Source of the DNA: Mycobacterium barrassiae
GTDB lineage: Bacteria; Actinomycetota; Actinomycetes; Mycobacteriales; Mycobacteriaceae
Assembly: GCF_025822765.1 (NCBI RefSeq)
Contig: NZ_JACKUK010000025.1
Coordinates: 125,084 to 189,083, forward strand
Direction: 5' to 3'
DNA: 64,000 nucleotides
The notes beneath the pieces were generated by a model. That model was not told where the DNA came from, made no database searches, and was given only the letters and a program-made list of their open reading frames with translations. Positions 1 to 64,000 of this stretch are shown in pieces (position 1 is the stretch's first letter; the number at the start of each line of letters is the position of its first letter). Made by a program: the position numbers and the translations under genes.

Positions 1-1147
1 GGTTGGGCAGACGCTGGGACAGGATCTTCAGCGCCTCGGCGAGTTCCAGCCGCGCCAGGTTGGCGCCGAGGCAGTAGTGCACCCCGCCGCCGAAGGTCAG
101 GATCGGCGGCGGGTCGTCGCGGGTGATGTCGAAGCGTTCCGGATCGTCATAGATCGCGCTATCACGGTTGGCCGCATAGGTATTGACGATGATGAACGTC
201 TCTGCGGGGAACGTGTAGTCGTCGATCACGACGTCCTCGGCGACGCTCCGCACCGTGCTGCACATGGACGGTGAATGGCGCATCGTCTCTTCGACAGCGC
301 GCATCGCCAACTCCGGCCGCTCCCGTAGCAGCGACCACTGCTCCGGGTGATCGCAAAGAACCTGCATCGACGCGGCGAGCTGGCTTCGCGTTGTATCCGT
401 GCCCGCCACCAGAATGCTGAACGCCAGCATCCGCAATTCGCCGGTGTCGAGGCGATCGCCGGCATCCTCGATCCGGATGAGTTCGGAGAGCAGGTCGTCG
501 GTCAGGTTTTGCCGCCGTGCCGCAACCATATCGTCGATGTAGGAGTCGAATTCGTCCCACGCCTTGAGGACGACGGGCTCCTCCTCGGCCAGGTTGCAGT
601 CGAAGCTGACGATCTTGAAGATGTCGTCGGCCCAACGTGAGAACTGCCGCCAGTCCTCACGCGGCGCGCCGAGCAGCGCGCAGATGACCGGAATGGGGTA
701 GGGGCGGGCGATATCCGCGACGAACTCGCAGCCCCCTGAGTCGGCCACCGCGTCGATGAGCTCGTTCACCACTGTGTGGATGGTGTCGTGCATCCGTGCG
801 GTCGCCCGCGGCGTGAATGCCCGTGAGACCAACCCGCGCAGCCGGCGATGCTCATCGCCCTCCATGTTCAAGATGCTGCGAGTCACCCTGTCCCACAGCG
901 GTCCTGACGTGATGCCGTGGGCGGAGAGGTGGATGCCCTTGGGTACGACGAACCGGGGGTCGCGCAGCACGGTGCGGGCCAGTTCGTACGAGAGCACTTC
1001 GGGGCCGATCGGCCCCAGCGCGATCGGGGCGGCCTGTTGCGCCGCGCGGAACTGCGGGTAGATCTCCTGCGGTGTGGCGGTGATGTCGTACTGCAGGGTG
1101 GGCAGGTCCGCGTCGAACACACTGGGTTTGGCGGCGTCGACGGTCAT
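1..1147 (-). CDS. Cytochrome P450, C-terminus cut by window edge
   Basis: Heme-thiolate monooxygenase. 382 residues are visible and the last 20 or so lie outside the window. I-helix AGTDTT is at residues 249-254, the ExxR pair at E287/R290 (EETMR), and the heme loop FGGGVHYCLG has Cys359 as iron ligand. The ATG at 1147 overlaps the stop of the upstream VOC gene (ATGA), so it is translationally coupled and is the last visible gene of the long leftward operon that begins with the TetR gene at 9239. It belongs to the soluble bacterial class that needs a ferredoxin and reductase, and none is encoded nearby. The substrate cannot be read from sequence; the context suggests hydroxylation of a hydrophobic compound. 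Confidence 0.95.
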   Translation of the reverse strand, partial: MTVDAAKPSVFDADLPTLQYDITATPQEIYPQFRAAQQAAPIALGPIGPEVLSYELARTVLRDPRFVVPKGIHLSAHGITSGPLWDRVTRSILNMEGDEHRRLRGLVSRAFTPRATARMHDTIHTVVNELIDAVADSGGCEFVADIARPYPIPVICALLGAPREDWRQFSRWADDIFKIVSFDCNLAEEEPVVLKAWDEFDSYIDDMVAARRQNLTDDLLSELIRIEDAGDRLDTGELRMLAFSILVAGTDTTRSQLAASMQVLCDHPEQWSLLRERPELAMRAVEETMRHSPSMCSTVRSVAEDVVIDDYTFPAETFIIVNTYAANRDSAIYDDPERFDITRDDPPPILTFGGGVHYCLGANLARLELAEALKILSQRLPN

Positions 1148-1557
1148 GGCACGTTGGTGTCCAAGAGGGTCAGCGGAAGACCGAGCACGGACAGGTCGAT
1201 CTCTTCCAGGTGTGTGCCGTCGCCCGCCAGCTTCTGTCGGAATCGGATTGCTGCGCCGTACCTCTCGGCGACGGACTCCGCAGCCGAGGCCTCGGGGATC
1301 TGCAGCACGACGGTGTAGATCCCGTCACCCTTCTCGTCGAGAAACGTCTGCACATTAGCGGCGACGGCAACCGTCGATCCCGGAATCGGGCTGATCAACT
1401 CGACCCCTCGGTCCCAGTCCAAGCTCACGCGGACACCGAGCTCGGTCAGCTCCGCCGGCTGCAATGTGAAGCCGAGGTCGGTGAACATCCGCGCGACGGT
1501 CTCGTGCCGCTCAGGAGCAACGGCGAAAACAACGTGATGAAGCCGAGATTCGGTCAT
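1144..1557 (-). CDS. VOC/glyoxalase-superfamily protein
   Basis: 137-residue protein of the vicinal-oxygen-chelate fold. It starts MTESRLHHVVFAV, a typical first beta strand carrying a metal-ligand-like His, and it has a later acidic stretch (HLEEIDL). A longer in-frame opening exists, but the ATG at 1557 overlaps the stop of the upstream DapB-like gene (ATGA at 1554-1557), which fixes the start. The family includes isomerases, lyases and ring-cleavage enzymes, so the reaction is unknown. Its place between a DapB-like dehydrogenase and a P450 suggests it acts on an intermediate of the same pathway. Confidence 0.8.
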   Translation of the reverse strand: MTESRLHHVVFAVAPERHETVARMFTDLGFTLQPAELTELGVRVSLDWDRGVELISPIPGSTVAVAANVQTFLDEKGDGIYTVVLQIPEASAAESVAERYGAAIRFRQKLAGDGTHLEEIDLSVLGLPLTLLDTNVP

Positions 1558-2612
1558 TTCCGCACCAGACCGCGGGGCCGGACGAGGCCGAGGTCGAAAT
1601 GGGTGACCCAACCGGGCTGGGCGTCGCACACGTCGGGGATTGCGTTGATGGCCCCCATCGCGGTCCAGTCATACCCGGGATGGCGCATCGTTCCGTCGGG
1701 CCGGTCGACACCCTCGAGCGTGAGTTCGGTGGGAGGATCCCCTTCGATGACGATCCGGTACCGCGTCTTGCCCCAGTCCCACGACGGGTCGATCTTGTCG
1801 GGCTCGCTGGTCAGGTAGATGGCGTGGAAGACGATGAGGGGAGCGCCGTCGACCCATGCTGTCCATTCGTGATGCTGGGCTGCGACGGTTCCGCGCGGTA
1901 TCGCTCCCAGCTGGTGCGGAATGTCCTCGGTCGCGACGGCCGCCTTGACGTCGGCCGCCGTGACGTCATCAATGGTCACCCCGAGACCGTCGGCGATCAT
2001 ATACATCGACTGCGCGAAGAACGGAACACCAAGACCGAGAATTGTTGGCTCGCTGAGGAATTTGTCTTTGTCCTTGCCGAAGCCCATCCAGTCGATGTGG
2101 TCCAGCGGCGCGTCGGTGAGGACGTTCACGACCTCGTATACGACGATCTTGTCGATCCTGTTCATCACGCGCGCAAGGGTCATCGGCAGGATGTCGCCCG
2201 CGTAGCCCGGATGGATGCCTCCGCCGTGGAACGAGGTCCCACCGTCGGCGCAGGCGGCGCGGATCTGCTCACCGCCGTCGCGGAAATCCTCGGATGGATA
2301 GAAGAAGCCGCTCGTGGTGACGACGTTCTTACCCGAGCGCAGCAGTCGGCACACGGTATCGGTATCCATGATGACCGGCGTGTAGAAAACGCAGTCGGCG
2401 TCCATCGCGATCACCGCCTCGACGTCATCCGTTGCGAGGACCCCCGTCGGCGCGATGCCCGCGATCTCGCCGGCGTCCTTGCCGACCTTGTCCTTGTTGT
2501 GTACCAGAACGGCGACGAGGTCGAAGGTCGGGTTGTCGGCGAAGTGCCGTACGCCGACCTGACCGACGTCGCCCGTCATCCACTGAATGACTCGATACCT
2601 CTTCTCAGGCAT
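1554..2612 (-). CDS. DapB-like NAD(P)-dependent oxidoreductase
   Basis: 352-residue protein with an N-terminal Rossmann fold (YRVIQWMTGDVGQVGVRHF) of the family often annotated as dihydrodipicolinate reductase in mycobacteria. True DapB is about 245-270 residues and its signature is not seen here, so a lysine-pathway role is unlikely. The ATG at 2612 is preferred over a GTG at 2621 because AGAGG lies 8 nt upstream of it. It overlaps the 3' end of the next gene upstream. A close relative lies immediately upstream (2605-3654) and another at 11580, so this is a local paralogue family. It probably oxidises or reduces an alcohol/ketone intermediate made by the neighbouring P450s; this is inference. 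Confidence 0.85.
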   Translation of the reverse strand: MPEKRYRVIQWMTGDVGQVGVRHFADNPTFDLVAVLVHNKDKVGKDAGEIAGIAPTGVLATDDVEAVIAMDADCVFYTPVIMDTDTVCRLLRSGKNVVTTSGFFYPSEDFRDGGEQIRAACADGGTSFHGGGIHPGYAGDILPMTLARVMNRIDKIVVYEVVNVLTDAPLDHIDWMGFGKDKDKFLSEPTILGLGVPFFAQSMYMIADGLGVTIDDVTAADVKAAVATEDIPHQLGAIPRGTVAAQHHEWTAWVDGAPLIVFHAIYLTSEPDKIDPSWDWGKTRYRIVIEGDPPTELTLEGVDRPDGTMRHPGYDWTAMGAINAIPDVCDAQPGWVTHFDLGLVRPRGLVRK

Positions 2613-3654
2613 TGATGACACCTCTGGGTAGTAGCAGCGGCAGGTCGTTGTAGGTCGCGATGCCGGGAGGTGCGGCGACGACGGCGGGTATCGCGGTGAT
2701 CGCCGGAACGGCGGTGATGGTGAGGCCCAACAGGATGTAGTCCTCGATGGTTTCGCCGACGAAGTCGGGCGGCGGCTCGAAGCTCAGCGTGGTCTTGATC
2801 GTCGGACGGCCCTCGATCCTCACGTCGTATCCGAACCCCATGGACCACGTCGGCTCGAGCGTTTGCCCTTTCGTCCACACCCCGCGCACCTCGACGACCT
2901 CACGTTCGCCGAGGAAGCCCTTCCAGCGCACGTCGATCCCGGCCACGCAGCCCTTGGCGATGTGCCAACCGCCGGGTAGGTCGAGATCCTCGGTGGTCTG
3001 GGCATATTCGGCGTCGCAGCGTATCTCGTCCAGTTCGACGCCGAGGGCGTCGGCGAGCAGAAGCACAGCTTCCCGAAAGATCCCCGAACCCTTCTCGGTG
3101 ATGTCGTGCAGGCCCGGCTGGTCGATCGGATAGCCGAAACCCATGATCTTCTCGGTGTCGGGGGAGTTGTAGATGGTGGTGTCGAAGGACTCCACGATCG
3201 ATATCCGGTCGACTCGGTCCGAGATCCCCGCCGCGACGATCGCGAACAATTGCATGAAACCGGGGTTGAGCCCGCTGCCGAAGATCGTCGACCCGCCCTT
3301 CTGGCAGGCGGCGATGACGCGGCCCCGGCCCGCACCGAGTCGGTGCCCCGTGATGAACTCCGACGTGGTCACGACGTTGATACCCGCGCCCAGAATGCGC
3401 TCCAGCTCATCGACATTCGCGAACATCGGGTTGTAGACGACGCAGTCAGGTTCGAGTGCGAGCAGCGCGTCAACGTTGTCGGTGGCGGTCACCCCGAGCG
3501 GTTCGATACCGCAGAGCTCGCCGACGTCGCGCCCCACCTTGTCCCGTGACCAGGCGTAGCAGCCGACGAGTTCCAAGGTCGAGTTCGAGGCGATCGCATG
3601 GACCGACTTCTTGCCGACATTGCCCGTCGTCCACTGCACGACGCGATACGTCAT
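2605..3654 (-). CDS. DapB-like NAD(P)-dependent oxidoreductase
   Basis: 349 residues, same family as its downstream neighbour. The N-terminal dinucleotide-binding segment is [18 protein letters not shown], followed by a Cys/Asp-rich region (LEPDCVVYNP) and a C-terminus ending IPAVVAAPPGIATYNDLPL. That same C-terminal block reappears in the collapsed gene at 61113-61358. The start at 3654 overlaps the P450 stop (ATGA at 3651-3654); an upstream in-frame start would overlap the P450 by 19 nt and is not preferred. The reaction is unknown. Two adjacent homologues could form a heteromer or act on successive intermediates. Confidence 0.85.
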   Translation of the reverse strand: MTYRVVQWTTGNVGKKSVHAIASNSTLELVGCYAWSRDKVGRDVGELCGIEPLGVTATDNVDALLALEPDCVVYNPMFANVDELERILGAGINVVTTSEFITGHRLGAGRGRVIAACQKGGSTIFGSGLNPGFMQLFAIVAAGISDRVDRISIVESFDTTIYNSPDTEKIMGFGYPIDQPGLHDITEKGSGIFREAVLLLADALGVELDEIRCDAEYAQTTEDLDLPGGWHIAKGCVAGIDVRWKGFLGEREVVEVRGVWTKGQTLEPTWSMGFGYDVRIEGRPTIKTTLSFEPPPDFVGETIEDYILLGLTITAVPAITAIPAVVAAPPGIATYNDLPLLLPRGVINA

Positions 3655-4880
3655 CCGGCCGCTGCCCACGTCGAGCGCTCACCAGGGGTGAAGCCCACCG
3701 GGATGCGACGGTATCCGCGTGTGACGGAGTTTCCGTGGAAATCCGCTGTGCCGGCGAGTGTGTAGTCGGGCATCCGCGCCAAGACCTGTTCGAGGCCGAC
3801 TTGGAACTCCAGTCGAGCCAGGTTGGAGCCGAGGCAGCGATGGACGCCTGCGCCGAATCCGAGGTGCCGGTTCGCCTGACGGTCGAGGATGCACCGATCG
3901 GGTTCGGGGAACTCCGCGGCGTCGCGGTTGGCGGAGGCGTAGTTGACGATCACCGATTCACCCGGGCAGAAGGCATGTCCTGCGAGCTCGACGTCCTGCG
4001 CGACGGTGCGAGGTATGCCGTGGATCGATCCCCCGAAGCGGATGAACTCCTCAACCGCCTTGGGCACGATCTCCGGCTCTGCGATCAGCCGGTCACGCTC
4101 GTCGGGATGCGTTGCCAGGTAATGGAATGCGAACGACATCGCGCTTGCGGTCGTCTCCAGACCGGCCTGCACGAGCAGCATCGCGTTGCCGACGACATCC
4201 CCGAACTCCAGCTTCTCGCCGTCGATCTCGGCGTTGAGCAGGACATCGATCATGTCGTCCTGCGGCGGTTGGGTGGAGCGCGCCGACACCGCATCGTGGA
4301 TGTGTTGGTAAAGTCCGCCCCAGGCGGCCATCCGGGGGTCTTCGCTCGCGCCGTTCAACGCGGTGTCCGTCAACTCGATGCACAGGGGCACATCGTCGAT
4401 GGGCATGCCGAGCAGGTACTTGAAGAACACGATGCCCGGTTGCCGCCACGCGACCTGGGCGAGATCGCCGCTGCCTGTCTCGATGAACATGTCGATGAGT
4501 CGGTCGGTCTCCGTGCGGATCTGCGGCCGAAGGGCCTTCATCCGGGCAGGGGAGAAGTACGGGTTGAGGACCTTACGGAACTTCTGCTGCCTCGGCGGGT
4601 CGAGTGTGATCACCAGATCCCCAGCCAGTCGTTCCTTCGCGTCTGGGGTGGGGTTGGACGAGAAGTGCTCCCAGTCCTGCAGGATCTTGTAGCATTCCTC
4701 GTAGCGGTTCGCCACCCAAGCGCCACCGGGAGTGGCACTGAGGAACGGCGAATCGGTATGTGAGAACGACGTATTCCGCCGCATCACGTCATAGACGGCG
4801 TACAGAAAGTCGTTGTCGTTGAAGTCCTCGTGGCGAAGATCCAGGTTCGCCGCGTGTTCCTCCGGCGTTTTCATCGTCAC
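3651..4880 (-). CDS. Cytochrome P450
   Basis: 409 residues, full length for a soluble bacterial P450. I-helix AGLETT is at 239-244, the ExxR pair at E278/R281, and heme loop [10 protein letters not shown] carries Cys349. The GTG at 4880 overlaps the stop of the preceding gene (GTGA); an ATG two codons later (4874) is also possible. It is embedded in the same leftward operon as the AAA+/VWA genes. The substrate is not predictable, and no cognate ferredoxin lies next to it, so electrons must come from elsewhere. Confidence 0.95.
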
Positions 4881-5308
4881 GGAGATTGCGCTCCCGACTG
4901 CTGGGCCGCGGCCTCACGCGCCTCCCTCTCCTCGTGGATGCGCACCAGTTCGCGGAATCCGATCCGGTGGTACTTCGGCACCGGTTGAATGCCCCATTCA
5001 TCCTGGGCGGTGTCCTTGCCTTCGGCCCCCTCGGGCGGTCCGAGCGGCGGGTATGGCACCTTGCATTCCAGGGTGTCGTCGGAGTACCGGACCTTCAGTA
5101 GTTCACTGCAGATCTCGGTCAGGCTCAGCGTCGGATAGCCGTAGTACACCGCCATGAACGGCAGTGTGAAGGCCCCTTCGATGACGAGTGCGACCAGGCA
5201 GACCAGTACCGCTCGCTTGATCCACTTGTGCATGCGCGCGTAGTACGGCATCGTGCCAGGCGGCAGGTCCTCGGCCTTCGGGTCCGTGGACTGAGGTGTT
5301 GTCGTCAC
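4877..5308 (-). CDS. Single-span membrane protein, unknown family
   Basis: 143 residues. One hydrophobic helix at about residues 31-56 ([20 protein letters not shown]) follows a basic, Pro-rich N-terminus. The rest is soluble, with a Pro-rich linker, a conserved-looking [10 protein letters not shown] segment and an acidic C-terminus. It starts at GTG 5308 with AGGAG 7 nt upstream. It sits between the multi-span membrane protein and a P450, which suggests an accessory or tethering subunit of the membrane component. I do not recognise the family and no catalytic motif is visible. Confidence 0.75.
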
Positions 5309-5328
5309 GTGTTTGCTCCTAAACCTGT

Positions 5329-6024
5329 TCAGTCGGTGAAGATTTCACGGTTGACGGTGTGTAGATACGGAATCGCCAGGAACGGCGTGATGTAGAAGAT
5401 GTCGTAGAGCCACCAGCCGATCACCGGGAACACCACACCGGCGTAGCGGACGTCGGCGTACATCGTCATGTTGAACACGTAGAGGCACCAGATGAGCACG
5501 CCCATCCAGCAGGTGACGATCATCCACTGATGGCCCCACCGTTTCATCTGCAGGAAGCCGATCGCCGCGGCGCAGCGCATCGCGAAGACCGTGAGGATCA
5601 TGCCGAACACCATCGACTTCTCGCCCGGCCCGGCGGCGCCTCCGACCCAGAACTCGTTGTAGTGCCAGAAGTATCCGGCGTCGAACATCGCGCCCCAGCC
5701 CACCATCAGCACGCGGTTGATCAGTGTGTGGTTGGCGACGAGGTCCAGTGCCCAGCCCAGGCTGTTCAGCATTCCGTCGATCAGGACGAGGTATCCGATC
5801 AGCGTGACGATCATGGGGCGCATCGACAGGCCGGCGCGGGCCGCCTGACGCTGGAGCCACACCCCGCGCAGGAAGATGGGCAGCCCGAAGATGCCGGGCG
5901 CCCACATGCCCATCAGCGCGGCGCCGACGATCATCCACTTGTCCGCCCTGCGCTGGGCCAGGCGCGACGCTTCGTCGTGGTCTTCGAGGCTGACGGCGCC
6001 GCCCGCCCTGACATCCAGACTCAC
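5329..6024 (-). CDS. Multi-span membrane protein, copy 1, unknown family
   Basis: 231 residues from a GTG at 6024 that overlaps the stop of the 42-residue gene (GTGA). About six hydrophobic segments (roughly 31-53, 71-92, 103-120, 137-158, 165-187, 195-220). Polar residues within or next to membrane spans are shared with the paralogue at 9296-10036: D94, H99, D115, H121, E124, H165, D191, D208, H222, in motifs such as [12 protein letters not shown] and [16 protein letters not shown]. Such His/Asp/Glu sets can bind metal, and the operon encodes an AAA+/VWA pair of a type that matures metalloenzymes. It does not resemble NorB, PmoA/PmoC or EXPERA proteins in any way I can support. The function is unknown; a membrane oxidoreductase is an inference. 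Confidence 0.8.
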
Positions 6025-6149
6025 AACTCCCACCACCCGCGGGCGAAGGACATGTACAACTGGATGCCGAACATGGCCAGCAGGTAGCCATAGATCACGA
6101 CCTGTAGGACGATGAGCGCCCGCTTGCGCTTGCGTTCCTTCTCGTCCAT
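6021..6149 (-). CDS. 42-residue membrane microprotein
   Basis: ATG at 6149, stop TGA at 6021-6023. The N-terminus is highly charged (MDEKERKRKR) and is followed by one hydrophobic helix (ALIVLQVVIYGYLLAMFGI) and an aromatic tail ending WWEL. A strong ribosome site, GAAGGAGT, lies 5 nt upstream. The stop overlaps the GTG start of the multi-span protein, so the two are translationally coupled. It is too short for most gene callers. The arrangement suggests a small structural or assembly subunit of the membrane protein. The paralogous membrane protein at 9296 has no equivalent small gene beside it. Confidence 0.7.
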   Translation of the reverse strand: MDEKERKRKRALIVLQVVIYGYLLAMFGIQLYMSFARGWWEL

Positions 6150-6164
6150 GTCTGACTCCTTCCC

Positions 6165-6965
6165 CTACGGTGCGGTGCTCGAGCTGTCGGCGTCGGCCAG
6201 GCTGGCCGCGGCGACTTCGCGTAAACCTTCTGTGATGGCGCCGTCGCTGGACAGCGGTGCGAGGATGCACGCCTCGGCGGCCTCGAATTCGGTTGCCCCT
6301 GCGGCGATCAGCTGCGCTGCGGTGACGAGGACACGGGTCGATGGCGGCTCGAAGTGGAAGGCCTCGTCGGCCGTTCTGATGGCGGTCGCGCATTGCACAA
6401 GCCGACGGGCAGTGTCCATGGCGATACCGGCCTCGGCGACGATGACCTCCGCCTCCTGCTCAGGTGGCAGGTAGCGCATCGGCAGCGTCACGAAGCGCTG
6501 GCGGAACGACGGTTTGAGCTCCTTCAACGAACTGCGGTACGCGGGGTTGTAGGAGCACACCAGCATGAAGGTCTCGGGCGCCTGGACGACCTCGCCCGCA
6601 CGGTCCAGATATAGGGCGCGGCGGTGATCGGTCAGCGAGTGCAGGATCGCCAGCGAATCGTGCCGCGCCTCAACGACCTCGTCGAGGTAGCAGATGGCTC
6701 CGGCCTTGACCGCTCTGGTGAGTGGACCGTCGGTCCACACCACGTCGCCACCGGTCACCATGAAGCGACCGACCAGATCGGAGCTGGTCAGGTCGTCGTG
6801 ACAGCTGATCGTCACCACGGGGCGTCGCAGAAGCAGGCCCATGTGCTCGACGAGCCGTGTCTTGCCGCAGCCCGTGGGGCCGGTGAGCATCACTGGGAGC
6901 TGTTGGCGATAAGCCTGTTCGAACATCTGGACTTCGTTGCCGTTCGAGTAATAGGTCTCGGTCAT
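6165..6965 (-). CDS. MoxR/NorQ/CbbQ-like AAA+ ATPase
   Basis: 266 residues. Walker A GPTGCGKT is at 29-36 and Walker B ICYLDE at 91-96, followed by a sensor-1-like region (CSYNPAY) and a C-terminal CbbQ-type segment. Members of this family work with a VWA partner as chaperones that insert or remodel cofactors in enzymes such as Rubisco, NO reductase and CO dehydrogenase. The ATG at 6965 overlaps the stop of the VWA gene (ATGA), which fixes the start against a much longer open frame and fits a stoichiometric pair. The likely clients are membrane proteins or other products of this operon, since no Rubisco, NorB or CO dehydrogenase is nearby. Confidence 0.9.
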   Translation of the reverse strand: MTETYYSNGNEVQMFEQAYRQQLPVMLTGPTGCGKTRLVEHMGLLLRRPVVTISCHDDLTSSDLVGRFMVTGGDVVWTDGPLTRAVKAGAICYLDEVVEARHDSLAILHSLTDHRRALYLDRAGEVVQAPETFMLVCSYNPAYRSSLKELKPSFRQRFVTLPMRYLPPEQEAEVIVAEAGIAMDTARRLVQCATAIRTADEAFHFEPPSTRVLVTAAQLIAAGATEFEAAEACILAPLSSDGAITEGLREVAAASLADADSSSTAP

Positions 6966-8494
6966 GCGGCCACCAACTCTCGATGCACGTGGGCGAGTAC
7001 CCGGGGGAGCTCCTCGATGCGCCGGATGCGTTGGGAGCGGCGAGGTCCGAACACTTCCGGCAGTGGGTCGACTCTGGTGGGTCCGACGCCGACGTAGTAC
7101 ATGCGCACGCCGGCGTCGTTGGCTTCTTCGACGGCGTGTGCGGCGTCCGCCCAGGCGTATCGCCCCTCGTAGCCTTCGTCGGAGATCAGGCCGTCGCCTA
7201 TCACGATGAGCAGACGCCGTTCCGACGGTTGGGCGAGCAGCCGACTCGTCAGGTGACGCAGCGGTGCGCCTAGCCTGGTGTATCCGCCTGCCGCCAGGCC
7301 GAGTTGGCCGGGAGGGACGAACCTGCGGTCTTCGAAGTCCTTGAGGCAGGTGACCTCGACGCGATGACGGGTGTTGCCGGTGAACACGAAGATACCGTGG
7401 CGTTCCCGCGCGAGGGTCATGGCCTGCGAAAGCGCGTCCGCACAGGCCAATTCGAGCTTGAAGATCGTGCCGCCGTGCACACCCAGTGATGAGCTGCCGT
7501 CGAGCAGTAGTGCGGTGGTGACGTCGCGACTGGTGGGCAGCAGATCGCGGAAGATGCGCGGCTCGACGGCCTCGCCGGTGGTCAGGTCGATGTAGTGGCT
7601 GACGTACTGCTCGACGTCGAGATCGGAGCCGTCCACCAGCCGGCTCTTCATCGCCCGGTGCGTGTGCTCGGAGAACCATCTGCGCAGATCGGTCGAACCC
7701 GGCATCGGGTCGCTGTGCCCGCTGGTATGGGTGCGTTCGAGGACCGCGACGTGGTCCGGCATGAAGCTCTCTGTCCACGCGTTCCACTCCGGATACGGGA
7801 TTCCGGGGCGGTGTTCGGGGGTGAGGTCGAGGTCGTTGTCCTGGGGCCGGCTCGGCGGCGGCAGATTGGTCGCGCGCACGCCGCCCTCTCCGCCGACGGG
7901 CACCGAGTACGGGCGGGGCAGCCGCTTCTGCGTTGAGGTCCAAGGCATTCGGCCGAAGGTGCGACGCAGTTTGTCGGTCAGCCCCTGTGGTTCGGTGTAT
8001 GCGCGCGGCAGTGTGCCCAACAGGGGATCCACGATCAGCGGTTGCGATGTGCGCGCCAATGCGACTGCGCGGTTGAGCATGTCGTTCGCGTCCGTGTCGG
8101 CAGACGCGATGTCCAGGTCGGGGAGAAGCGGCCGAATCTCGGGCAGAAGTCCAGGCCAGTTGTCGGCGATCCAACCCAATGCGACGCTCGCCTCGACGAG
8201 AGCGAGGGCGGTCAGTTCACGATGGGACAGCTCGTTGAGCCGGTAGTCGACGACCCGGTCTTTTGACGGTGAACATTGAAGGGCGACACCGCAGGTCAGC
8301 GTGCGTCGTGTCCAGTCCCTGACGGGCGGCGGATAGGGGACGTGCACGAAGTCGAGTGTTGAGCTCAATCCGAAATCGCGTCGGGGACCGCTGATCAGGC
8401 GCACGCCTTCTCGTCGCTGCCCACTCAGCGCGACGGCGGTGACGGCACAACTGCGCTCGACAGCGAGCGCGTGTGCATCGGAAAGCTCGGACAT
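6962..8494 (-). CDS. CoxE/NorD-like VWA-domain protein
   Basis: 510 residues. The C-terminal von Willebrand factor A domain (about 320-510) has an intact MIDAS start DGSSS near residue 331. The N-terminal half is unassigned. It is the expected partner of the downstream AAA+ ATPase (cf. NorD-NorQ, CbbO-CbbQ, CoxE-CoxD), in which the MIDAS domain recognises the client. It starts at ATG 8494, 9 nt after the stop of the 34-residue microprotein, and ends overlapping the ATPase start. Role: client recognition in metalloprotein maturation, by family analogy. Confidence 0.88.
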   Translation of the reverse strand: MSELSDAHALAVERSCAVTAVALSGQRREGVRLISGPRRDFGLSSTLDFVHVPYPPPVRDWTRRTLTCGVALQCSPSKDRVVDYRLNELSHRELTALALVEASVALGWIADNWPGLLPEIRPLLPDLDIASADTDANDMLNRAVALARTSQPLIVDPLLGTLPRAYTEPQGLTDKLRRTFGRMPWTSTQKRLPRPYSVPVGGEGGVRATNLPPPSRPQDNDLDLTPEHRPGIPYPEWNAWTESFMPDHVAVLERTHTSGHSDPMPGSTDLRRWFSEHTHRAMKSRLVDGSDLDVEQYVSHYIDLTTGEAVEPRIFRDLLPTSRDVTTALLLDGSSSLGVHGGTIFKLELACADALSQAMTLARERHGIFVFTGNTRHRVEVTCLKDFEDRRFVPPGQLGLAAGGYTRLGAPLRHLTSRLLAQPSERRLLIVIGDGLISDEGYEGRYAWADAAHAVEEANDAGVRMYYVGVGPTRVDPLPEVFGPRRSQRIRRIEELPRVLAHVHRELVAA

Positions 8495-8503
8495 ATCGCG
8501 TCT

Positions 8504-8608
8504 CTAGAACGTCCCGATGTTGGAGAACATCCAGTACCAGAACCAGATGATCAAACCGGTGCCGCCCCATGCCGCGACGTACCGGAGGATCTCCCATATC
8601 CAATCCAC
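8504..8608 (-). CDS. 34-residue membrane microprotein
   Basis: GTG at 8608 to TAG at 8504-8506. It is preceded by a near-perfect Shine-Dalgarno GAGGAGGT about 5 nt upstream, which strongly supports translation. The peptide is very aromatic (eight Trp/Tyr in the first 27 residues) with one hydrophobic helix, e.g. GGTGLIIWFWYWMF. It lies 16 nt after the TetR stop and 9 nt before the VWA start, filling what would otherwise be an unexplained 130-nt gap. It is probably a membrane-inserted helper or subunit; no family is recognised. Confidence 0.65.
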   Translation of the reverse strand: MDWIWEILRYVAAWGGTGLIIWFWYWMFSNIGTF

Positions 8609-8624
8609 GCCAGACCTCCTCGAT

Positions 8625-9239
8625 CTACCGGATCTCAAGACCGCGGACGGCGGTGGCGACCAACTCGGCCAGCATCGTGTCGCGGGTGTCGGAATTGCTC
8701 ATCGTGGTCAGCACGCCATAGACGCCGAGGAGGAAGAACACGGCGCTGTAGAACGCGTCCACCTCCGGGTGGATCTCGCCGTCACTGCGGGCGCGTTCGA
8801 TCTCACGCACCAGCAGCACGATCATCGGATGGTCGGTCCACTCGTCCCTGTTGGGCCGCGTCGGCGAGAAGTGCAGTGCAAGCAACTCTTTGAACAGCAG
8901 CGGACCCAGCCGTTGCTCCAGGCCGGTCACCAGGTGCACCGCCGCGTTCAGCGTCGTCACCAAGTCATGTGCGTCGTCGTGTTTGTCGTCGAGGAAGCGC
9001 GCGAAGTCGGCCGCCATCCGTGCTTCTTCGCGACTCTCCAACTCGAGCAGGACGTGCTCCTTGCTGGGGAAGTGGAAGAAGAACGTGCCATGTGCGACGC
9101 CTGCCGCCGCGGCGATCGAATTCACGTCGGCACCGGACATGCCGGCGAGCTTGAACTCGGCGATCGCCGCGCCGAGTATGCGTTCTCGCGTCTGCAGCCG
9201 TCGGACCTCGCGCGCCGACTGCTTGACCTGAGGCGTCAT
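8625..9239 (-). CDS. TetR-family regulator, copy 1
   Basis: 204 residues. The N-terminal helix-turn-helix is at about 18-60 (RERILGAAIAEF, GVAHGTFFFHFPSKEHVL), followed by a helical ligand-binding domain. It is closely similar to the regulator at 10077-10676 (shared GVAHGTFFFHFP, KEHVLLELE and LEQRLGP/LERRLGP-type blocks), so the two are paralogues. It is the first gene of the long leftward operon, and its promoter carries the shared operator (feature 9249-9294). The -10 element ends 9 nt before the ATG, so the mRNA is nearly leaderless. It probably represses its own operon until a ligand is bound. Confidence 0.92.
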   Translation of the reverse strand: MTPQVKQSAREVRRLQTRERILGAAIAEFKLAGMSGADVNSIAAAAGVAHGTFFFHFPSKEHVLLELESREEARMAADFARFLDDKHDDAHDLVTTLNAAVHLVTGLEQRLGPLLFKELLALHFSPTRPNRDEWTDHPMIVLLVREIERARSDGEIHPEVDAFYSAVFFLLGVYGVLTTMSNSDTRDTMLAELVATAVRGLEIR

Positions 9240-9248
9240 GGTCCGCCC

Positions 9249-9294
9249 TTTGTAACCCAGTTACTGACCAAAGTCAATGAGTGCAGTCATTGAC
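9249..9294 (-). promoter_or_regulatory. TetR1 operon promoter with overlapping operators
   Basis: Read on the minus strand: -35 TTGACT (9277-9272), a 17-nt spacer, -10 TACAAA (9254-9249), then 9 nt to the ATG. The operator TTGACTTTGGTCAG (9277-9264) covers the -35. It overlaps a second, perfect palindrome, GTCAATGA-N6-TCATTGAC (9273-9294), and a GTAAC-N3-GTTAC dyad lies at 9252-9264. The first motif recurs at 10042-10055 and 10723-10736. Binding by the adjacent TetR paralogues is inferred. Confidence 0.7.
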
Positions 9295-9295
9295 A

Positions 9296-10036
9296 TCAGT
9301 CGGAGAAGATCTCGCGGTTGACGGAGTGCAGATACGGGATGGCCAGGAAGGGCGTGATGTAGAAGATGTCGTAGAGCCACCACCCGACGACCGGCAGGAT
9401 CACGCCGGCGTAGCGGACGTCGGCGTACATCGTCATGTTGAACACGTAGAGACACCAGATGAGCACACCCATCCAGCAGGTGACGATCATCCACTGGTGG
9501 CCCCAGCGCTTCATCTGCAGGAAGCCGATTCCTGCGGCGATGCGCATGGTGAAGACGGTGAGAATCATGCCGACTTCCATGGCTTTCTCGCCGGGTCCCG
9601 CAGCACCGCCGATCCACAGCTCGTTGTAGTGCCAGAAGTATCCGGCGTCGAACATTGCACCCCAGCCGTTCAACAGGATTCGAGCCAGGATGGTGTGGCT
9701 GGCCACCAAATCGAGTGCCCAGCCCACGGTGTTGATCGCGGCATCGATGATGACGAGATAGCCCAGCAGCGTGACCAGCATCGGCCGAACCGTCAGCCCC
9801 TCGCGCTGCGCCTTGCGCAGTAGCCAGACGCCACGGAGGAAGAGCGGAAGCCCGAAGATGCCGAGTGCCGCAGTGCCGATCAGCAAGCTGCCGGAGATGA
9901 GCCATTTGTCCGCGTGCCGCTGGGCCGCCTGCGACGCGGCCATGTGCTCATCCAAACCGCTGGCGGATGGCTTCGGGCCCTTGGGGCGCGCCGAGGCATC
10001 ACGATTCCGGCCCAGGTTGAGCGTGGGCAGATTCAT
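9296..10036 (-). CDS. Multi-span membrane protein, copy 2, unknown family
   Basis: 246 residues. It is closely similar to the protein at 5329-6024 from the ADKW motif to the end, including [28 protein letters not shown] and [11 protein letters not shown], with a longer hydrophilic N-terminus. The same His/Asp/Glu set is conserved between the two copies. The ATG at 10036 is used here. If the operator-associated TTGACT at 10055-10050 is the true -35, translation may start later (ATG 9943), although similarity to copy 1 begins slightly upstream of that codon. It sits between two TetR paralogues and appears to be separately controlled from copy 1. Confidence 0.8.
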   Translation of the reverse strand: MNLPTLNLGRNRDASARPKGPKPSASGLDEHMAASQAAQRHADKWLISGSLLIGTAALGIFGLPLFLRGVWLLRKAQREGLTVRPMLVTLLGYLVIIDAAINTVGWALDLVASHTILARILLNGWGAMFDAGYFWHYNELWIGGAAGPGEKAMEVGMILTVFTMRIAAGIGFLQMKRWGHQWMIVTCWMGVLIWCLYVFNMTMYADVRYAGVILPVVGWWLYDIFYITPFLAIPYLHSVNREIFSD

Positions 10037-10041
10037 GAACG

Positions 10042-10055
10042 CTGACTATAGTCAA
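10042..10055 (-). promoter_or_regulatory. Shared TetR-type operator, copy 2
   Basis: TTGACTATAGTCAG read on the minus strand, containing the perfect 12-bp palindrome TGACTATAGTCA. It lies in the 40-nt gap between the second TetR gene and membrane-protein copy 2, oriented like the other two copies relative to the downstream gene. It is also nested in a wider dyad, ACGCTGA-N10-TCAGCGT (10039-10062). Confidence 0.65.
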
Positions 10056-10076
10056 TCAGCGTGGGTAGTCAATCGG

Positions 10077-10676
10077 CTACTTTGCTTCGATGCTGCGCAA
10101 CGTTCGGGTGACGTAGTCCTCGATCATCGCGGCCTGGCCGGGCCAGTCGTGGGTCGTCGTCAGCAGCGCATATAGGCCGAGCAGGAAGAACACGGCGCTG
10201 TTCATCGGGTTCACCTCGGCGTCGACGTCGCCGCGTTCCCGGGCGCGCTCTATCTCCTTCGCGAGGGTGACGATGACAGGGTGTTCGTAGCTCTCGTCCC
10301 GCGGCCGGGTCTGCGAGAAGTGCAACGCCAGAAAGTCCTTGAAGAGCACCGGGCCCAGACGGCGTTCGAGACCCATCACCAGGCGGACCGCCTCGTTGAG
10401 CGTCGACCTGAGATCGCGCGGCGTCGCCACATAGCGACCTAGTTGTTTGGCGATGTCCTCTTCTGTTCGCTGCTCGAGTTCGAGCAGCACATGCTCCTTG
10501 GTCGGAAAGTGAAAGAAGAACGTGCCGTGGGCAACTCCCGCAGCTGCCACGATGGCGCCGACGTCGGCCGCGGCGATACCGGCACGCTTGAACTCGGCGA
10601 CCGCGGCACCCATGAGACGTTCCCGTGTCTGTAAGCGCTTGGTTTCTCGCGCAGACGGCTTGTCTACCACTGCCAT
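10077..10676 (-). CDS. TetR-family regulator, copy 2
   Basis: 199 residues from ATG 10676. An in-frame ATG at 10697 is possible, but TACAGT at 10688-10683 would serve as a -10 for a leaderless message from 10676. The helix-turn-helix block (AAGVAHGTFFFHFPTKEHVL) is almost identical to that of the regulator at 8625-9239. The two may therefore recognise the same TTGACTNNRGTCAG sites and cross-regulate. The gene is divergent from the SDR-DapB pair, with one operator in the shared intergenic region. Confidence 0.92.
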   Translation of the reverse strand: MAVVDKPSARETKRLQTRERLMGAAVAEFKRAGIAAADVGAIVAAAGVAHGTFFFHFPTKEHVLLELEQRTEEDIAKQLGRYVATPRDLRSTLNEAVRLVMGLERRLGPVLFKDFLALHFSQTRPRDESYEHPVIVTLAKEIERARERGDVDAEVNPMNSAVFFLLGLYALLTTTHDWPGQAAMIEDYVTRTLRSIEAK

Positions 10677-10722
10677 ACGGCAACTGTACCGGTCCATCGG
10701 CTGGTAAGCCGCGACTATGTTA

Positions 10723-10736
10723 TTGACTTAAGTCAG
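10723..10736 (+). promoter_or_regulatory. Shared TetR-type operator, copy 3
   Basis: TTGACTTAAGTCAG, containing the perfect palindrome TGACTTAAGTCA, in the divergent region between the second TetR gene and the SDR at 10779. TTGACT can act as the -35 of the rightward promoter (a weak TTTGAT follows after 17 nt), so occupancy would block transcription of the SDR-DapB pair. Confidence 0.65.
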
Positions 10737-10778
10737 TTTGTATCGTTTGATGATCAGCACTCGACGGAGAGGACTCCT

Positions 10779-11567
10779 ATGGCATTGGAGCAGTTCAACC
10801 TCGACGGTCAGGTCGCCATCGTCACCGGTGCGGGCAAGGGTGTCGGGCAGGGCATCGCCAGGGTGTTGGCCGAAGCGGGTGCAACGGTGGTCGGGACGGC
10901 GCGTACGGAGTCCGACATAGTCGCGACCATCGAGGGCATCGAGAAGGCCGGCGGAAAAGGTCTTGCGCTGGTAGCCGACGCGATCAGCCGTCCGGACGGC
11001 GAGCACGTGGTGAATACGACGATGGAAAAGTTCGGCCGCATCGACATCCTCATCAACAATGTGGGCGGTTCGACGTTCGGCTCGTTCCTCGACATCACCG
11101 ACGAGGACTTCCGGCACACCTTCGACTGGTGTGTGACGTCCGCGTTCATCATGAGCCAGCTGTGCGCGCGGCACATGATCGACGCCGGGCACGGCAGCAT
11201 CGTCAACATCTCCTCGGGCTCAGCACGTTTCGGTATCCGGGCGCTGACGTCCTATTGCGTCGCCAAGGGCGGTCTGGAAGCGCTGACCCGCGCCATGGCC
11301 CAGGAGCTGGCGCCGAAGATTCGTGTCAATGCCATCGCGCTCGGTTCGTTCGCCACCGACGGACTGCAGAGTGGCCTCGACATGATGCCGGGGGCACTGG
11401 ACACAATGCTGTCGCTCACGCCGCTGCATCGCCTCGGCGACGTCGAGGATCTCGGTCGGCTCTGCGTGTACCTGTCGACGAAAGACTGCTACGCGACGAA
11501 CGCCATATTCCATGTCGACGGCGGCATAGACTCGAACAACCTGCCGCTGCCCATTCCCGACTACTGA
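10779..11567 (+). CDS. SDR-family oxidoreductase
   Basis: 262-residue classical short-chain dehydrogenase: cofactor motif TGAGKGVG near residue 17, NNVG, and a Ser...Tyr-x3-Lys site (SSGS...YCVAK). It has a GGAGAGGAC ribosome site. The C-terminus ends LPIPDY, a tail shared with the SDR at 61369-62160 (LPIPDL), and both are followed by a DapB-like gene, so the SDR-DapB module has been duplicated. It is controlled by the TetR-type operator just upstream. The likely role is oxidation of an alcohol made by the P450s. Confidence 0.92.
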   Translation: MALEQFNLDGQVAIVTGAGKGVGQGIARVLAEAGATVVGTARTESDIVATIEGIEKAGGKGLALVADAISRPDGEHVVNTTMEKFGRIDILINNVGGSTFGSFLDITDEDFRHTFDWCVTSAFIMSQLCARHMIDAGHGSIVNISSGSARFGIRALTSYCVAKGGLEALTRAMAQELAPKIRVNAIALGSFATDGLQSGLDMMPGALDTMLSLTPLHRLGDVEDLGRLCVYLSTKDCYATNAIFHVDGGIDSNNLPLPIPDY

Positions 11568-11579
11568 TCGAGGACCGAA

Positions 11580-12653
11580 ATGCGAAGAGTGGTCCAGTTT
11601 TCCACCGGCAATGTCGGACAGCATTCGCTGAAGGCCATCATCGGGCGCCCCGACCTGGAACTTGTGGGTGTGCATGCAGCGAGCCCGAACAAGATCGGGC
11701 GCGACGCCGCAGAACTCTGCGGGTTGAGCGAGCCGACCGGCATCATCGCGACCGACGACATCGACGCGCTGATCGCGCTGAAGCCGGACTGCGTCGTGTA
11801 CACCGCGCTGGGCGAGACGCGGCCGATGGAGGCGCTCGAGCAGATGACGAAGCTCTTGGCCGCAGGCATCAACGTCGTCGGTACCTCGATGGTATGGCTG
11901 GTGACACCGCATCAGGTTGATGATTGGCTGCGGGGTCCGCTCGAGGAGGCGTGCGCAGCGGGCGGCTCCTCGCTGTACGTCAACGGCATCGATCCCGGGT
12001 ATTCGGGCGACACGGCGGTGCTCGCCGCGTTGAGCTTGGTCACCAGGGCCGAGTCGGTGACCGTGCAGGAGGTTTTCGACTACGGCAACTACGATGACTA
12101 CGAATACACCGGTACTGCAATGGGATTCGGCACCACACCGGACGACGGCCCAGCGCTCGCGTTCCAGCCGGGCGTTGTGGCGGCCATGTTCGGTGGCCTG
12201 GTGCGTAACCTGGCCCGGCACCTCGGAATCGACCTCGCCGAGGTCCGCGACCGCTACGAGCCCTGGTACACCGACAAGCGCATCGAATGCAAGATGATGA
12301 CCGTCGAGCCGGGACAGCTGGCGGCGGTACGCTTCGCGGCCGAAGGTGTGCGCGACGGTGAGGTCGTCATCACCGTCGAACACACCACCCGACTCACACC
12401 TGCGGCGGCGCCGGATTGGGAGTATCCGACCGAGGGACATTCCGGCGTGCACAAGGTGATCGTGGAAGGCGAGCCGCGCGTCGAGGTGAGCACCCACCTG
12501 TCGCACCCGACCCTCGACGTCACCGAGGCGGGGTGTGTGTCGACGGCTGCTCGGGTCGTCAACGTCATCGACTGGGTGTGCCGCGCACCGGCGGGACTCA
12601 TTGCGCTCGAGGATATTCCGCCGGCCGAAATGGTGCGCGGGCTTATGTGGTGA
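11580..12653 (+). CDS. DapB-like NAD(P)-dependent oxidoreductase
   Basis: 357 residues, same family as the genes at 1554 and 2605. The N-terminus is MRRVVQFSTGNVGQHSLKAI, with an LKPDCVVYTAL block, and the C-terminus has AARVVNVIDWVCRAPAGL. It begins 12 nt after the SDR stop, so the two are cotranscribed. This third member lies in the divergent arm of the same putative regulon, which suggests a repeated chemical step or different substrate specificities. The reaction is unknown. Confidence 0.87.
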   Translation: MRRVVQFSTGNVGQHSLKAIIGRPDLELVGVHAASPNKIGRDAAELCGLSEPTGIIATDDIDALIALKPDCVVYTALGETRPMEALEQMTKLLAAGINVVGTSMVWLVTPHQVDDWLRGPLEEACAAGGSSLYVNGIDPGYSGDTAVLAALSLVTRAESVTVQEVFDYGNYDDYEYTGTAMGFGTTPDDGPALAFQPGVVAAMFGGLVRNLARHLGIDLAEVRDRYEPWYTDKRIECKMMTVEPGQLAAVRFAAEGVRDGEVVITVEHTTRLTPAAAPDWEYPTEGHSGVHKVIVEGEPRVEVSTHLSHPTLDVTEAGCVSTAARVVNVIDWVCRAPAGLIALEDIPPAEMVRGLMW

Positions 12654-12667
12654 AGCCCAGTTGCGAC

Positions 12668-13042
12668 CTATCGCAATGGCCGTCCGTGCCGCCGGGCAGT
12701 TTCTTCCAACCGCTGCTGTTCCTGCAGCAGAATGCGTCTGACTTCCTTCAGACCACCTATCTGTTCTTGGACCCGGGCGCGTTTGTCGGCCAGTAGCCTG
12801 GCTCCGGCGGCGCAGTCGATGTCGTTGGAGCGCAGCCCATCGAGCACTTCCCGGATTTCGGTCAATGAAAAGCCGAGCGATTGCATGCTGCGAAGAAGTT
12901 TCACGTGTCGTACCAACGACTCGGGGTAGTCGCGATAATTGCTGCTGGTTCGATGCACCTCGCCGAGCAGGCCTCGGTGCTCGTAATAACGCAGAGCGTG
13001 GCGGCCGAGGCCGGTGCGTGCTTCTAGCTCACTGATTTGCAT
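12668..13042 (-). CDS. MerR-family regulator
   Basis: 124 residues. N-terminal winged helix (MQISELEARTGLGRHALRYYEHRGLL), then a dimerisation coiled coil (about 80-118). No Cys pair typical of metal sensors is present; the single Cys is in the middle. It is divergent from the SRPBCC gene at 13123, with a MerR-type palindrome within the spacer of the rightward promoter. It probably activates that promoter and controls itself. Confidence 0.9.
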   Translation of the reverse strand: MQISELEARTGLGRHALRYYEHRGLLGEVHRTSSNYRDYPESLVRHVKLLRSMQSLGFSLTEIREVLDGLRSNDIDCAAGARLLADKRARVQEQIGGLKEVRRILLQEQQRLEETARRHGRPLR

Positions 13043-13054
13043 GGGTGCTCGCCC

Positions 13055-13085
13055 TTGACTGTAGACCTAGGTCTACACCTTAGCC
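13055..13085 (+). promoter_or_regulatory. MerR-type promoter with 19-nt spacer
   Basis: -35 TTGACT at 13055-13060, a 19-nt spacer holding the perfect palindrome TGTAGACCTAGGTCTACA (13060-13077), then a weak -10 (TTAGCC, 13080-13085). Over-long spacers with a central dyad are the hallmark of promoters that MerR proteins activate by untwisting DNA. It faces the SRPBCC gene at 13123. Confidence 0.75.
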
Positions 13086-13122
13086 TTCGGCGATACGTCA
13101 TGAGGATCGATGAGGAGGGTCG

Positions 13123-13581
13123 ATGCGTTTGTTGACCAGTGCGGTCATCACGATTGGGTGTTCCAGTACGAAGGCCTTCGACTACGCCGCGGACTTGAAG
13201 AACTTCGGTGATTGGTTTCCGGCTGTGATCAATCTCGTCGCGGAAGACGATGTTGCGTTCACAACGCCAGGTAAGCGATACACGGAGACCGTCGCCGTGC
13301 CCCTGCGGGGCGAGCGGGCGGTGCGGATCGTGGTGGTGGAAGCAGAAATTCCGGTGCGCTTGGTGACCGAGGGTGACCAGCCCCTGGTGTTGCCGCGCAT
13401 GGAGATCGAATTCAGCGCTGTCGGCGAGAAGTCGTGCGAAGTCCGCTGGAGGATGCTGAGCCGCAATGAGACCGCCCTGGCCCGATTTACCATAGTGCCC
13501 TTCGCCGGATGGCTCATGGGCAGGCGTGCCAGGGCCGGGCTTCGTAATCTCAAGCGACTACTCGACGGACCGCCTCGATGA
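13123..13581 (+). CDS. SRPBCC-family (polyketide cyclase/START-like) protein
   Basis: 152 residues with the pattern of the SRPBCC lipid-binding fold: an N-terminal strand, then FDYAADLKNFGDWFPAV, and a C-terminal helix. It starts at ATG 13123, with GGAGGG close upstream. Proteins of this type bind hydrophobic ligands or act as cyclases or aromatases; nothing here fixes a substrate. It is probably the main target of the divergent MerR regulator. Its 3' end overlaps the convergent gene by 32 bp. Confidence 0.75.
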   Translation: MRLLTSAVITIGCSSTKAFDYAADLKNFGDWFPAVINLVAEDDVAFTTPGKRYTETVAVPLRGERAVRIVVVEAEIPVRLVTEGDQPLVLPRMEIEFSAVGEKSCEVRWRMLSRNETALARFTIVPFAGWLMGRRARAGLRNLKRLLDGPPR

Positions 13582-14212
13582 TCGGTGTCTCACCGCCGAT
13601 CACCTCGAACGTCCGCCCGGCCGTCTCCGGCGTGTCGAGCACCGCCACGAGAACAGCGGCGACGTCCTCGCGTGGGATGTCACCACGTCCGGTCTGGTCG
13701 GAAAGCTCCACGCACCCGGTGCCGGGGTCGTTCGTCAGACGACCGGGGCGCACGACGGTCGCGTCGAGCGCCTCACGTTTCCGAATCGCCTCGTCCGCGG
13801 CACCTTTCGCGCGCAGATAGGCAACGAATACCGGATCGCCGATGTCGTCCGGTGCCTCGACGTCGGCCCCGATCGCCGAGATCATCACATAGCGCCGCAC
13901 GCCGGCCGCCTCGGCAGCGTCGGCGAGCAGAATCGCGGCGTCGCAGTCGACAGTCTGCTTCCGTGCCGCGCCGCTGCCCGGACCCGCGCCGGCGGCGAAG
14001 ACGACCGCGTCGGCGTCCTGAAGGTGCGCCGCCACCTCGTCGACGCCAGCCGCCTCGAGGTCGATGACGACCGCCTGAGCGCCCGCCGCCTCCAGGTCCG
14101 CGACCTGCTCAGGATTCCTGATCAGGCCGACCGCCGTGTCTCCGCGCTTTGAGAGCAGCCGTTCCAGGATGAGGGCGATTTTTCCGTGTCCACCGGCGAT
14201 GACGACGCGCAT
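13550..14212 (-). CDS. NAD(P)-binding, NmrA-like atypical SDR
   Basis: 220 residues. The N-terminal MRVVIAGGHGKIALILERLL is a GxxGxx dinucleotide motif of the atypical SDR/NmrA group. An AYLRAKGAADEAIR segment provides the Y-x3-K-like site. Start MRVV at 14212 is chosen over an ATG three codons earlier because the strand begins there. Related proteins act as NAD(P)H-dependent reductases or redox sensors. It is convergent with the SRPBCC gene. Confidence 0.85.
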   Translation of the reverse strand: MRVVIAGGHGKIALILERLLSKRGDTAVGLIRNPEQVADLEAAGAQAVVIDLEAAGVDEVAAHLQDADAVVFAAGAGPGSGAARKQTVDCDAAILLADAAEAAGVRRYVMISAIGADVEAPDDIGDPVFVAYLRAKGAADEAIRKREALDATVVRPGRLTNDPGTGCVELSDQTGRGDIPREDVAAVLVAVLDTPETAGRTFEVIGGETPIIEAVRRVVA

Positions 14213-14252
14213 GCCATCCATCCTAGGGATGCGGCAGCTCGGTTCCTATGGT

Positions 14253-14305
14253 CGAGATTGACACCATGGTCGTGGTCGGCGCCAGCAGCCGTCACTTCAA
14301 TCTCG
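14253..14305. repeat. Inverted repeat in a 140-nt intergenic gap
   Basis: Arms CGAGATTGA (14253-14261) and TCAATCTCG (14297-14305) are separated by 35 nt, between the start of the NmrA-like gene and the end of the CoA ligase gene. Both genes run leftward, so it could act as part of the NmrA-like promoter or as a weak transcript structure. No other feature is seen in the gap. Confidence 0.4.
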
Positions 14306-14352
14306 GTCATAGCACGCCATTCGGGAGAGTCCGCCTCTAGACCAAGGGTTGG

Positions 14353-15816
14353 CTAGACCAGGCGTTCGCGCAATTCGCGTTTGAGCACCTTGCCGTAGCT
14401 GTTCTTCGGCAGCTCGTCGATGTACTCATAGCGCTTGGGGCGCTTGAAGCGGGCGATGCGCTCGAGCAGATGAGCATCCAGCTCGGCCGGCGAGGCCTTT
14501 CCGACGATGAACGCGACGACGACCTCGCCCCACTCATCGTCGGGCGCCCCGACCACACCCGCCTCATCGACGCCGGGGTGTTCGAGCAGGATCTCCTCGA
14601 CCTCCCGCGGGTAGATGTTGCTTCCACCGCTGATCACGACGTCCTTGGAGCGGTCCCGCAGCGTGAGGAAGCCGCGCTCGTCGAACGAACCCATGTCACC
14701 GGTCCGCAACCAGCCGTGATGAAGCGTTTTCTCGGTCGCCTCCGGGTTGTTCCAGTACCCGGTCATGACAACGTCTCCGCGACAGACGATTTCACCGATC
14801 TCACCCGGTGCCGCCGGTGTGTCGTCGTCGCGCAGGACCGCGACGTCCACGCCGGAGCGGGCATAGCCGACCGACCCGAGAATCGCATCATCGGCATCGA
14901 CATGGTCGGCCCTGCGCAGTCCAGTGATCGTCATCGGCGCCTCGCCCTGGCCGTAGAGCTGGACGAAGATGTTCCCGAACGCCGCCATCGCCTTCTTCAG
15001 GCTCTCGACGTACATCGGCCCGCCGCCGTACACGATGGTCCGCAGGTTGTCCGGGCGCGAGCGCCCGGTCTGCACAAGGCGCTGCACCATGGTGGGCGCG
15101 AGGAACGCGCTGCAACCGGGATGGCGTTCGCAGAGGTCGAGAAACTCGTCCGGTTCGAACGCGGCGGACTCGGGAATCACCTGCCGCGCACCGCGTAACA
15201 CGTACGGCGGGATGTAGAGACCGGAGCCATGCGACATCGGCGCCCCGTGCACCAGGCTGCAGTTATCGTCCGGCGAATCGAAATCCGCGAGGTGGGACAC
15301 CGTCATCGCCATCAGGTTGCGGTGGCTCAGCATCGCGCCCTTGGACCGGCCGGTGGTACCGCTCGTGTAGAACAGCCATGCCAGGGCCGAAGGATCGGTG
15401 AGACGCGGCAGTTCCACTGGCGGTCGGGTCAGGCGCGACGAATACTCCTGCGAGTCAACTATTTCGACTGGGACCTGCGTGACGGACGCCAACTCCGCGC
15501 CGATCTTGGGTGACGCGAACACCTGCGCGGCGCCCGCGTCGTCCAGGATCTGGATCATCTCGCGCGGATGCAGCTTGTAGTTGATCGGGACGACCGCGCA
15601 CTCGGCGGCCCAGATGGCGAACATCAGCTCGACGATCTCGGGGCGGTTCTCGCTGGCGATCGCGATGCGGGTGCCAGGCGGTCCGAGACTGGACGCGATC
15701 CGCAGGGCGCGGTCACGCAGTTCGCTCCACGTATGTAGTTGGCGTTCACCGCAGAACACCGCGCCGCGGTCGCCGAATCGGCCGGCGGACTGGTCCAGAA
15801 GGGCGAACAGGTTCAC
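14353..15816 (-). CDS. Acyl-CoA synthetase (AMP-forming ligase)
   Basis: 487 residues from GTG 15816, which overlaps the SDR stop (GTGA); a much longer open frame upstream is non-coding read-through of the SDR region. ANL-family motifs: P-loop YTSGTTGRSKG, a YGQGEAPM-type adenylate motif, TGD (GWLRTGD), and the C-terminal catalytic Lys in NSYGKVLKR. It activates a carboxylate as its CoA thioester. It is the last gene of the GntR operon. The substrate is unknown, probably a hydroxylated or ring-opened acid. Confidence 0.93.
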   Translation of the reverse strand: MNLFALLDQSAGRFGDRGAVFCGERQLHTWSELRDRALRIASSLGPPGTRIAIASENRPEIVELMFAIWAAECAVVPINYKLHPREMIQILDDAGAAQVFASPKIGAELASVTQVPVEIVDSQEYSSRLTRPPVELPRLTDPSALAWLFYTSGTTGRSKGAMLSHRNLMAMTVSHLADFDSPDDNCSLVHGAPMSHGSGLYIPPYVLRGARQVIPESAAFEPDEFLDLCERHPGCSAFLAPTMVQRLVQTGRSRPDNLRTIVYGGGPMYVESLKKAMAAFGNIFVQLYGQGEAPMTITGLRRADHVDADDAILGSVGYARSGVDVAVLRDDDTPAAPGEIGEIVCRGDVVMTGYWNNPEATEKTLHHGWLRTGDMGSFDERGFLTLRDRSKDVVISGGSNIYPREVEEILLEHPGVDEAGVVGAPDDEWGEVVVAFIVGKASPAELDAHLLERIARFKRPKRYEYIDELPKNSYGKVLKRELRERLV

Positions 15817-16583
15817 TGTCGGGCAACCCAATCGGCGTTCAGCGCGAAGTCCGACAGGTACTTGGTCGATGTCCAACCGCCGTCGACGACGATCTCCTGA
15901 CCATTGATGAAGCTCGCGCCGTCCGAGCACAGGAACGCGACTGTGCTTGCGATGTCGTCGACCTCGCCCAACCGCGGGTAGGGCGTCATCTCGGTGTTGA
16001 TCTTGCGGAACCGCGAATCTTCGAGTCGCGTCGCGACCATCGGCGTCAGCGTCACGCCGGGCGCGACGGCGTTGCACCGGATGCCCAGCGGTCCGTACTG
16101 GCAGGCGATGTGCCTGGTGAGTGAGGTCAACCCGCCCTTGGCCGCGGAATATGCGCCACCGCGCAATCCGCCGACCACCGCGAAAGTCGAGGTGATGTTG
16201 ATGATGGCCGATCCCGGCTTCATGTGCCCGATCGCCTCACGCGCCAACCGAAACGGGGCGCGCAGCATCAATCCCAGGAAATAGTCCAGTGATTCGTCGT
16301 CGGTCTCGTGCAGTGGCTTCGGGCTCCCCACTCCGGCGTTGTTGATCAGGAAGTCGATGCGGTCCCACCGCTCGATCGCTGCGTCGACAATTTGTCGGGG
16401 CGCATCGTCGGCGGTCAGGTCGACGGCGAGCGTCTCGATGCGCTCAGGGTCGCATGCCTTGAGCTCGGCGAGCCTGGCTTCGTCGCGCCCAGTGCCGAGC
16501 ACCGCCATGCCCTGCTCGGCGAGCTTTGTGGCGCAGCCGAACCCGATGCCACTACTGGCACCTGTGACGATCGCAACCTGCAT
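15813..16583 (-). CDS. SDR-family oxidoreductase
   Basis: 256 residues starting MQVAIVTGASSGIG. Cofactor motif TGASSGIG, NNAG, and catalytic S...Y-x3-K (STFAVVGGLRGGAYSAAKGG). The ATG at 16583 has AGGTGG 7 nt upstream; a longer in-frame opening runs back into the upstream gene and is rejected. It lies between two CoA ligases, so a 3-hydroxyacyl-type or cyclic alcohol dehydrogenation is plausible. Confidence 0.92.
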   Translation of the reverse strand: MQVAIVTGASSGIGFGCATKLAEQGMAVLGTGRDEARLAELKACDPERIETLAVDLTADDAPRQIVDAAIERWDRIDFLINNAGVGSPKPLHETDDESLDYFLGLMLRAPFRLAREAIGHMKPGSAIINITSTFAVVGGLRGGAYSAAKGGLTSLTRHIACQYGPLGIRCNAVAPGVTLTPMVATRLEDSRFRKINTEMTPYPRLGEVDDIASTVAFLCSDGASFINGQEIVVDGGWTSTKYLSDFALNADWVARQ

Positions 16584-16594
16584 CTCAAACCACC

Positions 16595-18145
16595 TCAGTT
16601 CTTCCCGGCTGTCAGCGTCGCCCGGATCTGATGTTTCAACACCTTGCCCGCGTCGTTCTTCGGCAGCGCGTCCCAAATGACGATCTGCTCAGGGATTTTG
16701 AACTTGGCCAGACCCCCGTCGATCAGCAGTTTGGCGAGGTCGTCCAGACTGGGTGCGCGTTCTTCGGCGGTCACGATGACCGCACACGCCCGTTCACCCG
16801 TCCGCTCATCGGGCACACCGACGACCGCGATCTCCGCGATACCTGCCCGCCCGATGAGAAGGTCTTCGACTTCCTTGGGGGAGATATTCTCACCGTTGCG
16901 GATGATGATGTCCTTGGCGCGGCCGGTGACCACCACGTAACCGTCGTCGACCCAGCGGGCGAGATCGCCGGTGCGGAAGTAGCCCTCGTCGTCGAATGCC
17001 GCCGTCTCGTCCTCGGGATGGAGATAGCCGGCCAGCATCTGCGGACCGCGGGCACAGATCTCGCCGTCGACGAGTTTGATGTCGGCGATGCCCGCGCGAC
17101 CGTCGGTGTCCGCCGCATGGTCAACGGCGTCGAACGAACCGACCGTGGTGACCGGCACCTCCGTGGATCCGTAAACCCTTGTTACCGCGGCCTTCTCGAA
17201 ATAATCAGCGGCCCTGCGGATCAGCGATGGCGGAACCGATGCGCCACCGCAGATGAACACTTTCAGGTCCGGTAGTCGGGTGTCGGCCCGCTCGGCGGCA
17301 CCGAGGAGGCCGTCGAGAAACGGTGTGGCACCTGCCATGTGGGTACAGCGCTCCGCAAGCATCAGCGATACCGCCCGGTCGGGATCCCAACGCTCCATCA
17401 GCACCGCCGTGGTGCCCAGCAACAGCGGGCACTCGAACGCGTAGATCGAGCCGCCAATATGCGCGATCGGCGACGGAACGAGGAAGGTGTCACCGTCGGC
17501 CACGTGCCAGTGTTCTCCGATCTGACGGATGAGCGCCTGTATCGAATTATGGGTGTGCAGAACACCCTTCGGCCGTCCGGTCGTACCGGAGGTGTAGAGG
17601 ATCATGCGCACGGTGTCGGGATTGAGCACCGGCAGCACCGCGGCGGCGTCGACGTCGAACATCGACGGGTACGGGGTGTGGCCATCGCCGCGGACGACGA
17701 TGACTTCCGGAGGCGACGCCATCGATGCGGTCACCCGATCCAGCATCGCGGCGTAGTCGTGATTGCCGAACGTCGACGGGACGAAGATTGCCCGGCTGTC
17801 GGCGTCCGTCAGGATGAACGCGAGCTCGCGGTCCCGCAGCGACGGCAGGATCGGGTTGACCACCATGCCCGCCAGCGTCGCGCCGAGATAGATGACAGCG
17901 GCCTCATGCCAATTGGGCAGCATGAAGGACACCACGCTGCCCGCGGGCATCCGCGCCAACAGCGTCTGCGCCAGCGCGGTGGCCTGCTCATGCAGCGTCT
18001 TACAGTCCAGCCGAATGCCGCCGTCCACCACCACCGTTCGGTCGGGCGTCGTCTGTGCGGCGTCCCGGAGTGCGTCGGCGAGTGTCTCGCGCACCCACAA
18101 CCCCCGCCGGTAGGCGTCGGTTGAGCGCTGCTCGTCTACCCTCAC
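16595..18145 (-). CDS. Acyl-CoA synthetase, cyclohexanecarboxylate ligase-like
   Basis: 516 residues from GTG 18145, overlapping the GntR stop (GTGA). ANL motifs: YTSGTTGRPKG, YGSTEVPVTT, YFRTGD, and catalytic Lys in NDAGKVLKHQ. The pattern is of medium-chain or alicyclic acid CoA ligases. It is the second ligase of the operon. Together with the beta-propeller hydrolase upstream it could convert a lactone-derived hydroxy acid into a CoA ester; this is inference. Confidence 0.92.
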   Translation of the reverse strand: MRVDEQRSTDAYRRGLWVRETLADALRDAAQTTPDRTVVVDGGIRLDCKTLHEQATALAQTLLARMPAGSVVSFMLPNWHEAAVIYLGATLAGMVVNPILPSLRDRELAFILTDADSRAIFVPSTFGNHDYAAMLDRVTASMASPPEVIVVRGDGHTPYPSMFDVDAAAVLPVLNPDTVRMILYTSGTTGRPKGVLHTHNSIQALIRQIGEHWHVADGDTFLVPSPIAHIGGSIYAFECPLLLGTTAVLMERWDPDRAVSLMLAERCTHMAGATPFLDGLLGAAERADTRLPDLKVFICGGASVPPSLIRRAADYFEKAAVTRVYGSTEVPVTTVGSFDAVDHAADTDGRAGIADIKLVDGEICARGPQMLAGYLHPEDETAAFDDEGYFRTGDLARWVDDGYVVVTGRAKDIIIRNGENISPKEVEDLLIGRAGIAEIAVVGVPDERTGERACAVIVTAEERAPSLDDLAKLLIDGGLAKFKIPEQIVIWDALPKNDAGKVLKHQIRATLTAGKN

Positions 18146-18888
18146 TGGCCGGCCTGCCCCTTGACCCTGCGCATGGTCATCGAATGGCGGTAGCGCGACG
18201 AGGGGTGGGTGTTGACGGTGACCTGCGCGACTTCACCGTCGGACGTCATGTACGTGCGCTGCATCTCGAGTGCGGCGGTGCCCACCTCGACCTTGAGTGC
18301 ATCCGCCAGCTCGGGTGACACCGCGATCGCGGAGATCTCCTGGCGCACTTCCACGATGCTGACGCCGAACAGGTCCTCGATCAGCGGGAAGATGGGCCCC
18401 GAATGTCGTTGCAGCAGACGGCCGACCGCGGCGAACGCCCTGTTGATGTAGTACTCCGTCGTGCAGACCGGTGTGGCGGTGCCGTCGGCCCGGTATCCGC
18501 GTACCGCGAGCCATTCAGTTCCCACGGCCAGCCCGGTGCGCTCGGCGAGCTGTTCGTCGACGATCACGGTCGCGTTGCTCTCGATCGTGAGCTGTGCGCC
18601 TGAGGCGAACGCGAGCAGATCATTGATAGACATCACGTCCTGGGCGTAGCTGTTCGTCTCCGGCCGTGGAACGACCAGCGTGCCTGCGCGCGGGCGCGAC
18701 GCGACGAGGTTGTCGTCACGAAGCCGTCGCAGCGCCTCGCGAATGGTGTAGCGGCTGACCTCGAAACGTTCGCACAGTTGCTGTTCCGTCGGCAGCTGGG
18801 AACCCACGGGATACACCCCGTCGACGATCTCCTTGCGCAGGGTACGTGCCACCTGGAGATACCGGTGGTCGGCCGGGCTGACGGTCAT
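18142..18888 (-). CDS. GntR-family regulator, UTRA/HutC type
   Basis: 248 residues from ATG 18888; an upstream extension would reach into the preceding gene. The N-terminal winged helix (TLRKEIVDGVYPVGSQLPTE, SRYTIREALRRL) is followed by a UTRA effector domain from about residue 95. It lies in the middle of the operon it probably controls, between the beta-propeller gene and a CoA ligase. Two candidate operators are at 20553-20565 and 20648-20661. Confidence 0.92.
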   Translation of the reverse strand: MTVSPADHRYLQVARTLRKEIVDGVYPVGSQLPTEQQLCERFEVSRYTIREALRRLRDDNLVASRPRAGTLVVPRPETNSYAQDVMSINDLLAFASGAQLTIESNATVIVDEQLAERTGLAVGTEWLAVRGYRADGTATPVCTTEYYINRAFAAVGRLLQRHSGPIFPLIEDLFGVSIVEVRQEISAIAVSPELADALKVEVGTAALEMQRTYMTSDGEVAQVTVNTHPSSRYRHSMTMRRVKGQAGQ

Positions 18889-18919
18889 GCGCGATTCCGC
18901 TCCGCTTCTCGCTGGCCGG

Positions 18920-20527
18920 TCATGTTCGTCGCAACACCAACACACTGCCGTCGCCGTCGGCCGACACATATAGGGTGCCGTCGGGACCTTCGGTGATACC
19001 GGCGAACGGACCCTGAGGGCCGGAGAACGGTGGCATTCCCTTGAGCGGCTTGGGATTGACGCCCGGCGGCGGTCCGACGGGCAGGCCGGAGGCGATGGTG
19101 CGCCGCTCGCCGCTGGTCAAGTCGACCGCGATGACCTCCTTCGCGCCCGCGTCCACGATGTACAGCTGGTCCCCGGAGACATGGATACCCTGCGGTCGCT
19201 GCAGCCCGTCGACGACGGTCTCGGTGGAACCGGCCAGCCGCACGACGCGTCCGGCACCCGATTCCGCCACCAGCGGAACCCCGTCGGCGCCGAACGCCAC
19301 GCCGACCGGATCCTGCAGCCCGGAGGCCAGGAGCTCGACATTGCCCGATCGCAGCGCGTGCACGCTGCCGGTGCCGAGTTCGGCGAACACGATGGTGTTC
19401 CCGGGCCCGATGGCGACGCCGTAGAGTTGGTCGAAACCATCAGCGAGATAGTCGGTTTCGCCATCGCCGGGACGGTACCGGGCGATCTGGCCACCCGATG
19501 TCGCCACCACGAACGCCCCGGGGCCCTCCGGGGCCAGCCCACGCAGGAAGCCTGGATAGCCGGGCGTGAACAGCATGCCCACGGTTTCCAGCGCACCGTC
19601 GGCCCCGACGACATAGAAGTAGGTGCCGTCGGCGACGTACAGTCGGCCGTCGTCGCCGATGACGAGGTCCAGCGGCCAGTTCAACCCGCCCGGCAGCGCG
19701 GTGCGCGTCTCGCCGCCCGCCAGGATCTCGGTGATTTCTCCGGTGAAGTTGGAGACAAAAAGGCGGTCGCCGACGAAGGTGAGATTGTCCAGCCCCGGAT
19801 TGAGTTGCGCCAGTAGGGTTTTCTCACCGCTGCGCGGATCGATGCGCAGCACCTGCCCGTTGGCCACCTGTGTCGACACCAGATAGCCCTGCGGATCGAA
19901 CTTGACCGCATCCGGCACGCCGAGATCGCCGGCCACCCGCTGCGGCTCACCCCCTTGCGGGTCGATGCGCCAAATCTCATTGGCCGTCATCAGCGGGTAG
20001 TACAGCATCCCGTCCGGCCCGACCTCCATCGCGTTCGGCGACGGCAGGTTCTCCAGCAGAATTCGCGAAGCTCCGGTGGCCCGATCGAGTTCCACCAGCC
20101 GACCGCCGTCGCGGCACTCGTTGATGAACAGCCGGTCCTGATGGACAGTGATGCCGTTCGCGCAGGGGAGGTCGTCGCGCAGCACCCGCGCCGCGCCGCC
20201 GGCGTCACGTACGCTCACCCGGCCGTCCATGACCTCGGTCGCGTACAGGTTGCCGGCACCGTCGAAGGCGACGTCGTCGGGCGCGATGATCTCGCTGCCC
20301 TTCGGGCTGACGGCCTCGACTCCGCCGTCGGCCAGATCGACGGCGCTGATCTGACTGCCTGTCACCTGAGCGACGTAGATGCGTCCGTCGGGCCCGGTCC
20401 GCAACCCGTTCGCGCCGAACAAGCGACTCGGCGTCGTGAGCCTTTCGAGCTGCCAACCGTCGGCGGTCGTGGGGTTGGTCGCGATGTACCGGGAGGGCGG
20501 GAGCGACGCCGTCGCTGGAGCACTCAT
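18920..20527 (-). CDS. SMP-30/NHL-type beta-propeller, lactonase-like
   Basis: 535 residues with many NHL/SMP-30 repeats of the type GPDGxLYVAD, GDDGRLYVADG and GPDGTLYVSADG. The length suggests two propellers in tandem. No signal peptide is visible, so it is probably cytoplasmic. SMP-30 relatives are Ca-dependent lactonases; a lactonase would fit downstream of the Baeyer-Villiger-type enzyme encoded divergently. It starts at ATG 20527, and a 31-nt gap separates it from the GntR gene. Confidence 0.8.
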   Translation of the reverse strand: MSAPATASLPPSRYIATNPTTADGWQLERLTTPSRLFGANGLRTGPDGRIYVAQVTGSQISAVDLADGGVEAVSPKGSEIIAPDDVAFDGAGNLYATEVMDGRVSVRDAGGAARVLRDDLPCANGITVHQDRLFINECRDGGRLVELDRATGASRILLENLPSPNAMEVGPDGMLYYPLMTANEIWRIDPQGGEPQRVAGDLGVPDAVKFDPQGYLVSTQVANGQVLRIDPRSGEKTLLAQLNPGLDNLTFVGDRLFVSNFTGEITEILAGGETRTALPGGLNWPLDLVIGDDGRLYVADGTYFYVVGADGALETVGMLFTPGYPGFLRGLAPEGPGAFVVATSGGQIARYRPGDGETDYLADGFDQLYGVAIGPGNTIVFAELGTGSVHALRSGNVELLASGLQDPVGVAFGADGVPLVAESGAGRVVRLAGSTETVVDGLQRPQGIHVSGDQLYIVDAGAKEVIAVDLTSGERRTIASGLPVGPPPGVNPKPLKGMPPFSGPQGPFAGITEGPDGTLYVSADGDGSVLVLRRT

Positions 20528-20552
20528 GACCCCGGACGGTACCAAGCGCTTC

Positions 20553-20565
20553 TAGTCCAGACAAT
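20553..20565. promoter_or_regulatory. Candidate GntR operator, imperfect copy
   Basis: TAGTCCAGACAAT, matching the perfect palindrome at 20648-20661 at most positions. It is placed just upstream of the leftward beta-propeller gene. Binding by the GntR protein encoded at 18142-18888 is inferred from position only. Confidence 0.45.
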
Positions 20566-20647
20566 AGCCCGAAAGCCCATCAGGCTCGGCCTTGACTGGG
20601 CGATAATCGCTGCGGAATAGTGTTCTGCAATATGCAGAGCACCATCT

Positions 20648-20661
20648 TTTGTCCGGACAAA
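20648..20661. promoter_or_regulatory. Candidate GntR operator, perfect palindrome
   Basis: TTTGTCCGGACAAA, a perfect 14-bp palindrome ending 4 nt before the SDR start codon at 20666. Together with the copy at 20553 it flanks the divergent promoters, so one regulator could control both the leftward operon and the 14.7-kb rightward run. Confidence 0.6.
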
Positions 20662-20665
20662 TAAT

Positions 20666-21511
20666 ATGAGCGACCTTCTTCGGCTGGACGGCCGCATCGT
20701 CGTGGTGTCGGGCGCGGGCGGCGGCGGGATCGGCACGACCATCACGCGGATGGCCGCCGAGTCAGGCGCCACCGTCGTCGCGGTCAGCCGGTCAAAGGAG
20801 AACCTCGACGAACACGTCGCGCCGCTGGCCAAGGACGGCTTGTCGGTGGTGCCGGTGTCCGCGGACGCCTCCACCGACGAGGGCATCGCCACCGTCATGG
20901 ACCACGTGCGGCGCACCGACGGCGTGCTGTACGGATTGGTGAACATCGCGGGCGGGGCGGCGCCGTCCACATGGATGCCCGCGACGCGGGTGACGCGCGA
21001 GGACTGGCGAGCGCTGTTCGCGGCGAACCTCGAAACCGCGTTCTTCATGAGCCAAGCGGTGGCGGCTGAGATTCGCGAAAAGGGCAATCCCGGATCGATC
21101 GTCTCAGTGTCGTCGATCAGCGGGATGAACACCGCTCCGTTCCACATCGCCTACGGGACCGCGAAGGCGGCGATCGTGGCGATGACCCGGACAATGGCCG
21201 CCGAACTCGCGCTGAACAACATTCGAGTCAACGCCGTCGCGCCCGGCGTGACGGCGACGGCGGCGTCACGCACCTATGTCGATGACGACCCCGAACGCGA
21301 CCGCACCGCCATCGCCATGGGCCGGCGCGGCACACCGGAGGAACAGGCGAGCGCGATCCTGTTCCTGCTGTCGGACATGTCGAGCTACATCACTGGTCAG
21401 ACCCTGCTGGTCGACGGCGGTCTCAACCTGAAATGGACGCACCTCGGCGCCGACAACACCTCGCTCTTCCTCGCCGACGAGTCCTTCCGAACTGAAATTA
21501 GGAGGATCTAG
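20666..21511 (+). CDS. SDR-family oxidoreductase
   Basis: 281 residues. Cofactor motif SGAGGGGIG near residue 16, N-I-A-G, and catalytic S...Y-x3-K ([21 protein letters not shown]). It is the first gene of the rightward catabolic run, and its last base overlaps the next start. It carries an extended C-terminus beyond the usual VDGG end (about 35 residues). It is likely an alcohol dehydrogenase for the product of the oxygenases that follow. Confidence 0.92.
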   Translation: MSDLLRLDGRIVVVSGAGGGGIGTTITRMAAESGATVVAVSRSKENLDEHVAPLAKDGLSVVPVSADASTDEGIATVMDHVRRTDGVLYGLVNIAGGAAPSTWMPATRVTREDWRALFAANLETAFFMSQAVAAEIREKGNPGSIVSVSSISGMNTAPFHIAYGTAKAAIVAMTRTMAAELALNNIRVNAVAPGVTATAASRTYVDDDPERDRTAIAMGRRGTPEEQASAILFLLSDMSSYITGQTLLVDGGLNLKWTHLGADNTSLFLADESFRTEIRRI

Positions 21512-22923
21512 TGACGCACACCGAATCCGACCTAGATGCCGCCATCGAGGTCGACGGCGATCCGGACGATTCGACCGGGCAGGTCGCCGAAGATCTCTCG
21601 TCGCCGATGACCATCGGTGTCGACGCCTACATCTCCGAGGAGTACGCCCGCAACGAGCGGGATCGGTTGTGGCGCAAGGTCTGGCAGCAGGTCGGCCGCG
21701 TCGAAGAGCTCCCTGAGGTGGGCAGCTATCTGACCTACGACATCCTCGACGACTCGATCATCGTGGTGCGGACGGGACCGAACGAGTTTGCGGCCCACCA
21801 CAACGTGTGCATGCATCGCGGCCGCAAACTGGTCGACACACCCGAGGGCGCCAAGAACGCGATCGGCCGTGCTCGTAAGTCCTTCGTCTGCGGGTTCCAC
21901 GGCTGGACATACGGTTTGGACGGTGCCTGCACCCACATCCGCGAACAGGACGACTGGAAGGGTGCGCTGACACCCGACAACACCCACCTTGTTCCGGTCC
22001 AGGTCGACACCTGGGGTGGGTGGTTGTTCATCAACATGGATCCCTCCGCCGAATCGCTGGCCGACTACCTGTTTCCGGCATCGAAGATCCTGGAGCCATT
22101 CGGACTGGAGAACATGCGCTACAAATGGCGCAAATGGCTTTATTTCGACTGCAATTGGAAGGTCGCGATGGAGGCCTTCAACGAGACCTACCACGTGTTC
22201 ACCACGCATCCGGAATTCAACAAGTTCGGTGAGTTCAAGGGTTGGGCCAAGGCGCAGGGCAAGCACAGCAACATCGGCTACGACGCTCCGAAGGGTTTGG
22301 ACGAGACCAAGTCCAAGATTCGCCTCGGCACCGGTGACCCGCGCATCTCGACGGCCGAGATGCAGGTCTACACAATGGAAGAGACCAACGCGACCACCAC
22401 GGAGACGTTGGTCAACGCCGCCAAGCGGCTGGTCGACGAACTGCCCGAAGGCACGCCGGCGGATCAGGTGCTGCAGCACTGGCTGGCGTCGGCGCGTCGC
22501 GACGACGAAGCGCGCGGGGTGATCTGGCCGACGATCCCACCCGACATCCTCGGCCAGAGCGGTACCGCCTGGCAGATCTTCCCCAACTTCCAAGTGGGCC
22601 AGGGCCTGACGAGCGCGCTGTGCTACTCCGCACGCCCCGATCCGAGCTATGACCCCAACAAGTGCATCTTCGAGGTCGCGGTATTCGAGCTCTATCCCAA
22701 AGGTCAAGAGCCGCAGACGGAATGGCAGTACACCCCGAAGGACTCCCCGAACTGGCTCTCGGTGCTGCCGCAGGACTTCTCGAACATGGCGGCGGTGCAG
22801 CAGGGCATGAAGTCGGCCGGCTTCCCCGGTACCAAGCCCAACCCGTATCGCGAGCGCAGCACGGTGAACCTGCACTACCAACTGTCCAAGTACATGGGCA
22901 CCGGCGAGCCCCAAGATTTGTGA
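21511..22923 (+). CDS. Rieske non-heme iron oxygenase, alpha subunit
   Basis: 470 residues from GTG 21511, with AGGAGG 5 nt upstream. The Rieske cluster ligands are C100-x-H102 and C127-x2-H130; the 24-residue spacer is longer than the usual 16-17. The mononuclear iron site is NETYHVFTTH within DCNWKVAMEAFNETYHVF. No beta subunit, ferredoxin or reductase gene is adjacent. It probably hydroxylates a ring or alkyl position of the pathway substrate. Confidence 0.94.
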   Translation: MTHTESDLDAAIEVDGDPDDSTGQVAEDLSSPMTIGVDAYISEEYARNERDRLWRKVWQQVGRVEELPEVGSYLTYDILDDSIIVVRTGPNEFAAHHNVCMHRGRKLVDTPEGAKNAIGRARKSFVCGFHGWTYGLDGACTHIREQDDWKGALTPDNTHLVPVQVDTWGGWLFINMDPSAESLADYLFPASKILEPFGLENMRYKWRKWLYFDCNWKVAMEAFNETYHVFTTHPEFNKFGEFKGWAKAQGKHSNIGYDAPKGLDETKSKIRLGTGDPRISTAEMQVYTMEETNATTTETLVNAAKRLVDELPEGTPADQVLQHWLASARRDDEARGVIWPTIPPDILGQSGTAWQIFPNFQVGQGLTSALCYSARPDPSYDPNKCIFEVAVFELYPKGQEPQTEWQYTPKDSPNWLSVLPQDFSNMAAVQQGMKSAGFPGTKPNPYRERSTVNLHYQLSKYMGTGEPQDL

Positions 22924-22970
22924 TTTCGGCGTGCTTAGTCACGCTCAGCGAGACGCAACACGCCGAAATC
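22922..22970. repeat. Long-arm hairpin, class with 25-27 nt loop
   Basis: Perfect 12-nt arms GATTTCGGCGTG and CACGCCGAAATC around a 25-nt loop, filling the gap between the Rieske and monooxygenase genes. It starts inside the Rieske stop codon. The same architecture with different arm sequences recurs at 24838-24887 and 47306-47358. Within an operon it may stabilise or attenuate the transcript. Confidence 0.6.
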
Positions 22971-22987
22971 GCCAGTAAAGGAGACAC

Positions 22988-24829
22988 ATGACGACCTGTG
23001 GACCGACGGACGTACCCACCGATATCGATATCGACGCGTTGCGGGAGAAGTACGCCGCCGAGCGGGCCAAGCGTCTGCGACCTGAAGGCGCATCGCAGTA
23101 TCTGGAACTCAAGGACGAGTTCGCGGAGTTCGCCGAAGTCGACCCCCACACACCGGTGACACCTCGCACGCCGATCAACGAAGACGTCGAGGTCGCGGTG
23201 CTCGGTGGGGGCATCGCGGGGCTGCTCGCAGGCGCATACCTGAAGAAGGCAGGCGTCGACGACGTGCACGTCATCGAGATGGGCGGCGACTTCGGCGGCG
23301 TGTGGTACTGGAATCGCTTCCCGGGCATCCAGTGTGACAATGATGCGTACTGCTACATCCCGATGCTCGAAGAGCTCGACTTCATGCCGTCGAAGAAGTT
23401 CGCCGACGGCGCCGAGATCCTCGAGCACTGCAGGCGAATGGGCAAGCACTTCGGTCTGTATGACGGGGCCATCTTCTCCACCCAGGTGCGAACGGTGTGC
23501 TGGGACGACGAGATCGCTCGCTGGCACCTGAGCACCAACCGCGGCGACGACATCCGTGCTCGCTTCGTCGTGATGACGCAGGGCTCCTACAACCGTCCGA
23601 AACTGCCAGGCATCCCTGGCATCAAGGACTTCAAGGGCCATATGTTCCACTCCGCCCGTTGGGATTACGACTACACGGGCGGCGACGCATCGGGTGGACT
23701 GCACAAGCTGCACGACAAGCGGGTCGCACTCGTCGGTACGGGAGCCACGGGTGTGCAGCTCGTCCCACATCTCGGCCGAGATTCCCAGCACCTCTATGTG
23801 TTCCAGCGGACACCGTCGTCGGTGGACATCCGCGCCAACGAGCCGACCGATCCGCAGTGGGCGGCGTCGCTGAAGCCCGGTTGGCAGGAGGAGCGCAAAC
23901 TCAACTTCCATCGCTGGTCACCGTTCGGCGACGGGGTGATCTTCGATGCGGAGGATCAGGTATGCGACTTCTGGACCGAACTCGGCCGCAACCTGACCGC
24001 ACGCGTTGCTGCAGCCGAGGATCCGGCGTCGCTGGGCGTCGAGCAGATCATGGCGATGCGCGAAGAAGAGGACTTCAAGATCATGGAGCGGCTGCGGCGC
24101 CGCGTGGAAGCGATCGTCGACGATCCACAGACCGCCGAGGCGCTCAAGCCGTACTACCAGTTCCTGTGTAAACGTCCGTGCAGCAGCGACGAATACCTGG
24201 CGACCTTCAACCGTCCGAACGTCACGCTGGTCGACGTCGCGGAGTCCAAGGGCATCGACAGGCTCACAGAGAACGGGATCGTCGCCAACGGCGTCGAATA
24301 CGAGGTCGACTGCGTCATCTTCGCGAGTGGTTTCGAGATCTCCACCGAGATCAGTCGACGGTACGCGATCGACACCATCGAGGGTCGCGACGGGTTGTTG
24401 CTGTTCGACCACTGGCGCGACGGTTTCAAGACGCTGCACGGGATCACGAGCCACGGCTTCCCGAACCAGTTCCACACCGGGTTCATTCAGGGCGGCGTGT
24501 CGGCCAATACGACGGCGATGTTCGAGCAGCAGGCCCAGCACATCGCCTACATCATCGCCGAGGCGGTGCAACGGAACGCGACGATCGTCGAGCCGAGCCT
24601 CGAGGCACAAGAAGCCTGGGGCGCCCACATCAAGGAGATCGCGGTCGACACGTCGGCGTTCGATCTCGCCTGTACGCCTGGCTATTACAACAACGAGGGC
24701 CGCGGATTCGATCAGGGCCACCGCTCGTTCCTCGGCGACTACTACATGGCCGGCTTCTACGCGTTCGACGACCTCCTCAAGGCGTGGCGCGAGAAGGGTG
24801 ACCTGGAGGGTCTGGAGTTGCGCTCATGA
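22988..24829 (+). CDS. FAD monooxygenase, Baeyer-Villiger type
   Basis: 613 residues with ribosome site AAGGAG. The FAD motif is VLGGGIAGLLAG (about 72-83), the NADP motif VGTGATG, and the Baeyer-Villiger fingerprint FKGHMFHSARWD lies between them. The N-terminal extension of about 65 residues before the FAD motif is typical of steroid/cycloketone monooxygenases. It would insert oxygen next to a ring ketone to give a lactone, consistent with the lactonase-like gene divergently encoded at 18920. Confidence 0.93.
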   Translation: MTTCGPTDVPTDIDIDALREKYAAERAKRLRPEGASQYLELKDEFAEFAEVDPHTPVTPRTPINEDVEVAVLGGGIAGLLAGAYLKKAGVDDVHVIEMGGDFGGVWYWNRFPGIQCDNDAYCYIPMLEELDFMPSKKFADGAEILEHCRRMGKHFGLYDGAIFSTQVRTVCWDDEIARWHLSTNRGDDIRARFVVMTQGSYNRPKLPGIPGIKDFKGHMFHSARWDYDYTGGDASGGLHKLHDKRVALVGTGATGVQLVPHLGRDSQHLYVFQRTPSSVDIRANEPTDPQWAASLKPGWQEERKLNFHRWSPFGDGVIFDAEDQVCDFWTELGRNLTARVAAAEDPASLGVEQIMAMREEEDFKIMERLRRRVEAIVDDPQTAEALKPYYQFLCKRPCSSDEYLATFNRPNVTLVDVAESKGIDRLTENGIVANGVEYEVDCVIFASGFEISTEISRRYAIDTIEGRDGLLLFDHWRDGFKTLHGITSHGFPNQFHTGFIQGGVSANTTAMFEQQAQHIAYIIAEAVQRNATIVEPSLEAQEAWGAHIKEIAVDTSAFDLACTPGYYNNEGRGFDQGHRSFLGDYYMAGFYAFDDLLKAWREKGDLEGLELRS

Positions 24830-24837
24830 CCGCCGGG

Positions 24838-24887
24838 TGCACGCTTGTTTGCGGCCCTACTCGCGATTCACGTACAACAAGCGTGCA
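24838..24887. repeat. Long-arm hairpin, class with 25-27 nt loop
   Basis: Perfect 12-nt arms TGCACGCTTGTT and AACAAGCGTGCA with a 26-nt loop containing CTCGCGA, between the monooxygenase stop and the SDR start at 24896. It leaves no room for a normal Shine-Dalgarno for the SDR, so the hairpin may itself influence translation. Confidence 0.6.
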
Positions 24888-24895
24888 GTCGGCGA

Positions 24896-25819
24896 ATGGA
24901 TGAGCTGAGGTTCGACGGCCGGGTGGCCGTCGTCACCGGCGGCGGTAGGGGACTGGGCCGCTCGTACGCTCTGCTGTTGGCGTCACGGGGCGCGAAGGTC
25001 GTCGTCAACGACCTCGGCGGCAGCCTGGCGGGAGGAGATGTGGACGCCGCACCCGCCGACGAGGTGGTGCGCGAGATCACCGCTGCGGGTGGCCAAGCCG
25101 TCGCGAGCACCGACTCGGTGGCCACGCCGGAGGGCGGTAAGGCGATCATCGACACGGCCCTGGACAACTTCGGCCGCGTCGACATCCTCATCCACAACGC
25201 CGGAAACGTCCGGCGCGCCCCGTTGCGCGAGATGAGCTACGAGGACTTCGAGGCCGTCGTCGACGTCCACCTTCGCGGTGCATTCCACGCGGTGCGGCAG
25301 GCATTCCCGGTGATGTGCGACGCGGGCTACGGCCGCATCGTGTTGACGTCGTCGATCGGCGGCCTTTATGGCAACCACGGCGTCGCCAGCTATGCGGTGG
25401 CCAAGGCGGGAGTGATCGGATTGTCGAACGTGGCGGCGATGGAAGGGCTCGAGTTCGGCGTGCGGAGCAACGTGATCGTGCCCGCCGCCGTCACGCGGAT
25501 GGCGGAAGGTATCGACACGTCGGCCTATCCGCCAATGGGACCTGAACTGGTGGCGCCTGTTGTCGGTTGGCTGTCGCACGAAACATGTTCGATCACAGGG
25601 GAAATCATGGTCGCGCTCGCGGGCCGAGTGGCCACCGCCGTGGTGGCGGAGACACCGGGGGTATATAGACCGTCGTGGTCGATCGAAGATGTCGGCGAGA
25701 ACATGACGGCGATCCGCGACGACACGCAGCCGCTCGTCTTCCCCGTGGTACCCGACGGCCACGGCGACCACATCCGATACAGCTTCGCGATGGCGAAACA
25801 GGAGGCAAACCATGCCTAG
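24896..25819 (+). CDS. SDR-family oxidoreductase, 3-hydroxyacyl-CoA DH-like
   Basis: 307 residues from ATG 24896; an earlier in-frame ATG (24845) lies inside the hairpin and adds a non-homologous leader. Motifs: TGGGRGLG, NDLGG, HNAG and catalytic SSIGG...YAVAK. The NDLGG block and length resemble the dehydrogenase domain of 17-beta-HSD4-type proteins, which act on (3R)-hydroxyacyl-CoA. The 3' end overlaps the CoA-transferase start by 8 nt. No clear ribosome site is visible. Confidence 0.88.
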   Translation: MDELRFDGRVAVVTGGGRGLGRSYALLLASRGAKVVVNDLGGSLAGGDVDAAPADEVVREITAAGGQAVASTDSVATPEGGKAIIDTALDNFGRVDILIHNAGNVRRAPLREMSYEDFEAVVDVHLRGAFHAVRQAFPVMCDAGYGRIVLTSSIGGLYGNHGVASYAVAKAGVIGLSNVAAMEGLEFGVRSNVIVPAAVTRMAEGIDTSAYPPMGPELVAPVVGWLSHETCSITGEIMVALAGRVATAVVAETPGVYRPSWSIEDVGENMTAIRDDTQPLVFPVVPDGHGDHIRYSFAMAKQEANHA

Positions 25820-27029
25820 CGGCCCGTTGGCGGGTGTGCGGGTGGTCGACCTCACCGTGATGGTGATGGGGCCGTACTGCACGCAGATCATGGCGGATAT
25901 GGGCGCCGAGGTGATCAAAATCGAACCGCCGCAAGGTGATAACACGCGATTCATCTCCGTCGGTCCGGAATCAGGCATGAGCGGGGTGTTCGTCAACGTC
26001 AACCGCGGTAAGCGTGGCATCGTCCTGGACCTGCGAACCGACGAGGGCAAGGCGGCGCTGCGCGCACTCATCGAACGCGCCGACGTTTTCATCCATTCGA
26101 TGCGCGCCAAGGCGATCGCCAAGTTGGGTTTTGGATACAACGACGTCGCTGCGATCAATCCGTCCATCGTGTACACGAACTGTTACGGATACGGCCATCG
26201 CGGACCCGACCGCGACCGCCCCGCCTACGACGACACGATTCAGGCCGAATGCGGGATACCCGCCGTGCAGGAACAACTGACGGGGCAGGCCGACTACGTC
26301 GGCACCATCATGGCCGACAAAGTCGCAGGCCTTACCGCGCTGTACGCGACGACGATGGCACTGTTCCACCGGGAGCGCACCGGAGAGGGACAGGAAGTCG
26401 AGGTCTCGATGTTCGAGACCATGGCATCATTCATGCTGGTCGAACATGCCAACGGCGCCATGTTCGACCCTCCGCTGGGACCGGCCGTGTATCCACGCAC
26501 GGTGGCGCCGAATCGCCGCCCGTACCGCACCAGCGACGGATACATCGCGGCCCTGATCTACAACGACAAACACTGGAACGCCTTCGTCAACGCGGTACAG
26601 CCCGCGTGGAACGACGACAAGTACGCCACACTTGAACTGCGTGCCAACGACATCGACGCCGTGTACGGGCTGTTGGCCGAGACCTTGAAGGAGCGCACCA
26701 CCGAAGAGTGGCTGACGCTGTTCAGTCAGCTGGAGATCCCCGCCGCGCCGCTCAACACCCCCGATGCGTTGTTCGACAACCCGCACCTCAACGCCGTCGG
26801 CCTGTTCGAAACGGTGGACACCCAACACGGACCGGTGCGGTTTCCCGGTGTGCCGACGTGGTTTTCGCGCACGCCCGGCCGGGTCGGCGGTCCCGCGCCG
26901 CGGTTGGGTGAGGACACCGACGACGTCCTCGCCGAGCTGGGGCTCGATGGCGCCGAGACCACGGTTTCTGACGGGAATCGACCGGAATCCATCAACAACC
27001 GTGGTCTCGGCGCATCGGAGGCGGGATAG
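25812..27029 (+). CDS. Family III CoA-transferase (CaiB/BaiF)
   Basis: 405 residues. It has the typical N-terminal GPLAGVRVVDLT, followed by MADMGAEVIKIEPP, and the region GTIMADKVAGL carries the likely catalytic Asp. Enzymes of this family move CoA between carboxylic acids. It would activate a pathway acid without ATP, alongside the two ligases of the GntR operon. Confidence 0.94.
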   Translation: MPSGPLAGVRVVDLTVMVMGPYCTQIMADMGAEVIKIEPPQGDNTRFISVGPESGMSGVFVNVNRGKRGIVLDLRTDEGKAALRALIERADVFIHSMRAKAIAKLGFGYNDVAAINPSIVYTNCYGYGHRGPDRDRPAYDDTIQAECGIPAVQEQLTGQADYVGTIMADKVAGLTALYATTMALFHRERTGEGQEVEVSMFETMASFMLVEHANGAMFDPPLGPAVYPRTVAPNRRPYRTSDGYIAALIYNDKHWNAFVNAVQPAWNDDKYATLELRANDIDAVYGLLAETLKERTTEEWLTLFSQLEIPAAPLNTPDALFDNPHLNAVGLFETVDTQHGPVRFPGVPTWFSRTPGRVGGPAPRLGEDTDDVLAELGLDGAETTVSDGNRPESINNRGLGASEAG

Positions 27030-27032
27030 GCC

Positions 27033-28184
27033 ATGGACTTCGAAATGGGACCGCGGGCCGACGCGTTGCGCACCGAGCTGCGCGAGTTGGTGAACAACAA
27101 TGTGCCCGAACACTTTCTGGGCGCATTCACCGATGATCCGGCCGACCTGGAGACCGCTCAGACGTTCTGCCGGCTGCTGGCCGAGCGCAATCTGCTCTGT
27201 CTCTCATGGCCCGAGGAGTTCGGCGGCGGTGCGGCATCGGTATGGGAACAGACCGTGGTGCGTGAGGAGATGTGGGCGCACCACGAACCGCGCGGTGCCC
27301 AGTACATGGGGGTCAACTGGGTCGGGCCGATCATCATGCGGCACGGGACCGAGGAACAGCAGCGCAAGCACTTACCCCCGATCGCCCGCGGTGAGGTCAT
27401 CTGGTGCCAGGGCTTCTCCGAACCAGAGGCCGGCTCGGATCTCGCGTCGCTGCGCACGACCGCCCGACGTGACGGCGACGGCTGGCTGGTCAGCGGTCAG
27501 AAGATCTGGACGTCCTACGCGACCATGGCGCAGTGGTGCTTCCTGCTGGCGCGGACGTCGAAAGGTGAGAAGAAACAACAGGGTCTGACAATCTTCCTGG
27601 TGCCGATGGACGATCCGGCGATCCAGGTGCGCCCGATCCGCTGCATGATGGGGCCGCACCACCTCAACGAGGTGTTCTTCGACGACCTGCGGGTCACCGA
27701 GGCCGACGTGCTCGGCGCCGTCGATGCGGGCTGGTCGATCGTGCAGGACGTCATGTCCTTCGAGCGGGTGGGCATCGCCCGGTATGCCCGGTGTGAGCGC
27801 CTACTGGGTGCAGCGCCAACGGTTCTCGGGGACCGCTGGGACCAGCTGCCCGCCGAGCTTCGCGGTCGGTGGGTGCGCATGCTGACGCACTGCCGTCGGG
27901 CACGCCTGATGGCGTATCGGGTGGTCTCCCTTCAGGACAGCGGACGCATCCAGCCCGGCGATGCGGCGGCGTACCGGATCGCCGTCACCAAGCTCGACCA
28001 GGACAGTGCCGAGGTGCTGATGGATATCGCCGCAGAGGTCAAGCACGACGATCCTCGCGCCAAGTGGTTCCTCGGCGAGGTCGAGGACCACTGGAAGTAC
28101 TCGCAGGCGTCCACCGTGTCGTCGGGCAGCATCGAGATGCAGCGCATCCTGCTGTCACGCTCCCTGCTGGCGGCCGCGAAATGA
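27033..28184 (+). CDS. Acyl-CoA dehydrogenase, pair 1 large subunit
   Basis: 383 residues with acyl-CoA dehydrogenase motifs: WCQGFSEPEAGSDLASL (FAD/substrate binding), FFDDLRV, and a C-terminal SSGSIEMQRILLSR. It is coupled to the smaller dehydrogenase downstream by an ATGA overlap. Adjacent large/small pairs of this type form heterotetramers in actinobacterial steroid side-chain catabolism, with FAD contacts and the catalytic base split between subunits. Confidence 0.93.
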   Translation: MDFEMGPRADALRTELRELVNNNVPEHFLGAFTDDPADLETAQTFCRLLAERNLLCLSWPEEFGGGAASVWEQTVVREEMWAHHEPRGAQYMGVNWVGPIIMRHGTEEQQRKHLPPIARGEVIWCQGFSEPEAGSDLASLRTTARRDGDGWLVSGQKIWTSYATMAQWCFLLARTSKGEKKQQGLTIFLVPMDDPAIQVRPIRCMMGPHHLNEVFFDDLRVTEADVLGAVDAGWSIVQDVMSFERVGIARYARCERLLGAAPTVLGDRWDQLPAELRGRWVRMLTHCRRARLMAYRVVSLQDSGRIQPGDAAAYRIAVTKLDQDSAEVLMDIAAEVKHDDPRAKWFLGEVEDHWKYSQASTVSSGSIEMQRILLSRSLLAAAK

Positions 28185-29098
28185 TCCTCGACCTCAGCGA
28201 CGACGCCAAAGAGTTTGGACACCAGGCTCTTCGGGCGTTCGAGTCAGCTGGTGGCGATCAACTGGTCCAGGACGCCGAAGCCAAACCGGCGAGCCGCGAA
28301 GCGCTGGTCGGCCCCGTCCTTGCCGGACTCGGTGCGTGGGAACTCGATCCTCGCAATGACACTGACGGTCTGGAGGCCGCCGCGGCGCTGTGCCGCAGCG
28401 CAGGGTATTGGGCGGTACCGTACCCCGTCGCCGAACGCCTCGCCGCACCCGCCGATCTCGACCTCGATGGACTGACCGTCGTCGCGGGTCCTCGCCCATC
28501 CGGCGCGCTCGCAGGCCTCGAGTCCCGCTGGGCCGCAGTGACACTCGACGGCGCCCGATCCCAGGTCACGGCTCAAGGGCCGGTCGGTCCGGCATTCGTC
28601 ACCGAGCTCGAGCTGTCCGCGATCGACGATGGCGGTGCGGGTGATGTCGCGCTCGGTCTCGTGCTGCCATGCTGGACGCTGCTTGGCATGCTGGACCGCG
28701 CGATCGAGCTCACCGTCTCGCATGTCAGTCTGCGCAAGCAGTTCGGGCAGACGCTGTCGTCGTTCCAGGGTGTGCAGTTCCAGCTCACCGAAGCCGAGGT
28801 CGAACGCAGCGGCCTCGACATCCTCGCCAAGTACGCGCTGTGGAGCGCCGGATCGGGTAAGCCCGAAGCGCTCGACGACGCCTTGGCGCTGCGGATGTCG
28901 GCGATCGAGGCGGCAGAGGTCGTCTTCCGGGTGTGTCATCAGCTGCACGGCGCCGTCGGGTTCTGCGACGAGACCACGCTCTCCTGGCTGTCGCGCTACA
29001 GCCAGCCGCTGCGCCGACTGCCGCTCGGGCTCTCGGTCACGCGCGACGAACTGACCCGCAGGGTCGGCGGATCAGGTTTGACGGGGCTGTTCGCATGA
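28181..29098 (+). CDS. Acyl-CoA dehydrogenase, pair 1 small subunit
   Basis: 305 residues from the ATG at 28181 that overlaps the previous stop; the longer open frame upstream is read-through. It is short for the family, which is typical of the partner subunit in heteromeric enzymes. The C-terminal half is best conserved (HVSLRKQFGQTLSSFQGVQF, HQLHGAVGF). No clear catalytic Glu can be assigned by eye; this partner role is inferred from size and pairing. Confidence 0.9.
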   Translation: MILDLSDDAKEFGHQALRAFESAGGDQLVQDAEAKPASREALVGPVLAGLGAWELDPRNDTDGLEAAAALCRSAGYWAVPYPVAERLAAPADLDLDGLTVVAGPRPSGALAGLESRWAAVTLDGARSQVTAQGPVGPAFVTELELSAIDDGGAGDVALGLVLPCWTLLGMLDRAIELTVSHVSLRKQFGQTLSSFQGVQFQLTEAEVERSGLDILAKYALWSAGSGKPEALDDALALRMSAIEAAEVVFRVCHQLHGAVGFCDETTLSWLSRYSQPLRRLPLGLSVTRDELTRRVGGSGLTGLFA

Positions 29099-30039
29099 AG
29101 GTCGCGGTGATCGGCACCGGGTTCGGCAAGCACGCCGCCGCGCCCGCCTATCAGAGCCTGGGTTTCGACGTCGAAATCGTCAGTCCTCGCGACGATTCCG
29201 CGGTGCAGAAGGCGATCGCGTCCAACGCCGACCTGATCTCCGTGCACTCACCGCCGTTCATGCATGTCAACCACGTGACGGCCGCGATCGAGCACGGCCA
29301 TGCGGTGCTGTGCGACAAACCGTTCGGCCGTAACGTCGACGAGGCCCAGCAGATGCGCGAGTGTGCGCGCGCGGCCGGCACCCTCGGTTTCCTGAACTTC
29401 GAGTTCCGCTTCAACGACTCCTGGTCCCGGCTCAAAGAGTTGGCCGACACGGGAACGATCGGCGCGCCCACGCATCTGAGTTTGACGTTCTTCGGCAGCG
29501 GTCTGCGCGGGCGTAAGTACGGCTGGATCAACGACCGTGAGTTGGGCGGCGGGTGGATCGGGGCGTACGGCTCGCACCTGATCGACTTCACCCGATGGCT
29601 GCTCGGCAGCGAGGTCGCCGACTGCGGCGGTGTCACCCGGATCGAGGAGCCCGAGCACCTCGACGCCGACGGATTGCCGCGCACCGCGACCGCCGAAGAC
29701 GCGTACTCGGCCTGGTTCGTCATGGAAAACGGTTGCACCGCAGTCCATGACACCGCGTTCGCCGCGGCCGTTCCGGCCACACCACGTGCGACCCTGATGG
29801 GCAGCGCGGGCTCGATAGAGCTGATCGGCGACACCCAGCTCGTCGTGCGGCGAGCCGGCGAAGCGCCCGAGACGATCGAGTTCCCCGCCCCGCCCCGCAA
29901 GGCGCCGCCGCCCGCGCTGTCGACCTTCTTCGGCAAAGTGGCAGAGGCGCTGCGGACAGGCACCCAGATCACTCCCTCTTTCGATGACGGTGTGGCCGTC
30001 GCACACGCGATGGACCGGCTGCGGGCGGCGGCCTCATGA
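29095..30039 (+). CDS. Gfo/Idh/MocA-family oxidoreductase
   Basis: 314 residues from ATG 29095 (ATGA overlap with the previous gene). The N-terminal Rossmann motif is VIGTGFGKHAAAPA, followed by CDKPFGRN, equivalent to the EKP signature. The C-terminal substrate domain includes GGGWIGAYGSHLIDF. The family oxidises or isomerises sugars, inositols and other polyols. Its position between two acyl-CoA dehydrogenase pairs is unusual and suggests a role with a hydroxylated pathway intermediate. Confidence 0.9.
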   Translation: MKVAVIGTGFGKHAAAPAYQSLGFDVEIVSPRDDSAVQKAIASNADLISVHSPPFMHVNHVTAAIEHGHAVLCDKPFGRNVDEAQQMRECARAAGTLGFLNFEFRFNDSWSRLKELADTGTIGAPTHLSLTFFGSGLRGRKYGWINDRELGGGWIGAYGSHLIDFTRWLLGSEVADCGGVTRIEEPEHLDADGLPRTATAEDAYSAWFVMENGCTAVHDTAFAAAVPATPRATLMGSAGSIELIGDTQLVVRRAGEAPETIEFPAPPRKAPPPALSTFFGKVAEALRTGTQITPSFDDGVAVAHAMDRLRAAAS

Positions 30040-31211
30040 GCGCGGAATTGGAACAGTTCCGGGAAGAGGTGCGCGCGTGGTGCGCCGACAACGTCCCCCG
30101 TGACTGGCGCCAAAGCCAGACCGGCGCCACCGAGAAGGAGTTCGTGGCATTCCAGAAGGCGTGGTTCGCGACGCTGCACAGCGCCGGCTACGCCGTCCCG
30201 CACTGGCCGCGGGAGTGGGGCGGCGGGATGTCGGTCGGCGAACAGGTCGTGCTCTACCAGGAACTGGCCGCCCACGACGCGCCCCGGCTGGTGCTGGCCT
30301 TCGTCGGCATCCATCACGCCGCGTCGACACTGTTGGTGGCCGGCACCGATGAGCAACGCGCCCGACATCTTCCGGCGATCCTCGACGGCGAGATCTGGGT
30401 GCAGGGGTTCTCCGAACCCGAGGCGGGATCCGACCTGGCGAGCCTGCGGACGTCGGCGCGCCGGGAGGGCGACCACTACATCGTCAACGGCCAGAAGTTG
30501 TGGGCCAGTGGCGGTATGCACGCCGACTGGTGCCTGCTGTTGGCCCGCACCGATCCCGATGCTCCCAAGCGCAAAGGCATTTCGTACTTCCTGCTCGACA
30601 TGACGACACCCGGAGTCGAGGTGCGCCCGATCCGCAACGCGATCGGAGATTCACACTTCTGCGAGATCTTCCTCAACGACGTCAGGATCCCGGCCGCCAA
30701 CCTGGTCGGCGCGGAGAACGCGGGATGGCAGGTTGCGCAGGCGACTCTGGGCGCGGAGCGGGGCATGACGATGCTGGAGCTCGCCGAGCGTCTCGGCAAC
30801 GCCGGCTTCAACTGGTTGCTGCAGAGCAGTCCGATCGACGATCCGGTGGTGGCGGACAAATTGGCGCAGTTCGAGATCGAGATCACCGGTTTGCGGGGAA
30901 TGTGCCGGAAGGTCGTAGAGGACAGCGAGAACCCAGCAAACGGCGTCACAGGCCCGGCCGACGCGTCCATCGTCAAGCTGTTCTACAGCGAGCTGTTGCA
31001 GCGGATGACGGACTTCGGTGCGGAGATCGGCGGGCTGGCCGCTCACACCGAGTTGGCGAAGCCGATGTCGAGCGGCTGGGAGTCTGGCGCCTGGGTGCTC
31101 GACTTCATCGGATCATGGGAGTGGACGATTCCCGGTGGGGCGAGCGAGATCCAGCGCACCATCATCGGCGAGCGTGGGCTGGGGCTGCCGCGGGAACCGA
31201 GTGCAGTCTGA
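30036..31211 (+). CDS. Acyl-CoA dehydrogenase, pair 2 large subunit
   Basis: 391 residues. Motifs WVQGFSEPEAGSDLASLRTS, a FAD-contact region around LNDVRIPAANLVG, and the C-terminal PGGASEIQRTIIGERGLGLP typical of FadE proteins. It starts at ATG 30036, overlapping the previous stop by 4 nt, and is followed by the small subunit with a TGATG overlap. It is similar to the pair 1 large subunit, so the pair may have duplicated to serve a second chain-shortening cycle. Confidence 0.93.
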   Translation: MSAELEQFREEVRAWCADNVPRDWRQSQTGATEKEFVAFQKAWFATLHSAGYAVPHWPREWGGGMSVGEQVVLYQELAAHDAPRLVLAFVGIHHAASTLLVAGTDEQRARHLPAILDGEIWVQGFSEPEAGSDLASLRTSARREGDHYIVNGQKLWASGGMHADWCLLLARTDPDAPKRKGISYFLLDMTTPGVEVRPIRNAIGDSHFCEIFLNDVRIPAANLVGAENAGWQVAQATLGAERGMTMLELAERLGNAGFNWLLQSSPIDDPVVADKLAQFEIEITGLRGMCRKVVEDSENPANGVTGPADASIVKLFYSELLQRMTDFGAEIGGLAAHTELAKPMSSGWESGAWVLDFIGSWEWTIPGGASEIQRTIIGERGLGLPREPSAV

Positions 31212-32158
31212 TGGCCGATTATTCGGAGTTCCACGACGAGCTGCGTTCGGTCGCAGGCGATCTGCTGGCCAAGAACCGCGAGGTGGACTGGCAGGCGCTC
31301 GTCGACGCGGGCTGGGTCGGGCTGGAAGTGCCCGAGCAGTTCGGAGGTGCGGGTGCGACGTTCGCCGAAACGGCGGTGCTGTGCGAGGAGATGGGTCGCG
31401 CCGCGAGCGCAAACAGCTTCCTCGGCAGCGCCGTGCTCGCTGTGGGGGCACTGAACATGCTGGAGCCTAGCGACACCCGCGACCACTTGCTCGCCGAGGT
31501 GGCATCCGGTGAGGTCAGGATCGCCGTGGCATTCGAACCGCTCGATTTCGTCCCTGACGCCGACGGCGCCGAACGCACGCTGGTGATCGTCGATGATCGT
31601 GTCGTCGTCGCGGATCCGTCCCTTACACCCCAACCCGTGGTCGACGAAACCCGCCGCTTGGCGATCGTCGGCACCGTGGACGGAGGCGAGGTCCTGCGTT
31701 TCCAAGACGATCCGTCCGGTGCGATGAAGCGCCTGCGCAATAGGGCCGCGGTAGCCGTCGCCTGCGACAGCCTCGGTATTTCGCAAGCGATGCTGGACGC
31801 GACGGTCGGCTACGTGAAGGTGCGCGAGCAGTTCGGCAGGCCCATCGGATCGTTTCAGGCTGTCAAGCACGCCTGCGCCGACATGCTCGTCGCGATCTCC
31901 GTCGCGCGCCAACTCGTCACCGCCGCAGTGCAAGCTGTCGCCGAGGACCAAGACGCCAGTGTGGCGGCCGCGATGGCGAAGTCGTACGCGTGCGCATCGG
32001 CCGTCGACATCGCGGGCAAGGCCATGCAGTTGCACGGCGGCATCGGATACACGTGGGAGAGCGGTATCCACGTCTACCTCAAACGTGCCGCACTCAACCG
32101 TTCGCTGTTCGGATCTCCTGCAGCACACCGCAGAGAGCTAGCCAAACGCTATAAATAA
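31211..32158 (+). CDS. Acyl-CoA dehydrogenase, pair 2 small subunit
   Basis: 315 residues from ATG 31211 (TGATG overlap). It has conserved C-terminal motifs (YVKVREQFGRPIGSFQAVKH, LHGGIGYTWESGIHVY) in which the GYTWE glutamate is the usual catalytic base, plus an arginine-rich FAD region. A far longer open frame upstream is shadow of the previous gene. It is predicted to form a heterotetramer with the protein encoded at 30036. Confidence 0.91.
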   Translation: MADYSEFHDELRSVAGDLLAKNREVDWQALVDAGWVGLEVPEQFGGAGATFAETAVLCEEMGRAASANSFLGSAVLAVGALNMLEPSDTRDHLLAEVASGEVRIAVAFEPLDFVPDADGAERTLVIVDDRVVVADPSLTPQPVVDETRRLAIVGTVDGGEVLRFQDDPSGAMKRLRNRAAVAVACDSLGISQAMLDATVGYVKVREQFGRPIGSFQAVKHACADMLVAISVARQLVTAAVQAVAEDQDASVAAAMAKSYACASAVDIAGKAMQLHGGIGYTWESGIHVYLKRAALNRSLFGSPAAHRRELAKRYK

Positions 32159-32171
32159 TAAGGAGTTTCAC

Positions 32172-33884
32172 ATGGGTGTACCCGTCTACAAGCGCATTCT
32201 CGACCTGTTCGAGGCCGAGGGTGTCAACACGCTGTTCGGCATCCCCGACCCGAACTTCGTGCACATGTTCGCCGAGGCCGAAGCCCGCGGCTGGTCGGTG
32301 GTCGCACCGCACCACGAGCTCAGCGCCGGGTTCATGGCCGAGGCCGCGTCACGGATGACCGGTAAGCCGGGACTGTGCATCGGCACGCTCGGCCCGGGGA
32401 TGGCGAACATCGCGGGTGCAATCCAGTGCGCACTGGTCGAGAACTCCCCGGTGATCTTCCTCGGCGGGCAGCGGGCCCGCGTCACCGAGCGGCGCGTACG
32501 TCGCGGCCGCATCCAATTCGTCCAGCAGGAGCCGCTTTTCGAGGCGTCTGTCAAGTACAGCAGCTCGATCGAGTACGCCGACCAGACCGACGAGATCATC
32601 CGCGAGGCCATCCGTCGCTCCATGTCCGGCACACCCGGGCCGAGCTACGTCGAATACCCGTCGCATGTCATCCTCGAAGAGCTCGACGTCCCGGACCCGT
32701 TGCCGCCCAACCGGTATCGGCTTGTCAACCAAGGCGCCGGCGCCCCTGAAATCGCTGCGGCCGCAAAGCTGATCCGCGAGGCGAAGAGCCCGATCCTGTT
32801 GGTGGGTCACGGTGTGCACACGTCGCGCACCCAGCAGGAGGTCAAGGAACTCGCGGAGCTGATGAACTGCCCGGTGATCCAGACGTCGGGCGGCACGTCG
32901 TACATCCCGGGACTGCAGGATCGGACGTTCCCGTACTTGTTCTCGCCGGCCGCCAACGAAGCCGTCGAAGAGTCGGACCTCTGCGTCGCGCTCGGAACCG
33001 AACTCGGCGAGCCCATGCACTACGGCAAGACGCAGCACTGGGCTGGAAACGACGCCAACCGTAAATGGATCTACGTCGAGCAAGACCCCGCCGCCATCGG
33101 CGTCAACCGCCAGTTCGACGTGCCGCTCGTCGGCGATCTGCGCGGGGTGGTACCGCAGTTGGTCGAGGCGCTCAAAGACACCCCGCGCAGCCCGTCGCCC
33201 AACCTCGACCGCCTCGTCAAGGCCGACGCCGAGGAACTGGCCCAGCTCGCCGAGTCTGCGCCGTCGGGACGTTCGCCGATTCACCCGGCGCGCTACGTCG
33301 TCGAGGCCACCAAGGCGTTCAACGAACTCGACGACGCCATCCTCGTGCGCGACGGCGGCGCGACCGTCATCTTCCAGTGGACCTACTCGCAGTCCAAACC
33401 GCGCGACGTGATCTGGAACCAGAACTTCGGCCACCTCGGCACCGGCCTGCCGTACGCGGTGGGCGCCTCGGTGGCCGAAGGCCGTAAACGGCCGGTGATG
33501 TTGCTGACAAGCGACTCGGCGTTCCTGTTCCACATCGCCGAGTTGGAGACCGCCGCACGGGAGGGCGTGCCGCTGGTGTGCGTCGTCGGCGTCGACCATC
33601 AGTGGGGCCTGGAGGTCGGTGTGTACAAGCGCACGTTCGAGCAGCCGTCCCCGCAGCCCGGCGTGCACTGGAGCAAGGACGTCCGCCTCGACAAGGTCGC
33701 CGAGGGCTTCGGCTGCCACGGCGAGTACGTCGAGAAGGAAGACGAGATCGGGCCGGCCATCGCCCGCGCCTACGCCAGCGGCAAAGTCGGTGTGGTGCAT
33801 GTGTGCATCGACCCGAAGGCCAACTCCGAGGAGATGCCCAAGTACGACCGATTCCGCACCTGGTATGCAGAAGGTACCCAGTAG
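32172..33884 (+). CDS. ThDP-dependent lyase, 2-hydroxyacyl-CoA lyase-like
   Basis: 570 residues, strong ribosome site AAGGAG. The ThDP-activating Glu is E49 (PHHELSAGF). The metal/diphosphate motif is altered: SDSAFLF near 447-453 with ELET after it, and VDHQWG near 474 where acetolactate synthases have NN. The SDSAF-x8-ELET spacing resembles oxalyl-CoA decarboxylase and 2-hydroxyacyl-CoA lyase (GDSAF...ExET) rather than acetolactate synthase. With an aldehyde dehydrogenase next door, alpha-oxidation cleavage to formyl-CoA plus an aldehyde is the best guess. Confidence 0.85.
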   Translation: MGVPVYKRILDLFEAEGVNTLFGIPDPNFVHMFAEAEARGWSVVAPHHELSAGFMAEAASRMTGKPGLCIGTLGPGMANIAGAIQCALVENSPVIFLGGQRARVTERRVRRGRIQFVQQEPLFEASVKYSSSIEYADQTDEIIREAIRRSMSGTPGPSYVEYPSHVILEELDVPDPLPPNRYRLVNQGAGAPEIAAAAKLIREAKSPILLVGHGVHTSRTQQEVKELAELMNCPVIQTSGGTSYIPGLQDRTFPYLFSPAANEAVEESDLCVALGTELGEPMHYGKTQHWAGNDANRKWIYVEQDPAAIGVNRQFDVPLVGDLRGVVPQLVEALKDTPRSPSPNLDRLVKADAEELAQLAESAPSGRSPIHPARYVVEATKAFNELDDAILVRDGGATVIFQWTYSQSKPRDVIWNQNFGHLGTGLPYAVGASVAEGRKRPVMLLTSDSAFLFHIAELETAAREGVPLVCVVGVDHQWGLEVGVYKRTFEQPSPQPGVHWSKDVRLDKVAEGFGCHGEYVEKEDEIGPAIARAYASGKVGVVHVCIDPKANSEEMPKYDRFRTWYAEGTQ

Positions 33885-33911
33885 GGGACGGTTTTAGGGA
33901 AAGGTAGAGCC

Positions 33912-35336
33912 ATGCGTGAATATCTGAAGTTCTACATCGACGGCAAGTGGGTCGACCCCGTCGAGCCCAAGACCCTGGACGTCGACAATCCGACCACCGA
34001 GCAGGTCTCCGGCAAGATCGCGATCGGCTCCCCGGCCGACGTCGACAAAGCCGTCAAGGCCGCCAGGAAGGCTTTCGCCACCTGGTCGGTGAGCACTCGC
34101 GAAGAGCGACTGGACCTCCTGCAGGCCATTCTGGCCGAGTATCAGAAGCGGTCGGCCGACCTCGGCGAAGCGGTGACCGAGGAGATGGGTGCGCCGCCGT
34201 CGCTGGGCTCGGGCACCCAGGTCTACCTCGGCCTCGGGCATCTCAACAACGCGATCGACGCGCTGAAGAACTTCGCGTTCGAGGAGCCGCGCGGTCAGGC
34301 GCTGATCCTCAAGGAGCCGATCGGCGTGTGCGGTTTGATCACTCCGTGGAACTGGCCGATCAACCAGATCGCCTGCAAGGTGTTCCCGGCGCTGGCGACG
34401 GGCTGCACGATGGTGCTCAAGCCGTCGGAGGTCGCGCCGTATTCCGGCCAGATCTTCACCGAGGTGATGGACGCCGCCGGGGTGCCCGCGGGCGTGTACA
34501 ACATGGTCTTCGGGGAAGGCGCCGGTGTCGGCGCGGCGATCTCGAGTCACCCCGATATCGACATGGTGTCGTTCACCGGCTCGACCCGTGCGGGCATCGA
34601 CGTGGCGAAGAACGCCGCGGCGACGGTCAAGCGGGTGACTCAGGAGTTGGGCGGCAAGAGCCCGAACATCGTGCTCGACGACGAGAACTTCGCGCAGAAC
34701 GTGGCGGCGGGCGTGCTGGCGATGATGCCGAACTCCGGTCAGAGCTGTAACGCGCCGTCGCGCATGCTCGTGCCCAAGTCGCGTCGGGACGAAGCCATCG
34801 CCGCCGCGAAGGGCGCCGCCGAGCAGGTGAAGGTCGGCGATCCCTCAAACAAGACGGCCATCGGGCCCGTCGCGTCGAAGGCGCAGTTCGACAAGATCCA
34901 GGGTCTGATCCAGAAGGGCATCGACGAGGGCGCGACATTGGTCGTCGGCGGTCTCGGGCGGCCCGACGGGCTGGAGAAGGGCTACTACGTCAAGCCGACG
35001 GTGTTCGCCGACGTCACCAACGACATGACGATCGCGCGTGAGGAGATCTTCGGCCCGGTGCTGTGCATCCTCACCTACGACGACATCGACGACGCCATCG
35101 AGATCGCCAACGACACCGACTACGGGTTGGCGGGTTATGTCTCGGGCGCCGACCTCGAGGCGGCGCGCGCGGTGGCACGCCGGATCCGCGCCGGGCAGGT
35201 CGCGATCAACCATGCCTTCGACCTGAACACGCCGTTCGGTGGCTACAAACGCAGCGGCAACGGTCGCGAATGGAGTGAGTTCGGCTTCGACGAATACCTG
35301 GAGATCAAGGGCACTCTCGGCTACGCACCGGCCTAA
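33912..35336 (+). CDS. NAD(P)-dependent aldehyde dehydrogenase
   Basis: 474 residues. Motifs GLITPWNWPINQIACKVFPA, FTGSTRAG, ELGGKSPN (general base Glu near 245) and catalytic Cys279 in NSGQSCNAPS. It starts at ATG 33912, after AAAGGTAG. It lies 27 nt after the ThDP lyase and probably oxidises the aldehyde that enzyme releases, returning an acid to the CoA ligases or transferase. It is the last gene of the rightward run. Confidence 0.95.
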   Translation: MREYLKFYIDGKWVDPVEPKTLDVDNPTTEQVSGKIAIGSPADVDKAVKAARKAFATWSVSTREERLDLLQAILAEYQKRSADLGEAVTEEMGAPPSLGSGTQVYLGLGHLNNAIDALKNFAFEEPRGQALILKEPIGVCGLITPWNWPINQIACKVFPALATGCTMVLKPSEVAPYSGQIFTEVMDAAGVPAGVYNMVFGEGAGVGAAISSHPDIDMVSFTGSTRAGIDVAKNAAATVKRVTQELGGKSPNIVLDDENFAQNVAAGVLAMMPNSGQSCNAPSRMLVPKSRRDEAIAAAKGAAEQVKVGDPSNKTAIGPVASKAQFDKIQGLIQKGIDEGATLVVGGLGRPDGLEKGYYVKPTVFADVTNDMTIAREEIFGPVLCILTYDDIDDAIEIANDTDYGLAGYVSGADLEAARAVARRIRAGQVAINHAFDLNTPFGGYKRSGNGREWSEFGFDEYLEIKGTLGYAPA

Positions 35337-35352
35337 CGCTCGAGACTACGGC

Positions 35353-35673
35353 TTAGGTCTTGAGCAGCGGCCGCAGATCGTCGAGGCGGTCGAAGAGATG
35401 CCAGATGTACGACGACGACCCGTTCTCGCGGTGGGCATGCAAGTCCGCGAGTTCGGGGTCGTTGCAATAGCCGTCGAACGCTTCCCTGGAGTCCCATTCG
35501 ACGAGGATCAACACCTTGCGCGGTTCGATGTCGCCGGTGATCGCGTCGCTGAACTGACCGAGCGCGACGACGCGGCCGCCGTGTTTGGCGACCTCCTGCG
35601 GTGAGCGTCTCGAATACGCGAGGTACTCGTCGCGGTCGGCGATGTCGAAGAGGTTGAGCGCGTAAACCGTCAC
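35353..35673 (-). CDS. DUF1330 dimeric alpha/beta-barrel protein
   Basis: 106 residues from GTG 35673; the longer open frame upstream has no homology-like content. The pattern YALNLFDIADRDEYLAYS followed by VVALGQF and LILVEWDSREAFDGYCNDPE is that of DUF1330/ABM-like ferredoxin-fold proteins. The function is unknown. It faces the catabolic run tail to tail (17 nt gap) and is divergent from the VOC gene at 35842. Confidence 0.78.
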   Translation of the reverse strand: MTVYALNLFDIADRDEYLAYSRRSPQEVAKHGGRVVALGQFSDAITGDIEPRKVLILVEWDSREAFDGYCNDPELADLHAHRENGSSSYIWHLFDRLDDLRPLLKT

Positions 35674-35708
35674 GTCCGTGACGGTACAAGGCGTCACCTC
35701 CAGGACGC

Positions 35709-35764
35709 GAGCAGACGTGAAAACCCCCTTTTTGGGACAAATTTGGGGGTGTTTGTGTCTGCTC
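35709..35764. repeat. Imperfect long hairpin in a divergent region
   Basis: Outer arms GAGCAGAC (35709-35716) and GTCTGCTC (35757-35764), with inner ACCCCC/GGGGGT pairing (35723-35728 with 35745-35750), giving an overall stem of about 20 bp with mismatches. It lies between two divergent genes, so it is not a terminator for either; a regulatory site or a dispersed repeat is more likely. Confidence 0.5.
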
Positions 35765-35841
35765 GGCAGCGGGCGTGATGAGTTTCTGACGCGGCGGTGG
35801 TCTGCATCGGTGACTGATCCACCACCTCGAAGGAGACCACT

Positions 35842-36603
35842 ATGCCCGTCCGCACTACTACCCCCGTCGGCGCACCGATCTGGATCGACCTGGCCTCGTC
35901 GGATGTCGACCGCTCCAAGGAGTTCTACGCCGCGGTGTTCGGCTGGACTTTCGAGACGGCCGGGCCCGAGTACGGCGGCTACGTCAACGCGTTCTGCAAC
36001 GGGAAACCCGTTGCGGGCCTGATGTTCAACGATCCGCAGTGGAACAGCCCGGACGGGTGGACCACCTATCTGCACACCGCCGACATCACCGCGACGCTGG
36101 ACAAGGCCATCGCCGCGGGCGCGGGCACCTGTGCTGACGGGGCGAAGCCGATGGAGGTCAAGGACAAGGGCTGGATGGGCCTGTTCGCCGACCCGACGGG
36201 TGCGTTCGTCGGCCTATGGCAACCGACGGGGCACCGGGGCTTCGAAGTCGTCAACGAGAACGGCGCCCCGACATACTTCCAACTGACCAGCCGCGACCAC
36301 TGCAAGGCACTCCGCTTCTACAGTGAACTCTTCGATTGGCAGGTCGACAACGTCTCCGACACCGACGAATTCCGTTACAGCACCGCCAACTTCGACGGTG
36401 AAGCGCTGCTCGGCGTGATGGAGATGGATGCCGATCCCAACTGGTGCTTCTTCCTCGGCGCCGATGACGTCGACAAGACCGTGCAGTTGGTTCTCGACAA
36501 CAGGGGCAGCGTCATCCGCGGCGCGGAGGACACGCCCTATGGCCGGTTGGCCGCCGTCGCGGATCCAACCGGCGCGAACTTCAACCTGTCGTCGCTGAGC
36601 TAG
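35842..36603 (+). CDS. Two-domain VOC/glyoxalase protein, CFP30B-like
   Basis: 253 residues made of two VOC domains (about 10-125 and 140-252). Each has the PTGA...GLWQ or DPTGANFNL ending, preceded by a WIDLASSDVDRSKEFY or YFQLTSRDHCKALRFY opening. The arrangement resembles the mycobacterial 27-kDa antigen CFP30B (Rv0577) family. It may bind a small molecule or metal; the reaction is unknown. Confidence 0.85.
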   Translation: MPVRTTTPVGAPIWIDLASSDVDRSKEFYAAVFGWTFETAGPEYGGYVNAFCNGKPVAGLMFNDPQWNSPDGWTTYLHTADITATLDKAIAAGAGTCADGAKPMEVKDKGWMGLFADPTGAFVGLWQPTGHRGFEVVNENGAPTYFQLTSRDHCKALRFYSELFDWQVDNVSDTDEFRYSTANFDGEALLGVMEMDADPNWCFFLGADDVDKTVQLVLDNRGSVIRGAEDTPYGRLAAVADPTGANFNLSSLS

Positions 36604-37256
36604 GCGATCTTCAGCGAGTCGGCGCCGCCGACGTAGACGATCCCGGACGGGTTGGCTGCGTTGGCGGCGTTGACGATCGCCCCGGCGAACGTCGGGTCGC
36701 CTGCGTTGCCGGAAACGACGGTGAGATGCACGCCGGCACTGCGGAATTCCGAACGCATCGCATACAGGGCGGTCTCGCCCGCCCACTTGCTGGCGGCGAT
36801 GGCCGTCTGTCCCTTGGGCACTGCCCGATGGGGGAAGAAGTGAGCCGCATGGCTGGTGACGAAGATGATGTGGCCGCCGGCGGGCATCAGCGGAACCGCT
36901 CGCAGCGCAAGCCGACGCTGGGCATCGCGGTTGAGGCGCTTGGCACGTGCGAGGTCGACGCCGAGGGCGGGGCCGACGGATGCGTTGAGGATCAGCGCGT
37001 CGAGTCGCCCGAAGCGAGCGGCGATGGTGTCGATCATCGCGGCGGACTGGATCTCGTCGGAGATGTCGGCACCCAGCGTCGAGGCATGCCCGCCGGCGCT
37101 GCGGATGGCTCCGGCGATCGACTCCGCGCGTTCGGCGTTCTGCCGGTAGTTCACGACGACATGGGTGTCGGGGCTGGCGAGCTTCTGCGCCACCTCCGCG
37201 CCGACGCCCCTCGAGCCGCCGGTGACCAGGACGATTCGTGTAGGTACCTGATGCAT
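36600..37256 (-). CDS. SDR-like protein lacking the usual catalytic Tyr
   Basis: 218 residues with a good cofactor motif (VTGGSRGVG) and N-A-S-V in place of NNAG. The active-site region reads TSHAAHFFPHRAVPKGQTAIAASKWAGE: the Lys is present, but the residue four before it is Ile, not Tyr. Either a displaced residue serves, as in some mycobacterial SDRs with an altered spacing, or the protein has lost dehydrogenase activity. It overlaps the end of the convergent VOC gene by 4 nt. Confidence 0.85.
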   Translation of the reverse strand: MHQVPTRIVLVTGGSRGVGAEVAQKLASPDTHVVVNYRQNAERAESIAGAIRSAGGHASTLGADISDEIQSAAMIDTIAARFGRLDALILNASVGPALGVDLARAKRLNRDAQRRLALRAVPLMPAGGHIIFVTSHAAHFFPHRAVPKGQTAIAASKWAGETALYAMRSEFRSAGVHLTVVSGNAGDPTFAGAIVNAANAANPSGIVYVGGADSLKIA

Positions 37257-37491
37257 ATCCGGTTCCTTCCGTCGCTGTAGATGCGTGCGCCTGAGGACCT
37301 ACCGTACACCAATTTTTAAGAAAAATAAGGATTAAATAAGGTCACAATAAGGCAAAGGTCCGGTGGAGGTTTGGCGGGCAGATCGACGCTGGGGCAATTC
37401 CTCGACCGATGAGGATCGGCGGTACGAAGTGTATTTTCGACGCTGTACTGCACAAATAGCAAAATTCTGATCTTGAACATATGCTCGCCCG
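37257..37491. other. AT-rich intergenic region
   Basis: A 235-nt gap between divergent genes. Around 37308-37350 the sequence is strongly A/T rich (runs such as TTTTTAAGAAAAATAAGG), unlike the rest of the window. It probably contains the promoters of the SDR-like gene and the large secreted repeat protein. No RNA or palindrome was recognised. Confidence 0.5.
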
Positions 37492-39546
37492 ATGGGTCTC
37501 GCGAAGTACGTTGGTCGGGTTGGCGCGTTGGCGGTGGCGTTGGGTGTCGGTACGGCGATTTTGAGCCTGCCTGCGGTCGCAGGGGCCACGACGGACAGCG
37601 ACTCGACCTCGTCGGACTCTTCCTCGAACGACCCGTCGTCCAGTAGCGGTCCGTCGACCGACTCGCCAAATGACCCGTCGGTTGACTCCCGAGACTCCGA
37701 CAGCTCGAGCACCGGTTCCGGCTCCTCGACGACCGGGAAGAACGCTGGTGGGCCGACGACCACGACCGGCAATGGAAGAACACCCGGCCAGAAAGACACC
37801 GACCCGAAGTCCGAGAAGGACGGGGACGCGAAGGCCGCCGATAAGAAGGACGACGACGAGAAAGATGCCGCCAAGGAAAGCGCGGTTGAGAAGGTCACGG
37901 TTGAGAACGACGAGAAGGACGAGAAGGGCGCGCCTGAGAAGGACGCTGACGAAGCGGTCCCGCTGAAGCCGAATCCATCACCAGAGATCACGGTTGAGAT
38001 CGTCGAACCGCGCGCCGGTGGCAGCGATCGCTCGCAGCAGCAGAACACCCAAGTCGATGTGCCGGAGCCGCCGCGACAGGTCGTCATCGGGGATGAGGTG
38101 ATCGAGCCGCAGGTGTCGACGACTCCGCTCATCATCAAGTCGAGAGTCGAGATCTTCCAGGCGGAGCCGGGGGCCGTGACCACTGATCCGGAGATCGTTG
38201 ACGAGTACGAGGAACCCGTTTTCGTCACGCTGGCCACCGGGCTATGGGGCGGGGTGGCGCCGGGTTCGGAGGAGGACCCCACCGCACCGATCGAATCGCC
38301 TGCGATGTTGGCGTTGTTCGCGTTGACTCGGCGCACCGAAACCGAAGACGTCGCGATGCGGTCCGCCGAGGAGTTGTCGGCGGCCAACGCGCTCGTGTCC
38401 ATCTCGGCAATCCAGCCCGACCCGCCGGTCGTATTCATGATCTGGATCGGGGATTTCACGTTCTCGTCGACCGGGTGGGGTTCGTTCGCACTCTCGATCG
38501 GCCCCGGCTCGAACGCGTACGCCAGCGGTTGGGGCAGCTACGCCATTGCTATCGGGGTGAATGCTTCGGCCACCGCAAAAGGCGGAGTCGGCAACAGGGC
38601 CTTCGCGTGGGGCACGAACGCGACGGCGACCGCGGGCGGCGACGGGGAGGGCAACGACTACAACCGTGCGATCGCATTCAACGGCGGCACTGCGCTCGCG
38701 GGAAATGCGGGCGACGACAACGATTTCAACTATGCGATCGCCAATTACGGCGGCAGAGCCCTCGCCGGCAGTGGTGGATGCGGGTGCCAAGGCCAGGGCA
38801 ATGACAGCAACTTCGCCAGTGCCAGCGGTGCTGGGAGCTTGGCTCACGCCGGATACTTCGGGGAGCGGAACAACGGCAACCACGCGACAGCGACCGGTGG
38901 AGGGATCGCGGTAGCAGGGGCGTTCGGCGACGGCAACACCGGCAACGTGGGTTCCGCCGCTGGTGTGGGGAGCCTCGCCTTCGCAGGGGCTGACGGGAAT
39001 GACAACTCCCGCAATAGTGCAACTGCGACCGGTGGAGGCTTCGCCGAGGCGGGTGTCGTGGGCGACAACAACAGCGGCAACGTCGCCAGCGCCGCCGGCT
39101 TCGAGAGCTTGGCTACCGCAGGGTCCGGCGGGTACGACAACTCGGGCAATACCGCGACCGCGACAGGTGGAGGTATCGCTGAGGCGGGCTTCAATGGCAC
39201 CGGCAACGTCGGCAACCTTGCCAGCGCCGGCGGTCTCGAGAGCAAGGCTGTCGCGGGATCCGACGGGAGCGGTAACACCGGCAATAGCGCGACTGCGACC
39301 GGGGGCGCTGTAGCTGTGGCGGGCGGCGGTGACTGTGGGTGCGTAGGCGGCAACGACAACGCCAACAACGTCGCCGTCGCCGACGGTGTCGACAGCTGGG
39401 CGTACGCCGGGTTCGGCGGCGAGCGGAACATCGGTAACAGGGCGACTGCGACCGGAGGCGGGTTTGCGATGGCAGGCTCGTTGAACAATGACCTCCACAA
39501 TTACTTGGCGGTGGCGGGCCATGGCGAAATAGTGCTGGTGCCCTGA
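37492..39546 (+). CDS. Secreted repeat protein with YadA-head-like motifs
   Basis: 684 residues. Signal peptide at about 1-32 (ALAVALGVGTAILSLPAVAGA). Residues 33-90 are Ser/Asp/Thr rich and 100-155 Lys/Asp/Glu rich, followed by an unassigned region to about 320. From about 322 to 675 come Gly/Ala/Asn repeats of roughly 17 plus 17 residues, e.g. GNTATATGGGIAEAG alternating with GNVASAAGFESLATAG. The first repeats (GSFALSIGPGSNAYASG, GSYAIAIGVNASATAKG) have the rhythm of trimeric-autotransporter heads. Two CGC motifs (GCGCQG, DCGCVG) may form disulfides. No sortase motif, beta-barrel anchor or terminal helix is visible. Confidence 0.85.
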   Translation: MGLAKYVGRVGALAVALGVGTAILSLPAVAGATTDSDSTSSDSSSNDPSSSSGPSTDSPNDPSVDSRDSDSSSTGSGSSTTGKNAGGPTTTTGNGRTPGQKDTDPKSEKDGDAKAADKKDDDEKDAAKESAVEKVTVENDEKDEKGAPEKDADEAVPLKPNPSPEITVEIVEPRAGGSDRSQQQNTQVDVPEPPRQVVIGDEVIEPQVSTTPLIIKSRVEIFQAEPGAVTTDPEIVDEYEEPVFVTLATGLWGGVAPGSEEDPTAPIESPAMLALFALTRRTETEDVAMRSAEELSAANALVSISAIQPDPPVVFMIWIGDFTFSSTGWGSFALSIGPGSNAYASGWGSYAIAIGVNASATAKGGVGNRAFAWGTNATATAGGDGEGNDYNRAIAFNGGTALAGNAGDDNDFNYAIANYGGRALAGSGGCGCQGQGNDSNFASASGAGSLAHAGYFGERNNGNHATATGGGIAVAGAFGDGNTGNVGSAAGVGSLAFAGADGNDNSRNSATATGGGFAEAGVVGDNNSGNVASAAGFESLATAGSGGYDNSGNTATATGGGIAEAGFNGTGNVGNLASAGGLESKAVAGSDGSGNTGNSATATGGAVAVAGGGDCGCVGGNDNANNVAVADGVDSWAYAGFGGERNIGNRATATGGGFAMAGSLNNDLHNYLAVAGHGEIVLVP

Positions 39547-39580
39547 GTTCTGATCGCCGCGCCGCGCGACCACCTGGTCC

Positions 39581-39958
39581 ATGATGGATGGCGTGGAGTC
39601 GACCCGGGTAGATAGATGGCTGTGGTCGGTTCGCCTTGTCAAGACGCGGCCCGACGCCGCCGACGCGTGCCGGGGCGGGCACGTACGGGTGAATGGCCGA
39701 CCCGCCAAACCCGCCACCCCGGTGTCGCCGGGCGACGAGGTGCGCGCGCTCGTCGGTCAGACCATGCGAGTGGTCGAGGTCGTGCGGGTGATCCAAAAAC
39801 GGGTCGGTGCGGCCGACGCGGCGACGTGCTTCCTCGACCGGACTCCTAAACCCGAGCCCACCGAATCGATTGCGGTCGCCGTCCGTGACCGCGGTGCCGG
39901 GCGGCCGACAAAGCGCGACCGCCGACGACTCGACAAGCTGCGTGCCGGCCGGTTCTGA
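39581..39958 (+). CDS. S4-domain RNA-binding protein, Hsp15-like
   Basis: 125 residues. The S4 domain (about 8-65) has the pattern RVDRWLWSVRLVKTRPDAADACRGG, then HVRVNGRPAKPATPVSPGD. The tail is basic (GRPTKRDRRRLDKLRAGRF). Length and layout match Hsp15/YrfH-like ribosome-associated proteins that bind stalled large subunits. ATG 39581 or 39584 may be used. It is convergent and adjacent to the cupin-like gene. Confidence 0.88.
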   Translation: MMDGVESTRVDRWLWSVRLVKTRPDAADACRGGHVRVNGRPAKPATPVSPGDEVRALVGQTMRVVEVVRVIQKRVGAADAATCFLDRTPKPEPTESIAVAVRDRGAGRPTKRDRRRLDKLRAGRF

Positions 39959-40405
39959 TCAGTCGGCCCCGAGTGCGAAGTCGGCGAAGTCGAATCCGGG
40001 AACCACGACGCAGCTGACGAGGCACGGTTGGTCGTCCCGCGGGCGGGCCCGCTGCCAGTGTCCGGGCGGAATGACGATCTGAGGACTTTCACCGGCCTCG
40101 ATGTCGGCGCCGAGCAGATGTGTTGTGGCGGTGTCCTGTTCAGGGCCGAACTCGAGTAGCAGCGGGCCGCCGGAGTGGTAGAGCCACACTTCGGCGCTGC
40201 GCACGGTGTGCCATGCCGACTGCTGACCAGGCATGAGTAGAAACAGGATCGCGGTTCCCGCGTTGCGCGGGCCCGCGTAGTCCGGAGGCAGCGCCGACTG
40301 AGGCACCGTCAGATCGCTGCGCCACGTCTCCTTGAACCAGCCGCCCTCGGGGTGAGGAGCCAGGTCGAGGCGGCGTGCCAAGTCGGGAAGTTCGGTCATT
40401 GCCAT
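39959..40405 (-). CDS. Cupin-fold DUF985 protein
   Basis: 148 residues. The motif DLAPHPEGGWFKETWRS, followed by TAILFLLMPGQQSAWHTVRSAEVWLYHSGGPL and VIPPGHWQRARP, is the DUF985 single-domain cupin. Its His/Glu set (HTVRSAEVW) could bind a metal or sugar nucleotide. The start at ATG 40405 or 40399 is chosen because upstream codons in the open frame have no homology. The function is unknown. Confidence 0.85.
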   Translation of the reverse strand: MAMTELPDLARRLDLAPHPEGGWFKETWRSDLTVPQSALPPDYAGPRNAGTAILFLLMPGQQSAWHTVRSAEVWLYHSGGPLLLEFGPEQDTATTHLLGADIEAGESPQIVIPPGHWQRARPRDDQPCLVSCVVVPGFDFADFALGAD

Positions 40406-40421
40406 ACCGTAGTCTCGACGC

Positions 40422-40859
40422 ATGTCGCGCCTGCGCCCTGGTTGGCTGGTCGCGCTGTGTGCGGCCATCATCGTGGTGAACGCGTGGCTGCCCTGGCTGA
40501 CGGCTACCGGCGCGCGCGCGAGCGCGGTCGGCGGCGTGGTCGGCGACATGGACGAATTGCGGAACCGGCTCGCGGGCTTCGGCGTCGGTCAGCTCATCGT
40601 GTTGCTGGGCGCGACGCTTATCGTCGCGGGTGCGATGGCGGCTCGCGGGCTCTCGGCCCGGCTGGCATCATCAGCAGCGCTGGCCATTTCGGTGCTGCTG
40701 GTGGTTCTCACGGTGTTTTACTACCGGCTCTACGTGTACACGCCCGTATCGGCCGGCTACGGCCTCTACATCGGCGGTGTCGTGGCGATCGTGGCGGCGC
40801 TACTGTCGGTGTGGGCGATGGTCGCCGCGTGGTCGGCGGCAGCGGCACGGACGCGATGA
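40422..40859 (+). CDS. Four-span membrane protein, unknown
   Basis: 145 residues with four hydrophobic segments (about 8-26, 55-74, 80-98, 110-137) and a short extracellular-looking loop (GDMDELRNRLAGFGVGQ). The pattern fits small mycobacterial Trp/Pro-containing membrane proteins of unknown role (VNAWLPWL at the end of TM1). It overlaps the acetyltransferase gene by ATGA, so it is cotranscribed. Confidence 0.75.
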   Translation: MSRLRPGWLVALCAAIIVVNAWLPWLTATGARASAVGGVVGDMDELRNRLAGFGVGQLIVLLGATLIVAGAMAARGLSARLASSAALAISVLLVVLTVFYYRLYVYTPVSAGYGLYIGGVVAIVAALLSVWAMVAAWSAAAARTR

Positions 40860-41452
40860 GCGGCTTCGTCGAACCGGTGTCGCTGACCGGAGAGCGCTGG
40901 GTGAAGCTGGAACCGCTTAGCCGAGAACATGTTCCGGAGATCAGGGCGGCCGCGGCCGACGGTGAACTCGGACGCCTCTGGTTCACGGCCGCACCCGCCC
41001 CGGACGAAGTCGATCGGTGGGTCGACGCGCGGTTGGCGGTGCAGACGCCCGAGACCGGGCTGACGTTCGTTGTTCGGCGACTGGACGGGACGTTCGTCGG
41101 CTCGTCGAGCTACATGAGCGTCGACCCGGCCAACCGGCGACTGGAGGTCGGCAACACCTGGTACGTCGAGTCGGCGCGACGCAGCGGCGTCAACAGCGAG
41201 ACGAAGCTGCTGATGCTGGGTCATGCTTTCGACGAGTTGGGCTGCGTCGCAGTCGAGTTCCGCACACACTTCTTCAACTTCGCCAGCCGAAACGCGATCG
41301 AACGGCTGGGGGCGAAGCTCGACGGCGTGTTGCGCAGCCACCAGGTGCTCGCCGACGGGTCGCGGCGCGACACCGTCGTGTACTCGATCCTGGATATCGA
41401 ATGGCCGTCGGTGCGCAACAACCTGCTGTTCCGGCTCAACCGTCACGCGTGA
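40856..41452 (+). CDS. GNAT-family acetyltransferase, RimJ/RimL-like
   Basis: 198 residues from ATG 40856 (ATGA overlap). The pattern is of RimJ/RimL-type GNATs: LEPLSREHVPEI near the N-terminus, FVGSSSYMSVDPANRRLEVGNTWY, and GVNSETKLLMLGHAF for acetyl-CoA binding, then SRNAIERLGAKLDGVLR. The substrate may be a protein N-terminus or a small amine. Gene callers could wrongly extend it upstream across the membrane gene. Confidence 0.88.
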   Translation: MSGFVEPVSLTGERWVKLEPLSREHVPEIRAAAADGELGRLWFTAAPAPDEVDRWVDARLAVQTPETGLTFVVRRLDGTFVGSSSYMSVDPANRRLEVGNTWYVESARRSGVNSETKLLMLGHAFDELGCVAVEFRTHFFNFASRNAIERLGAKLDGVLRSHQVLADGSRRDTVVYSILDIEWPSVRNNLLFRLNRHA

Positions 41453-41470
41453 CGGGCAGCCAAGCGCGCC

Positions 41471-41524
41471 GAAACTGCGGACAGATCGCGCGTAAGGGCT
41501 GAATCGCGATCTGCCCGCAGTCTC
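41471..41524. terminator. Hairpin between convergent genes
   Basis: Arms 41471-41490 and 41505-41524 pair over 18 of 20 positions with a 14-nt loop (core CTGCGG/CCGCAG and AGATCGCG/CGCGATCT). It lies between the GNAT gene (+) and the Hsp20 gene (-), where a bidirectional terminator is expected. No U-tract follows, as is common in mycobacteria. Confidence 0.55.
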
Positions 41525-41534
41525 GATCGTGCGG

Positions 41535-41987
41535 TTATGCGGAATCGACGGTGGTCGCCTCAATCGACTGCTGGCGGCCCCCGTGCGCGACCTCGATCTT
41601 GCGCGGCTTGGCCTTTTCGGCGATCGGGATCGTCACGGTGAGCACACCGTTCTCGTACGTCGCCGAAATCGCATTGGCGTCAACACCTTCGCCCAGCGAG
41701 AGCTGCCTGCGGTAGGTGCCGAAGAACCTCTCGTTGGCAAGCCACTGGACCGAATCGTCCGAGCGAGCGGTGCGATGTGCCGAGATCGTGAGGGTGCCAT
41801 TGTCGACATTGATGTCGACCGACCCCGGGTCGACACCCGGAAGATCGGCGGTCAGCAGGTAATGGTCATCGATCTTGCACAGGTCCATCGGCATGAAACG
41901 AGGGGCGCGATTTGATCCGGTCTGTGCAGCAGACAACAGTCCCCGGGTCAAGGCATCAAAGTCGCTGAACGGATCAAAACGGAGCAC
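41535..41987 (-). CDS. Hsp20/alpha-crystallin small heat-shock protein
   Basis: 150 residues from GTG 41987, with a perfect AGGAGGTGG ribosome site 6 nt upstream; the longer open frame is not needed. The alpha-crystallin domain spans about 32-130 with the conserved ENGVLTVTIPI. It is an ATP-independent holdase for unfolding proteins. A perfect CIRCE element lies 70 bp upstream, so HrcA should repress it, releasing at heat shock. Confidence 0.95.
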   Translation of the reverse strand: MLRFDPFSDFDALTRGLLSAAQTGSNRAPRFMPMDLCKIDDHYLLTADLPGVDPGSVDINVDNGTLTISAHRTARSDDSVQWLANERFFGTYRRQLSLGEGVDANAISATYENGVLTVTIPIAEKAKPRKIEVAHGGRQQSIEATTVDSA

Positions 41988-42056
41988 AGCAATCCACCTC
42001 CTATTTCTCGGGCCCGCCACCCTGGCGGGCGACTAAATCACTGTGCACCTGCAATG

Positions 42057-42083
42057 TTAGCACTCTCATGACGGGAGTGCTAA
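42057..42083. promoter_or_regulatory. CIRCE element (HrcA operator)
   Basis: A perfect match to the classical TTAGCACTC-N9-GAGTGCTAA inverted repeat, between the HxlR-type gene and the Hsp20 gene, both of which run leftward. It places the Hsp20 gene in the HrcA regulon together with groE-type operons elsewhere on the chromosome. Confidence 0.95.
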
Positions 42084-42095
42084 CAAATTTTCGCG

Positions 42096-42983
42096 CTAAA
42101 TCTGCAGCGCTTCGACGGCCGAACCCCGCAGCGGCTCGGTGCACTGGTCGCACGTCAGAACCAACTCGAAGGGGCTGTCGCACGCCGTGTGTGTGAGTGT
42201 CAACGCCGGCCCTTCGGGCGCCTGATACCACCGCTGCGCCCACGCCAGGGCGGTCACCAGCACCGGAAACAGCGCGCGACCCTTCTCGGTCAGCTGGTAC
42301 CTGTTGTCCACCACCGTGAACACCCCGTTTGCGGTGAGGATGGACAGCCGGTCGGCGATCGAACCGGGCGGGGCGCCGAGCTGGGTCTGGAACTCGGTGA
42401 ACCGGCTCATCCCGACGAACGCGGCGACCAGCAGTGCGAAGCCCCAGCGGTTGCCCATGATGCTCATCGTCTGCGGGAACAGTCCTGCGGCCGGGTCGGA
42501 TTCCGAGCGTCGTCGAGTGGTCGCCGACGGTATCGAGCGCGCCCATGAGCCGCTCGGCCCCCATTGTGCGACAACGTCTTTCTCGCTCGCCGCCTCGTCG
42601 CACGCACCGCATGTGACCACCGGACTGAAGTCGCTGCCGCACGCGGTGTGGCGCATCGCGGGCAGGGGATCGGCGTGTTCGGGCACCCAGTGCCGCTCCC
42701 ACTCCCAGATCGACACCAGCACCGGCCACAGCGACCGGCATCGCTCCGTGGGAACGTACTCGAATCGCGACGGCTTCGACTGGTAGGACCGACGTTCGAG
42801 CAGGGCCTCGTCGGTCAGCGACCGCAGCCGCGCGGTCAGCACCGAGTTCGAAATGGGCAGTCGCGCATGGAAATCGCCGTACCGGGTGGCCCCGAGGAGG
42901 GCTTGCTGGATGACGAGCAGCGTCCATTCGTCGCCGAGCAGTCCCAACATCCGCGCGACGGCGTTGGGACCCGGCTCGGCCAT
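42096..42983 (-). CDS. Tandem double HxlR-type regulator with Cys motifs
   Basis: 295 residues made of two HxlR winged-helix domains (about 5-100 and 165-255), an internal duplication. Each half ends in the same Cys motif, HTACGSDF...TCGACDE and HTACDSPF...TCDQCTE, giving C-x(10)-C-x2-C per half. This could bind zinc or sense redox or electrophile stress. A linker of about 30 residues (STTRRRSESDP) joins the halves. A duplicated HxlR could bind DNA as a monomer. It directly abuts the carotenoid oxygenase gene. Confidence 0.88.
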   Translation of the reverse strand: MAEPGPNAVARMLGLLGDEWTLLVIQQALLGATRYGDFHARLPISNSVLTARLRSLTDEALLERRSYQSKPSRFEYVPTERCRSLWPVLVSIWEWERHWVPEHADPLPAMRHTACGSDFSPVVTCGACDEAASEKDVVAQWGPSGSWARSIPSATTRRRSESDPAAGLFPQTMSIMGNRWGFALLVAAFVGMSRFTEFQTQLGAPPGSIADRLSILTANGVFTVVDNRYQLTEKGRALFPVLVTALAWAQRWYQAPEGPALTLTHTACDSPFELVLTCDQCTEPLRGSAVEALQI

Positions 42984-44504
42984 CTACAGGCCGATCGCGC
43001 CGGCCGCATTGTCGGCGTCTCGCCAACGACGCAACTCCGAACCCGATGCCCAGGTGGAGTGCGTCCCGCTGGAGATCCGTTCCGGCAGTGCGAGTTTGCA
43101 TACCGGACCGTCGGCGACCCGGGCCGCGTCGAACACCAGGCAGTACGACGCGTCGGCATTCATGTCGGTGGTCAGCGTCACCAGGTAGCCGTCGTCCTCC
43201 GAGCTGCCGCCGACGCGCGGAGCCATCGCGGTCTCGCTGCCGTACACCCCTTCGTCGAAGGCGAACCGCTCCTCGGCGCCGGTCGCAAGGTCGTGCTTGA
43301 CCAGCCCGTCGAACAGGAACCAGCCCGGCTTACCTGTCGCGGCGTAGGCATACCGGTACTTGCCGCCGGCGTAGCCGCCGTTGATCATCCCGAATTCGGT
43401 GATGGAGTCCGACAACTGCTCCTCGCGCGTCTCCCCGGTCACGAGGTTGAACCGCCAGCGGTGCAGGCGGGTCTGCAAGCCGTCGAGGGAGAGGTACCGG
43501 AACATCTTCTGGTACAGGTCGCCGGTACCCACCGGCGTGGGATCGCCCTGGAAGAAGCCGTCGAGCACGATCTCGTCGCCGTCCTCGTAGGCGTTGGTGA
43601 AGTGCAGCACGAATGTCGGGTCGGCCTCGAACCACCGGATGTCCTCGGGTCCGCCGCGGCGCGGGATGACGGCGAAGCGTGACGGCATATCGCGGTGGAA
43701 GCCGGGCAGGTGGACGTTGGCCTCCAGCAGCTTGGGGTCCCAGAACAACGGGAAGTCGTTGAGGATGGCGTAGTTCTCGGTGAACGCCATGTCGTGGGGG
43801 AGTCGCGGGCCGGGCAATGGAATGTCGGTGAGGTGCACCAATTCATCGGCCGCGTCGACGACGCCGTAGCGCATGTACGGCGCCTCCTTGCTGTAGGAGA
43901 AGAACAGCAGTTCGCCGGTGCGGTCGTCGACCTTCGGATGAGCCGACACCCCCCAGTCGAACGGGAAGCCCCCGTTGAACTCCTCCTTGCCGAGAGTGGT
44001 GCCGGAGAACGGATCGATACGGTAGAGGTCACCGCACTGGTAGTGACTCGTGAGGGCCGTGCCGCGGTGGACGATCACGTCGGTGCTCGACGCGTCTTTC
44101 ATCAACGTCCTTGCGCCCCAGCCGTAGTCGCGCTTCGCGATCTGGACCGGCTCGGCCAGGCCGGGCCACAGCGGACCGCCTTCCTCGTTCTCCGCGACAA
44201 AGCCATCGGTTTGGACAAACCTGTTGCGGTAGAACGCCTTACCGTCCCGGAAGCCGACGACGTGCACCATCCCGTCCCCGTCGAACGGATGGTAGAACTT
44301 CAGCGCGGGATGCAGTGGGTTCTCGGTGTTGCGTAGATACACGCCGTCGAGGTCATGCGGGATCTCGCCTTCGACGGCCTGTAGGTCGTCGGCGTCCCAC
44401 TCGGTGGTCTGGGGGCGCCACGGCCCGGTGCGGTAGGGATGGTCGTCGTCCTCCGGCAAGGTGGACAGGTACTTGCCGACGATCTCCACGTTCGCTGTGG
44501 TCAT
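42984..44504 (-). CDS. Carotenoid/lignostilbene oxygenase
   Basis: 506 residues, the usual length for bacterial carotenoid cleavage oxygenases. The four iron-binding His are H189 (GVSAHPKVD), H237 (LPHDMAF), H301 (FVLHFTN) and H482 (SGTHSTW), on a seven-bladed propeller. It cleaves a conjugated C=C bond of an apocarotenoid or stilbene with O2. The ATG at 44504 overlaps the thiolase stop, and the HxlR regulator follows immediately, so all three form one operon. Confidence 0.95.
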   Translation of the reverse strand: MTTANVEIVGKYLSTLPEDDDHPYRTGPWRPQTTEWDADDLQAVEGEIPHDLDGVYLRNTENPLHPALKFYHPFDGDGMVHVVGFRDGKAFYRNRFVQTDGFVAENEEGGPLWPGLAEPVQIAKRDYGWGARTLMKDASSTDVIVHRGTALTSHYQCGDLYRIDPFSGTTLGKEEFNGGFPFDWGVSAHPKVDDRTGELLFFSYSKEAPYMRYGVVDAADELVHLTDIPLPGPRLPHDMAFTENYAILNDFPLFWDPKLLEANVHLPGFHRDMPSRFAVIPRRGGPEDIRWFEADPTFVLHFTNAYEDGDEIVLDGFFQGDPTPVGTGDLYQKMFRYLSLDGLQTRLHRWRFNLVTGETREEQLSDSITEFGMINGGYAGGKYRYAYAATGKPGWFLFDGLVKHDLATGAEERFAFDEGVYGSETAMAPRVGGSSEDDGYLVTLTTDMNADASYCLVFDAARVADGPVCKLALPERISSGTHSTWASGSELRRWRDADNAAGAIGL

Positions 44505-45706
44505 TTCACTCCTCGTACGACGAAGCTGACGGTGGTGGCGGTGCTACCGCCGAAGTTCAAGGTGCCGAACGTGTTTGCGCCCTCGACCTGGTACTCGCCT
44601 GCGGTGCCGCTGACCTGTTTCGCGGCATCCAGCAGCATCCGGATGCCGGACGCGCCGACGGGGTGACCGCCGCCGATCAGGCCACCGCTGGGGTTGATCG
44701 GCAGGCGGCCGCCGATCTCGATCTCGTTGTTCTCGATAGCTTTCCATGATTCGCCGGGTCCGGTGAGGCCGATGTGGTCGATCGCGAGGTACTCGCTCGG
44801 GGTGAAGCAGTCGTGGACCTCGAAGCCGTCCACACCGTCGAGGGTGACCTTGGCGCGGTCCAGCGCATCGAGCACTGCGCGTCGCACGTGGGGCATGACG
44901 TACGGATCGCCGGCGGAGCGGTCGAGTTTCTGCTGCAGTCCGAGGCCGACGGTGCGATGGCCCCAGCCGTCGATCCGCCCGATCGGACGCGCGTCGGGGT
45001 GGTCGCGCAACCAGTCGTCGGTGACGAGGACGATCCCGGCGGCGCCGTCGGTCATCTGGCTGCAGTCGAAGCGACGTAGTCGGCCCTCGACGATCGGGTT
45101 CGTCTCGTCGTCGTCCGTCAGAGGATCGGGCACCGTCCAATCGCGGGTCTGCGCGTTCGGATTCTTGCGTGCGTTGGCGAAGTTGAGTTGAGCGATGGCA
45201 CGCAGATGGCTCTCGTCGATGCCGTAGCGGCGGTCGTATTCGGCGGCGACATGGTCGAACATGTGCGGCCACATGTACTTGGCGTCGGCGCCTTCGTGGT
45301 CGGTCCACGCGGCGGCGCCGAGGTACTGGGCGGCGGTGTCTCCTGCCACCGTCTTCTCCAGTTCGACGCCGACGACGAGTGCGGTTCGGTAGGCGCCGGA
45401 GCGGAGGTCCGCGATCGCTGCGAGCGCCGCGGTACTGCCCGACGCGCATGCGGCTTCGTGCCGCGAGGCCGGGGTGTCCCACAGTCCGGGGTTCACGGTC
45501 GCGGGCATGGCGCCGAGGTGGCCCTGCCGAGCGAACAGCTCGCCGAACGCGTTGCCGAGGTGCACGACCTCGATTTCGGAGGCGTCCACCCTGGCCGCCG
45601 ACAGCGTCGACTCCACGACCTCACTGGTCAGGTCGGCGAAGTCGTGGCCTTCGCGGCTGCGGTTGCGGGCGAAATCGCTCTGATACCCGCCGAGGATCCA
45701 GACCAT
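44501..45706 (-). CDS. SCP-X-type thiolase/acetyl-CoA acetyltransferase
   Basis: 401 residues from ATG 45706; the longer open frame lies in the promoter region. The catalytic Cys is in HEAACASGSTAA, with His in FEVHDCFTPSEYL and GGGHPVGASG, characteristic of sterol-carrier-type thiolases. It would cleave or form a 3-oxoacyl-CoA. Pairing with a carotenoid/lignostilbene oxygenase suggests degradation of the side chain released by double-bond cleavage. Confidence 0.92.
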   Translation of the reverse strand: MVWILGGYQSDFARNRSREGHDFADLTSEVVESTLSAARVDASEIEVVHLGNAFGELFARQGHLGAMPATVNPGLWDTPASRHEAACASGSTAALAAIADLRSGAYRTALVVGVELEKTVAGDTAAQYLGAAAWTDHEGADAKYMWPHMFDHVAAEYDRRYGIDESHLRAIAQLNFANARKNPNAQTRDWTVPDPLTDDDETNPIVEGRLRRFDCSQMTDGAAGIVLVTDDWLRDHPDARPIGRIDGWGHRTVGLGLQQKLDRSAGDPYVMPHVRRAVLDALDRAKVTLDGVDGFEVHDCFTPSEYLAIDHIGLTGPGESWKAIENNEIEIGGRLPINPSGGLIGGGHPVGASGIRMLLDAAKQVSGTAGEYQVEGANTFGTLNFGGSTATTVSFVVRGVK

Positions 45707-45921
45707 GATGCCGACGGTACTACAACTAAGAGAGTGACTAAAGCCCGGCGGGCAGGAGAACGGCCCCGCCGGCTCGAGGTCTGAACCGACGGAACCTCGG
45801 CTGAAGCGACGGTCGACCGCCACCCCAGCTTGTCTTGCTCATTGCCCGCTGAGTTCCATGACAAACGGGTTGGTCGGCATCCGTTCGTGTACTGGACAGT
45901 CGTAATGGGAAGTCTGTACCG

Positions 45922-46611
45922 ATGGTCCCAATCCAGAACCACGACCTTGCTCAGCGGATGGCTGAGCTGGCCCGCGCGGCCTCGTCGCCGCGCAGCGTCG
46001 AGGACGTTCTGACCGATGTCACCGCGACGGCGAGAGAGCTGATTCCGGGGGCCGACACAGCGGGCGTGTTGCTGATAGGTAGGAACGGAAAGTACGAATC
46101 CCGTGCCGCCACGACAGAACTCCCCCACAAGCTCGACGCGTTGCAGATGGCGTTCGACGAGGGGCCATGTGTGCAGGCCGCCGTCGGCGATTTGATCGTG
46201 CGCACCGACGATTTCCGGACCGAGCGGCGGTGGCCCAAATACTCACCCGCGGTCGTCGAGTTCGGAGTTCTCAGCGGCCTGTCGGTAAAGCTGTACACCG
46301 CCGACCGCACCGCGGGCGCCCTGAACATGTTCGCCTTCACGCCGCACGCCTTCGACACCGAGGACGAGACCATCGCGACCGTGCTCGCCGCGCACGCGGC
46401 GGCGGCCATACTGGCCAGCCGTGAGGGCGAGCAGCTGCAGTCCGCCCTGGCGACCAGGGACCGCATCGGTCAGGCGAAGGGCATCATCATGGAGCGCTAC
46501 GGCGTGGACGAACTGCGGGCGTTCGAGATGTTGAAGCAGCTGTCGCAGGACAGCAACACCCGACTCGTCGATGTGGCGGAGCGCGTGATCGACACCAGGA
46601 GCTCTCATTGA
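45922..46611 (+). CDS. GAF-ANTAR sensor/RNA-binding antiterminator
   Basis: 229 residues. An N-terminal GAF domain (about 22-165) is followed by a C-terminal ANTAR domain (about 170-225; RDRIGQAKGIIMERYGVDELRAFEMLKQLSQ). ANTAR domains bind paired hexaloop hairpins in RNA and prevent termination; GAF domains sense small ligands. The stop overlaps the TTG start of the membrane gene downstream. The 215-nt gap upstream holds its promoter and nothing else recognised. Confidence 0.94.
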   Translation: MVPIQNHDLAQRMAELARAASSPRSVEDVLTDVTATARELIPGADTAGVLLIGRNGKYESRAATTELPHKLDALQMAFDEGPCVQAAVGDLIVRTDDFRTERRWPKYSPAVVEFGVLSGLSVKLYTADRTAGALNMFAFTPHAFDTEDETIATVLAAHAAAAILASREGEQLQSALATRDRIGQAKGIIMERYGVDELRAFEMLKQLSQDSNTRLVDVAERVIDTRSSH

Positions 46612-47300
46612 CGCGCGCCGCGCCACATCGGCGGTCGGTACACGGCGTGGTTCGCGAGAACGGACTCCTACTGGCTTGCGTCGGCCTCTTCGCGGTCTTC
46701 TTCGCCGCCATGATCGTTTCCGGCGCGGCGACCTATAACGAGGAACAACTCGAACACGGATCGGGCGAACACCTGTCGGTACTGCAGTACCTGTCGACCG
46801 GTCACTTCGTCGAGGCGACGTTCGAGAACTGGGAGTCCGAATTTCTGCAAATGGGGATGTACGTCGTCCTGACGGCCTTCCTCTACCAGAAGGGGTCGTC
46901 GGAGTCGAAGCCGTTGAACAAGGCCGCACCTCAGGATGCCGACCCGCGCAGGGCCGTCAAGCGGAATTCGCCGTGGCCCGTCAAGCGTGGTGGATGGCCG
47001 CTGGCCGTATATGAGCACTCGTTGGCGATCGCGTTCTTCGTGTTGTTCTTCGCGTCGTGGGCGTTGCACGCGCTCGGCGGAGTCAGCGCGTTCAACGAGG
47101 AGCAGCTCCAACACGGGCAGCCGGCAGTCTCGGTGTGGCGGTACGTAACCACCGCGCAGTTCTGGTTCGAGTCGATGCAGAACTGGCAGAGCGAGTTCGT
47201 CGCGGTCGCGGCGATCATCGGGTTGTCGATCTTCTTGCGGCAGCGTGGATCTGCCGAGTCGAAGCCCGTCGCGGATCCGCACCGCGAAACCAGCGCCTGA
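46608..47300 (+). CDS. Duplicated two-span membrane protein (DUF6766-like)
   Basis: 230 residues. Two similar halves share a pattern AFxxxFxxSxxxHxxGGxxAxNEEQLxHG...W...W.SEFxxV: FSGAATYNEEQLEHG near 35 and GVSAFNEEQLQHG near 156, with NWESEF and NWQSEF after each. About four transmembrane helices. It is coupled to the GAF-ANTAR gene by a TTGA overlap (TTG start 46608; a GTG further in is possible). The function is unknown; a stress-response role is suggested by the partner. Confidence 0.8.
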   Translation: MTRAAPHRRSVHGVVRENGLLLACVGLFAVFFAAMIVSGAATYNEEQLEHGSGEHLSVLQYLSTGHFVEATFENWESEFLQMGMYVVLTAFLYQKGSSESKPLNKAAPQDADPRRAVKRNSPWPVKRGGWPLAVYEHSLAIAFFVLFFASWALHALGGVSAFNEEQLQHGQPAVSVWRYVTTAQFWFESMQNWQSEFVAVAAIIGLSIFLRQRGSAESKPVADPHRETSA

Positions 47301-47305
47301 CTCCG

Positions 47306-47358
47306 GCGATTTGTGTGCGTTTGGGAGCGCTGACCGCTCGCGAATGCACACAAATCGC
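47306..47358. terminator. Long-arm hairpin between membrane gene and tRNA
   Basis: Perfect 13-nt arms GCGATTTGTGTGC and GCACACAAATCGC around a 27-nt loop containing CTCGCGA, between the 3' ends of the membrane gene (+) and the tRNA (-). The tRNA side is followed by TTTTT (47365-47361), so it may end the tRNA transcript. It has the same architecture as the repeats at 22922 and 24838. Confidence 0.55.
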
Positions 47359-47366
47359 ACAAAAAG

Positions 47367-47439
47367 TGCCCCCGGCAGGATTCGAACCTGCGACACCGGC
47401 TTTAGGAGAGCCGTGCTCTATCCCCTGAGCTACGAGGGC
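47367..47439 (-). tRNA. tRNA-Arg (anticodon CCT)
   Basis: 73 nt. Acceptor GCCCTCG pairs with CGGGGGC (one T-G pair), discriminator A. D-arm GCTC-AGGGGATA-GAGC, anticodon stem CGGCT/AGCCG with loop CTCCTAA (anticodon CCT), and T-arm GCAGG-TTCGAAT-CCTGC. The 3' CCA is not encoded. It reads AGG codons, which are rare in this high-GC genome. Confidence 0.96.
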
Positions 47440-47566
47440 CTGACCGCTGGCAGCTTACCGTTTGACCGCGTGCGGCCCACCGGCCCGGATCTCAGTTTTG
47501 GCAATTTTGACAAAACATCTCCCGAAACCGGCCTCGCGAACGGCTCGGCCCAGTAGCCTCCCAGCC

Positions 47567-48283
47567 GTGGAGCTGAAGTTGCAGCGCGTCGGCGCATGGT
47601 GTGGAACCGCAATGATCGTCCTGTACAGCGTGTGCTTTTCCGGCATCGCGAAACTCTTTCCGCCGATGTCCCCGACGGACACCGCCGAACAGACCGACGC
47701 ATTCCTGACCACCGAAAACCTCTGGGTGCGTTTCGGGCTCGCGGGTGCGCTGCTCGCGGCCGCGCTCGCCCTGCCCTTCCACGCGGTGATCGTGCTGCGC
47801 CTGCGGCGCGCCGAGGGGCAATGGGGCATGCTCACACTCACCCAGGTGCTTGCGGCGGCCATCTTCACGCCGGCGATGATGTTCTCGCTGATGGCGTTGG
47901 CGGCAGCCGCATTTCGGGCCGGGCAGCGCGATCCGGAGATCACCCAGGCGTTCAGCGACTTCTTCTGGCTGTGGTTCATCGGCATCGTCGGCACCATCGT
48001 GATGCAGAACATCACGCTGGCCATCGCGTCGTTCACCGACAAGAGCGACCCCCCGACATTCCCGCGCTGGTACGGCTTCCTCAACCTGTGGGTGGCGATG
48101 CTCTCGCTGCCGGGCTGCGTGGTGATCGCCATGAGCAACGGACCGCTCGCCTGGAACGGCGTGTTCGCCTACTACCTGCCGGGTCTGGCCTTGATCGTCT
48201 GGATGGTCGGCACGACCGTCGTGCTGCTGAAGTCGATCACGGCGCAGGAAGCCGCCGAAAGTCAGCTGGCCGCGGCGCAGTGA
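47567..48283 (+). CDS. Six-span membrane protein, unknown
   Basis: 238 residues from GTG 47567; the upstream open frame overlaps the region next to the tRNA. About six transmembrane helices, in mycobacterial membrane-protein style. Helix 4 contains AFSDFFWLWFIGIVGTIVMQN. The stop overlaps the GTG of the oxidase subunit III-like gene, so it is cotranscribed with it. It may be an accessory of that complex; no family is recognised. Confidence 0.82.
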   Translation: MELKLQRVGAWCGTAMIVLYSVCFSGIAKLFPPMSPTDTAEQTDAFLTTENLWVRFGLAGALLAAALALPFHAVIVLRLRRAEGQWGMLTLTQVLAAAIFTPAMMFSLMALAAAAFRAGQRDPEITQAFSDFFWLWFIGIVGTIVMQNITLAIASFTDKSDPPTFPRWYGFLNLWVAMLSLPGCVVIAMSNGPLAWNGVFAYYLPGLALIVWMVGTTVVLLKSITAQEAAESQLAAAQ

Positions 48284-48870
48284 CCGCGGCTTCGACGCTG
48301 CCGGGCGACCCTTCCGCCCGGCGGATCCCCAGCGAGTCCGGCACGTGGGTGTTCCTGTTCGGCGACATGCTGGTGTTCGGCGTCTTCTTCATCACCTTCA
48401 TGGTCGAGCGGGCGAAGGCCCCCGACGTGTTCGACGTCGCACGCACGTCGCTGCACATCGGCGTAGGCGTCACCAACACCATCGTGCTGCTGACCAGCTC
48501 GCTGTGCGTCGTCGTCGCGCTCGGAGCTCTCCGAGCAGGCGCGAAATCCATTGCGGGCAACGCTGTTTCCGTGGCAATAGGCTGTGGCCTGGTATTCATC
48601 GGGCTCAAGGTGTTCGAGTACGTCTCGCTGGCGAGCACCGGCCACGGCCCTGGCGCCAACAACTTCTTCCTCTACTACTTCATCCTGACCGGGCTGCACC
48701 TGTTCCACGTGTGCGTCGGCGTCGGGGTGCTGGTGGTACTGCGGATGCAGACCCGGCGGCCGGAACTCAGCGCCACCCGGATGTCGGTCGTCGAGGGCGG
48801 CGCGTGCTTCTGGCATCTGGTCGACCTGCTGTGGATCTTCCTGTTCGCACTGCTGTACCTGGTGAGCTGA
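48280..48870 (+). CDS. Heme-copper oxidase subunit III-like (CtaE/NorE type)
   Basis: 196 residues, about five transmembrane helices, starting GTG 48280 (GTGA overlap). Subunit III signatures: SGTWVFLFGDMLVFGVFF, FILTGLHLFHVCVGVGVL and the terminal ACFWHLVDLLWIFLFALLYLVS. It is short and lacks the first two helices of respiratory subunit III, as do NorE-type proteins of nitric oxide reductase systems. No subunit I or norB is nearby, so it is an orphan accessory subunit here. Confidence 0.88.
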   Translation: MTAASTLPGDPSARRIPSESGTWVFLFGDMLVFGVFFITFMVERAKAPDVFDVARTSLHIGVGVTNTIVLLTSSLCVVVALGALRAGAKSIAGNAVSVAIGCGLVFIGLKVFEYVSLASTGHGPGANNFFLYYFILTGLHLFHVCVGVGVLVVLRMQTRRPELSATRMSVVEGGACFWHLVDLLWIFLFALLYLVS

Positions 48871-49148
48871 TGAAGGGCCCCTCCGTGCTGCAGCTCGTCC
48901 GTAACCGGGCCGGCGTCTCCTGGCTGGTGCTCGTCGCCGCGACGGTGGTCTCGTGGGCCGTCGGCGCCGAACACGGCACCGGTTCGATTGTGGCGATCGT
49001 CGTGCTGGCGATCGCGGCGATCAAGGTGCGCCTCGTCGGGCTGGACTTCATGGAACTGCGCCACGCGCCCATACCGCTGCGCGCGATGTTCGAGTCCTAC
49101 TGCTTCGTGATGTGGGCCGTGCTGTCCGGCCTGTATCTCTGGCTGTAA
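48870..49148 (+). CDS. Subunit IV/NorF-like small membrane protein
   Basis: 92 residues, three hydrophobic segments, start ATG 48870 (TGATG overlap). The pattern KVRLVGLDFMELRHAPIPLRAMFESY resembles COX subunit IV/NorF proteins that follow norE. With the two preceding genes it forms a three-gene membrane operon. The function is probably assembly or stability of a terminal oxidase or NO reductase encoded elsewhere. Confidence 0.75.
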   Translation: MKGPSVLQLVRNRAGVSWLVLVAATVVSWAVGAEHGTGSIVAIVVLAIAAIKVRLVGLDFMELRHAPIPLRAMFESYCFVMWAVLSGLYLWL

Positions 49149-49157
49149 ACGCTGTAG

Positions 49158-49979
49158 TCAGCGCAGTTCGGCGATCACCTTCGCGAACGCCTCACCGTGC
49201 TGCTGCTGCACGGTGATGTACGTGACGCCGTAGGTGTCGCGAAGCTCGCGGATCCGGTCGGCGATGTCCTTCGGCGTGCCGGAGAACACCGCGGGCGTGC
49301 GCAGCATCTCGTCCTCGGACAGATCGGGCAGGAAGCGGCGCACGAGCGACAGGTCCGGGACGCCCGAGTTGTCGGTGGGCAGGGCGATCACCGACAGGTT
49401 CAGTTCCAGCTCGTCGAAGCGATCGCCGGCGGCGTCGCGGATGAAACCGATGCGATCGGCGAGGGGATCGGAGTCCGGGCCGATCGGGGCGCCGCCCGTC
49501 AGTCCGATGATGTTCGCCCGCTGCGCGGCGAGGGTGAGCAGCTTGTTTCCGTTCCCGGCGATGAGGATCGGCACGTCGGGGGCGTGCTCGTTCATGTGCT
49601 CCGTGACGTGGCGCAGCCATTCGACCCGTTGGCCTGCGGTCGGGTACGGCAGCTCGGCCTGCTCGAACTCCTCCTTGACGTATCCCGCGCCGAGGCCGAG
49701 GTCGAAGCGCCCGCCGCTGAGATCGCGCAGCGTCGTGACATCGCGGGCCAGCAGCGCGGGGCGGTAGAAGCCGGCGTTGAGCACGAACGTGCCGACCCGC
49801 AGCGTCTCGGTCGCCATGGCCATCGCCGTCATCATCGGGAACGGCGCCGTCGTGTAGAGGTGGTCGGCCATGTGGATGACGTCGTAGCCCATGTCCTCCG
49901 CGCGGCGGGCCCAGTCCTGAACTGACTTTTGACGACGTGCGGCCTGCAACCCGACACCGAACCGGAAATCTCTGACCAT
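49158..49979 (-). CDS. LLM-class F420-dependent oxidoreductase
   Basis: 273 residues from ATG 49979. Luciferase-like TIM barrel: MVRDFRFGVGLQAARRQK, then MADHLYTTAPFPMMTAMAMA, VLNAGFYRPALLARDVTTL and SGGRFDLGLGAGY, the typical F420-binding family layout. It would use F420H2 to reduce or oxidise a small hydrophobic substrate. A longer open frame on its 5' side is not supported. It is convergent with the oxidase subunit genes. Confidence 0.9.
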   Translation of the reverse strand: MVRDFRFGVGLQAARRQKSVQDWARRAEDMGYDVIHMADHLYTTAPFPMMTAMAMATETLRVGTFVLNAGFYRPALLARDVTTLRDLSGGRFDLGLGAGYVKEEFEQAELPYPTAGQRVEWLRHVTEHMNEHAPDVPILIAGNGNKLLTLAAQRANIIGLTGGAPIGPDSDPLADRIGFIRDAAGDRFDELELNLSVIALPTDNSGVPDLSLVRRFLPDLSEDEMLRTPAVFSGTPKDIADRIRELRDTYGVTYITVQQQHGEAFAKVIAELR

Positions 49980-50125
49980 CAGGCGATCGTAGGAGTTTTG
50001 CGGGCCATGTTTAGGAGATGTGACTCGCGGGCATGATTTCTGCCGCCGACCCACCAATAAGGACTTTGCAGCCGATCCGGTCCGTCGTGAGCCCGCCTCC
50101 GACGGGCCGGATCAATTTTCAGACC

Positions 50126-51226
50126 ATGGCCACTCATCCCACGATCGGCGTCGAAGAGGAGTTTCTCCTCGCCGACCCCGCCTCAGGCGAACCGGTCGCC
50201 GTCAACAAGACGGTCGCCGGTGCGGCGGCCGACCGCGGCGTGAAGCTACAGCTCGAGCTGACCAGCTGCCAGGTCGAGACCGCCACCGATGTCGCCGGCG
50301 GCACCGGGGAACTCGCCGATCAGCTGCTCAGACTGCGTCGTATCGCCGCCGAGGCCGCCGAGGCCGCCGGTGCCCGGCTGCTCGCCGTCGGACTGCCACC
50401 CACCGTCCCGCACGAGTTCCCCATCACCGACACGCCGCGGTACCGCGAGATCGCCGACAGGTTCGGGATGATCGCGCACGAGCAGGGGATCTGTGGGGCC
50501 CATGTGCACGTCGCGGTGCCGAGCCGCGAGGCCGCAATACGGGTCAGCAACCGGCTGCGGCCGTGGCTGCCGCTGTTGCTGGCCTTGACCGCGAACTCGG
50601 CGGTGTACCGCAGCACCGACACGGGTTACGCGAGCTGGCGCAGTGTGCTGTGGGCGCGGTGGCCGAGCGCCGGTCCGCCGCCCGAGTTCGACTCCGTCGA
50701 CGAGTACGACGCCGTCGTGCACATGCTCCAACACGCGGGCGCGATCCTGGACGACGGCATGGTCTATTGGGACGTGCGTCCCTCGGCCAACTTCCCGACC
50801 ATCGAGGTTCGCGTCGCCGACGTGCCCGCCACGGTGGCCGAGACGGTGCTGCTGGCCGCGCTCGTCCGCGCGGCGGTGATGACGGCGCTCGACGACGAGA
50901 CGCACAGGGAGCCGATGCCGCCGCTGACCCCGCACGCACTGCGGGCCGCGTATTGGAGAGCGGCGCGCGACGGCCTCGACGGCGCAGCCCTGGATCTCGT
51001 CGAAAGCCACGAGAGCGTCCCGGCGCGAACGCTGTTGAGCCGCATGGTCGAACACGTACGGCCCGCCCTGGAGGCGGTCGGCGACTACGAGCTAGTCACC
51101 AACGAGTTGGACCGCATCGGCGAGGAAGGCAACGGGGCGATGCGGCAACGCCAGGCATGGCAGCGTCGTCATGACGTCGCCGACGTGATCGACGAGGCCG
51201 CCGCGGCTACGCTGGCCGGGACCTAG
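50126..51226 (+). CDS. YbdK-type carboxylate-amine ligase
   Basis: 366 residues from ATG 50126; an in-frame ATG at 50033 would add a 31-residue leader. The motif [13 protein letters not shown] opens the glutamate-cysteine ligase 2-like domain, followed by ELTSCQVET and [10 protein letters not shown]. The family makes gamma-glutamyl bonds with ATP; M. tuberculosis Rv0433 is of this type. Its position beside the sigK locus matches M. tuberculosis order. The 3' end overlaps rskA by 4 nt (convergent). Confidence 0.88.
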
Positions 51227-51945
51227 GTCAGTGGCAGCGCCGCGAAGGGCTCGGTGGTGGGCAGCGAGGAACCGCCTGGGGGTTCGACGGTGAACGCCAG
51301 CGTGCTCGACCCGTCGAGATCTGGCAGCACCGCCGTGGTCGACGGTGCCACCGTCGCGGCGTCCATCGTGCCCGCGGAATGCGGCCCGTCGTCGTTGATC
51401 AACCACATCTGATAGACGGTGCCGGCCTCGGGAGGCGGCACGTTGTTCATCACGAGCACGCCCGCGTTCTTCTCGCGGGAGAACACCACCGTCGCCGTGC
51501 CGCCGCCCGGGATGTCACCGAACACGGTGCGCACGTCCGGCGCCGCGAAAACCTGCTCGGCGGTCGAGGCCGTCGGCGCGGGACGCAGGGCGAGTCCGAC
51601 GCCGAGCGCGCCCAGCCCGATGACGACCGCCGCCGCGGCGGCCAGAATCGTCGCGCGCCACGGCCTTGGCTTCGGCCGCAGCGGGACAACCGAGTAGGTG
51701 CGCGGTTCGGGGCGCACACCGCTCAGCACCCGGTCGCGCAGCTCGTCGGGAGGTTCGACCGCGGTGGCGGCCGAGATCACCGCCATGGTCTCGCGGACGG
51801 CCCGCACTTCATCGTCGAAGGCCCTCGCGACCTCTGGCGGGGCGGCCGCGATGCGGCGCTCGATGTCGGCGCGCTCCGCCTCGGGTATCGCGTGCAGCGC
51901 ATACGGGGTCGCGAGGGCGATCAGATCGTCAGTCGGTTGGGTCAT
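51223..51945 (-). CDS. rskA: Anti-sigma-K factor RskA
   Basis: 240 residues. An N-terminal cytoplasmic sigma-binding helix set (about 1-85) is followed by one transmembrane helix (about 100-122, [23 protein letters not shown] without its first residues) and an extracytoplasmic RskA domain. It holds SigK inactive at the membrane until proteolysis. The ATG at 51945 overlaps the sigK stop (ATGA), giving coupled synthesis. The order matches M. tuberculosis Rv0444c-Rv0445c. Confidence 0.93.
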
Positions 51946-52487
51946 GTGAGCCCCAAACACCGGCGCAGGCCGCGAATGGCGTCGCGCATCCGGGATTTGA
52001 TCGTCGCGAGGTTGGCCGACAGGCGCTCGGAGACCTGGACGTAGGTCAGACCGTCGTAATAGGCGAGCTGGATGGCCTCGCGCTGGGTGTCGGTCAGCGA
52101 GCCAAGGCAGTCGGCGACCTGCTGCCGCTCCTCGCGCAGGAGCACCGCGTCGGCGACCTGGTCGGACGGTAGTTCGACGTTCGCGGCGCCGTAGCGGGAC
52201 TCGCGCTGGCTGCCGGCCTGCTCGGAACGCACACGGTCCACCGCTCGCCGGTGGGCCAGGGTCAGCAGCCACGACAACGGCGAGCCGGCGGCGGGGTTGT
52301 ACGCATCCGCGGTACGCCAAACCTGCAGGTAGATGTCCTGCGTGGTTTCCTCGCTGTAGCCGGGGTCACGCAGCACCCGGGTGACCAGGCCGAATACCCG
52401 CGCCCGGGTCTGGTCGTAGAACGTCGCGAACGCGTCGACGTCCTGTTGGGCCACCCGGCGCAGCAGTTGGTCGAGGTCCGTGGTCAT
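51942..52487 (-). CDS. sigK: ECF sigma factor SigK
   Basis: 181 residues from ATG 52487 (12 codons inside a longer frame that would overlap the promoter side). Region 2 ([37 protein letters not shown]) and region 4 ([26 protein letters not shown]) are both intact. It directs RNA polymerase to promoters with CCATCC and CCGAAT elements; one lies upstream of this operon (56634-56660), so the locus is autoregulated. In M. tuberculosis SigK controls the secreted antigens MPT70/83. Confidence 0.93.
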
Positions 52488-52519
52488 AGGGCGTAGCCTA
52501 TCGACCGCCATCGGCACCG

Positions 52520-53299
52520 TCACGGTAATCGCGATCTAGGCGGGAACGGTACGAAAAACGAAGTACGGGAACGGTATTCATCGAATCCAGGTCGGTTGGC
52601 CATGTACTTCTCGGTGAGCCGGGCGCCGGTGGCGTACACCAGGAAGTACGTCATCAGCACCGGCGACAACACGGTGGTCAACGAGATCCAGCCCGCGATA
52701 CTCGCCAGCCACAGCCCCCACCACACGCAGGCGTCGCCGAAGTAGTTCGGATGCCTGGTCCACGCCCACAGTCCGCGATCCATGATGACGCCCTTGTTGG
52801 CGGGGGCGGCCTTGAACCTGCGCAACTGGTGATCGCCGAGTGTCTCGAACACCAGGCCGATGGCCCACACCGCCGCACCGGCGATCAGCAGCACGGGTGC
52901 GGGAGTGGGCCCGAGGACGGCCGAAAGTTGTAGCGGCAGCGAGACAAACCACGTCGCAGCTGCCTGGATCAGAAACACCTTGCGGATGACATGACCCGCC
53001 GAGAAGTCGCCACGCAGCAGGTCCCGGTAGCGCGGATCTTCGCCCTTGCCGGCCGATTTGACGATCATGTGCCAGCCCAGCCGCAACCCCCACACTGCGA
53101 CGAGGACGAGTAGCAGGATCCGACGGGACAGATCACCCGAGCCGAAGACGGCGGCGACGGCGGCCACCGCGACGAATCCGACCCCCCACGCGGCGTCGAC
53201 GACGTTGTAGCGGCCGATGCGCCGGCCGATGAGGAACGTCGTGGCGTGCACCACGACGAGAACCGCCAACGAGGCCGCGGTGACGACTAGGAATTCCAT
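52520..53299 (-). CDS. DUF1295 membrane protein (steroid 5-alpha-reductase-like)
   Basis: 259 residues, about six transmembrane helices, start ATG 53299. The C-terminal RGLWAWTRHPNYFGDACVWWGLW is the conserved DUF1295 motif shared with steroid 5-alpha-reductase/isoprenylcysteine methyltransferase-like enzymes. It corresponds to Rv0446c in M. tuberculosis order and overlaps ufaA1 by 13 nt. It is part of the SigK operon and probably modifies a lipid together with UfaA1; the reaction is unproven. Confidence 0.9.
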   Translation of the reverse strand: MEFLVVTAASLAVLVVVHATTFLIGRRIGRYNVVDAAWGVGFVAVAAVAAVFGSGDLSRRILLLVLVAVWGLRLGWHMIVKSAGKGEDPRYRDLLRGDFSAGHVIRKVFLIQAAATWFVSLPLQLSAVLGPTPAPVLLIAGAAVWAIGLVFETLGDHQLRRFKAAPANKGVIMDRGLWAWTRHPNYFGDACVWWGLWLASIAGWISLTTVLSPVLMTYFLVYATGARLTEKYMANRPGFDEYRSRTSFFVPFPPRSRLP

Positions 53300-54570
53300 C
53301 GCCGACGCCCGGACGGTGCAAACGTCCACTGATACACATCGAGATACCCGGACCGGAAACCGGCCTCGGAATAAGCCAGGTAGAGCTCCCACATCCGGTG
53401 GAAAACCTCGTCGAAACCCAACTCCGCCACGGCATCCCGGCGCGCGGTGAAGCGCTCCCGCCAGAGTCGCAGCGTTTCGGCGTAATCCCGCTGCAGCGAG
53501 GCCATGTCGACCGTACGCAGCCGGGTGCTGGACTCGGTGATTCCGATGACGGCCTCGGTCGAGGGAAGAAGTCCACCGGGGAAGATGTACTTCTGGATCC
53601 AGGTGTGGGTATGGCGAGTGGCAAGCATGCGCTCGTGCGGCATGGTGATCGCCTGGATCGCGACCCGTCCGCCCGGTGTCACCAGCCGGTCGAGGGTCTG
53701 AAAGTACTTGGGCCAGAATTGGTATCCGACTGCCTCGACCATCTCCACCGACAGCACGGCGTCATAGCAACCGTCGACGTCGCGGTAGTCGCAGAGGTCG
53801 ATCTCCACCCGATCGGACAAACCCGCGTCGGCCACCCGCTGCCGGGCCAGTCGCTGCTGTTCGGCCGACAGGGTGATGGAACGGACCTGCGCCCCTCGGG
53901 CCGCGGCGCGAAGGCTCAGTTCGCCCCAGCCCGTACCGATTTCGAGCACCCTGGAGCCGGGACCGACGCGCGCGGTGTCGAGGAGCCGATCGATCTTGCG
54001 CCGCTGCGCGTCCGCCAGAGCCGACTCGTCGGCGGGTAGGGTGTCGAAGAGCGCGCTGGAGTACGTCATCGACTCGTCGAGGAACTCGGCGAACAGCGCA
54101 TTGGACAGATCGTAGTGCTCGGCGATGTTGCGGCGGGCCTGTTCGCGGTTGTTGTGCTGAGACGACGGCTGGCGGACGACGGCAAGTGAACGGAATCGTT
54201 GCAGGGCAGGGGGAATGAGCTCGCTCAACCGCTTGCCGAACTCGGTGAGCAGGCCGACGAGATCGCTGGAGCTCCAGTCGCCGGCCATGTAGGACTCGCC
54301 GAAGCCGATGAGCCCGTAGCGTCCGACCCGGCGGACCATCGCGTCGGGCCGATGGACGACCATGGTCGGTAGGGTGGGGTCGGCGGCGCCGACAACGGTG
54401 CCGTCGGGGTAGACGACGCGAATCGGTAATCGGGCGGCCGCGCGGCGGAACAGCCGGTCCGCGATGGCTCCGGTGACGGCGCTGAGGGGCCCGTTCGGGA
54501 CCTGTGCCACGTCGGGCCATCGGCCGGAATCGATTGTGGCCGAGCGGGGTAGTGACAGTTCGACGCTCAC
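53287..54570 (-). CDS. ufaA1: Cyclopropane-fatty-acid synthase-type UfaA1
   Basis: 427 residues. The S-adenosylmethionine motif VLEIGTGWGELSL lies near 205, and SVEMVEAVG plus KYIFPGG(L) are typical of cyclopropane and mycolic-type methyltransferases. The N-terminal 150 residues are the CFA-synthase accessory region. It matches the position of M. tuberculosis ufaA1 (Rv0447c). Related mycobacterial proteins methylate oleic acid to tuberculostearic acid. It is coupled to the DUF1365 gene by a 4-nt overlap. Confidence 0.92.
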   Translation of the reverse strand: MSVELSLPRSATIDSGRWPDVAQVPNGPLSAVTGAIADRLFRRAAARLPIRVVYPDGTVVGAADPTLPTMVVHRPDAMVRRVGRYGLIGFGESYMAGDWSSSDLVGLLTEFGKRLSELIPPALQRFRSLAVVRQPSSQHNNREQARRNIAEHYDLSNALFAEFLDESMTYSSALFDTLPADESALADAQRRKIDRLLDTARVGPGSRVLEIGTGWGELSLRAAARGAQVRSITLSAEQQRLARQRVADAGLSDRVEIDLCDYRDVDGCYDAVLSVEMVEAVGYQFWPKYFQTLDRLVTPGGRVAIQAITMPHERMLATRHTHTWIQKYIFPGGLLPSTEAVIGITESSTRLRTVDMASLQRDYAETLRLWRERFTARRDAVAELGFDEVFHRMWELYLAYSEAGFRSGYLDVYQWTFAPSGRRRWNS

Positions 54571-55337
54571 GACTGGGTGACTCTTTCCTTATCGATGGAT
54601 TCGCGAGGGACGACGGGGACCCGTCGCAACCAGAGGGTGATGCCTTGGATTCGGATGCCGAGAGCGCCCATCAGCGGTGCGACCGGCGCCGCAAGTTGCA
54701 GCCGCAGAATCTCGGCGATGCCTGCGCGCCGCCGGGTTCCACGCATCGTCACGACGAATGCGGGCTGGTTGTCCCGGTGCAGTGAGATTCGCACGTCGAG
54801 GTTCTCGTCGGGCCGAGGCGCGGTCACGAGGTAGTAGCCGTCGACCGCGTTGAACGGAGAGACGTACAGGTTCTTCATGACGATGGTGGGGTGCTCGGTA
54901 TCAGGTGGCAGCAGGTAGGCGTGACGTCCGCCGTAGGTGTTGTGCACCTCGGCGATGATGTGCCGAAGTGTCCCGTCGGCATCGTGACACCAGTAGAGGC
55001 TCAGCGGGTTGAACACGTATCCGAGCACGCGGGCCTGCAGCAACGCGGTGACCCGGCCGCCACGCAGGTCGACACCGTGGTCGGCGAGGAACGCGTCGAT
55101 GCGTTGCCGCAGAGTGTCATTCGGTCCGTCGGCGACGCTGAAGTGATCGCGTGCATCGAAGCGAGCGAACGGGCGCAGCCACCAGGGGAGCTGCGGTAGA
55201 TCGTCGACGTCGACGTACCAGCTGTACCCGCGGTGCTCGAAGTAGTGGTGCACCGGGGCGCGCCGCAGATGGGTGATGCGGGTGCGGTAGATGGCGGGGG
55301 ACGACGTGTCGGCGCTCAACGTGGCAGGGTTCAACAT
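54567..55337 (-). CDS. DUF1365 protein
   Basis: 256 residues from ATG 55337; a large open frame upstream is antisense/shadow. The pattern IYRTRITHLRRAPVHHYFEHRGYSW and RVLGYVFNPLSLYWCHDADG, with later NLYVSPFN, is DUF1365, which almost always accompanies an amine oxidase-like protein and a CFA-synthase-like protein (Rv0447c-Rv0449c order). A role in cyclopropane or furan fatty-acid formation has been suggested for such trios; here it is inferred from neighbours. Confidence 0.9.
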   Translation of the reverse strand: MLNPATLSADTSSPAIYRTRITHLRRAPVHHYFEHRGYSWYVDVDDLPQLPWWLRPFARFDARDHFSVADGPNDTLRQRIDAFLADHGVDLRGGRVTALLQARVLGYVFNPLSLYWCHDADGTLRHIIAEVHNTYGGRHAYLLPPDTEHPTIVMKNLYVSPFNAVDGYYLVTAPRPDENLDVRISLHRDNQPAFVVTMRGTRRRAGIAEILRLQLAAPVAPLMGALGIRIQGITLWLRRVPVVPRESIDKERVTQS

Positions 55338-56617
55338 GGCAGGGCCTCCCGCGCCGTGACCGGCCAGTCGGCGCCGAGCCGCTGCGCCGCCCGCAATCCG
55401 GACGCCGCACCGTCCTCGTGGAAGCCCCAGCCGTGGTAAGCGCCCGCGAACACCACGCGGTCGTCGTCCAAGGTGGGTAAAAGCCGTTGGGCGGCAACGG
55501 ACTCCGGTGTATACATCGGATGGCTGTACGTCATCTCGGCGATCACGGCGGCCGGGTCGACGCGGTCCTGACCGCCGAGCGTCACGAGGAAACGGGAGTC
55601 GCCACCCAGCCGCATCAACCGGGTGACGTCGTAGGTGATCAGCACCTGATCGTCGTCCGAGGTGGCCAGGTAGTTCCACGACGCGCGGGCGCGGGGATGT
55701 GTGGGCAGCACCGAATCGTCGGTATGAAGCTGCGCGTGGTTGGTGCTGTACCCGATTGCGCCGAGTACCGACCGCTCGGCGGAAGTCGGCTCGGCGAGCA
55801 TCAACAGCGCCTGGTCGGGATGCGTCGCGATGACGGCGGCATCGAACAGCTGCGGTCCGTTGATTCCGTCGGATACCTCGACGCCGTCGGGTACCCGTCG
55901 CACCGAGCGCACCGCGGTGCCGATGCGCACGTCGTCGATGACGTTGGCCACCGCGTCGACATACGTGACGGACCCGCCCACCACCGTCCGCCAGGTTGGG
56001 GAGTTGAAGACGGAAAGCATGCCGTGGTGTTCCAGGAACACGAACAGGTAGCGGGCCGGGTAGTGCAGCGACAGACCCGGCGGCGACGACCACACCGCCG
56101 CGATCAGCGGTGTCATGAAGTAGTCGATGAAGTACTGGGAGAAGCCGTGGCGGGCCAGGAATTCGCCGACCGTCTCGTCGTCGCCGTCATCCTCGAGCAG
56201 GCGCAGCGCCGCCCGGTGGAAGCGTTTGACCTCGGCCAGCATGTACAGGTAGCGCGGACGGGCCAATGACGACCACGAGGGGAACAGCCCGCCGAGTCCA
56301 CGGGCGCCCGCATACTCCAGTCCGCTCGCATCGTCGCGCACCGACATCGACATGTCGGTCTCGCGGGTTTCGACACCGAGCTCGTCGAACAGTCGGCACA
56401 GCGTCGGATAGGTGCGGTCATTGTGGACCAGGAACGCCGAGTCGACGGCGACGATGTCACCGTCGTCGCGCTGGACCTGGTGGGTGTGGGCGTGACCGCC
56501 GAGGCGAGTATCGGCCTCGTAGAGGGTGACGCGGTCGCGAAGTGCCAGTACATAGGCGGCGACCAGTCCTGACACGCCGCTACCGATGACCGCGACGGAG
56601 CGTTGGGAGGGATGCAT
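55331..56617 (-). CDS. FAD-dependent amine oxidase-like oxidoreductase
   Basis: 428 residues from ATG 56617, placed about 10 nt after a likely transcript start. The FAD motif is VAVIGSGVSGLVAAYVLA, followed by LYEADTRLGGHAHTH, and the C-terminal VVFAGAYHGWGFHEDGAASGL closes the FAD site. It is the first gene of the SigK operon (Rv0449c equivalent). It overlaps the DUF1365 gene by 7 nt. A fatty-acyl desaturating or oxidising role with UfaA1 is likely. Confidence 0.92.
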   Translation of the reverse strand: MHPSQRSVAVIGSGVSGLVAAYVLALRDRVTLYEADTRLGGHAHTHQVQRDDGDIVAVDSAFLVHNDRTYPTLCRLFDELGVETRETDMSMSVRDDASGLEYAGARGLGGLFPSWSSLARPRYLYMLAEVKRFHRAALRLLEDDGDDETVGEFLARHGFSQYFIDYFMTPLIAAVWSSPPGLSLHYPARYLFVFLEHHGMLSVFNSPTWRTVVGGSVTYVDAVANVIDDVRIGTAVRSVRRVPDGVEVSDGINGPQLFDAAVIATHPDQALLMLAEPTSAERSVLGAIGYSTNHAQLHTDDSVLPTHPRARASWNYLATSDDDQVLITYDVTRLMRLGGDSRFLVTLGGQDRVDPAAVIAEMTYSHPMYTPESVAAQRLLPTLDDDRVVFAGAYHGWGFHEDGAASGLRAAQRLGADWPVTAREALPC

Positions 56618-56633
56618 GCGTTCCACATCCCTT

Positions 56634-56660
56634 ATTCGGAGCCGCGTCAACCCCGGATGG
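56634..56660 (-). promoter_or_regulatory. SigK-type promoter
   Basis: On the minus strand: CCATCC (56660-56655), 15 nt, CCGAAT (56639-56634), followed by AAG, with the ATG of the amine-oxidase gene 17 nt beyond the -10. These hexamers match the published SigK consensus as I recall it. The site explains autoregulation of the downstream six-gene operon ending in rskA. Confidence 0.75.
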
Positions 56661-56669
56661 GTGCTCTTC

Positions 56670-57764
56670 TCAGGTTGGGCAGTACTGCGCCATGAGCACG
56701 TCGGCGCGCGGGTCCGTCGTCGGTGACGACGCCTCGGGGGACTGCGTGAGCGTCATCGAAATCGCAGGACCGTCGACTGTCTTGACCACATAGCTGTGGT
56801 ATCCATCGATGTCACCGCCGTGGCCCCACGCCGTGACGCCGCACGGCAGCGATACCTTGCCCAGCCCCAGGCCGTAGCTCAACAGGCCGTCGCCATCAGG
56901 CATCGGAACGGTCTCCATCATCTGCTCGAGTTGCGGCCGCGGGACAACGCGGCCGTCGAGCAGCGCGGTGATGAACGCCGACATGTCTTCGTTGGTGGAG
57001 ACCATCCCGCCTGAAGTCCAGGCGGCGGACGCGTTGAAGGCCGTGACGTCGGTTCGCCGGCCGTTGACCATCTCGTAGCCGTGTGCGAACGGCGACCGCA
57101 GGCCCATATCGTCCCGCGCGGGGAAGTAGGTGTCCGAGAGACCGAGCGGCGCGATGGTGCGCGAGGTGATTTCATCGACCGCCGGATGTCCCGTCACCTT
57201 CTCGATCAGCATTCCCAGCACGATGTAGTTGGTGTTCGTGTACTTCATTGCGGTGCCGGGCGTGAACTGCGCGGGCCGGGCCAGGGCCATGTCGAGGAGC
57301 CGCTGCGCGGTGACGGGTTCGGTCGGTCTCGGGGTGTCCTTGTCGAAGTATTCTGGCAACCCGCTCTGATGGCGCAGCAGCTGGCGCAGGGTGATCGCGT
57401 CGGCGTCGATTCCGTCGCCGCGGATACGGCCCGGCAGATACGTTTCGACCGAAGCGTCGAGGTCGATCTTCTTCTCGGCGACGAGCTGCATAACCGTCGC
57501 TGCCACAAAGGTTTTCGTGACACTTGCGGCGCGGACGTGGATGGCGGGCGCAAACCCCGCCTTGGTGTGGACGTCGGAGTAGCCGGCGGCGACGCGAGTG
57601 ACGCCGGAGTCATTGGGACCGTGGCGGATCACGGCGATGCCGCCGGCGAGATCGTCATCCGCGACGCTGCGGTTCAGGGCGTCGGCAACCGGAGTGACCG
57701 TCGTACATGCGGGTGCTGAGGACAGAATCAGAAGAAGTAAGGCTGTGACGGCTGCGAAGCGCAT
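56670..57764 (-). CDS. Exported beta-lactamase-like serine hydrolase
   Basis: 364 residues from ATG 57764, which overlaps the previous stop (TAATG). Signal peptide about 1-20 (AVTALLLLILSSAPAC), with Cys20 as a possible lipidation site although the lipobox is weak. Class C/DD-carboxypeptidase motifs: S81-V-T-K84, Y175-T-N177 and HGG near 325. It probably acts in the cell envelope as a peptidase, esterase or beta-lactamase relative. Confidence 0.9.
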   Translation of the reverse strand: MRFAAVTALLLLILSSAPACTTVTPVADALNRSVADDDLAGGIAVIRHGPNDSGVTRVAAGYSDVHTKAGFAPAIHVRAASVTKTFVAATVMQLVAEKKIDLDASVETYLPGRIRGDGIDADAITLRQLLRHQSGLPEYFDKDTPRPTEPVTAQRLLDMALARPAQFTPGTAMKYTNTNYIVLGMLIEKVTGHPAVDEITSRTIAPLGLSDTYFPARDDMGLRSPFAHGYEMVNGRRTDVTAFNASAAWTSGGMVSTNEDMSAFITALLDGRVVPRPQLEQMMETVPMPDGDGLLSYGLGLGKVSLPCGVTAWGHGGDIDGYHSYVVKTVDGPAISMTLTQSPEASSPTTDPRADVLMAQYCPT

Positions 57765-58828
57765 TAAGCCGAGGGTAGCTCCCATGACCGCGCGGTGCCG
57801 ACCAGGCCCTGAACCAAGGCGGACGTCGCAGGGCAGAGGCCGTCATCGCCGGGCAGTTGGCTGCGTGGGCTGATGCCGCGTATCCGCGGTGTGAGTTCGA
57901 GTTGTGCGCCGCCTCCGCGCACGCAGTTCACCGGGTTGTCGGGATGCAGGCCGCGCAGTTCGCGGGGGATCGCGTCGATGTCGGTGACGACCTGATAGCC
58001 GGGCACCCTGACATGCCGTGCGAGGTGTTCGGCGAGCGCGCGATTGCGGCCACCGGCCAGCAGTTGGGTGCTGCGGCCGATTCGGCCGTATCCGTGAAGC
58101 GACACCACCACGTCGACGTGATCGAGGAACTCGGCGAGGCGCTCGGATTCCGCGGCGCGATAGCGGGCCGACGGTAGATGGTGGCCGTAGTTGTCCGGGT
58201 GGCGGACCGTGTACAGCGATGCGTCGGCCGCATCGGCGGCGCGCTCGGCGATCACGTCGGTCATCTGCTCCAAACCGCCACCGTGGATCGCCATGAATCC
58301 GAACCGCGACCGCAGGGTCAACTCCTCGATGACGCCAGGGTCGGCCAGCAGCTCCGAGAATGACTGTGGTGCAGGTGAACTCGGCTTGGGAGTGCTGGCA
58401 GGCCACTGCGAGGGATCCCATCGCCGCAGGAAGTCGATCCACTTCTGCGGCAGTCCGTGGTGGCGCGCGCCGTCGACGATGCGTTCCAGATAGCCCGGCC
58501 GCGGCGGCCCCGGCTCGACGCGATGATCGATGTACACCCACGCCTGATAAGGCCCGTCGTCGGTGTGCACGGTGAGCCGGTCGCGGCGGTACCGCACCGG
58601 CACGCCTTCCGCGCTGTCGAGGGTGGCGAGGTCGTGATCGGTGAGCTGCCACAACACGCCGTGTACCTGCGAGCCGTCGAACGGTTCGACGGTCGCCACA
58701 CCCCGTTCGTTGATCAGCCAGTCATGATCGGCCAGCATCGCGGGCCGGGGGTCGACGGCGCCCGGGCACCGCCGCGCCATCTGCCGAACGCAGAGGTTCG
58801 ACCCGTAGGCGAAGTACGTATGCCGCAT
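57764..58828 (-). CDS. Gamma-glutamylcyclotransferase fused to poly-gamma-glutamate hydrolase-like domain
   Basis: 354 residues. Residues 1-115 are a gamma-glutamylcyclotransferase-like domain (YFAYGSNL at 5-12; catalytic-type E74 in DSAEGVP). Residues about 155-345 resemble the zinc-dependent poly-gamma-glutamate hydrolase family (HGGGLE at 182-187, then VVVSLHGY and a later CVRGGGAQLEL). Fusing two gamma-glutamyl-active domains in one chain is unusual. It may release and cyclise gamma-linked glutamate from peptides. It starts at ATG 58828, adjacent to the transporter stop. Confidence 0.8.
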   Translation of the reverse strand: MRHTYFAYGSNLCVRQMARRCPGAVDPRPAMLADHDWLINERGVATVEPFDGSQVHGVLWQLTDHDLATLDSAEGVPVRYRRDRLTVHTDDGPYQAWVYIDHRVEPGPPRPGYLERIVDGARHHGLPQKWIDFLRRWDPSQWPASTPKPSSPAPQSFSELLADPGVIEELTLRSRFGFMAIHGGGLEQMTDVIAERAADAADASLYTVRHPDNYGHHLPSARYRAAESERLAEFLDHVDVVVSLHGYGRIGRSTQLLAGGRNRALAEHLARHVRVPGYQVVTDIDAIPRELRGLHPDNPVNCVRGGGAQLELTPRIRGISPRSQLPGDDGLCPATSALVQGLVGTARSWELPSA

Positions 58829-60064
58829 TCAGCCCTTCACCGTCAGGTAAATGAGCACCACGTTCAGCACAGTAATCAATGCGGCGACGATCCACCCGAA
58901 AGCGGTGGTCAGACGATGGTTGACGTCGTCGCCCATCAGCGCGCGGTCGCTGGTCAAGCGCACCAGCGGGATCAGCGCGAACGGGATTCCGAACGACAGC
59001 ACGACCTGGGACAACACCAGCGCGCGGCTTGGGTCGACGCCGACCGCCAGAATCGCCAACGCCGGAGCCAGGGTGATCAGCCGGCGCACCACCATCGGGA
59101 TGGACACGTGCAGGAGGCCTTGCATGATCATCGCGCCGGCATAAGCGCCCACCGACGACGACGCGAGACCCGACGCGAGCAGTCCGACCGCGTACAGCAA
59201 CGCGACCGTCGGACCCAACGCGCCACTCACCGCGGCGTGCGCGCCCTCGATCGAGTCCGTGTTCTCCTGGCCCTGAAGGTTTGTCGCGGCGACGAGCAGC
59301 ATCGCGAGGTTGACCGCACCCGCGATCACCATCGCGACGCCGACGTCCCATCGGGTGACGCGCAGCAGCATGCGACGCATCGGGCCCGGTTCGGGGTGGC
59401 CATGGCGGTCCCGTGCGAGGCCGGAGTGCAGGTACACCGCGTGCGGCATCACGGTCGCGCCGAGCATCGCCGCTGCCAGCAGCACGCTCTCCGGGCCCGC
59501 GAACTTCGGCACCAGCCCGGCGGCAACCTGGTCGACGGGCGGCGGCGAGACGAACAGGCTGGTGAGAAATCCGATCGCGATGACCAGCAGCAGGCCGGTG
59601 ATGACGCGTTCGAACACCTGTTGGCCCCTGCGATCCTTGACCACCAGCAGCAGCAGCGACACCGCTCCGGTGATCACGCCGCCGGTCAGCAGCGGCAGAT
59701 CGAACAGCAGGTACAGCGCGATCGCACCGCCCATCACTTCGGCGAGATCGGTTGCCATCGCGACCAATTCGGCTTGCATCCAGTAGGCCAACCGAGTTCG
59801 GCGCCGCATTCTTTCGCCGACCGCCTCGGGCAGCGACAGTCCGCTCACCAGCCCCAGCTTCGCCGACAGGTACTGCACCAGGCACGCCATCGCGTTGGCC
59901 GCCACGATGACCCACACGAGCAGGAATCCGAATTGTGCGCCTGCGCTGACATTGGCCGCGACGTTGCCGGGATCGACGTAGGCGATCGCGGCGACGAATG
60001 CTGGACCGAGCAGCAGCCAACTCGGCCGCACCTGCACGTCAGCGCGTTGTGACAACCAACCCAC
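58829..60064 (-). CDS. mntH: Nramp-family Mn/Fe transporter MntH
   Basis: 411 residues, eleven predicted helices, GTG start at 60064. The metal-binding motifs DPGN (TM1, YVDPGNVAAN) and MPH (TM6, VMPHAVYLHS) are intact, so manganese or iron uptake coupled to protons is expected. An IdeR/MntR-like half box lies 28 bp upstream. It is probably cotranscribed with the two genes downstream. Confidence 0.93.
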   Translation of the reverse strand: MGWLSQRADVQVRPSWLLLGPAFVAAIAYVDPGNVAANVSAGAQFGFLLVWVIVAANAMACLVQYLSAKLGLVSGLSLPEAVGERMRRRTRLAYWMQAELVAMATDLAEVMGGAIALYLLFDLPLLTGGVITGAVSLLLLVVKDRRGQQVFERVITGLLLVIAIGFLTSLFVSPPPVDQVAAGLVPKFAGPESVLLAAAMLGATVMPHAVYLHSGLARDRHGHPEPGPMRRMLLRVTRWDVGVAMVIAGAVNLAMLLVAATNLQGQENTDSIEGAHAAVSGALGPTVALLYAVGLLASGLASSSVGAYAGAMIMQGLLHVSIPMVVRRLITLAPALAILAVGVDPSRALVLSQVVLSFGIPFALIPLVRLTSDRALMGDDVNHRLTTAFGWIVAALITVLNVVLIYLTVKG

Positions 60065-60091
60065 CCTCTATCGGACAAGCGAATAGAAAAG

Positions 60092-60102
60092 TTAGGTTAG
60101 CC
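60092..60102. promoter_or_regulatory. IdeR/MntR-like half site
   Basis: TTAGGTTAGCC, matching one half of the mycobacterial iron/manganese box, located just upstream of the mntH start. The second half is degenerate (GAAATC). Metal-dependent repression of mntH is plausible. Confidence 0.4.
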
Positions 60103-60140
60103 GAAATCTCCCGCGTAGTGAACTAGCGGCCTGTTGGTCT

Positions 60141-60383
60141 CTACCAGCCCCAGCCGCCGATCCCGATGACCAGGCCGCCGCCCCAGTAGGGCCCCCAGTT
60201 GCCGTAGTTGTTGACCGGTTGGGGTGAGGTGACGATCTGGGCGCTGCCGTTGGTTTGGCACTGTGTCGTGGTCGGGCCGATATTGATGCATTCAGGCGCC
60301 GCCGCAGCGACTGGGGCGACGGTGAGCGCGCATGCGCCTGCCATCGCGAATAATGTTGCGGTAGAACGGATTCTCAACCGCAT
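60141..60383 (-). CDS. Small secreted Gly/Trp-rich protein
   Basis: 80 residues from ATG 60383, with strong ribosome site AAGGAGG. Signal peptide about 1-28 (ATLFAMAGACALTVAPVAAAA). The mature part has two Cys (APECINIGPTTTQCQT) and then a Gly/Trp/Tyr-rich tail (GNWGPYWGGGLVIGIGGWGW). It is distantly like the two secreted neighbours in size, Cys spacing and N-Q-I sequence (GSAQI versus GNVQI). The function is unknown. Confidence 0.78.
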   Translation of the reverse strand: MRLRIRSTATLFAMAGACALTVAPVAAAAPECINIGPTTTQCQTNGSAQIVTSPQPVNNYGNWGPYWGGGLVIGIGGWGW

Positions 60384-60414
60384 GTTGGGCCTCCTTAGGC
60401 CGCAGTGACGGTGG

Positions 60415-60726
60415 TCAGCGGCCGCCGTGGCCGCCGCCACCTCCGCCGCCACCGTGGTAGCCGCCGAAGCCACCCATGACGAGCGCTGGGCCGTAGAACT
60501 CGTCGTCCCACGGGTACAGATAGTCCGGCTCAGCAGGCGTCGCGTTGATCTGCACGTTGCCCGGCGTTGCGCATTCCGTGGTCGAGCCGCCTAGAGCCTC
60601 GGCCCCACCGGTATCGGTGCACTGGGGCAGAGAGGACCCGGTCTGGGCGCTCGCCATCGGTGCAGCCAACGCCGCACTTATGCATACTCCGAAAAGCGTT
60701 GTGAGACAGCGAACGTTACGTCGCAA
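60415..60726 (-). CDS. Small secreted protein, Cys pair and Gly-rich tail
   Basis: 103 residues. Signal peptide about 1-27 (CLTTLFGVCISAALAAPMASA). The mature region contains PQCTDTGGAEALGGSTTECA and PGNVQINATPAE, nearly identical to the next gene upstream, then an acidic/aromatic stretch and a run of Gly and His. It is the middle of three tandem paralogues. The function is unknown; the Gly/His tail could bind metal. Confidence 0.78.
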   Translation of the reverse strand: MRRNVRCLTTLFGVCISAALAAPMASAQTGSSLPQCTDTGGAEALGGSTTECATPGNVQINATPAEPDYLYPWDDEFYGPALVMGGFGGYHGGGGGGGGHGGR

Positions 60727-60758
60727 GGGCGTCTCCTAGCTGAGACGTCGAACCCCGA

Positions 60759-61079
60759 TCAGGGGAAGAACAAGCCCTCGCCGCCCCACATGTCGCCCCA
60801 CGGACCGACGTACTCCTGCTCGGCGGGTGTGGAGTTGATCTGCACGTTGCCTGGCGTTGCACATTCGGTCGTCGAGCCGCCGAGAGCCTCGGCGCCACCG
60901 GTGTCGACACATTGTGGGAGGCCCGAAGCGCGTGCCGGCTCCTGCTCTGGCGCTGGTGCCGGGGCAGGTGCAGGAGCTGGAGGCGCCGGTTGGGCGATGG
61001 CCGCGGGGGCCGTCAAGATCGCGGCTGCTGCTCCGGCAGCAACAAAGAGCGGAGTGAAGTGTCGAAGCTTGGTCCGCAT
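60759..61079 (-). CDS. Small secreted protein, Cys pair and Pro/Ala linker
   Basis: 106 residues. Signal peptide about 1-29 (AAGAAAAILTAPAAIA), then a Pro/Ala linker (PAPPAPAPAPAPAPE), then the shared block PQCVDTGGAEALGGSTTECA and GNVQINSTPAEQEYVGPWGD. Tandem paralogue of the two following genes. The function is unknown; a cell-wall location is likely from the linker. Confidence 0.78.
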   Translation of the reverse strand: MRTKLRHFTPLFVAAGAAAAILTAPAAIAQPAPPAPAPAPAPAPEQEPARASGLPQCVDTGGAEALGGSTTECATPGNVQINSTPAEQEYVGPWGDMWGGEGLFFP

Positions 61080-61112
61080 AGGCGCGCCCTTCTCTCTAAA
61101 GGTATCCCCGGC

Positions 61113-61358
61113 TTAGTGCACAGAGTACAGCCCTTTTCCGGTGATCAGCGGTAGGTCCAGAGTCGTCCGGATCCCCGGGGGAGCCGCGACGACCGCGGGA
61201 ATGGCATTGACGACGCGCGCGGCCGTCGCGACCAGTCCGGCGTGGTTGTGGTGGGGCTGCTCCGGCAGAGGTCCAAGGCGTAGGAGGGTTTCACCGAGTT
61301 GGGTCAGCACGTGCCGGCCGACATTACCGGTGCCGATGGCGGCGACTTTGATGCTCAC
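61113..61358 (-). pseudogene. Collapsed DapB-like gene (internal deletion remnant)
   Basis: Open frame of 81 residues from GTG 61358. The first 20 residues (SIKVAAIGTGNVGRHVLTQL) match the N-terminus of the DapB-like family, and the last 40 (ATAARVVNAIPAVVAAPPGI, then TTLDLPL) match its C-terminus, but about 270 residues between are missing. The join is in frame, so it could still yield a short peptide. It follows the SDR at 61369, just as the intact DapB-like gene follows its SDR at 10779. Confidence 0.7.
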
Positions 61359-61368
61359 CAGTTGCTCC

Positions 61369-62160
61369 TCACAGATCCGGGATGGGCAGGTCGAGGTTCG
61401 GGAAGGTGAGGCCGCCGTCGACCTCGAGTGTCTTGCCGGTCAGATACGAGGCTGCGGGAGATGCGAGGTACACCGCGGCGGCGGCGATGTCCTCGGGTTC
61501 ACCCAATCTGCGCATGGGCGTGACCTTTTCCATCGGTGCGCGGAGTTCGTCGTTGGAGGCCACCACATCGAGCGCCGAGGTGAGGATCGAACCGGGGGCG
61601 ATGGCGTTGACGCGGATCCGCGGGCACAGATCGAGTGCGGTGAGTCGGGTGTAGTGGGCCAGGGCGGCCTTGGCGGTGCCGTAGGCGGCGAAACCGCGGC
61701 CGGCTTCGCGGCCCATCGTCGACGTGATGTTGATGATGTTGCCGCCGCCCGAATGCTCGAGCATCAAAGGAACGGCCGCGACGGTGAGCGCGTGCGCGGT
61801 GGCGACGTTGAACGTGAACGCGTCGCGCAGGTCCTTCGTCGATGTGGTCAGCAGCGTGTTGGGCATGGTGCCGCCGACGTTGTTCACGACGATGTCTAGT
61901 TTGCCGAAGGCCTCGACGGCCTCGCCTGCGAGCTTGGCCGTGTCCTCGGGGTGTGCGAGGTCGGCGACCACGATGTGCGCCTTACGGCCGACGCCTTTGA
62001 CCTGTTCGGCCACCTCTTCGAGTTGAGACTGGGTGCGGGCCGCAATGACCACGTCCGCACCGGCTTCCGCGAATGCCAGTGCCATCGCGGCACCGAGGCC
62101 ACGGCCCGCTCCGGTCACCACCGCGACTTTGTCGTCCAGCCGAAATCTGTCGAGAATCAC
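61369..62160 (-). CDS. SDR-family oxidoreductase
   Basis: 263 residues from GTG 62160 with GGAAGG 8 nt upstream. Motifs [13 protein letters not shown], and S...Y-x3-K ([21 protein letters not shown]). The C-terminus is NLDLPIPDL, like that of the SDR at 10779. A KstR-type operator lies 64 bp upstream, suggesting control by the sterol-catabolism repressor. It probably acts on a hydroxy-steroid or hydroxyacyl-CoA. Confidence 0.9.
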
Positions 62161-62223
62161 GTGCACTTCCTTCCGTCGCCCGGCGAACCATAACAACCTC
62201 CGGCGGCGGCGGTGAGCACTTTT

Positions 62224-62237
62224 TGAAACACGTTCTA
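62224..62237 (-). promoter_or_regulatory. KstR-type operator
   Basis: Minus strand TAGAACGTGTTTCA, an exact fit to the KstR pattern TnnAACnnGTTnnA used in mycobacterial sterol catabolism. It sits 64 bp upstream of the SDR start and downstream of the Ku stop, so the SDR is the target. Confidence 0.65.
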
Positions 62238-62356
62238 ATTTCGTCAGAGGCTGGCGGACGCGCGCTCGGTCGCCGTCGTTATCGACGAACTGCAGAGGAA
62301 GTGCGAGTGGATCGCTGCAAAAAGCGGATAGCGTTGGCCCGACGCGGACTGGGGCG

Positions 62357-63292
62357 CTACTTCTTCGCCGCGGACTTCTTCGCCGCCTTCTTGGCGGGCG
62401 ATTTCTTCGCAGCTTTCTTGGCCGGCGCCTTCTTGCTTGCGGACTTCTTCGCGGGGGCCTTCTTCGCCGGCTTGTCCGAATCGCCACCACTGCTGCCTCC
62501 ACCACGGCGGGCCTTCACACTGGCCTCCAGCTTGGCGAGCAGATCCGACACATCCTCGGTCTCGTCGAGTTCCTGCGGCTGCTCCTCGGTGGTAAACGCT
62601 TCGCCACCTTCGAGTTTCGCCTGAATCAGCTCGTGCAGCTGCTCCTGGTAGTCGTCGTGGTAGCGGTCGGGGTTGAAGTCGTCGGTCATCGACTCCACCA
62701 CCTGGCTCGCCATCTTGAGCTCGGCGGGTTTGATCTCGACCTTGGTATCGAGCGACGGGAAATCGGGATCGCGGATCTCGTCGGGCCACAGCAGCGTCTG
62801 GACGATCATCACGTCGCGCTTCGAGAAGTCCTGCACCCGAAGCGCGGCCAGCCGGGTCTTGTTGCGCAACGCGAAATGAACGATCGCGACCCGGTCGGTC
62901 TCCTTCAACGTCTTCGTCAGCAGCACATACGATTTCGTGGACTTGCCCTCGGGCTCGAGGAAGTAGCTCTTGTCGTACATCATCGGATCGATGTCACCGG
63001 CGGGCACGAACTCCAGCACCTCGATCTCGCGGCTGCGCTCCTCCGGCAGGGTGGCGATGTCCTCGTCGGTGATGATCACTGTCTGTCCGTCGTCGGATTC
63101 GTAGGCCTTGGCGATGTCGCGGTACTCCACGACCTCGCCGCAGACCTCGCAGACTCGCTTGTACCGGATGCGCCCGTTGTCCTTCGCGTGCACCTGGTGG
63201 AACTTGACGTCGTGATCCTCGGTCGCGCTGTAGACCTTGACCGGCACGTTCACCAGGCCGAAGGCGATTGAACCCTTCCATATGGAACGCAT
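62357..63292 (-). CDS. ku: DNA-end-binding protein Ku
   Basis: 311 residues. The Ku core (about 1-230; [27 protein letters not shown]-like [11 protein letters not shown] and the bridge region) is followed by a long Lys/Ala-rich tail from about residue 265 built of repeats such as [20 protein letters not shown]. It threads onto DNA ends in two-component non-homologous end joining with LigD, which is not in this window. The extended tail is typical of fast-growing mycobacteria. Confidence 0.96.
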
Positions 63293-63301
63293 AAGCCCAC
63301 G

Positions 63302-64000
63302 TTAGCCGGGTTGGGGCAGCAGTGGGCCGGAGCTCGCGGCCGCGGCGTCGCGTGTTGCGCGATCGGGCAGGTCAGCGCCCGCACGTCCGACGGTCAGCGC
63401 CGACGACAGCGCGGCCGTCCGCACCACTTGGGTCAACGTATCGGTGCTGATGGCGGCCAGATCGGCGCGCCGCTCGGCACCCAGCAGGTTGTGCTCCCAC
63501 AGTGCGTCGATCAGACCTGTCATGAACGCATCGCCGGCGCCGACGGTGTCCACGACGCGAACCTGATACGCCGGCACCCGGACCTCGCCCGCCGCGCACA
63601 TCGCCAATGCGCCGCGCTCGCCCATCGTCACCGCGACGATCGAAGGGCCCGCCTGCAGCCACGTCCGCGCGATCTGTGCGGGGGAGCGACTGGAGTCCAT
63701 CCACCGCAGGTCCTCATCGCTGGCCTTGACCACGTCACACCGCTCGATGAGCCGGTCGATCCGCCCGCGTGCGCCGTCGCCGTCCTCGATGAGACCCGGG
63801 CGCACATTCGGGTCGAACGTCAGCGTGGCCGCCGCATGGTAGGTGTCCAGCAGTGCCGCGGTGGCGCGGCAGCCCGGTTCGAGCACGGTGGCGATGGACC
63901 CGGTGTGCGCGACCAGCGGCGGCGTCACCTCCGGGGTGCCCGAGAGCTGCCAATCGATATCGAACGTGTACTGCGCCGAGCCGGACGCATCGAGGGTGGC
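63302..64000 (-). CDS. PfkB-family carbohydrate kinase, N-terminus cut by window edge
   Basis: 233 residues are visible and the start lies beyond 64000; the reading frame continues unbroken to the edge. The C-terminal ATP/Mg motif DTVGAGDAFMTGLI is intact, and TLTFDPNVRPGLI precedes it, the classical ribokinase-family pattern. It is likely a fructokinase or related sugar kinase. It has no clear link to the Ku gene, from which it is separated by 9 nt. Confidence 0.92.
   Translation of the reverse strand, partial: ATLDASGSAQYTFDIDWQLSGTPEVTPPLVAHTGSIATVLEPGCRATAALLDTYHAAATLTFDPNVRPGLIEDGDGARGRIDRLIERCDVVKASDEDLRWMDSSRSPAQIARTWLQAGPSIVAVTMGERGALAMCAAGEVRVPAYQVRVVDTVGAGDAFMTGLIDALWEHNLLGAERRADLAAISTDTLTQVVRTAALSSALTVGRAGADLPDRATRDAAAASSGPLLPQPG

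Follow-up and report, generated by a model that had tools for sequence, protein, structure and literature searches.

Few targets are known for NorQD-type machines. In nitric oxide reductase, FeB insertion requires both NorQ and NorD (PMC9976466, PMC13036017); NorQD remodels its membrane target, and the nor operon brings this target together with small membrane proteins encoded by norE and norF (PMC13036017). The CbbQ/CbbO pair is also described as remodelling (PMC12657314), so that pairs of the NorQD kind are not always metal inserters. MSMEG_0748 (PMC12657314) is part of the CO dehydrogenase cluster, with a pair different from the present one.

The window studied here, i.e. the whole stretch of 64,000 nucleotides analysed from Mycobacterium barrassiae, contains a pair of this kind on the minus strand, as are all the genes described below. 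The genes of a NorQ-type AAA+ ATPase (AAA_5 and CbbQ_C; 6165..6965) and of a NorD-type VWA protein (6962..8494) overlap by ATGA and lie between two genes for very small membrane proteins, mp34 (8504..8608; 34 residues, hydrophobic, ending in GTF) and mp42 (6021..6149; 42 residues, one span). This arrangement, noted in an earlier sequence-only reading of the window, was confirmed, and the ATGA overlap was read directly in the sequence. A GTGA overlap, also read directly, joins mp42 to six1 (5329..6024), which starts with GTG and encodes a 231-residue six-span membrane protein of unrecognised family. Two core genes were absent from the sequence-only reading: six2 (9296..10036), which encodes a second six-span paralogue, and m143 (4877..5308), whose product has a single span and a C-terminal domain with a conserved Cys pair. 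No paper on this locus was found in the open-access PMC literature, as searched through titles and the beginnings of abstracts. Our preferred reading, with a probability of about 0.55, is that of an undescribed membrane complex of several subunits, probably an enzyme for a hydrophobic substrate, encoded together with its own NorQ/NorD maturation machine. In the many mycobacteria that carry this set, the NorQD pair would thus probably serve to complete or activate a complex formed by the adjoining small membrane proteins.

The NorQ/NorD-like identity of the pair is supported by matches to solved NorQ and solved NorD. NorQ carries a Walker A motif (GPTGCGKT, residues 29-36) and a Walker B motif (YLDE, 93-96), it matches AAA_5 (E 7e-36) and CbbQ_C (E 4.8e-22) in Pfam, and its closest solved structure is Protein NorQ (9qh4, E 1.6e-77); these features place it among the NorQ/CbbQ MoxR AAA+ ATPases. 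In NorD, the MIDAS motif DGSSS (332-336) fits DxSxS, the VWA match lies under the Pfam cut-off (E 0.00065, 20.4 vs 23.8 bits) and residues 212-510 match residues 329-646 of the solved NorD (9qhd, E 8.1e-31), to which the first 211 residues gave no match. Residues 1-210 do match the six-span-linked NorDs of the distant loci L128 (E 2e-23) and L129 (E 1e-15). In seven loci where NorD is linked to AveC-like proteins, the best result of the same search was only E 0.3. Among the NorDs tested, this N-terminal region of 210 residues therefore appears to be restricted to those linked to six-span genes. The NorQ and NorD trees, midpoint rooted, built on few sequences and with AveC-linked NorDs trimmed to the aligned part, were used lightly; in the NorQ tree, L128 and L129 are not clearly joined to the mycobacterial NorQs linked to six-span genes.

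Among the best 80 of 267 relatives of the locus, the core order six2-mp34-NorD-NorQ-mp42-six1-m143 is intact in 79, the remaining locus being truncated by a contig end, and six1, NorQ, mp42 and m143 are each present in all 80; for six2, gene order gives the safer count, since counts by identity are inflated by cross-matching with six1. The locus is also present in Mycolicibacterium vaccae (L024), a harmless environmental species. Of the genomes sampled in the genus, about half (63/118) contain the six-span family. The NorQ orthologue occurs in 61/118, all within these 63, with the proviso that the matches listed, which include 88 NorQ paralogues, could leave a short orthologue fragment hidden in a genome devoid of six-span; the Fisher value obtained, which disregards kinship and physical linkage, was not taken as a probability. 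A six-span gene lies at most 1.5 kb from the NorQ orthologue in 61/61, and the order six-NorD-NorQ is kept at 35-57% identity in the distant L128 and L129, where the pair follows the six-span gene. The tie of NorQ to the six-span family in this genus is thus supported. However, NorQD is not required next to every copy: 11 of 12 extra or lone copies examined have no NorQD within about 5 kb on either side, L088, L125, L126, L127 and L133 are also without NorQD nearby, and genome G666 holds a lone six-span copy with no NorQ orthologue, just a 53% paralogue. Wide occurrence without the pair, which the sequence-only reading had considered damaging to its proposal, is therefore seen in part, yet 10 of these 11 copies reside in genomes that hold the main NorQD locus.

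Very small proteins such as those of this locus are easily missed by gene annotation. Both mp34 and mp42 look like real genes, since their substitutions relative to the 80-locus relatives are mostly at codon position 3 (799/1131 and 1139/1939, respectively). The Cys pair of m143 is kept in 79/79 sequences, and no match to mp34, mp42 or m143 was obtained in PHROGs. The set mp34, mp42, six-span and m143 is found together in 12/12 extra or lone copies fetched, two of which show an mp34-m143 fusion, and also in L133, L088 and L125-L128, the equivalence of small proteins in distant loci being based on gene order and on alignments of segments chosen by eye. In the distant loci m143 precedes the six-span gene, and the part of L129 that was read showed nothing like mp42.

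Around this core, the regulator gene TetR1 (8625..9239) is frequent without being universal (73/80 loci at 55% identity) and TetR2 (10077..10697), upstream of six2, is found in 78/80, with possible cross-matching between the two in both counts. Two P450s and DapB-like dehydrogenases had been proposed as working partners. Orthologues of the accessory cytochrome P450 (3651..4880) and DapB-like dehydrogenases (2605..3669 and 1554..2621) are present in only 40, 33 and 41 of the 80 loci, respectively; these genes are thus not core, and the idea of a fixed partnership is not supported. It would also be very improbable that the P450 or DapB enzymes are the target of NorQD and the six-span protein only a neighbour: the P450 gene does overlap m143 by GTGA in the window, but its orthologues and those of the DapB genes are far less constant than six1, NorQ, mp42 and m143.

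No match to six1 was found in NCBIfam and Pfam at E 0.01, in agreement with the absence of a recognised family noted from the sequence, and PHROGs gave one match only (E 0.45). A longer upstream frame exists for six1; relatives align from about the GTG start. six2 is 77% identical to six1 overall; the identity is 56% over the N-terminal part and reaches 89% beginning at residue 108. Five clear spans appear in the hydropathy of six1, and the AlphaFold2 models of six1 and six2 contain six long helices and short ones, at low confidence (pLDDT 67 and 66). With these weak models, a fold search against the PDB returned nothing at E <= 0.001, its top rows being noise; human EBP, at rank 26 (E 3.9), was discounted as evidence. 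In an alignment of 18 rows, six of them distant (31-39% identity), D83, N87, D115, E135 and R193 are invariant, D94 is kept in 17/18 and H99 in 16/18, so that a single histidine is near-conserved across distant members. The conserved His/Asp/Glu residues announced by the sequence-only reading thus hold for D83, D94, H99, D115 and E135; H121, E124, H165 and H222 vary in the distant rows. A PDB profile search with this alignment gave no relevant match.

From this gene content and conservation, we infer that the products form one complex of enzymatic nature on which NorQD acts. It would consist of a six-span core, as a six1/six2 pair in the main mycobacterial locus, and of three small single-span subunits, mp34, mp42 and m143. 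NorQ, as an AAA+ ring, and the VWA protein NorD would act at the cytoplasmic face, where the family-specific N-terminal region of NorD may recognise the complex, and ATP-driven remodelling would complete or activate it, by analogy with the action of NorQD on nitric oxide reductase. D83, N87, D94, H99, D115, N123, E135 and R193 might constitute the working site, located at or near the outer face by a positive-inside reading of the topology, and a hydrophobic substrate would most likely be handled, in cooperation with varying P450, SDR and DapB-like enzymes.

The nature of this activity can be conceived in several ways. Copper membrane monooxygenases (pMMO/AMO) were rejected, as none of the 49 and 18 members scanned matched the Pfam families of their subunits at E up to 10, HMMER filters dropping many weak matches. 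This result weighs on a special case of our explanation, in which a membrane metalloenzyme, e.g. a non-haem iron or copper monooxygenase, would be loaded by NorQD. The requirement for NorQ and NorD in FeB insertion (PMC9976466, PMC13036017) is consistent with it, and D83, N87, D94, H99, D115 and E135 could form a site; however, there is a single near-conserved histidine, the proposed His/Asp/Glu set is only partly conserved, the low-confidence models matched no fold, and such pairs do not always insert metals, CbbQ/CbbO being described as remodelling (PMC12657314). We regard this special case as rather doubtful. We are equally tentative about its broader form, a membrane metalloenzyme of a new, multi-subunit class made of a six-span and three single-span subunits, with an outward active site and a dedicated NorQD, which would be one among several NorQD-membrane-protein pairings spread in mycobacteria, AveC-like included.

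The six-span protein might instead be a divergent membrane enzyme without a metal (isomerase, cyclase or dehydratase), EXPERA-like or AveC-like, that NorQD merely remodels. Weak PF05241 (EXPERA) matches in the distant L129 (E 0.0015) and L125 (E 0.21) fall on the same model positions 24-111, at least 48 of the 88 listed places with a NorQ paralogue in mycobacteria have an AveC_like gene within 5 kb, where chance would give about 0.3, and D83-x3-N87 resembles by eye the QDPxxN of AveC. Such an enzyme nevertheless seems unlikely, given that hhalign against EXPERA-like and AveC-like alignments, which are small, was not significant, and that E135 and residue 208 map, by inspection, about one helical turn from the EBP positions E122 and N193 (PMC4263179). 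EXPERA membership was not adopted, the best score from dozens of scanned members being 19.3 bits vs a cut-off of 25.7, nor was AveC-like spirocyclase membership, as none of the six-span members scanned is matched by PF17198. Another alternative, in which NorQD would assemble a transporter or a complex for electron or lipid transfer, would agree with the small single-span subunits and with a conserved polar face that appears to be outward. Moreover, genes that we take, from their translations, to be ABC-type permease-like lie near the six-span gene in L125-L127. We consider this quite improbable, since no transporter family or fold was matched (with weak models) and the adjacent accessory genes of the window encode oxidoreductases.

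Compared with known systems, the complex and maturation machine that we favour stand closest to the NorQ/NorD of Paracoccus cytochrome c nitric oxide reductase, with which the locus shares NorQ (E 1.6e-77) and the C-terminal 300 residues of NorD (E 8e-31). Like the nor operon (PMC13036017), it joins the pair to a membrane target candidate and small membrane proteins. In contrast, the target family is different and the NorD N-terminus is unmatched; Pfam scans of 9 and 10 neighbour proteins revealed neither norB nor norC. CbbQ/CbbO of Rubisco, as well as CoxD/CoxE and MSMEG_0748/0751 of CO dehydrogenase, represent the same MoxR AAA+/VWA chaperone pair, and genes for Rubisco or CO dehydrogenase were absent from the neighbours scanned. 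These two targets are not known to be multi-span membrane proteins. The EXPERA/EBP sterol isomerase superfamily differs in its catalytic positions, which are unmatched residue for residue. The AveC-like (PF17198) proteins found beside other mycobacterial NorQ/NorD present the same association of a multi-span membrane protein with a NorQD pair, although the N-termini of their NorDs are unrelated by search to that of the present one. As other mycobacterial NorQ genes are often beside AveC-like proteins, the pairing of NorQD with a membrane protein recurs. Thus, the locus offers a candidate NorQD membrane target without a family name, and the AveC-like pairings suggest that membrane proteins may be more general clients of NorQD-type machines.

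The locus is real and larger than the sequence-only reading had described. In the 5.9-Mb mycobacterial source genome (G000; closest named relatives Mycobacterium and Mycolicibacterium) it is transcribed from the minus strand of the window in the order TetR2, six2, TetR1, mp34, NorD, NorQ, mp42, six1, m143, P450 and two DapB-like dehydrogenases; read from the sequence, an ATGA overlap joins NorD and NorQ, and GTGA overlaps join mp42 to six1 and m143 to P450. The five genes named beforehand, that is NorQ, NorD, the 34- and 42-residue membrane proteins (mp34, mp42) and a six-span protein (six1), were all borne out, but a six-span paralogue (six2) and a further small membrane protein (m143) had been overlooked. 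A second P450 gene with a haem motif (2-1147) is cut at the window edge, and a third DapB-like gene, of the 2,4-diaminopentanoate dehydrogenase type, lies at 11580-12653 on the opposite strand. At 18920-20545, a protein exceeding the ScyD/ScyE family cut-off adjoins a GntR regulator, and the stretch 20666-33884 looks catabolic (Rieske oxygenase, monooxygenase near PtlE, CoA-transferase, acyl-CoA dehydrogenase, TPP enzyme); its PtlE-like monooxygenase reaches E 2e-202, yet stays under the PtlE model's cut-off.

The genome-contig search confirmed 267 six1 relatives, of which the best 80, hence the closest ones, were kept. Among these loci six1, NorQ, mp42 and m143 are each present in 80/80 and NorD and mp34 each in 79/80, with mean identities to the window proteins from 78% (NorD) up to 91% (mp34). 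The core order six2-mp34-NorD-NorQ-mp42-six1-m143 is unbroken in 79/80, the sole exception being L081, whose contig end falls inside NorD. The paralogues six1 (5329-6024) and six2 (9296-10036) share 56% identity up to residue 107 and 89% from residue 108. Since synonymous codons in this C half agree more within loci than between them (0.762 vs 0.698, 76 loci), the sequences hint at gene conversion.

No Pfam or NCBIfam family was found for six1, six2 or m143 at E 0.01, and mp34 and mp42, scanned with PHROGs only, gave no match. Membership of the six-span family in EXPERA (the EBP sterol isomerase superfamily) was not adopted, the matches of the distant relatives L129 (E 0.0015) and L125 (E 0.21) both being under the cut-off, and profile-profile comparison of the family with EXPERA-like and AveC-like alignments was non-significant. 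AveC and copper monooxygenase identities were likewise set aside, both family matches being absent among the members scanned. The fold search with both six-span models returned no match, which says little given such weak models (pLDDT 67 and 66).

Of 118 genus genomes, 63 carry the six-span family and 61 a NorQ orthologue (identity >=73%; truncated in G635), all 61 falling inside the 63, although linkage and kinship leave far fewer independent tests than 118. Of the two six-span genomes lacking the orthologue, G612 (84% complete) has a fragment and G666 a divergent copy standing alone. NorQ lies within 1.5 kb of a six-span gene in 61/61. The proposal of an undescribed membrane metalloenzyme served by the pair is partly supported; the proposed partnership with P450s and DapB-like dehydrogenases fared less well, as these genes are not fixed (P450 orthologue in 40/80 of the closest loci, orthologues of the two DapB genes in 33/80 and 41/80).

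By hand count among the matches listed, and leaving out the fragmentary copies of G609, there are 17 extra six-span copies outside the main locus. Twelve of the 17 extra or lone copies were examined, L133 being a thirteenth. All 12 hold mp34, mp42, six and m143, usually in the order mp34-mp42-six-m143; L226 places NorD and NorQ between mp34 and mp42, and L224 and L225 show the order mp42, fused mp34-m143, six. L225 lies on a contig of 864,257 bases, as long as the M. branderi plasmid that carries L088, and the two are probably the same locus. NorQ and NorD are absent from about 10.5 kb around 11/12 copies, and 10 of these 11 belong to genomes having the main locus, the remaining one being that of G666. 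In the loci L126 and L127, where NorQ and NorD are also absent, a short FtsH-like AAA ATPase of a different kind sits directly 3' of the six-span gene (L126:9663-10532; L127:8171-9007). The former carries AAA and AAA_lid_3 domains with no protease domain recognised in the domain scan; the latter is assigned from translation likeness only.

Beyond the genus the six-span family is rare. It was found in 18/296 genomes of the class sample (12 of the 18 from the genus itself), in 6/198 of the phylum sample (4 of the 6 from the genus), in 3/5 of the order of G012, and in 1/149 of the class of G407, namely G407. The six-NorD-NorQ arrangement is kept in L128 and L129 at 35-57% identity. L130, L131 and L132 each combine a single six-span gene with NorQD and the full trio of small proteins, which suggests that the duplication behind six1 and six2 is more recent. 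Judged by eye from gene order and short alignments, small membrane proteins resembling mp34 and m143 lie upstream of the six-span gene in L125-L129 as well as in L088, m143 thus preceding it, unlike in the window, where it follows; an mp42-like protein is also upstream in L088 and L125-L128, and none was found in the stretch of L129 read.

NorQ combines AAA_5 and CbbQ_C (Pfam) and its closest solved protein is NorQ itself (E 1.6e-77). NorD, which has the MIDAS motif, aligns with its solved counterpart across residues 212-510, whereas its first 211 residues find no match there. Residues 1-210 match all 11 of the NorD loci tested that are linked to a six-span gene, L128 (E 2e-23) and L129 (E 1e-15) among them, but reach at best E 0.3 against the seven AveC-linked NorD loci tested, though the C-terminal parts of these match. 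Trees of both NorQ and NorD place the AveC-linked sequences in a fully supported group, separate from the mycobacterial six-linked sequences. With midpoint rooting, the NorD tree puts L128 and L129 on the six-linked side; the NorQ tree has them between the two groups, without clear assignment.

These AveC-linked genes are other mycobacterial NorQ genes (45-55% identical to that of the window) adjoining AveC_like membrane proteins, six of which scored E 2.7e-43 to 1.1e-104 against PF17198. The matches listed include 88 NorQ paralogue places; an AveC_like gene stands no more than 5 kb away in at least 48 of them (about 0.3 expected at random) and no more than 12 kb away in at least 58, and for 30 there is none among the AveC_like matches listed. 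A NorQD pair adjoining a multi-span membrane protein therefore recurs. Such neighbours were seen with NorQ/NorD paralogues in L134, L135, L181, L182, L183, L189 and L190, some with a Rieske oxygenase nearby. The mycobacterial proteins L144, L148 and L149 resemble the EXPERA/EBP superfamily, the first above the Pfam cut-off and the others below, with relatives in 28/78 genus genomes at E 1e-6. A relative of L148 lies in L182 (A4 match, E 8.4e-71; no match to the Pfam EXPERA model), and another accompanies an AveC-like protein in L188, where NorQ and NorD were not seen.

In an alignment of 18 six-span members, six of them distant, the residues that never vary include D83, N87, W91, D115, E135 and R193; D94, N123 and K136 are each kept in 17/18, and H99, the only near-conserved histidine, in 16/18. 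Their spacing suggests that D83, N87, W91 and D94 share one face of helix 3, and a positive-inside reading would put loop 94-134 outside and both termini inside. An outer-face position of the m143 C-terminal domain would fit its Cys pair, conserved in 79/79 sequences.

NorQD serves nitric oxide reductase (PMC13036017, PMC9976466). It acts on that enzyme from the cytoplasmic side, and by analogy the pair here would also work from the cytoplasm. The pair may place a metal, but H99 is the one near-conserved histidine, and the CbbQ/CbbO pair is described as remodelling, not metal insertion (PMC12657314). AveC has been described as both spirocyclase and dehydratase (PMC4581413). For NorQD, a known type of machine, the six-span set probably represents a novel kind of target.
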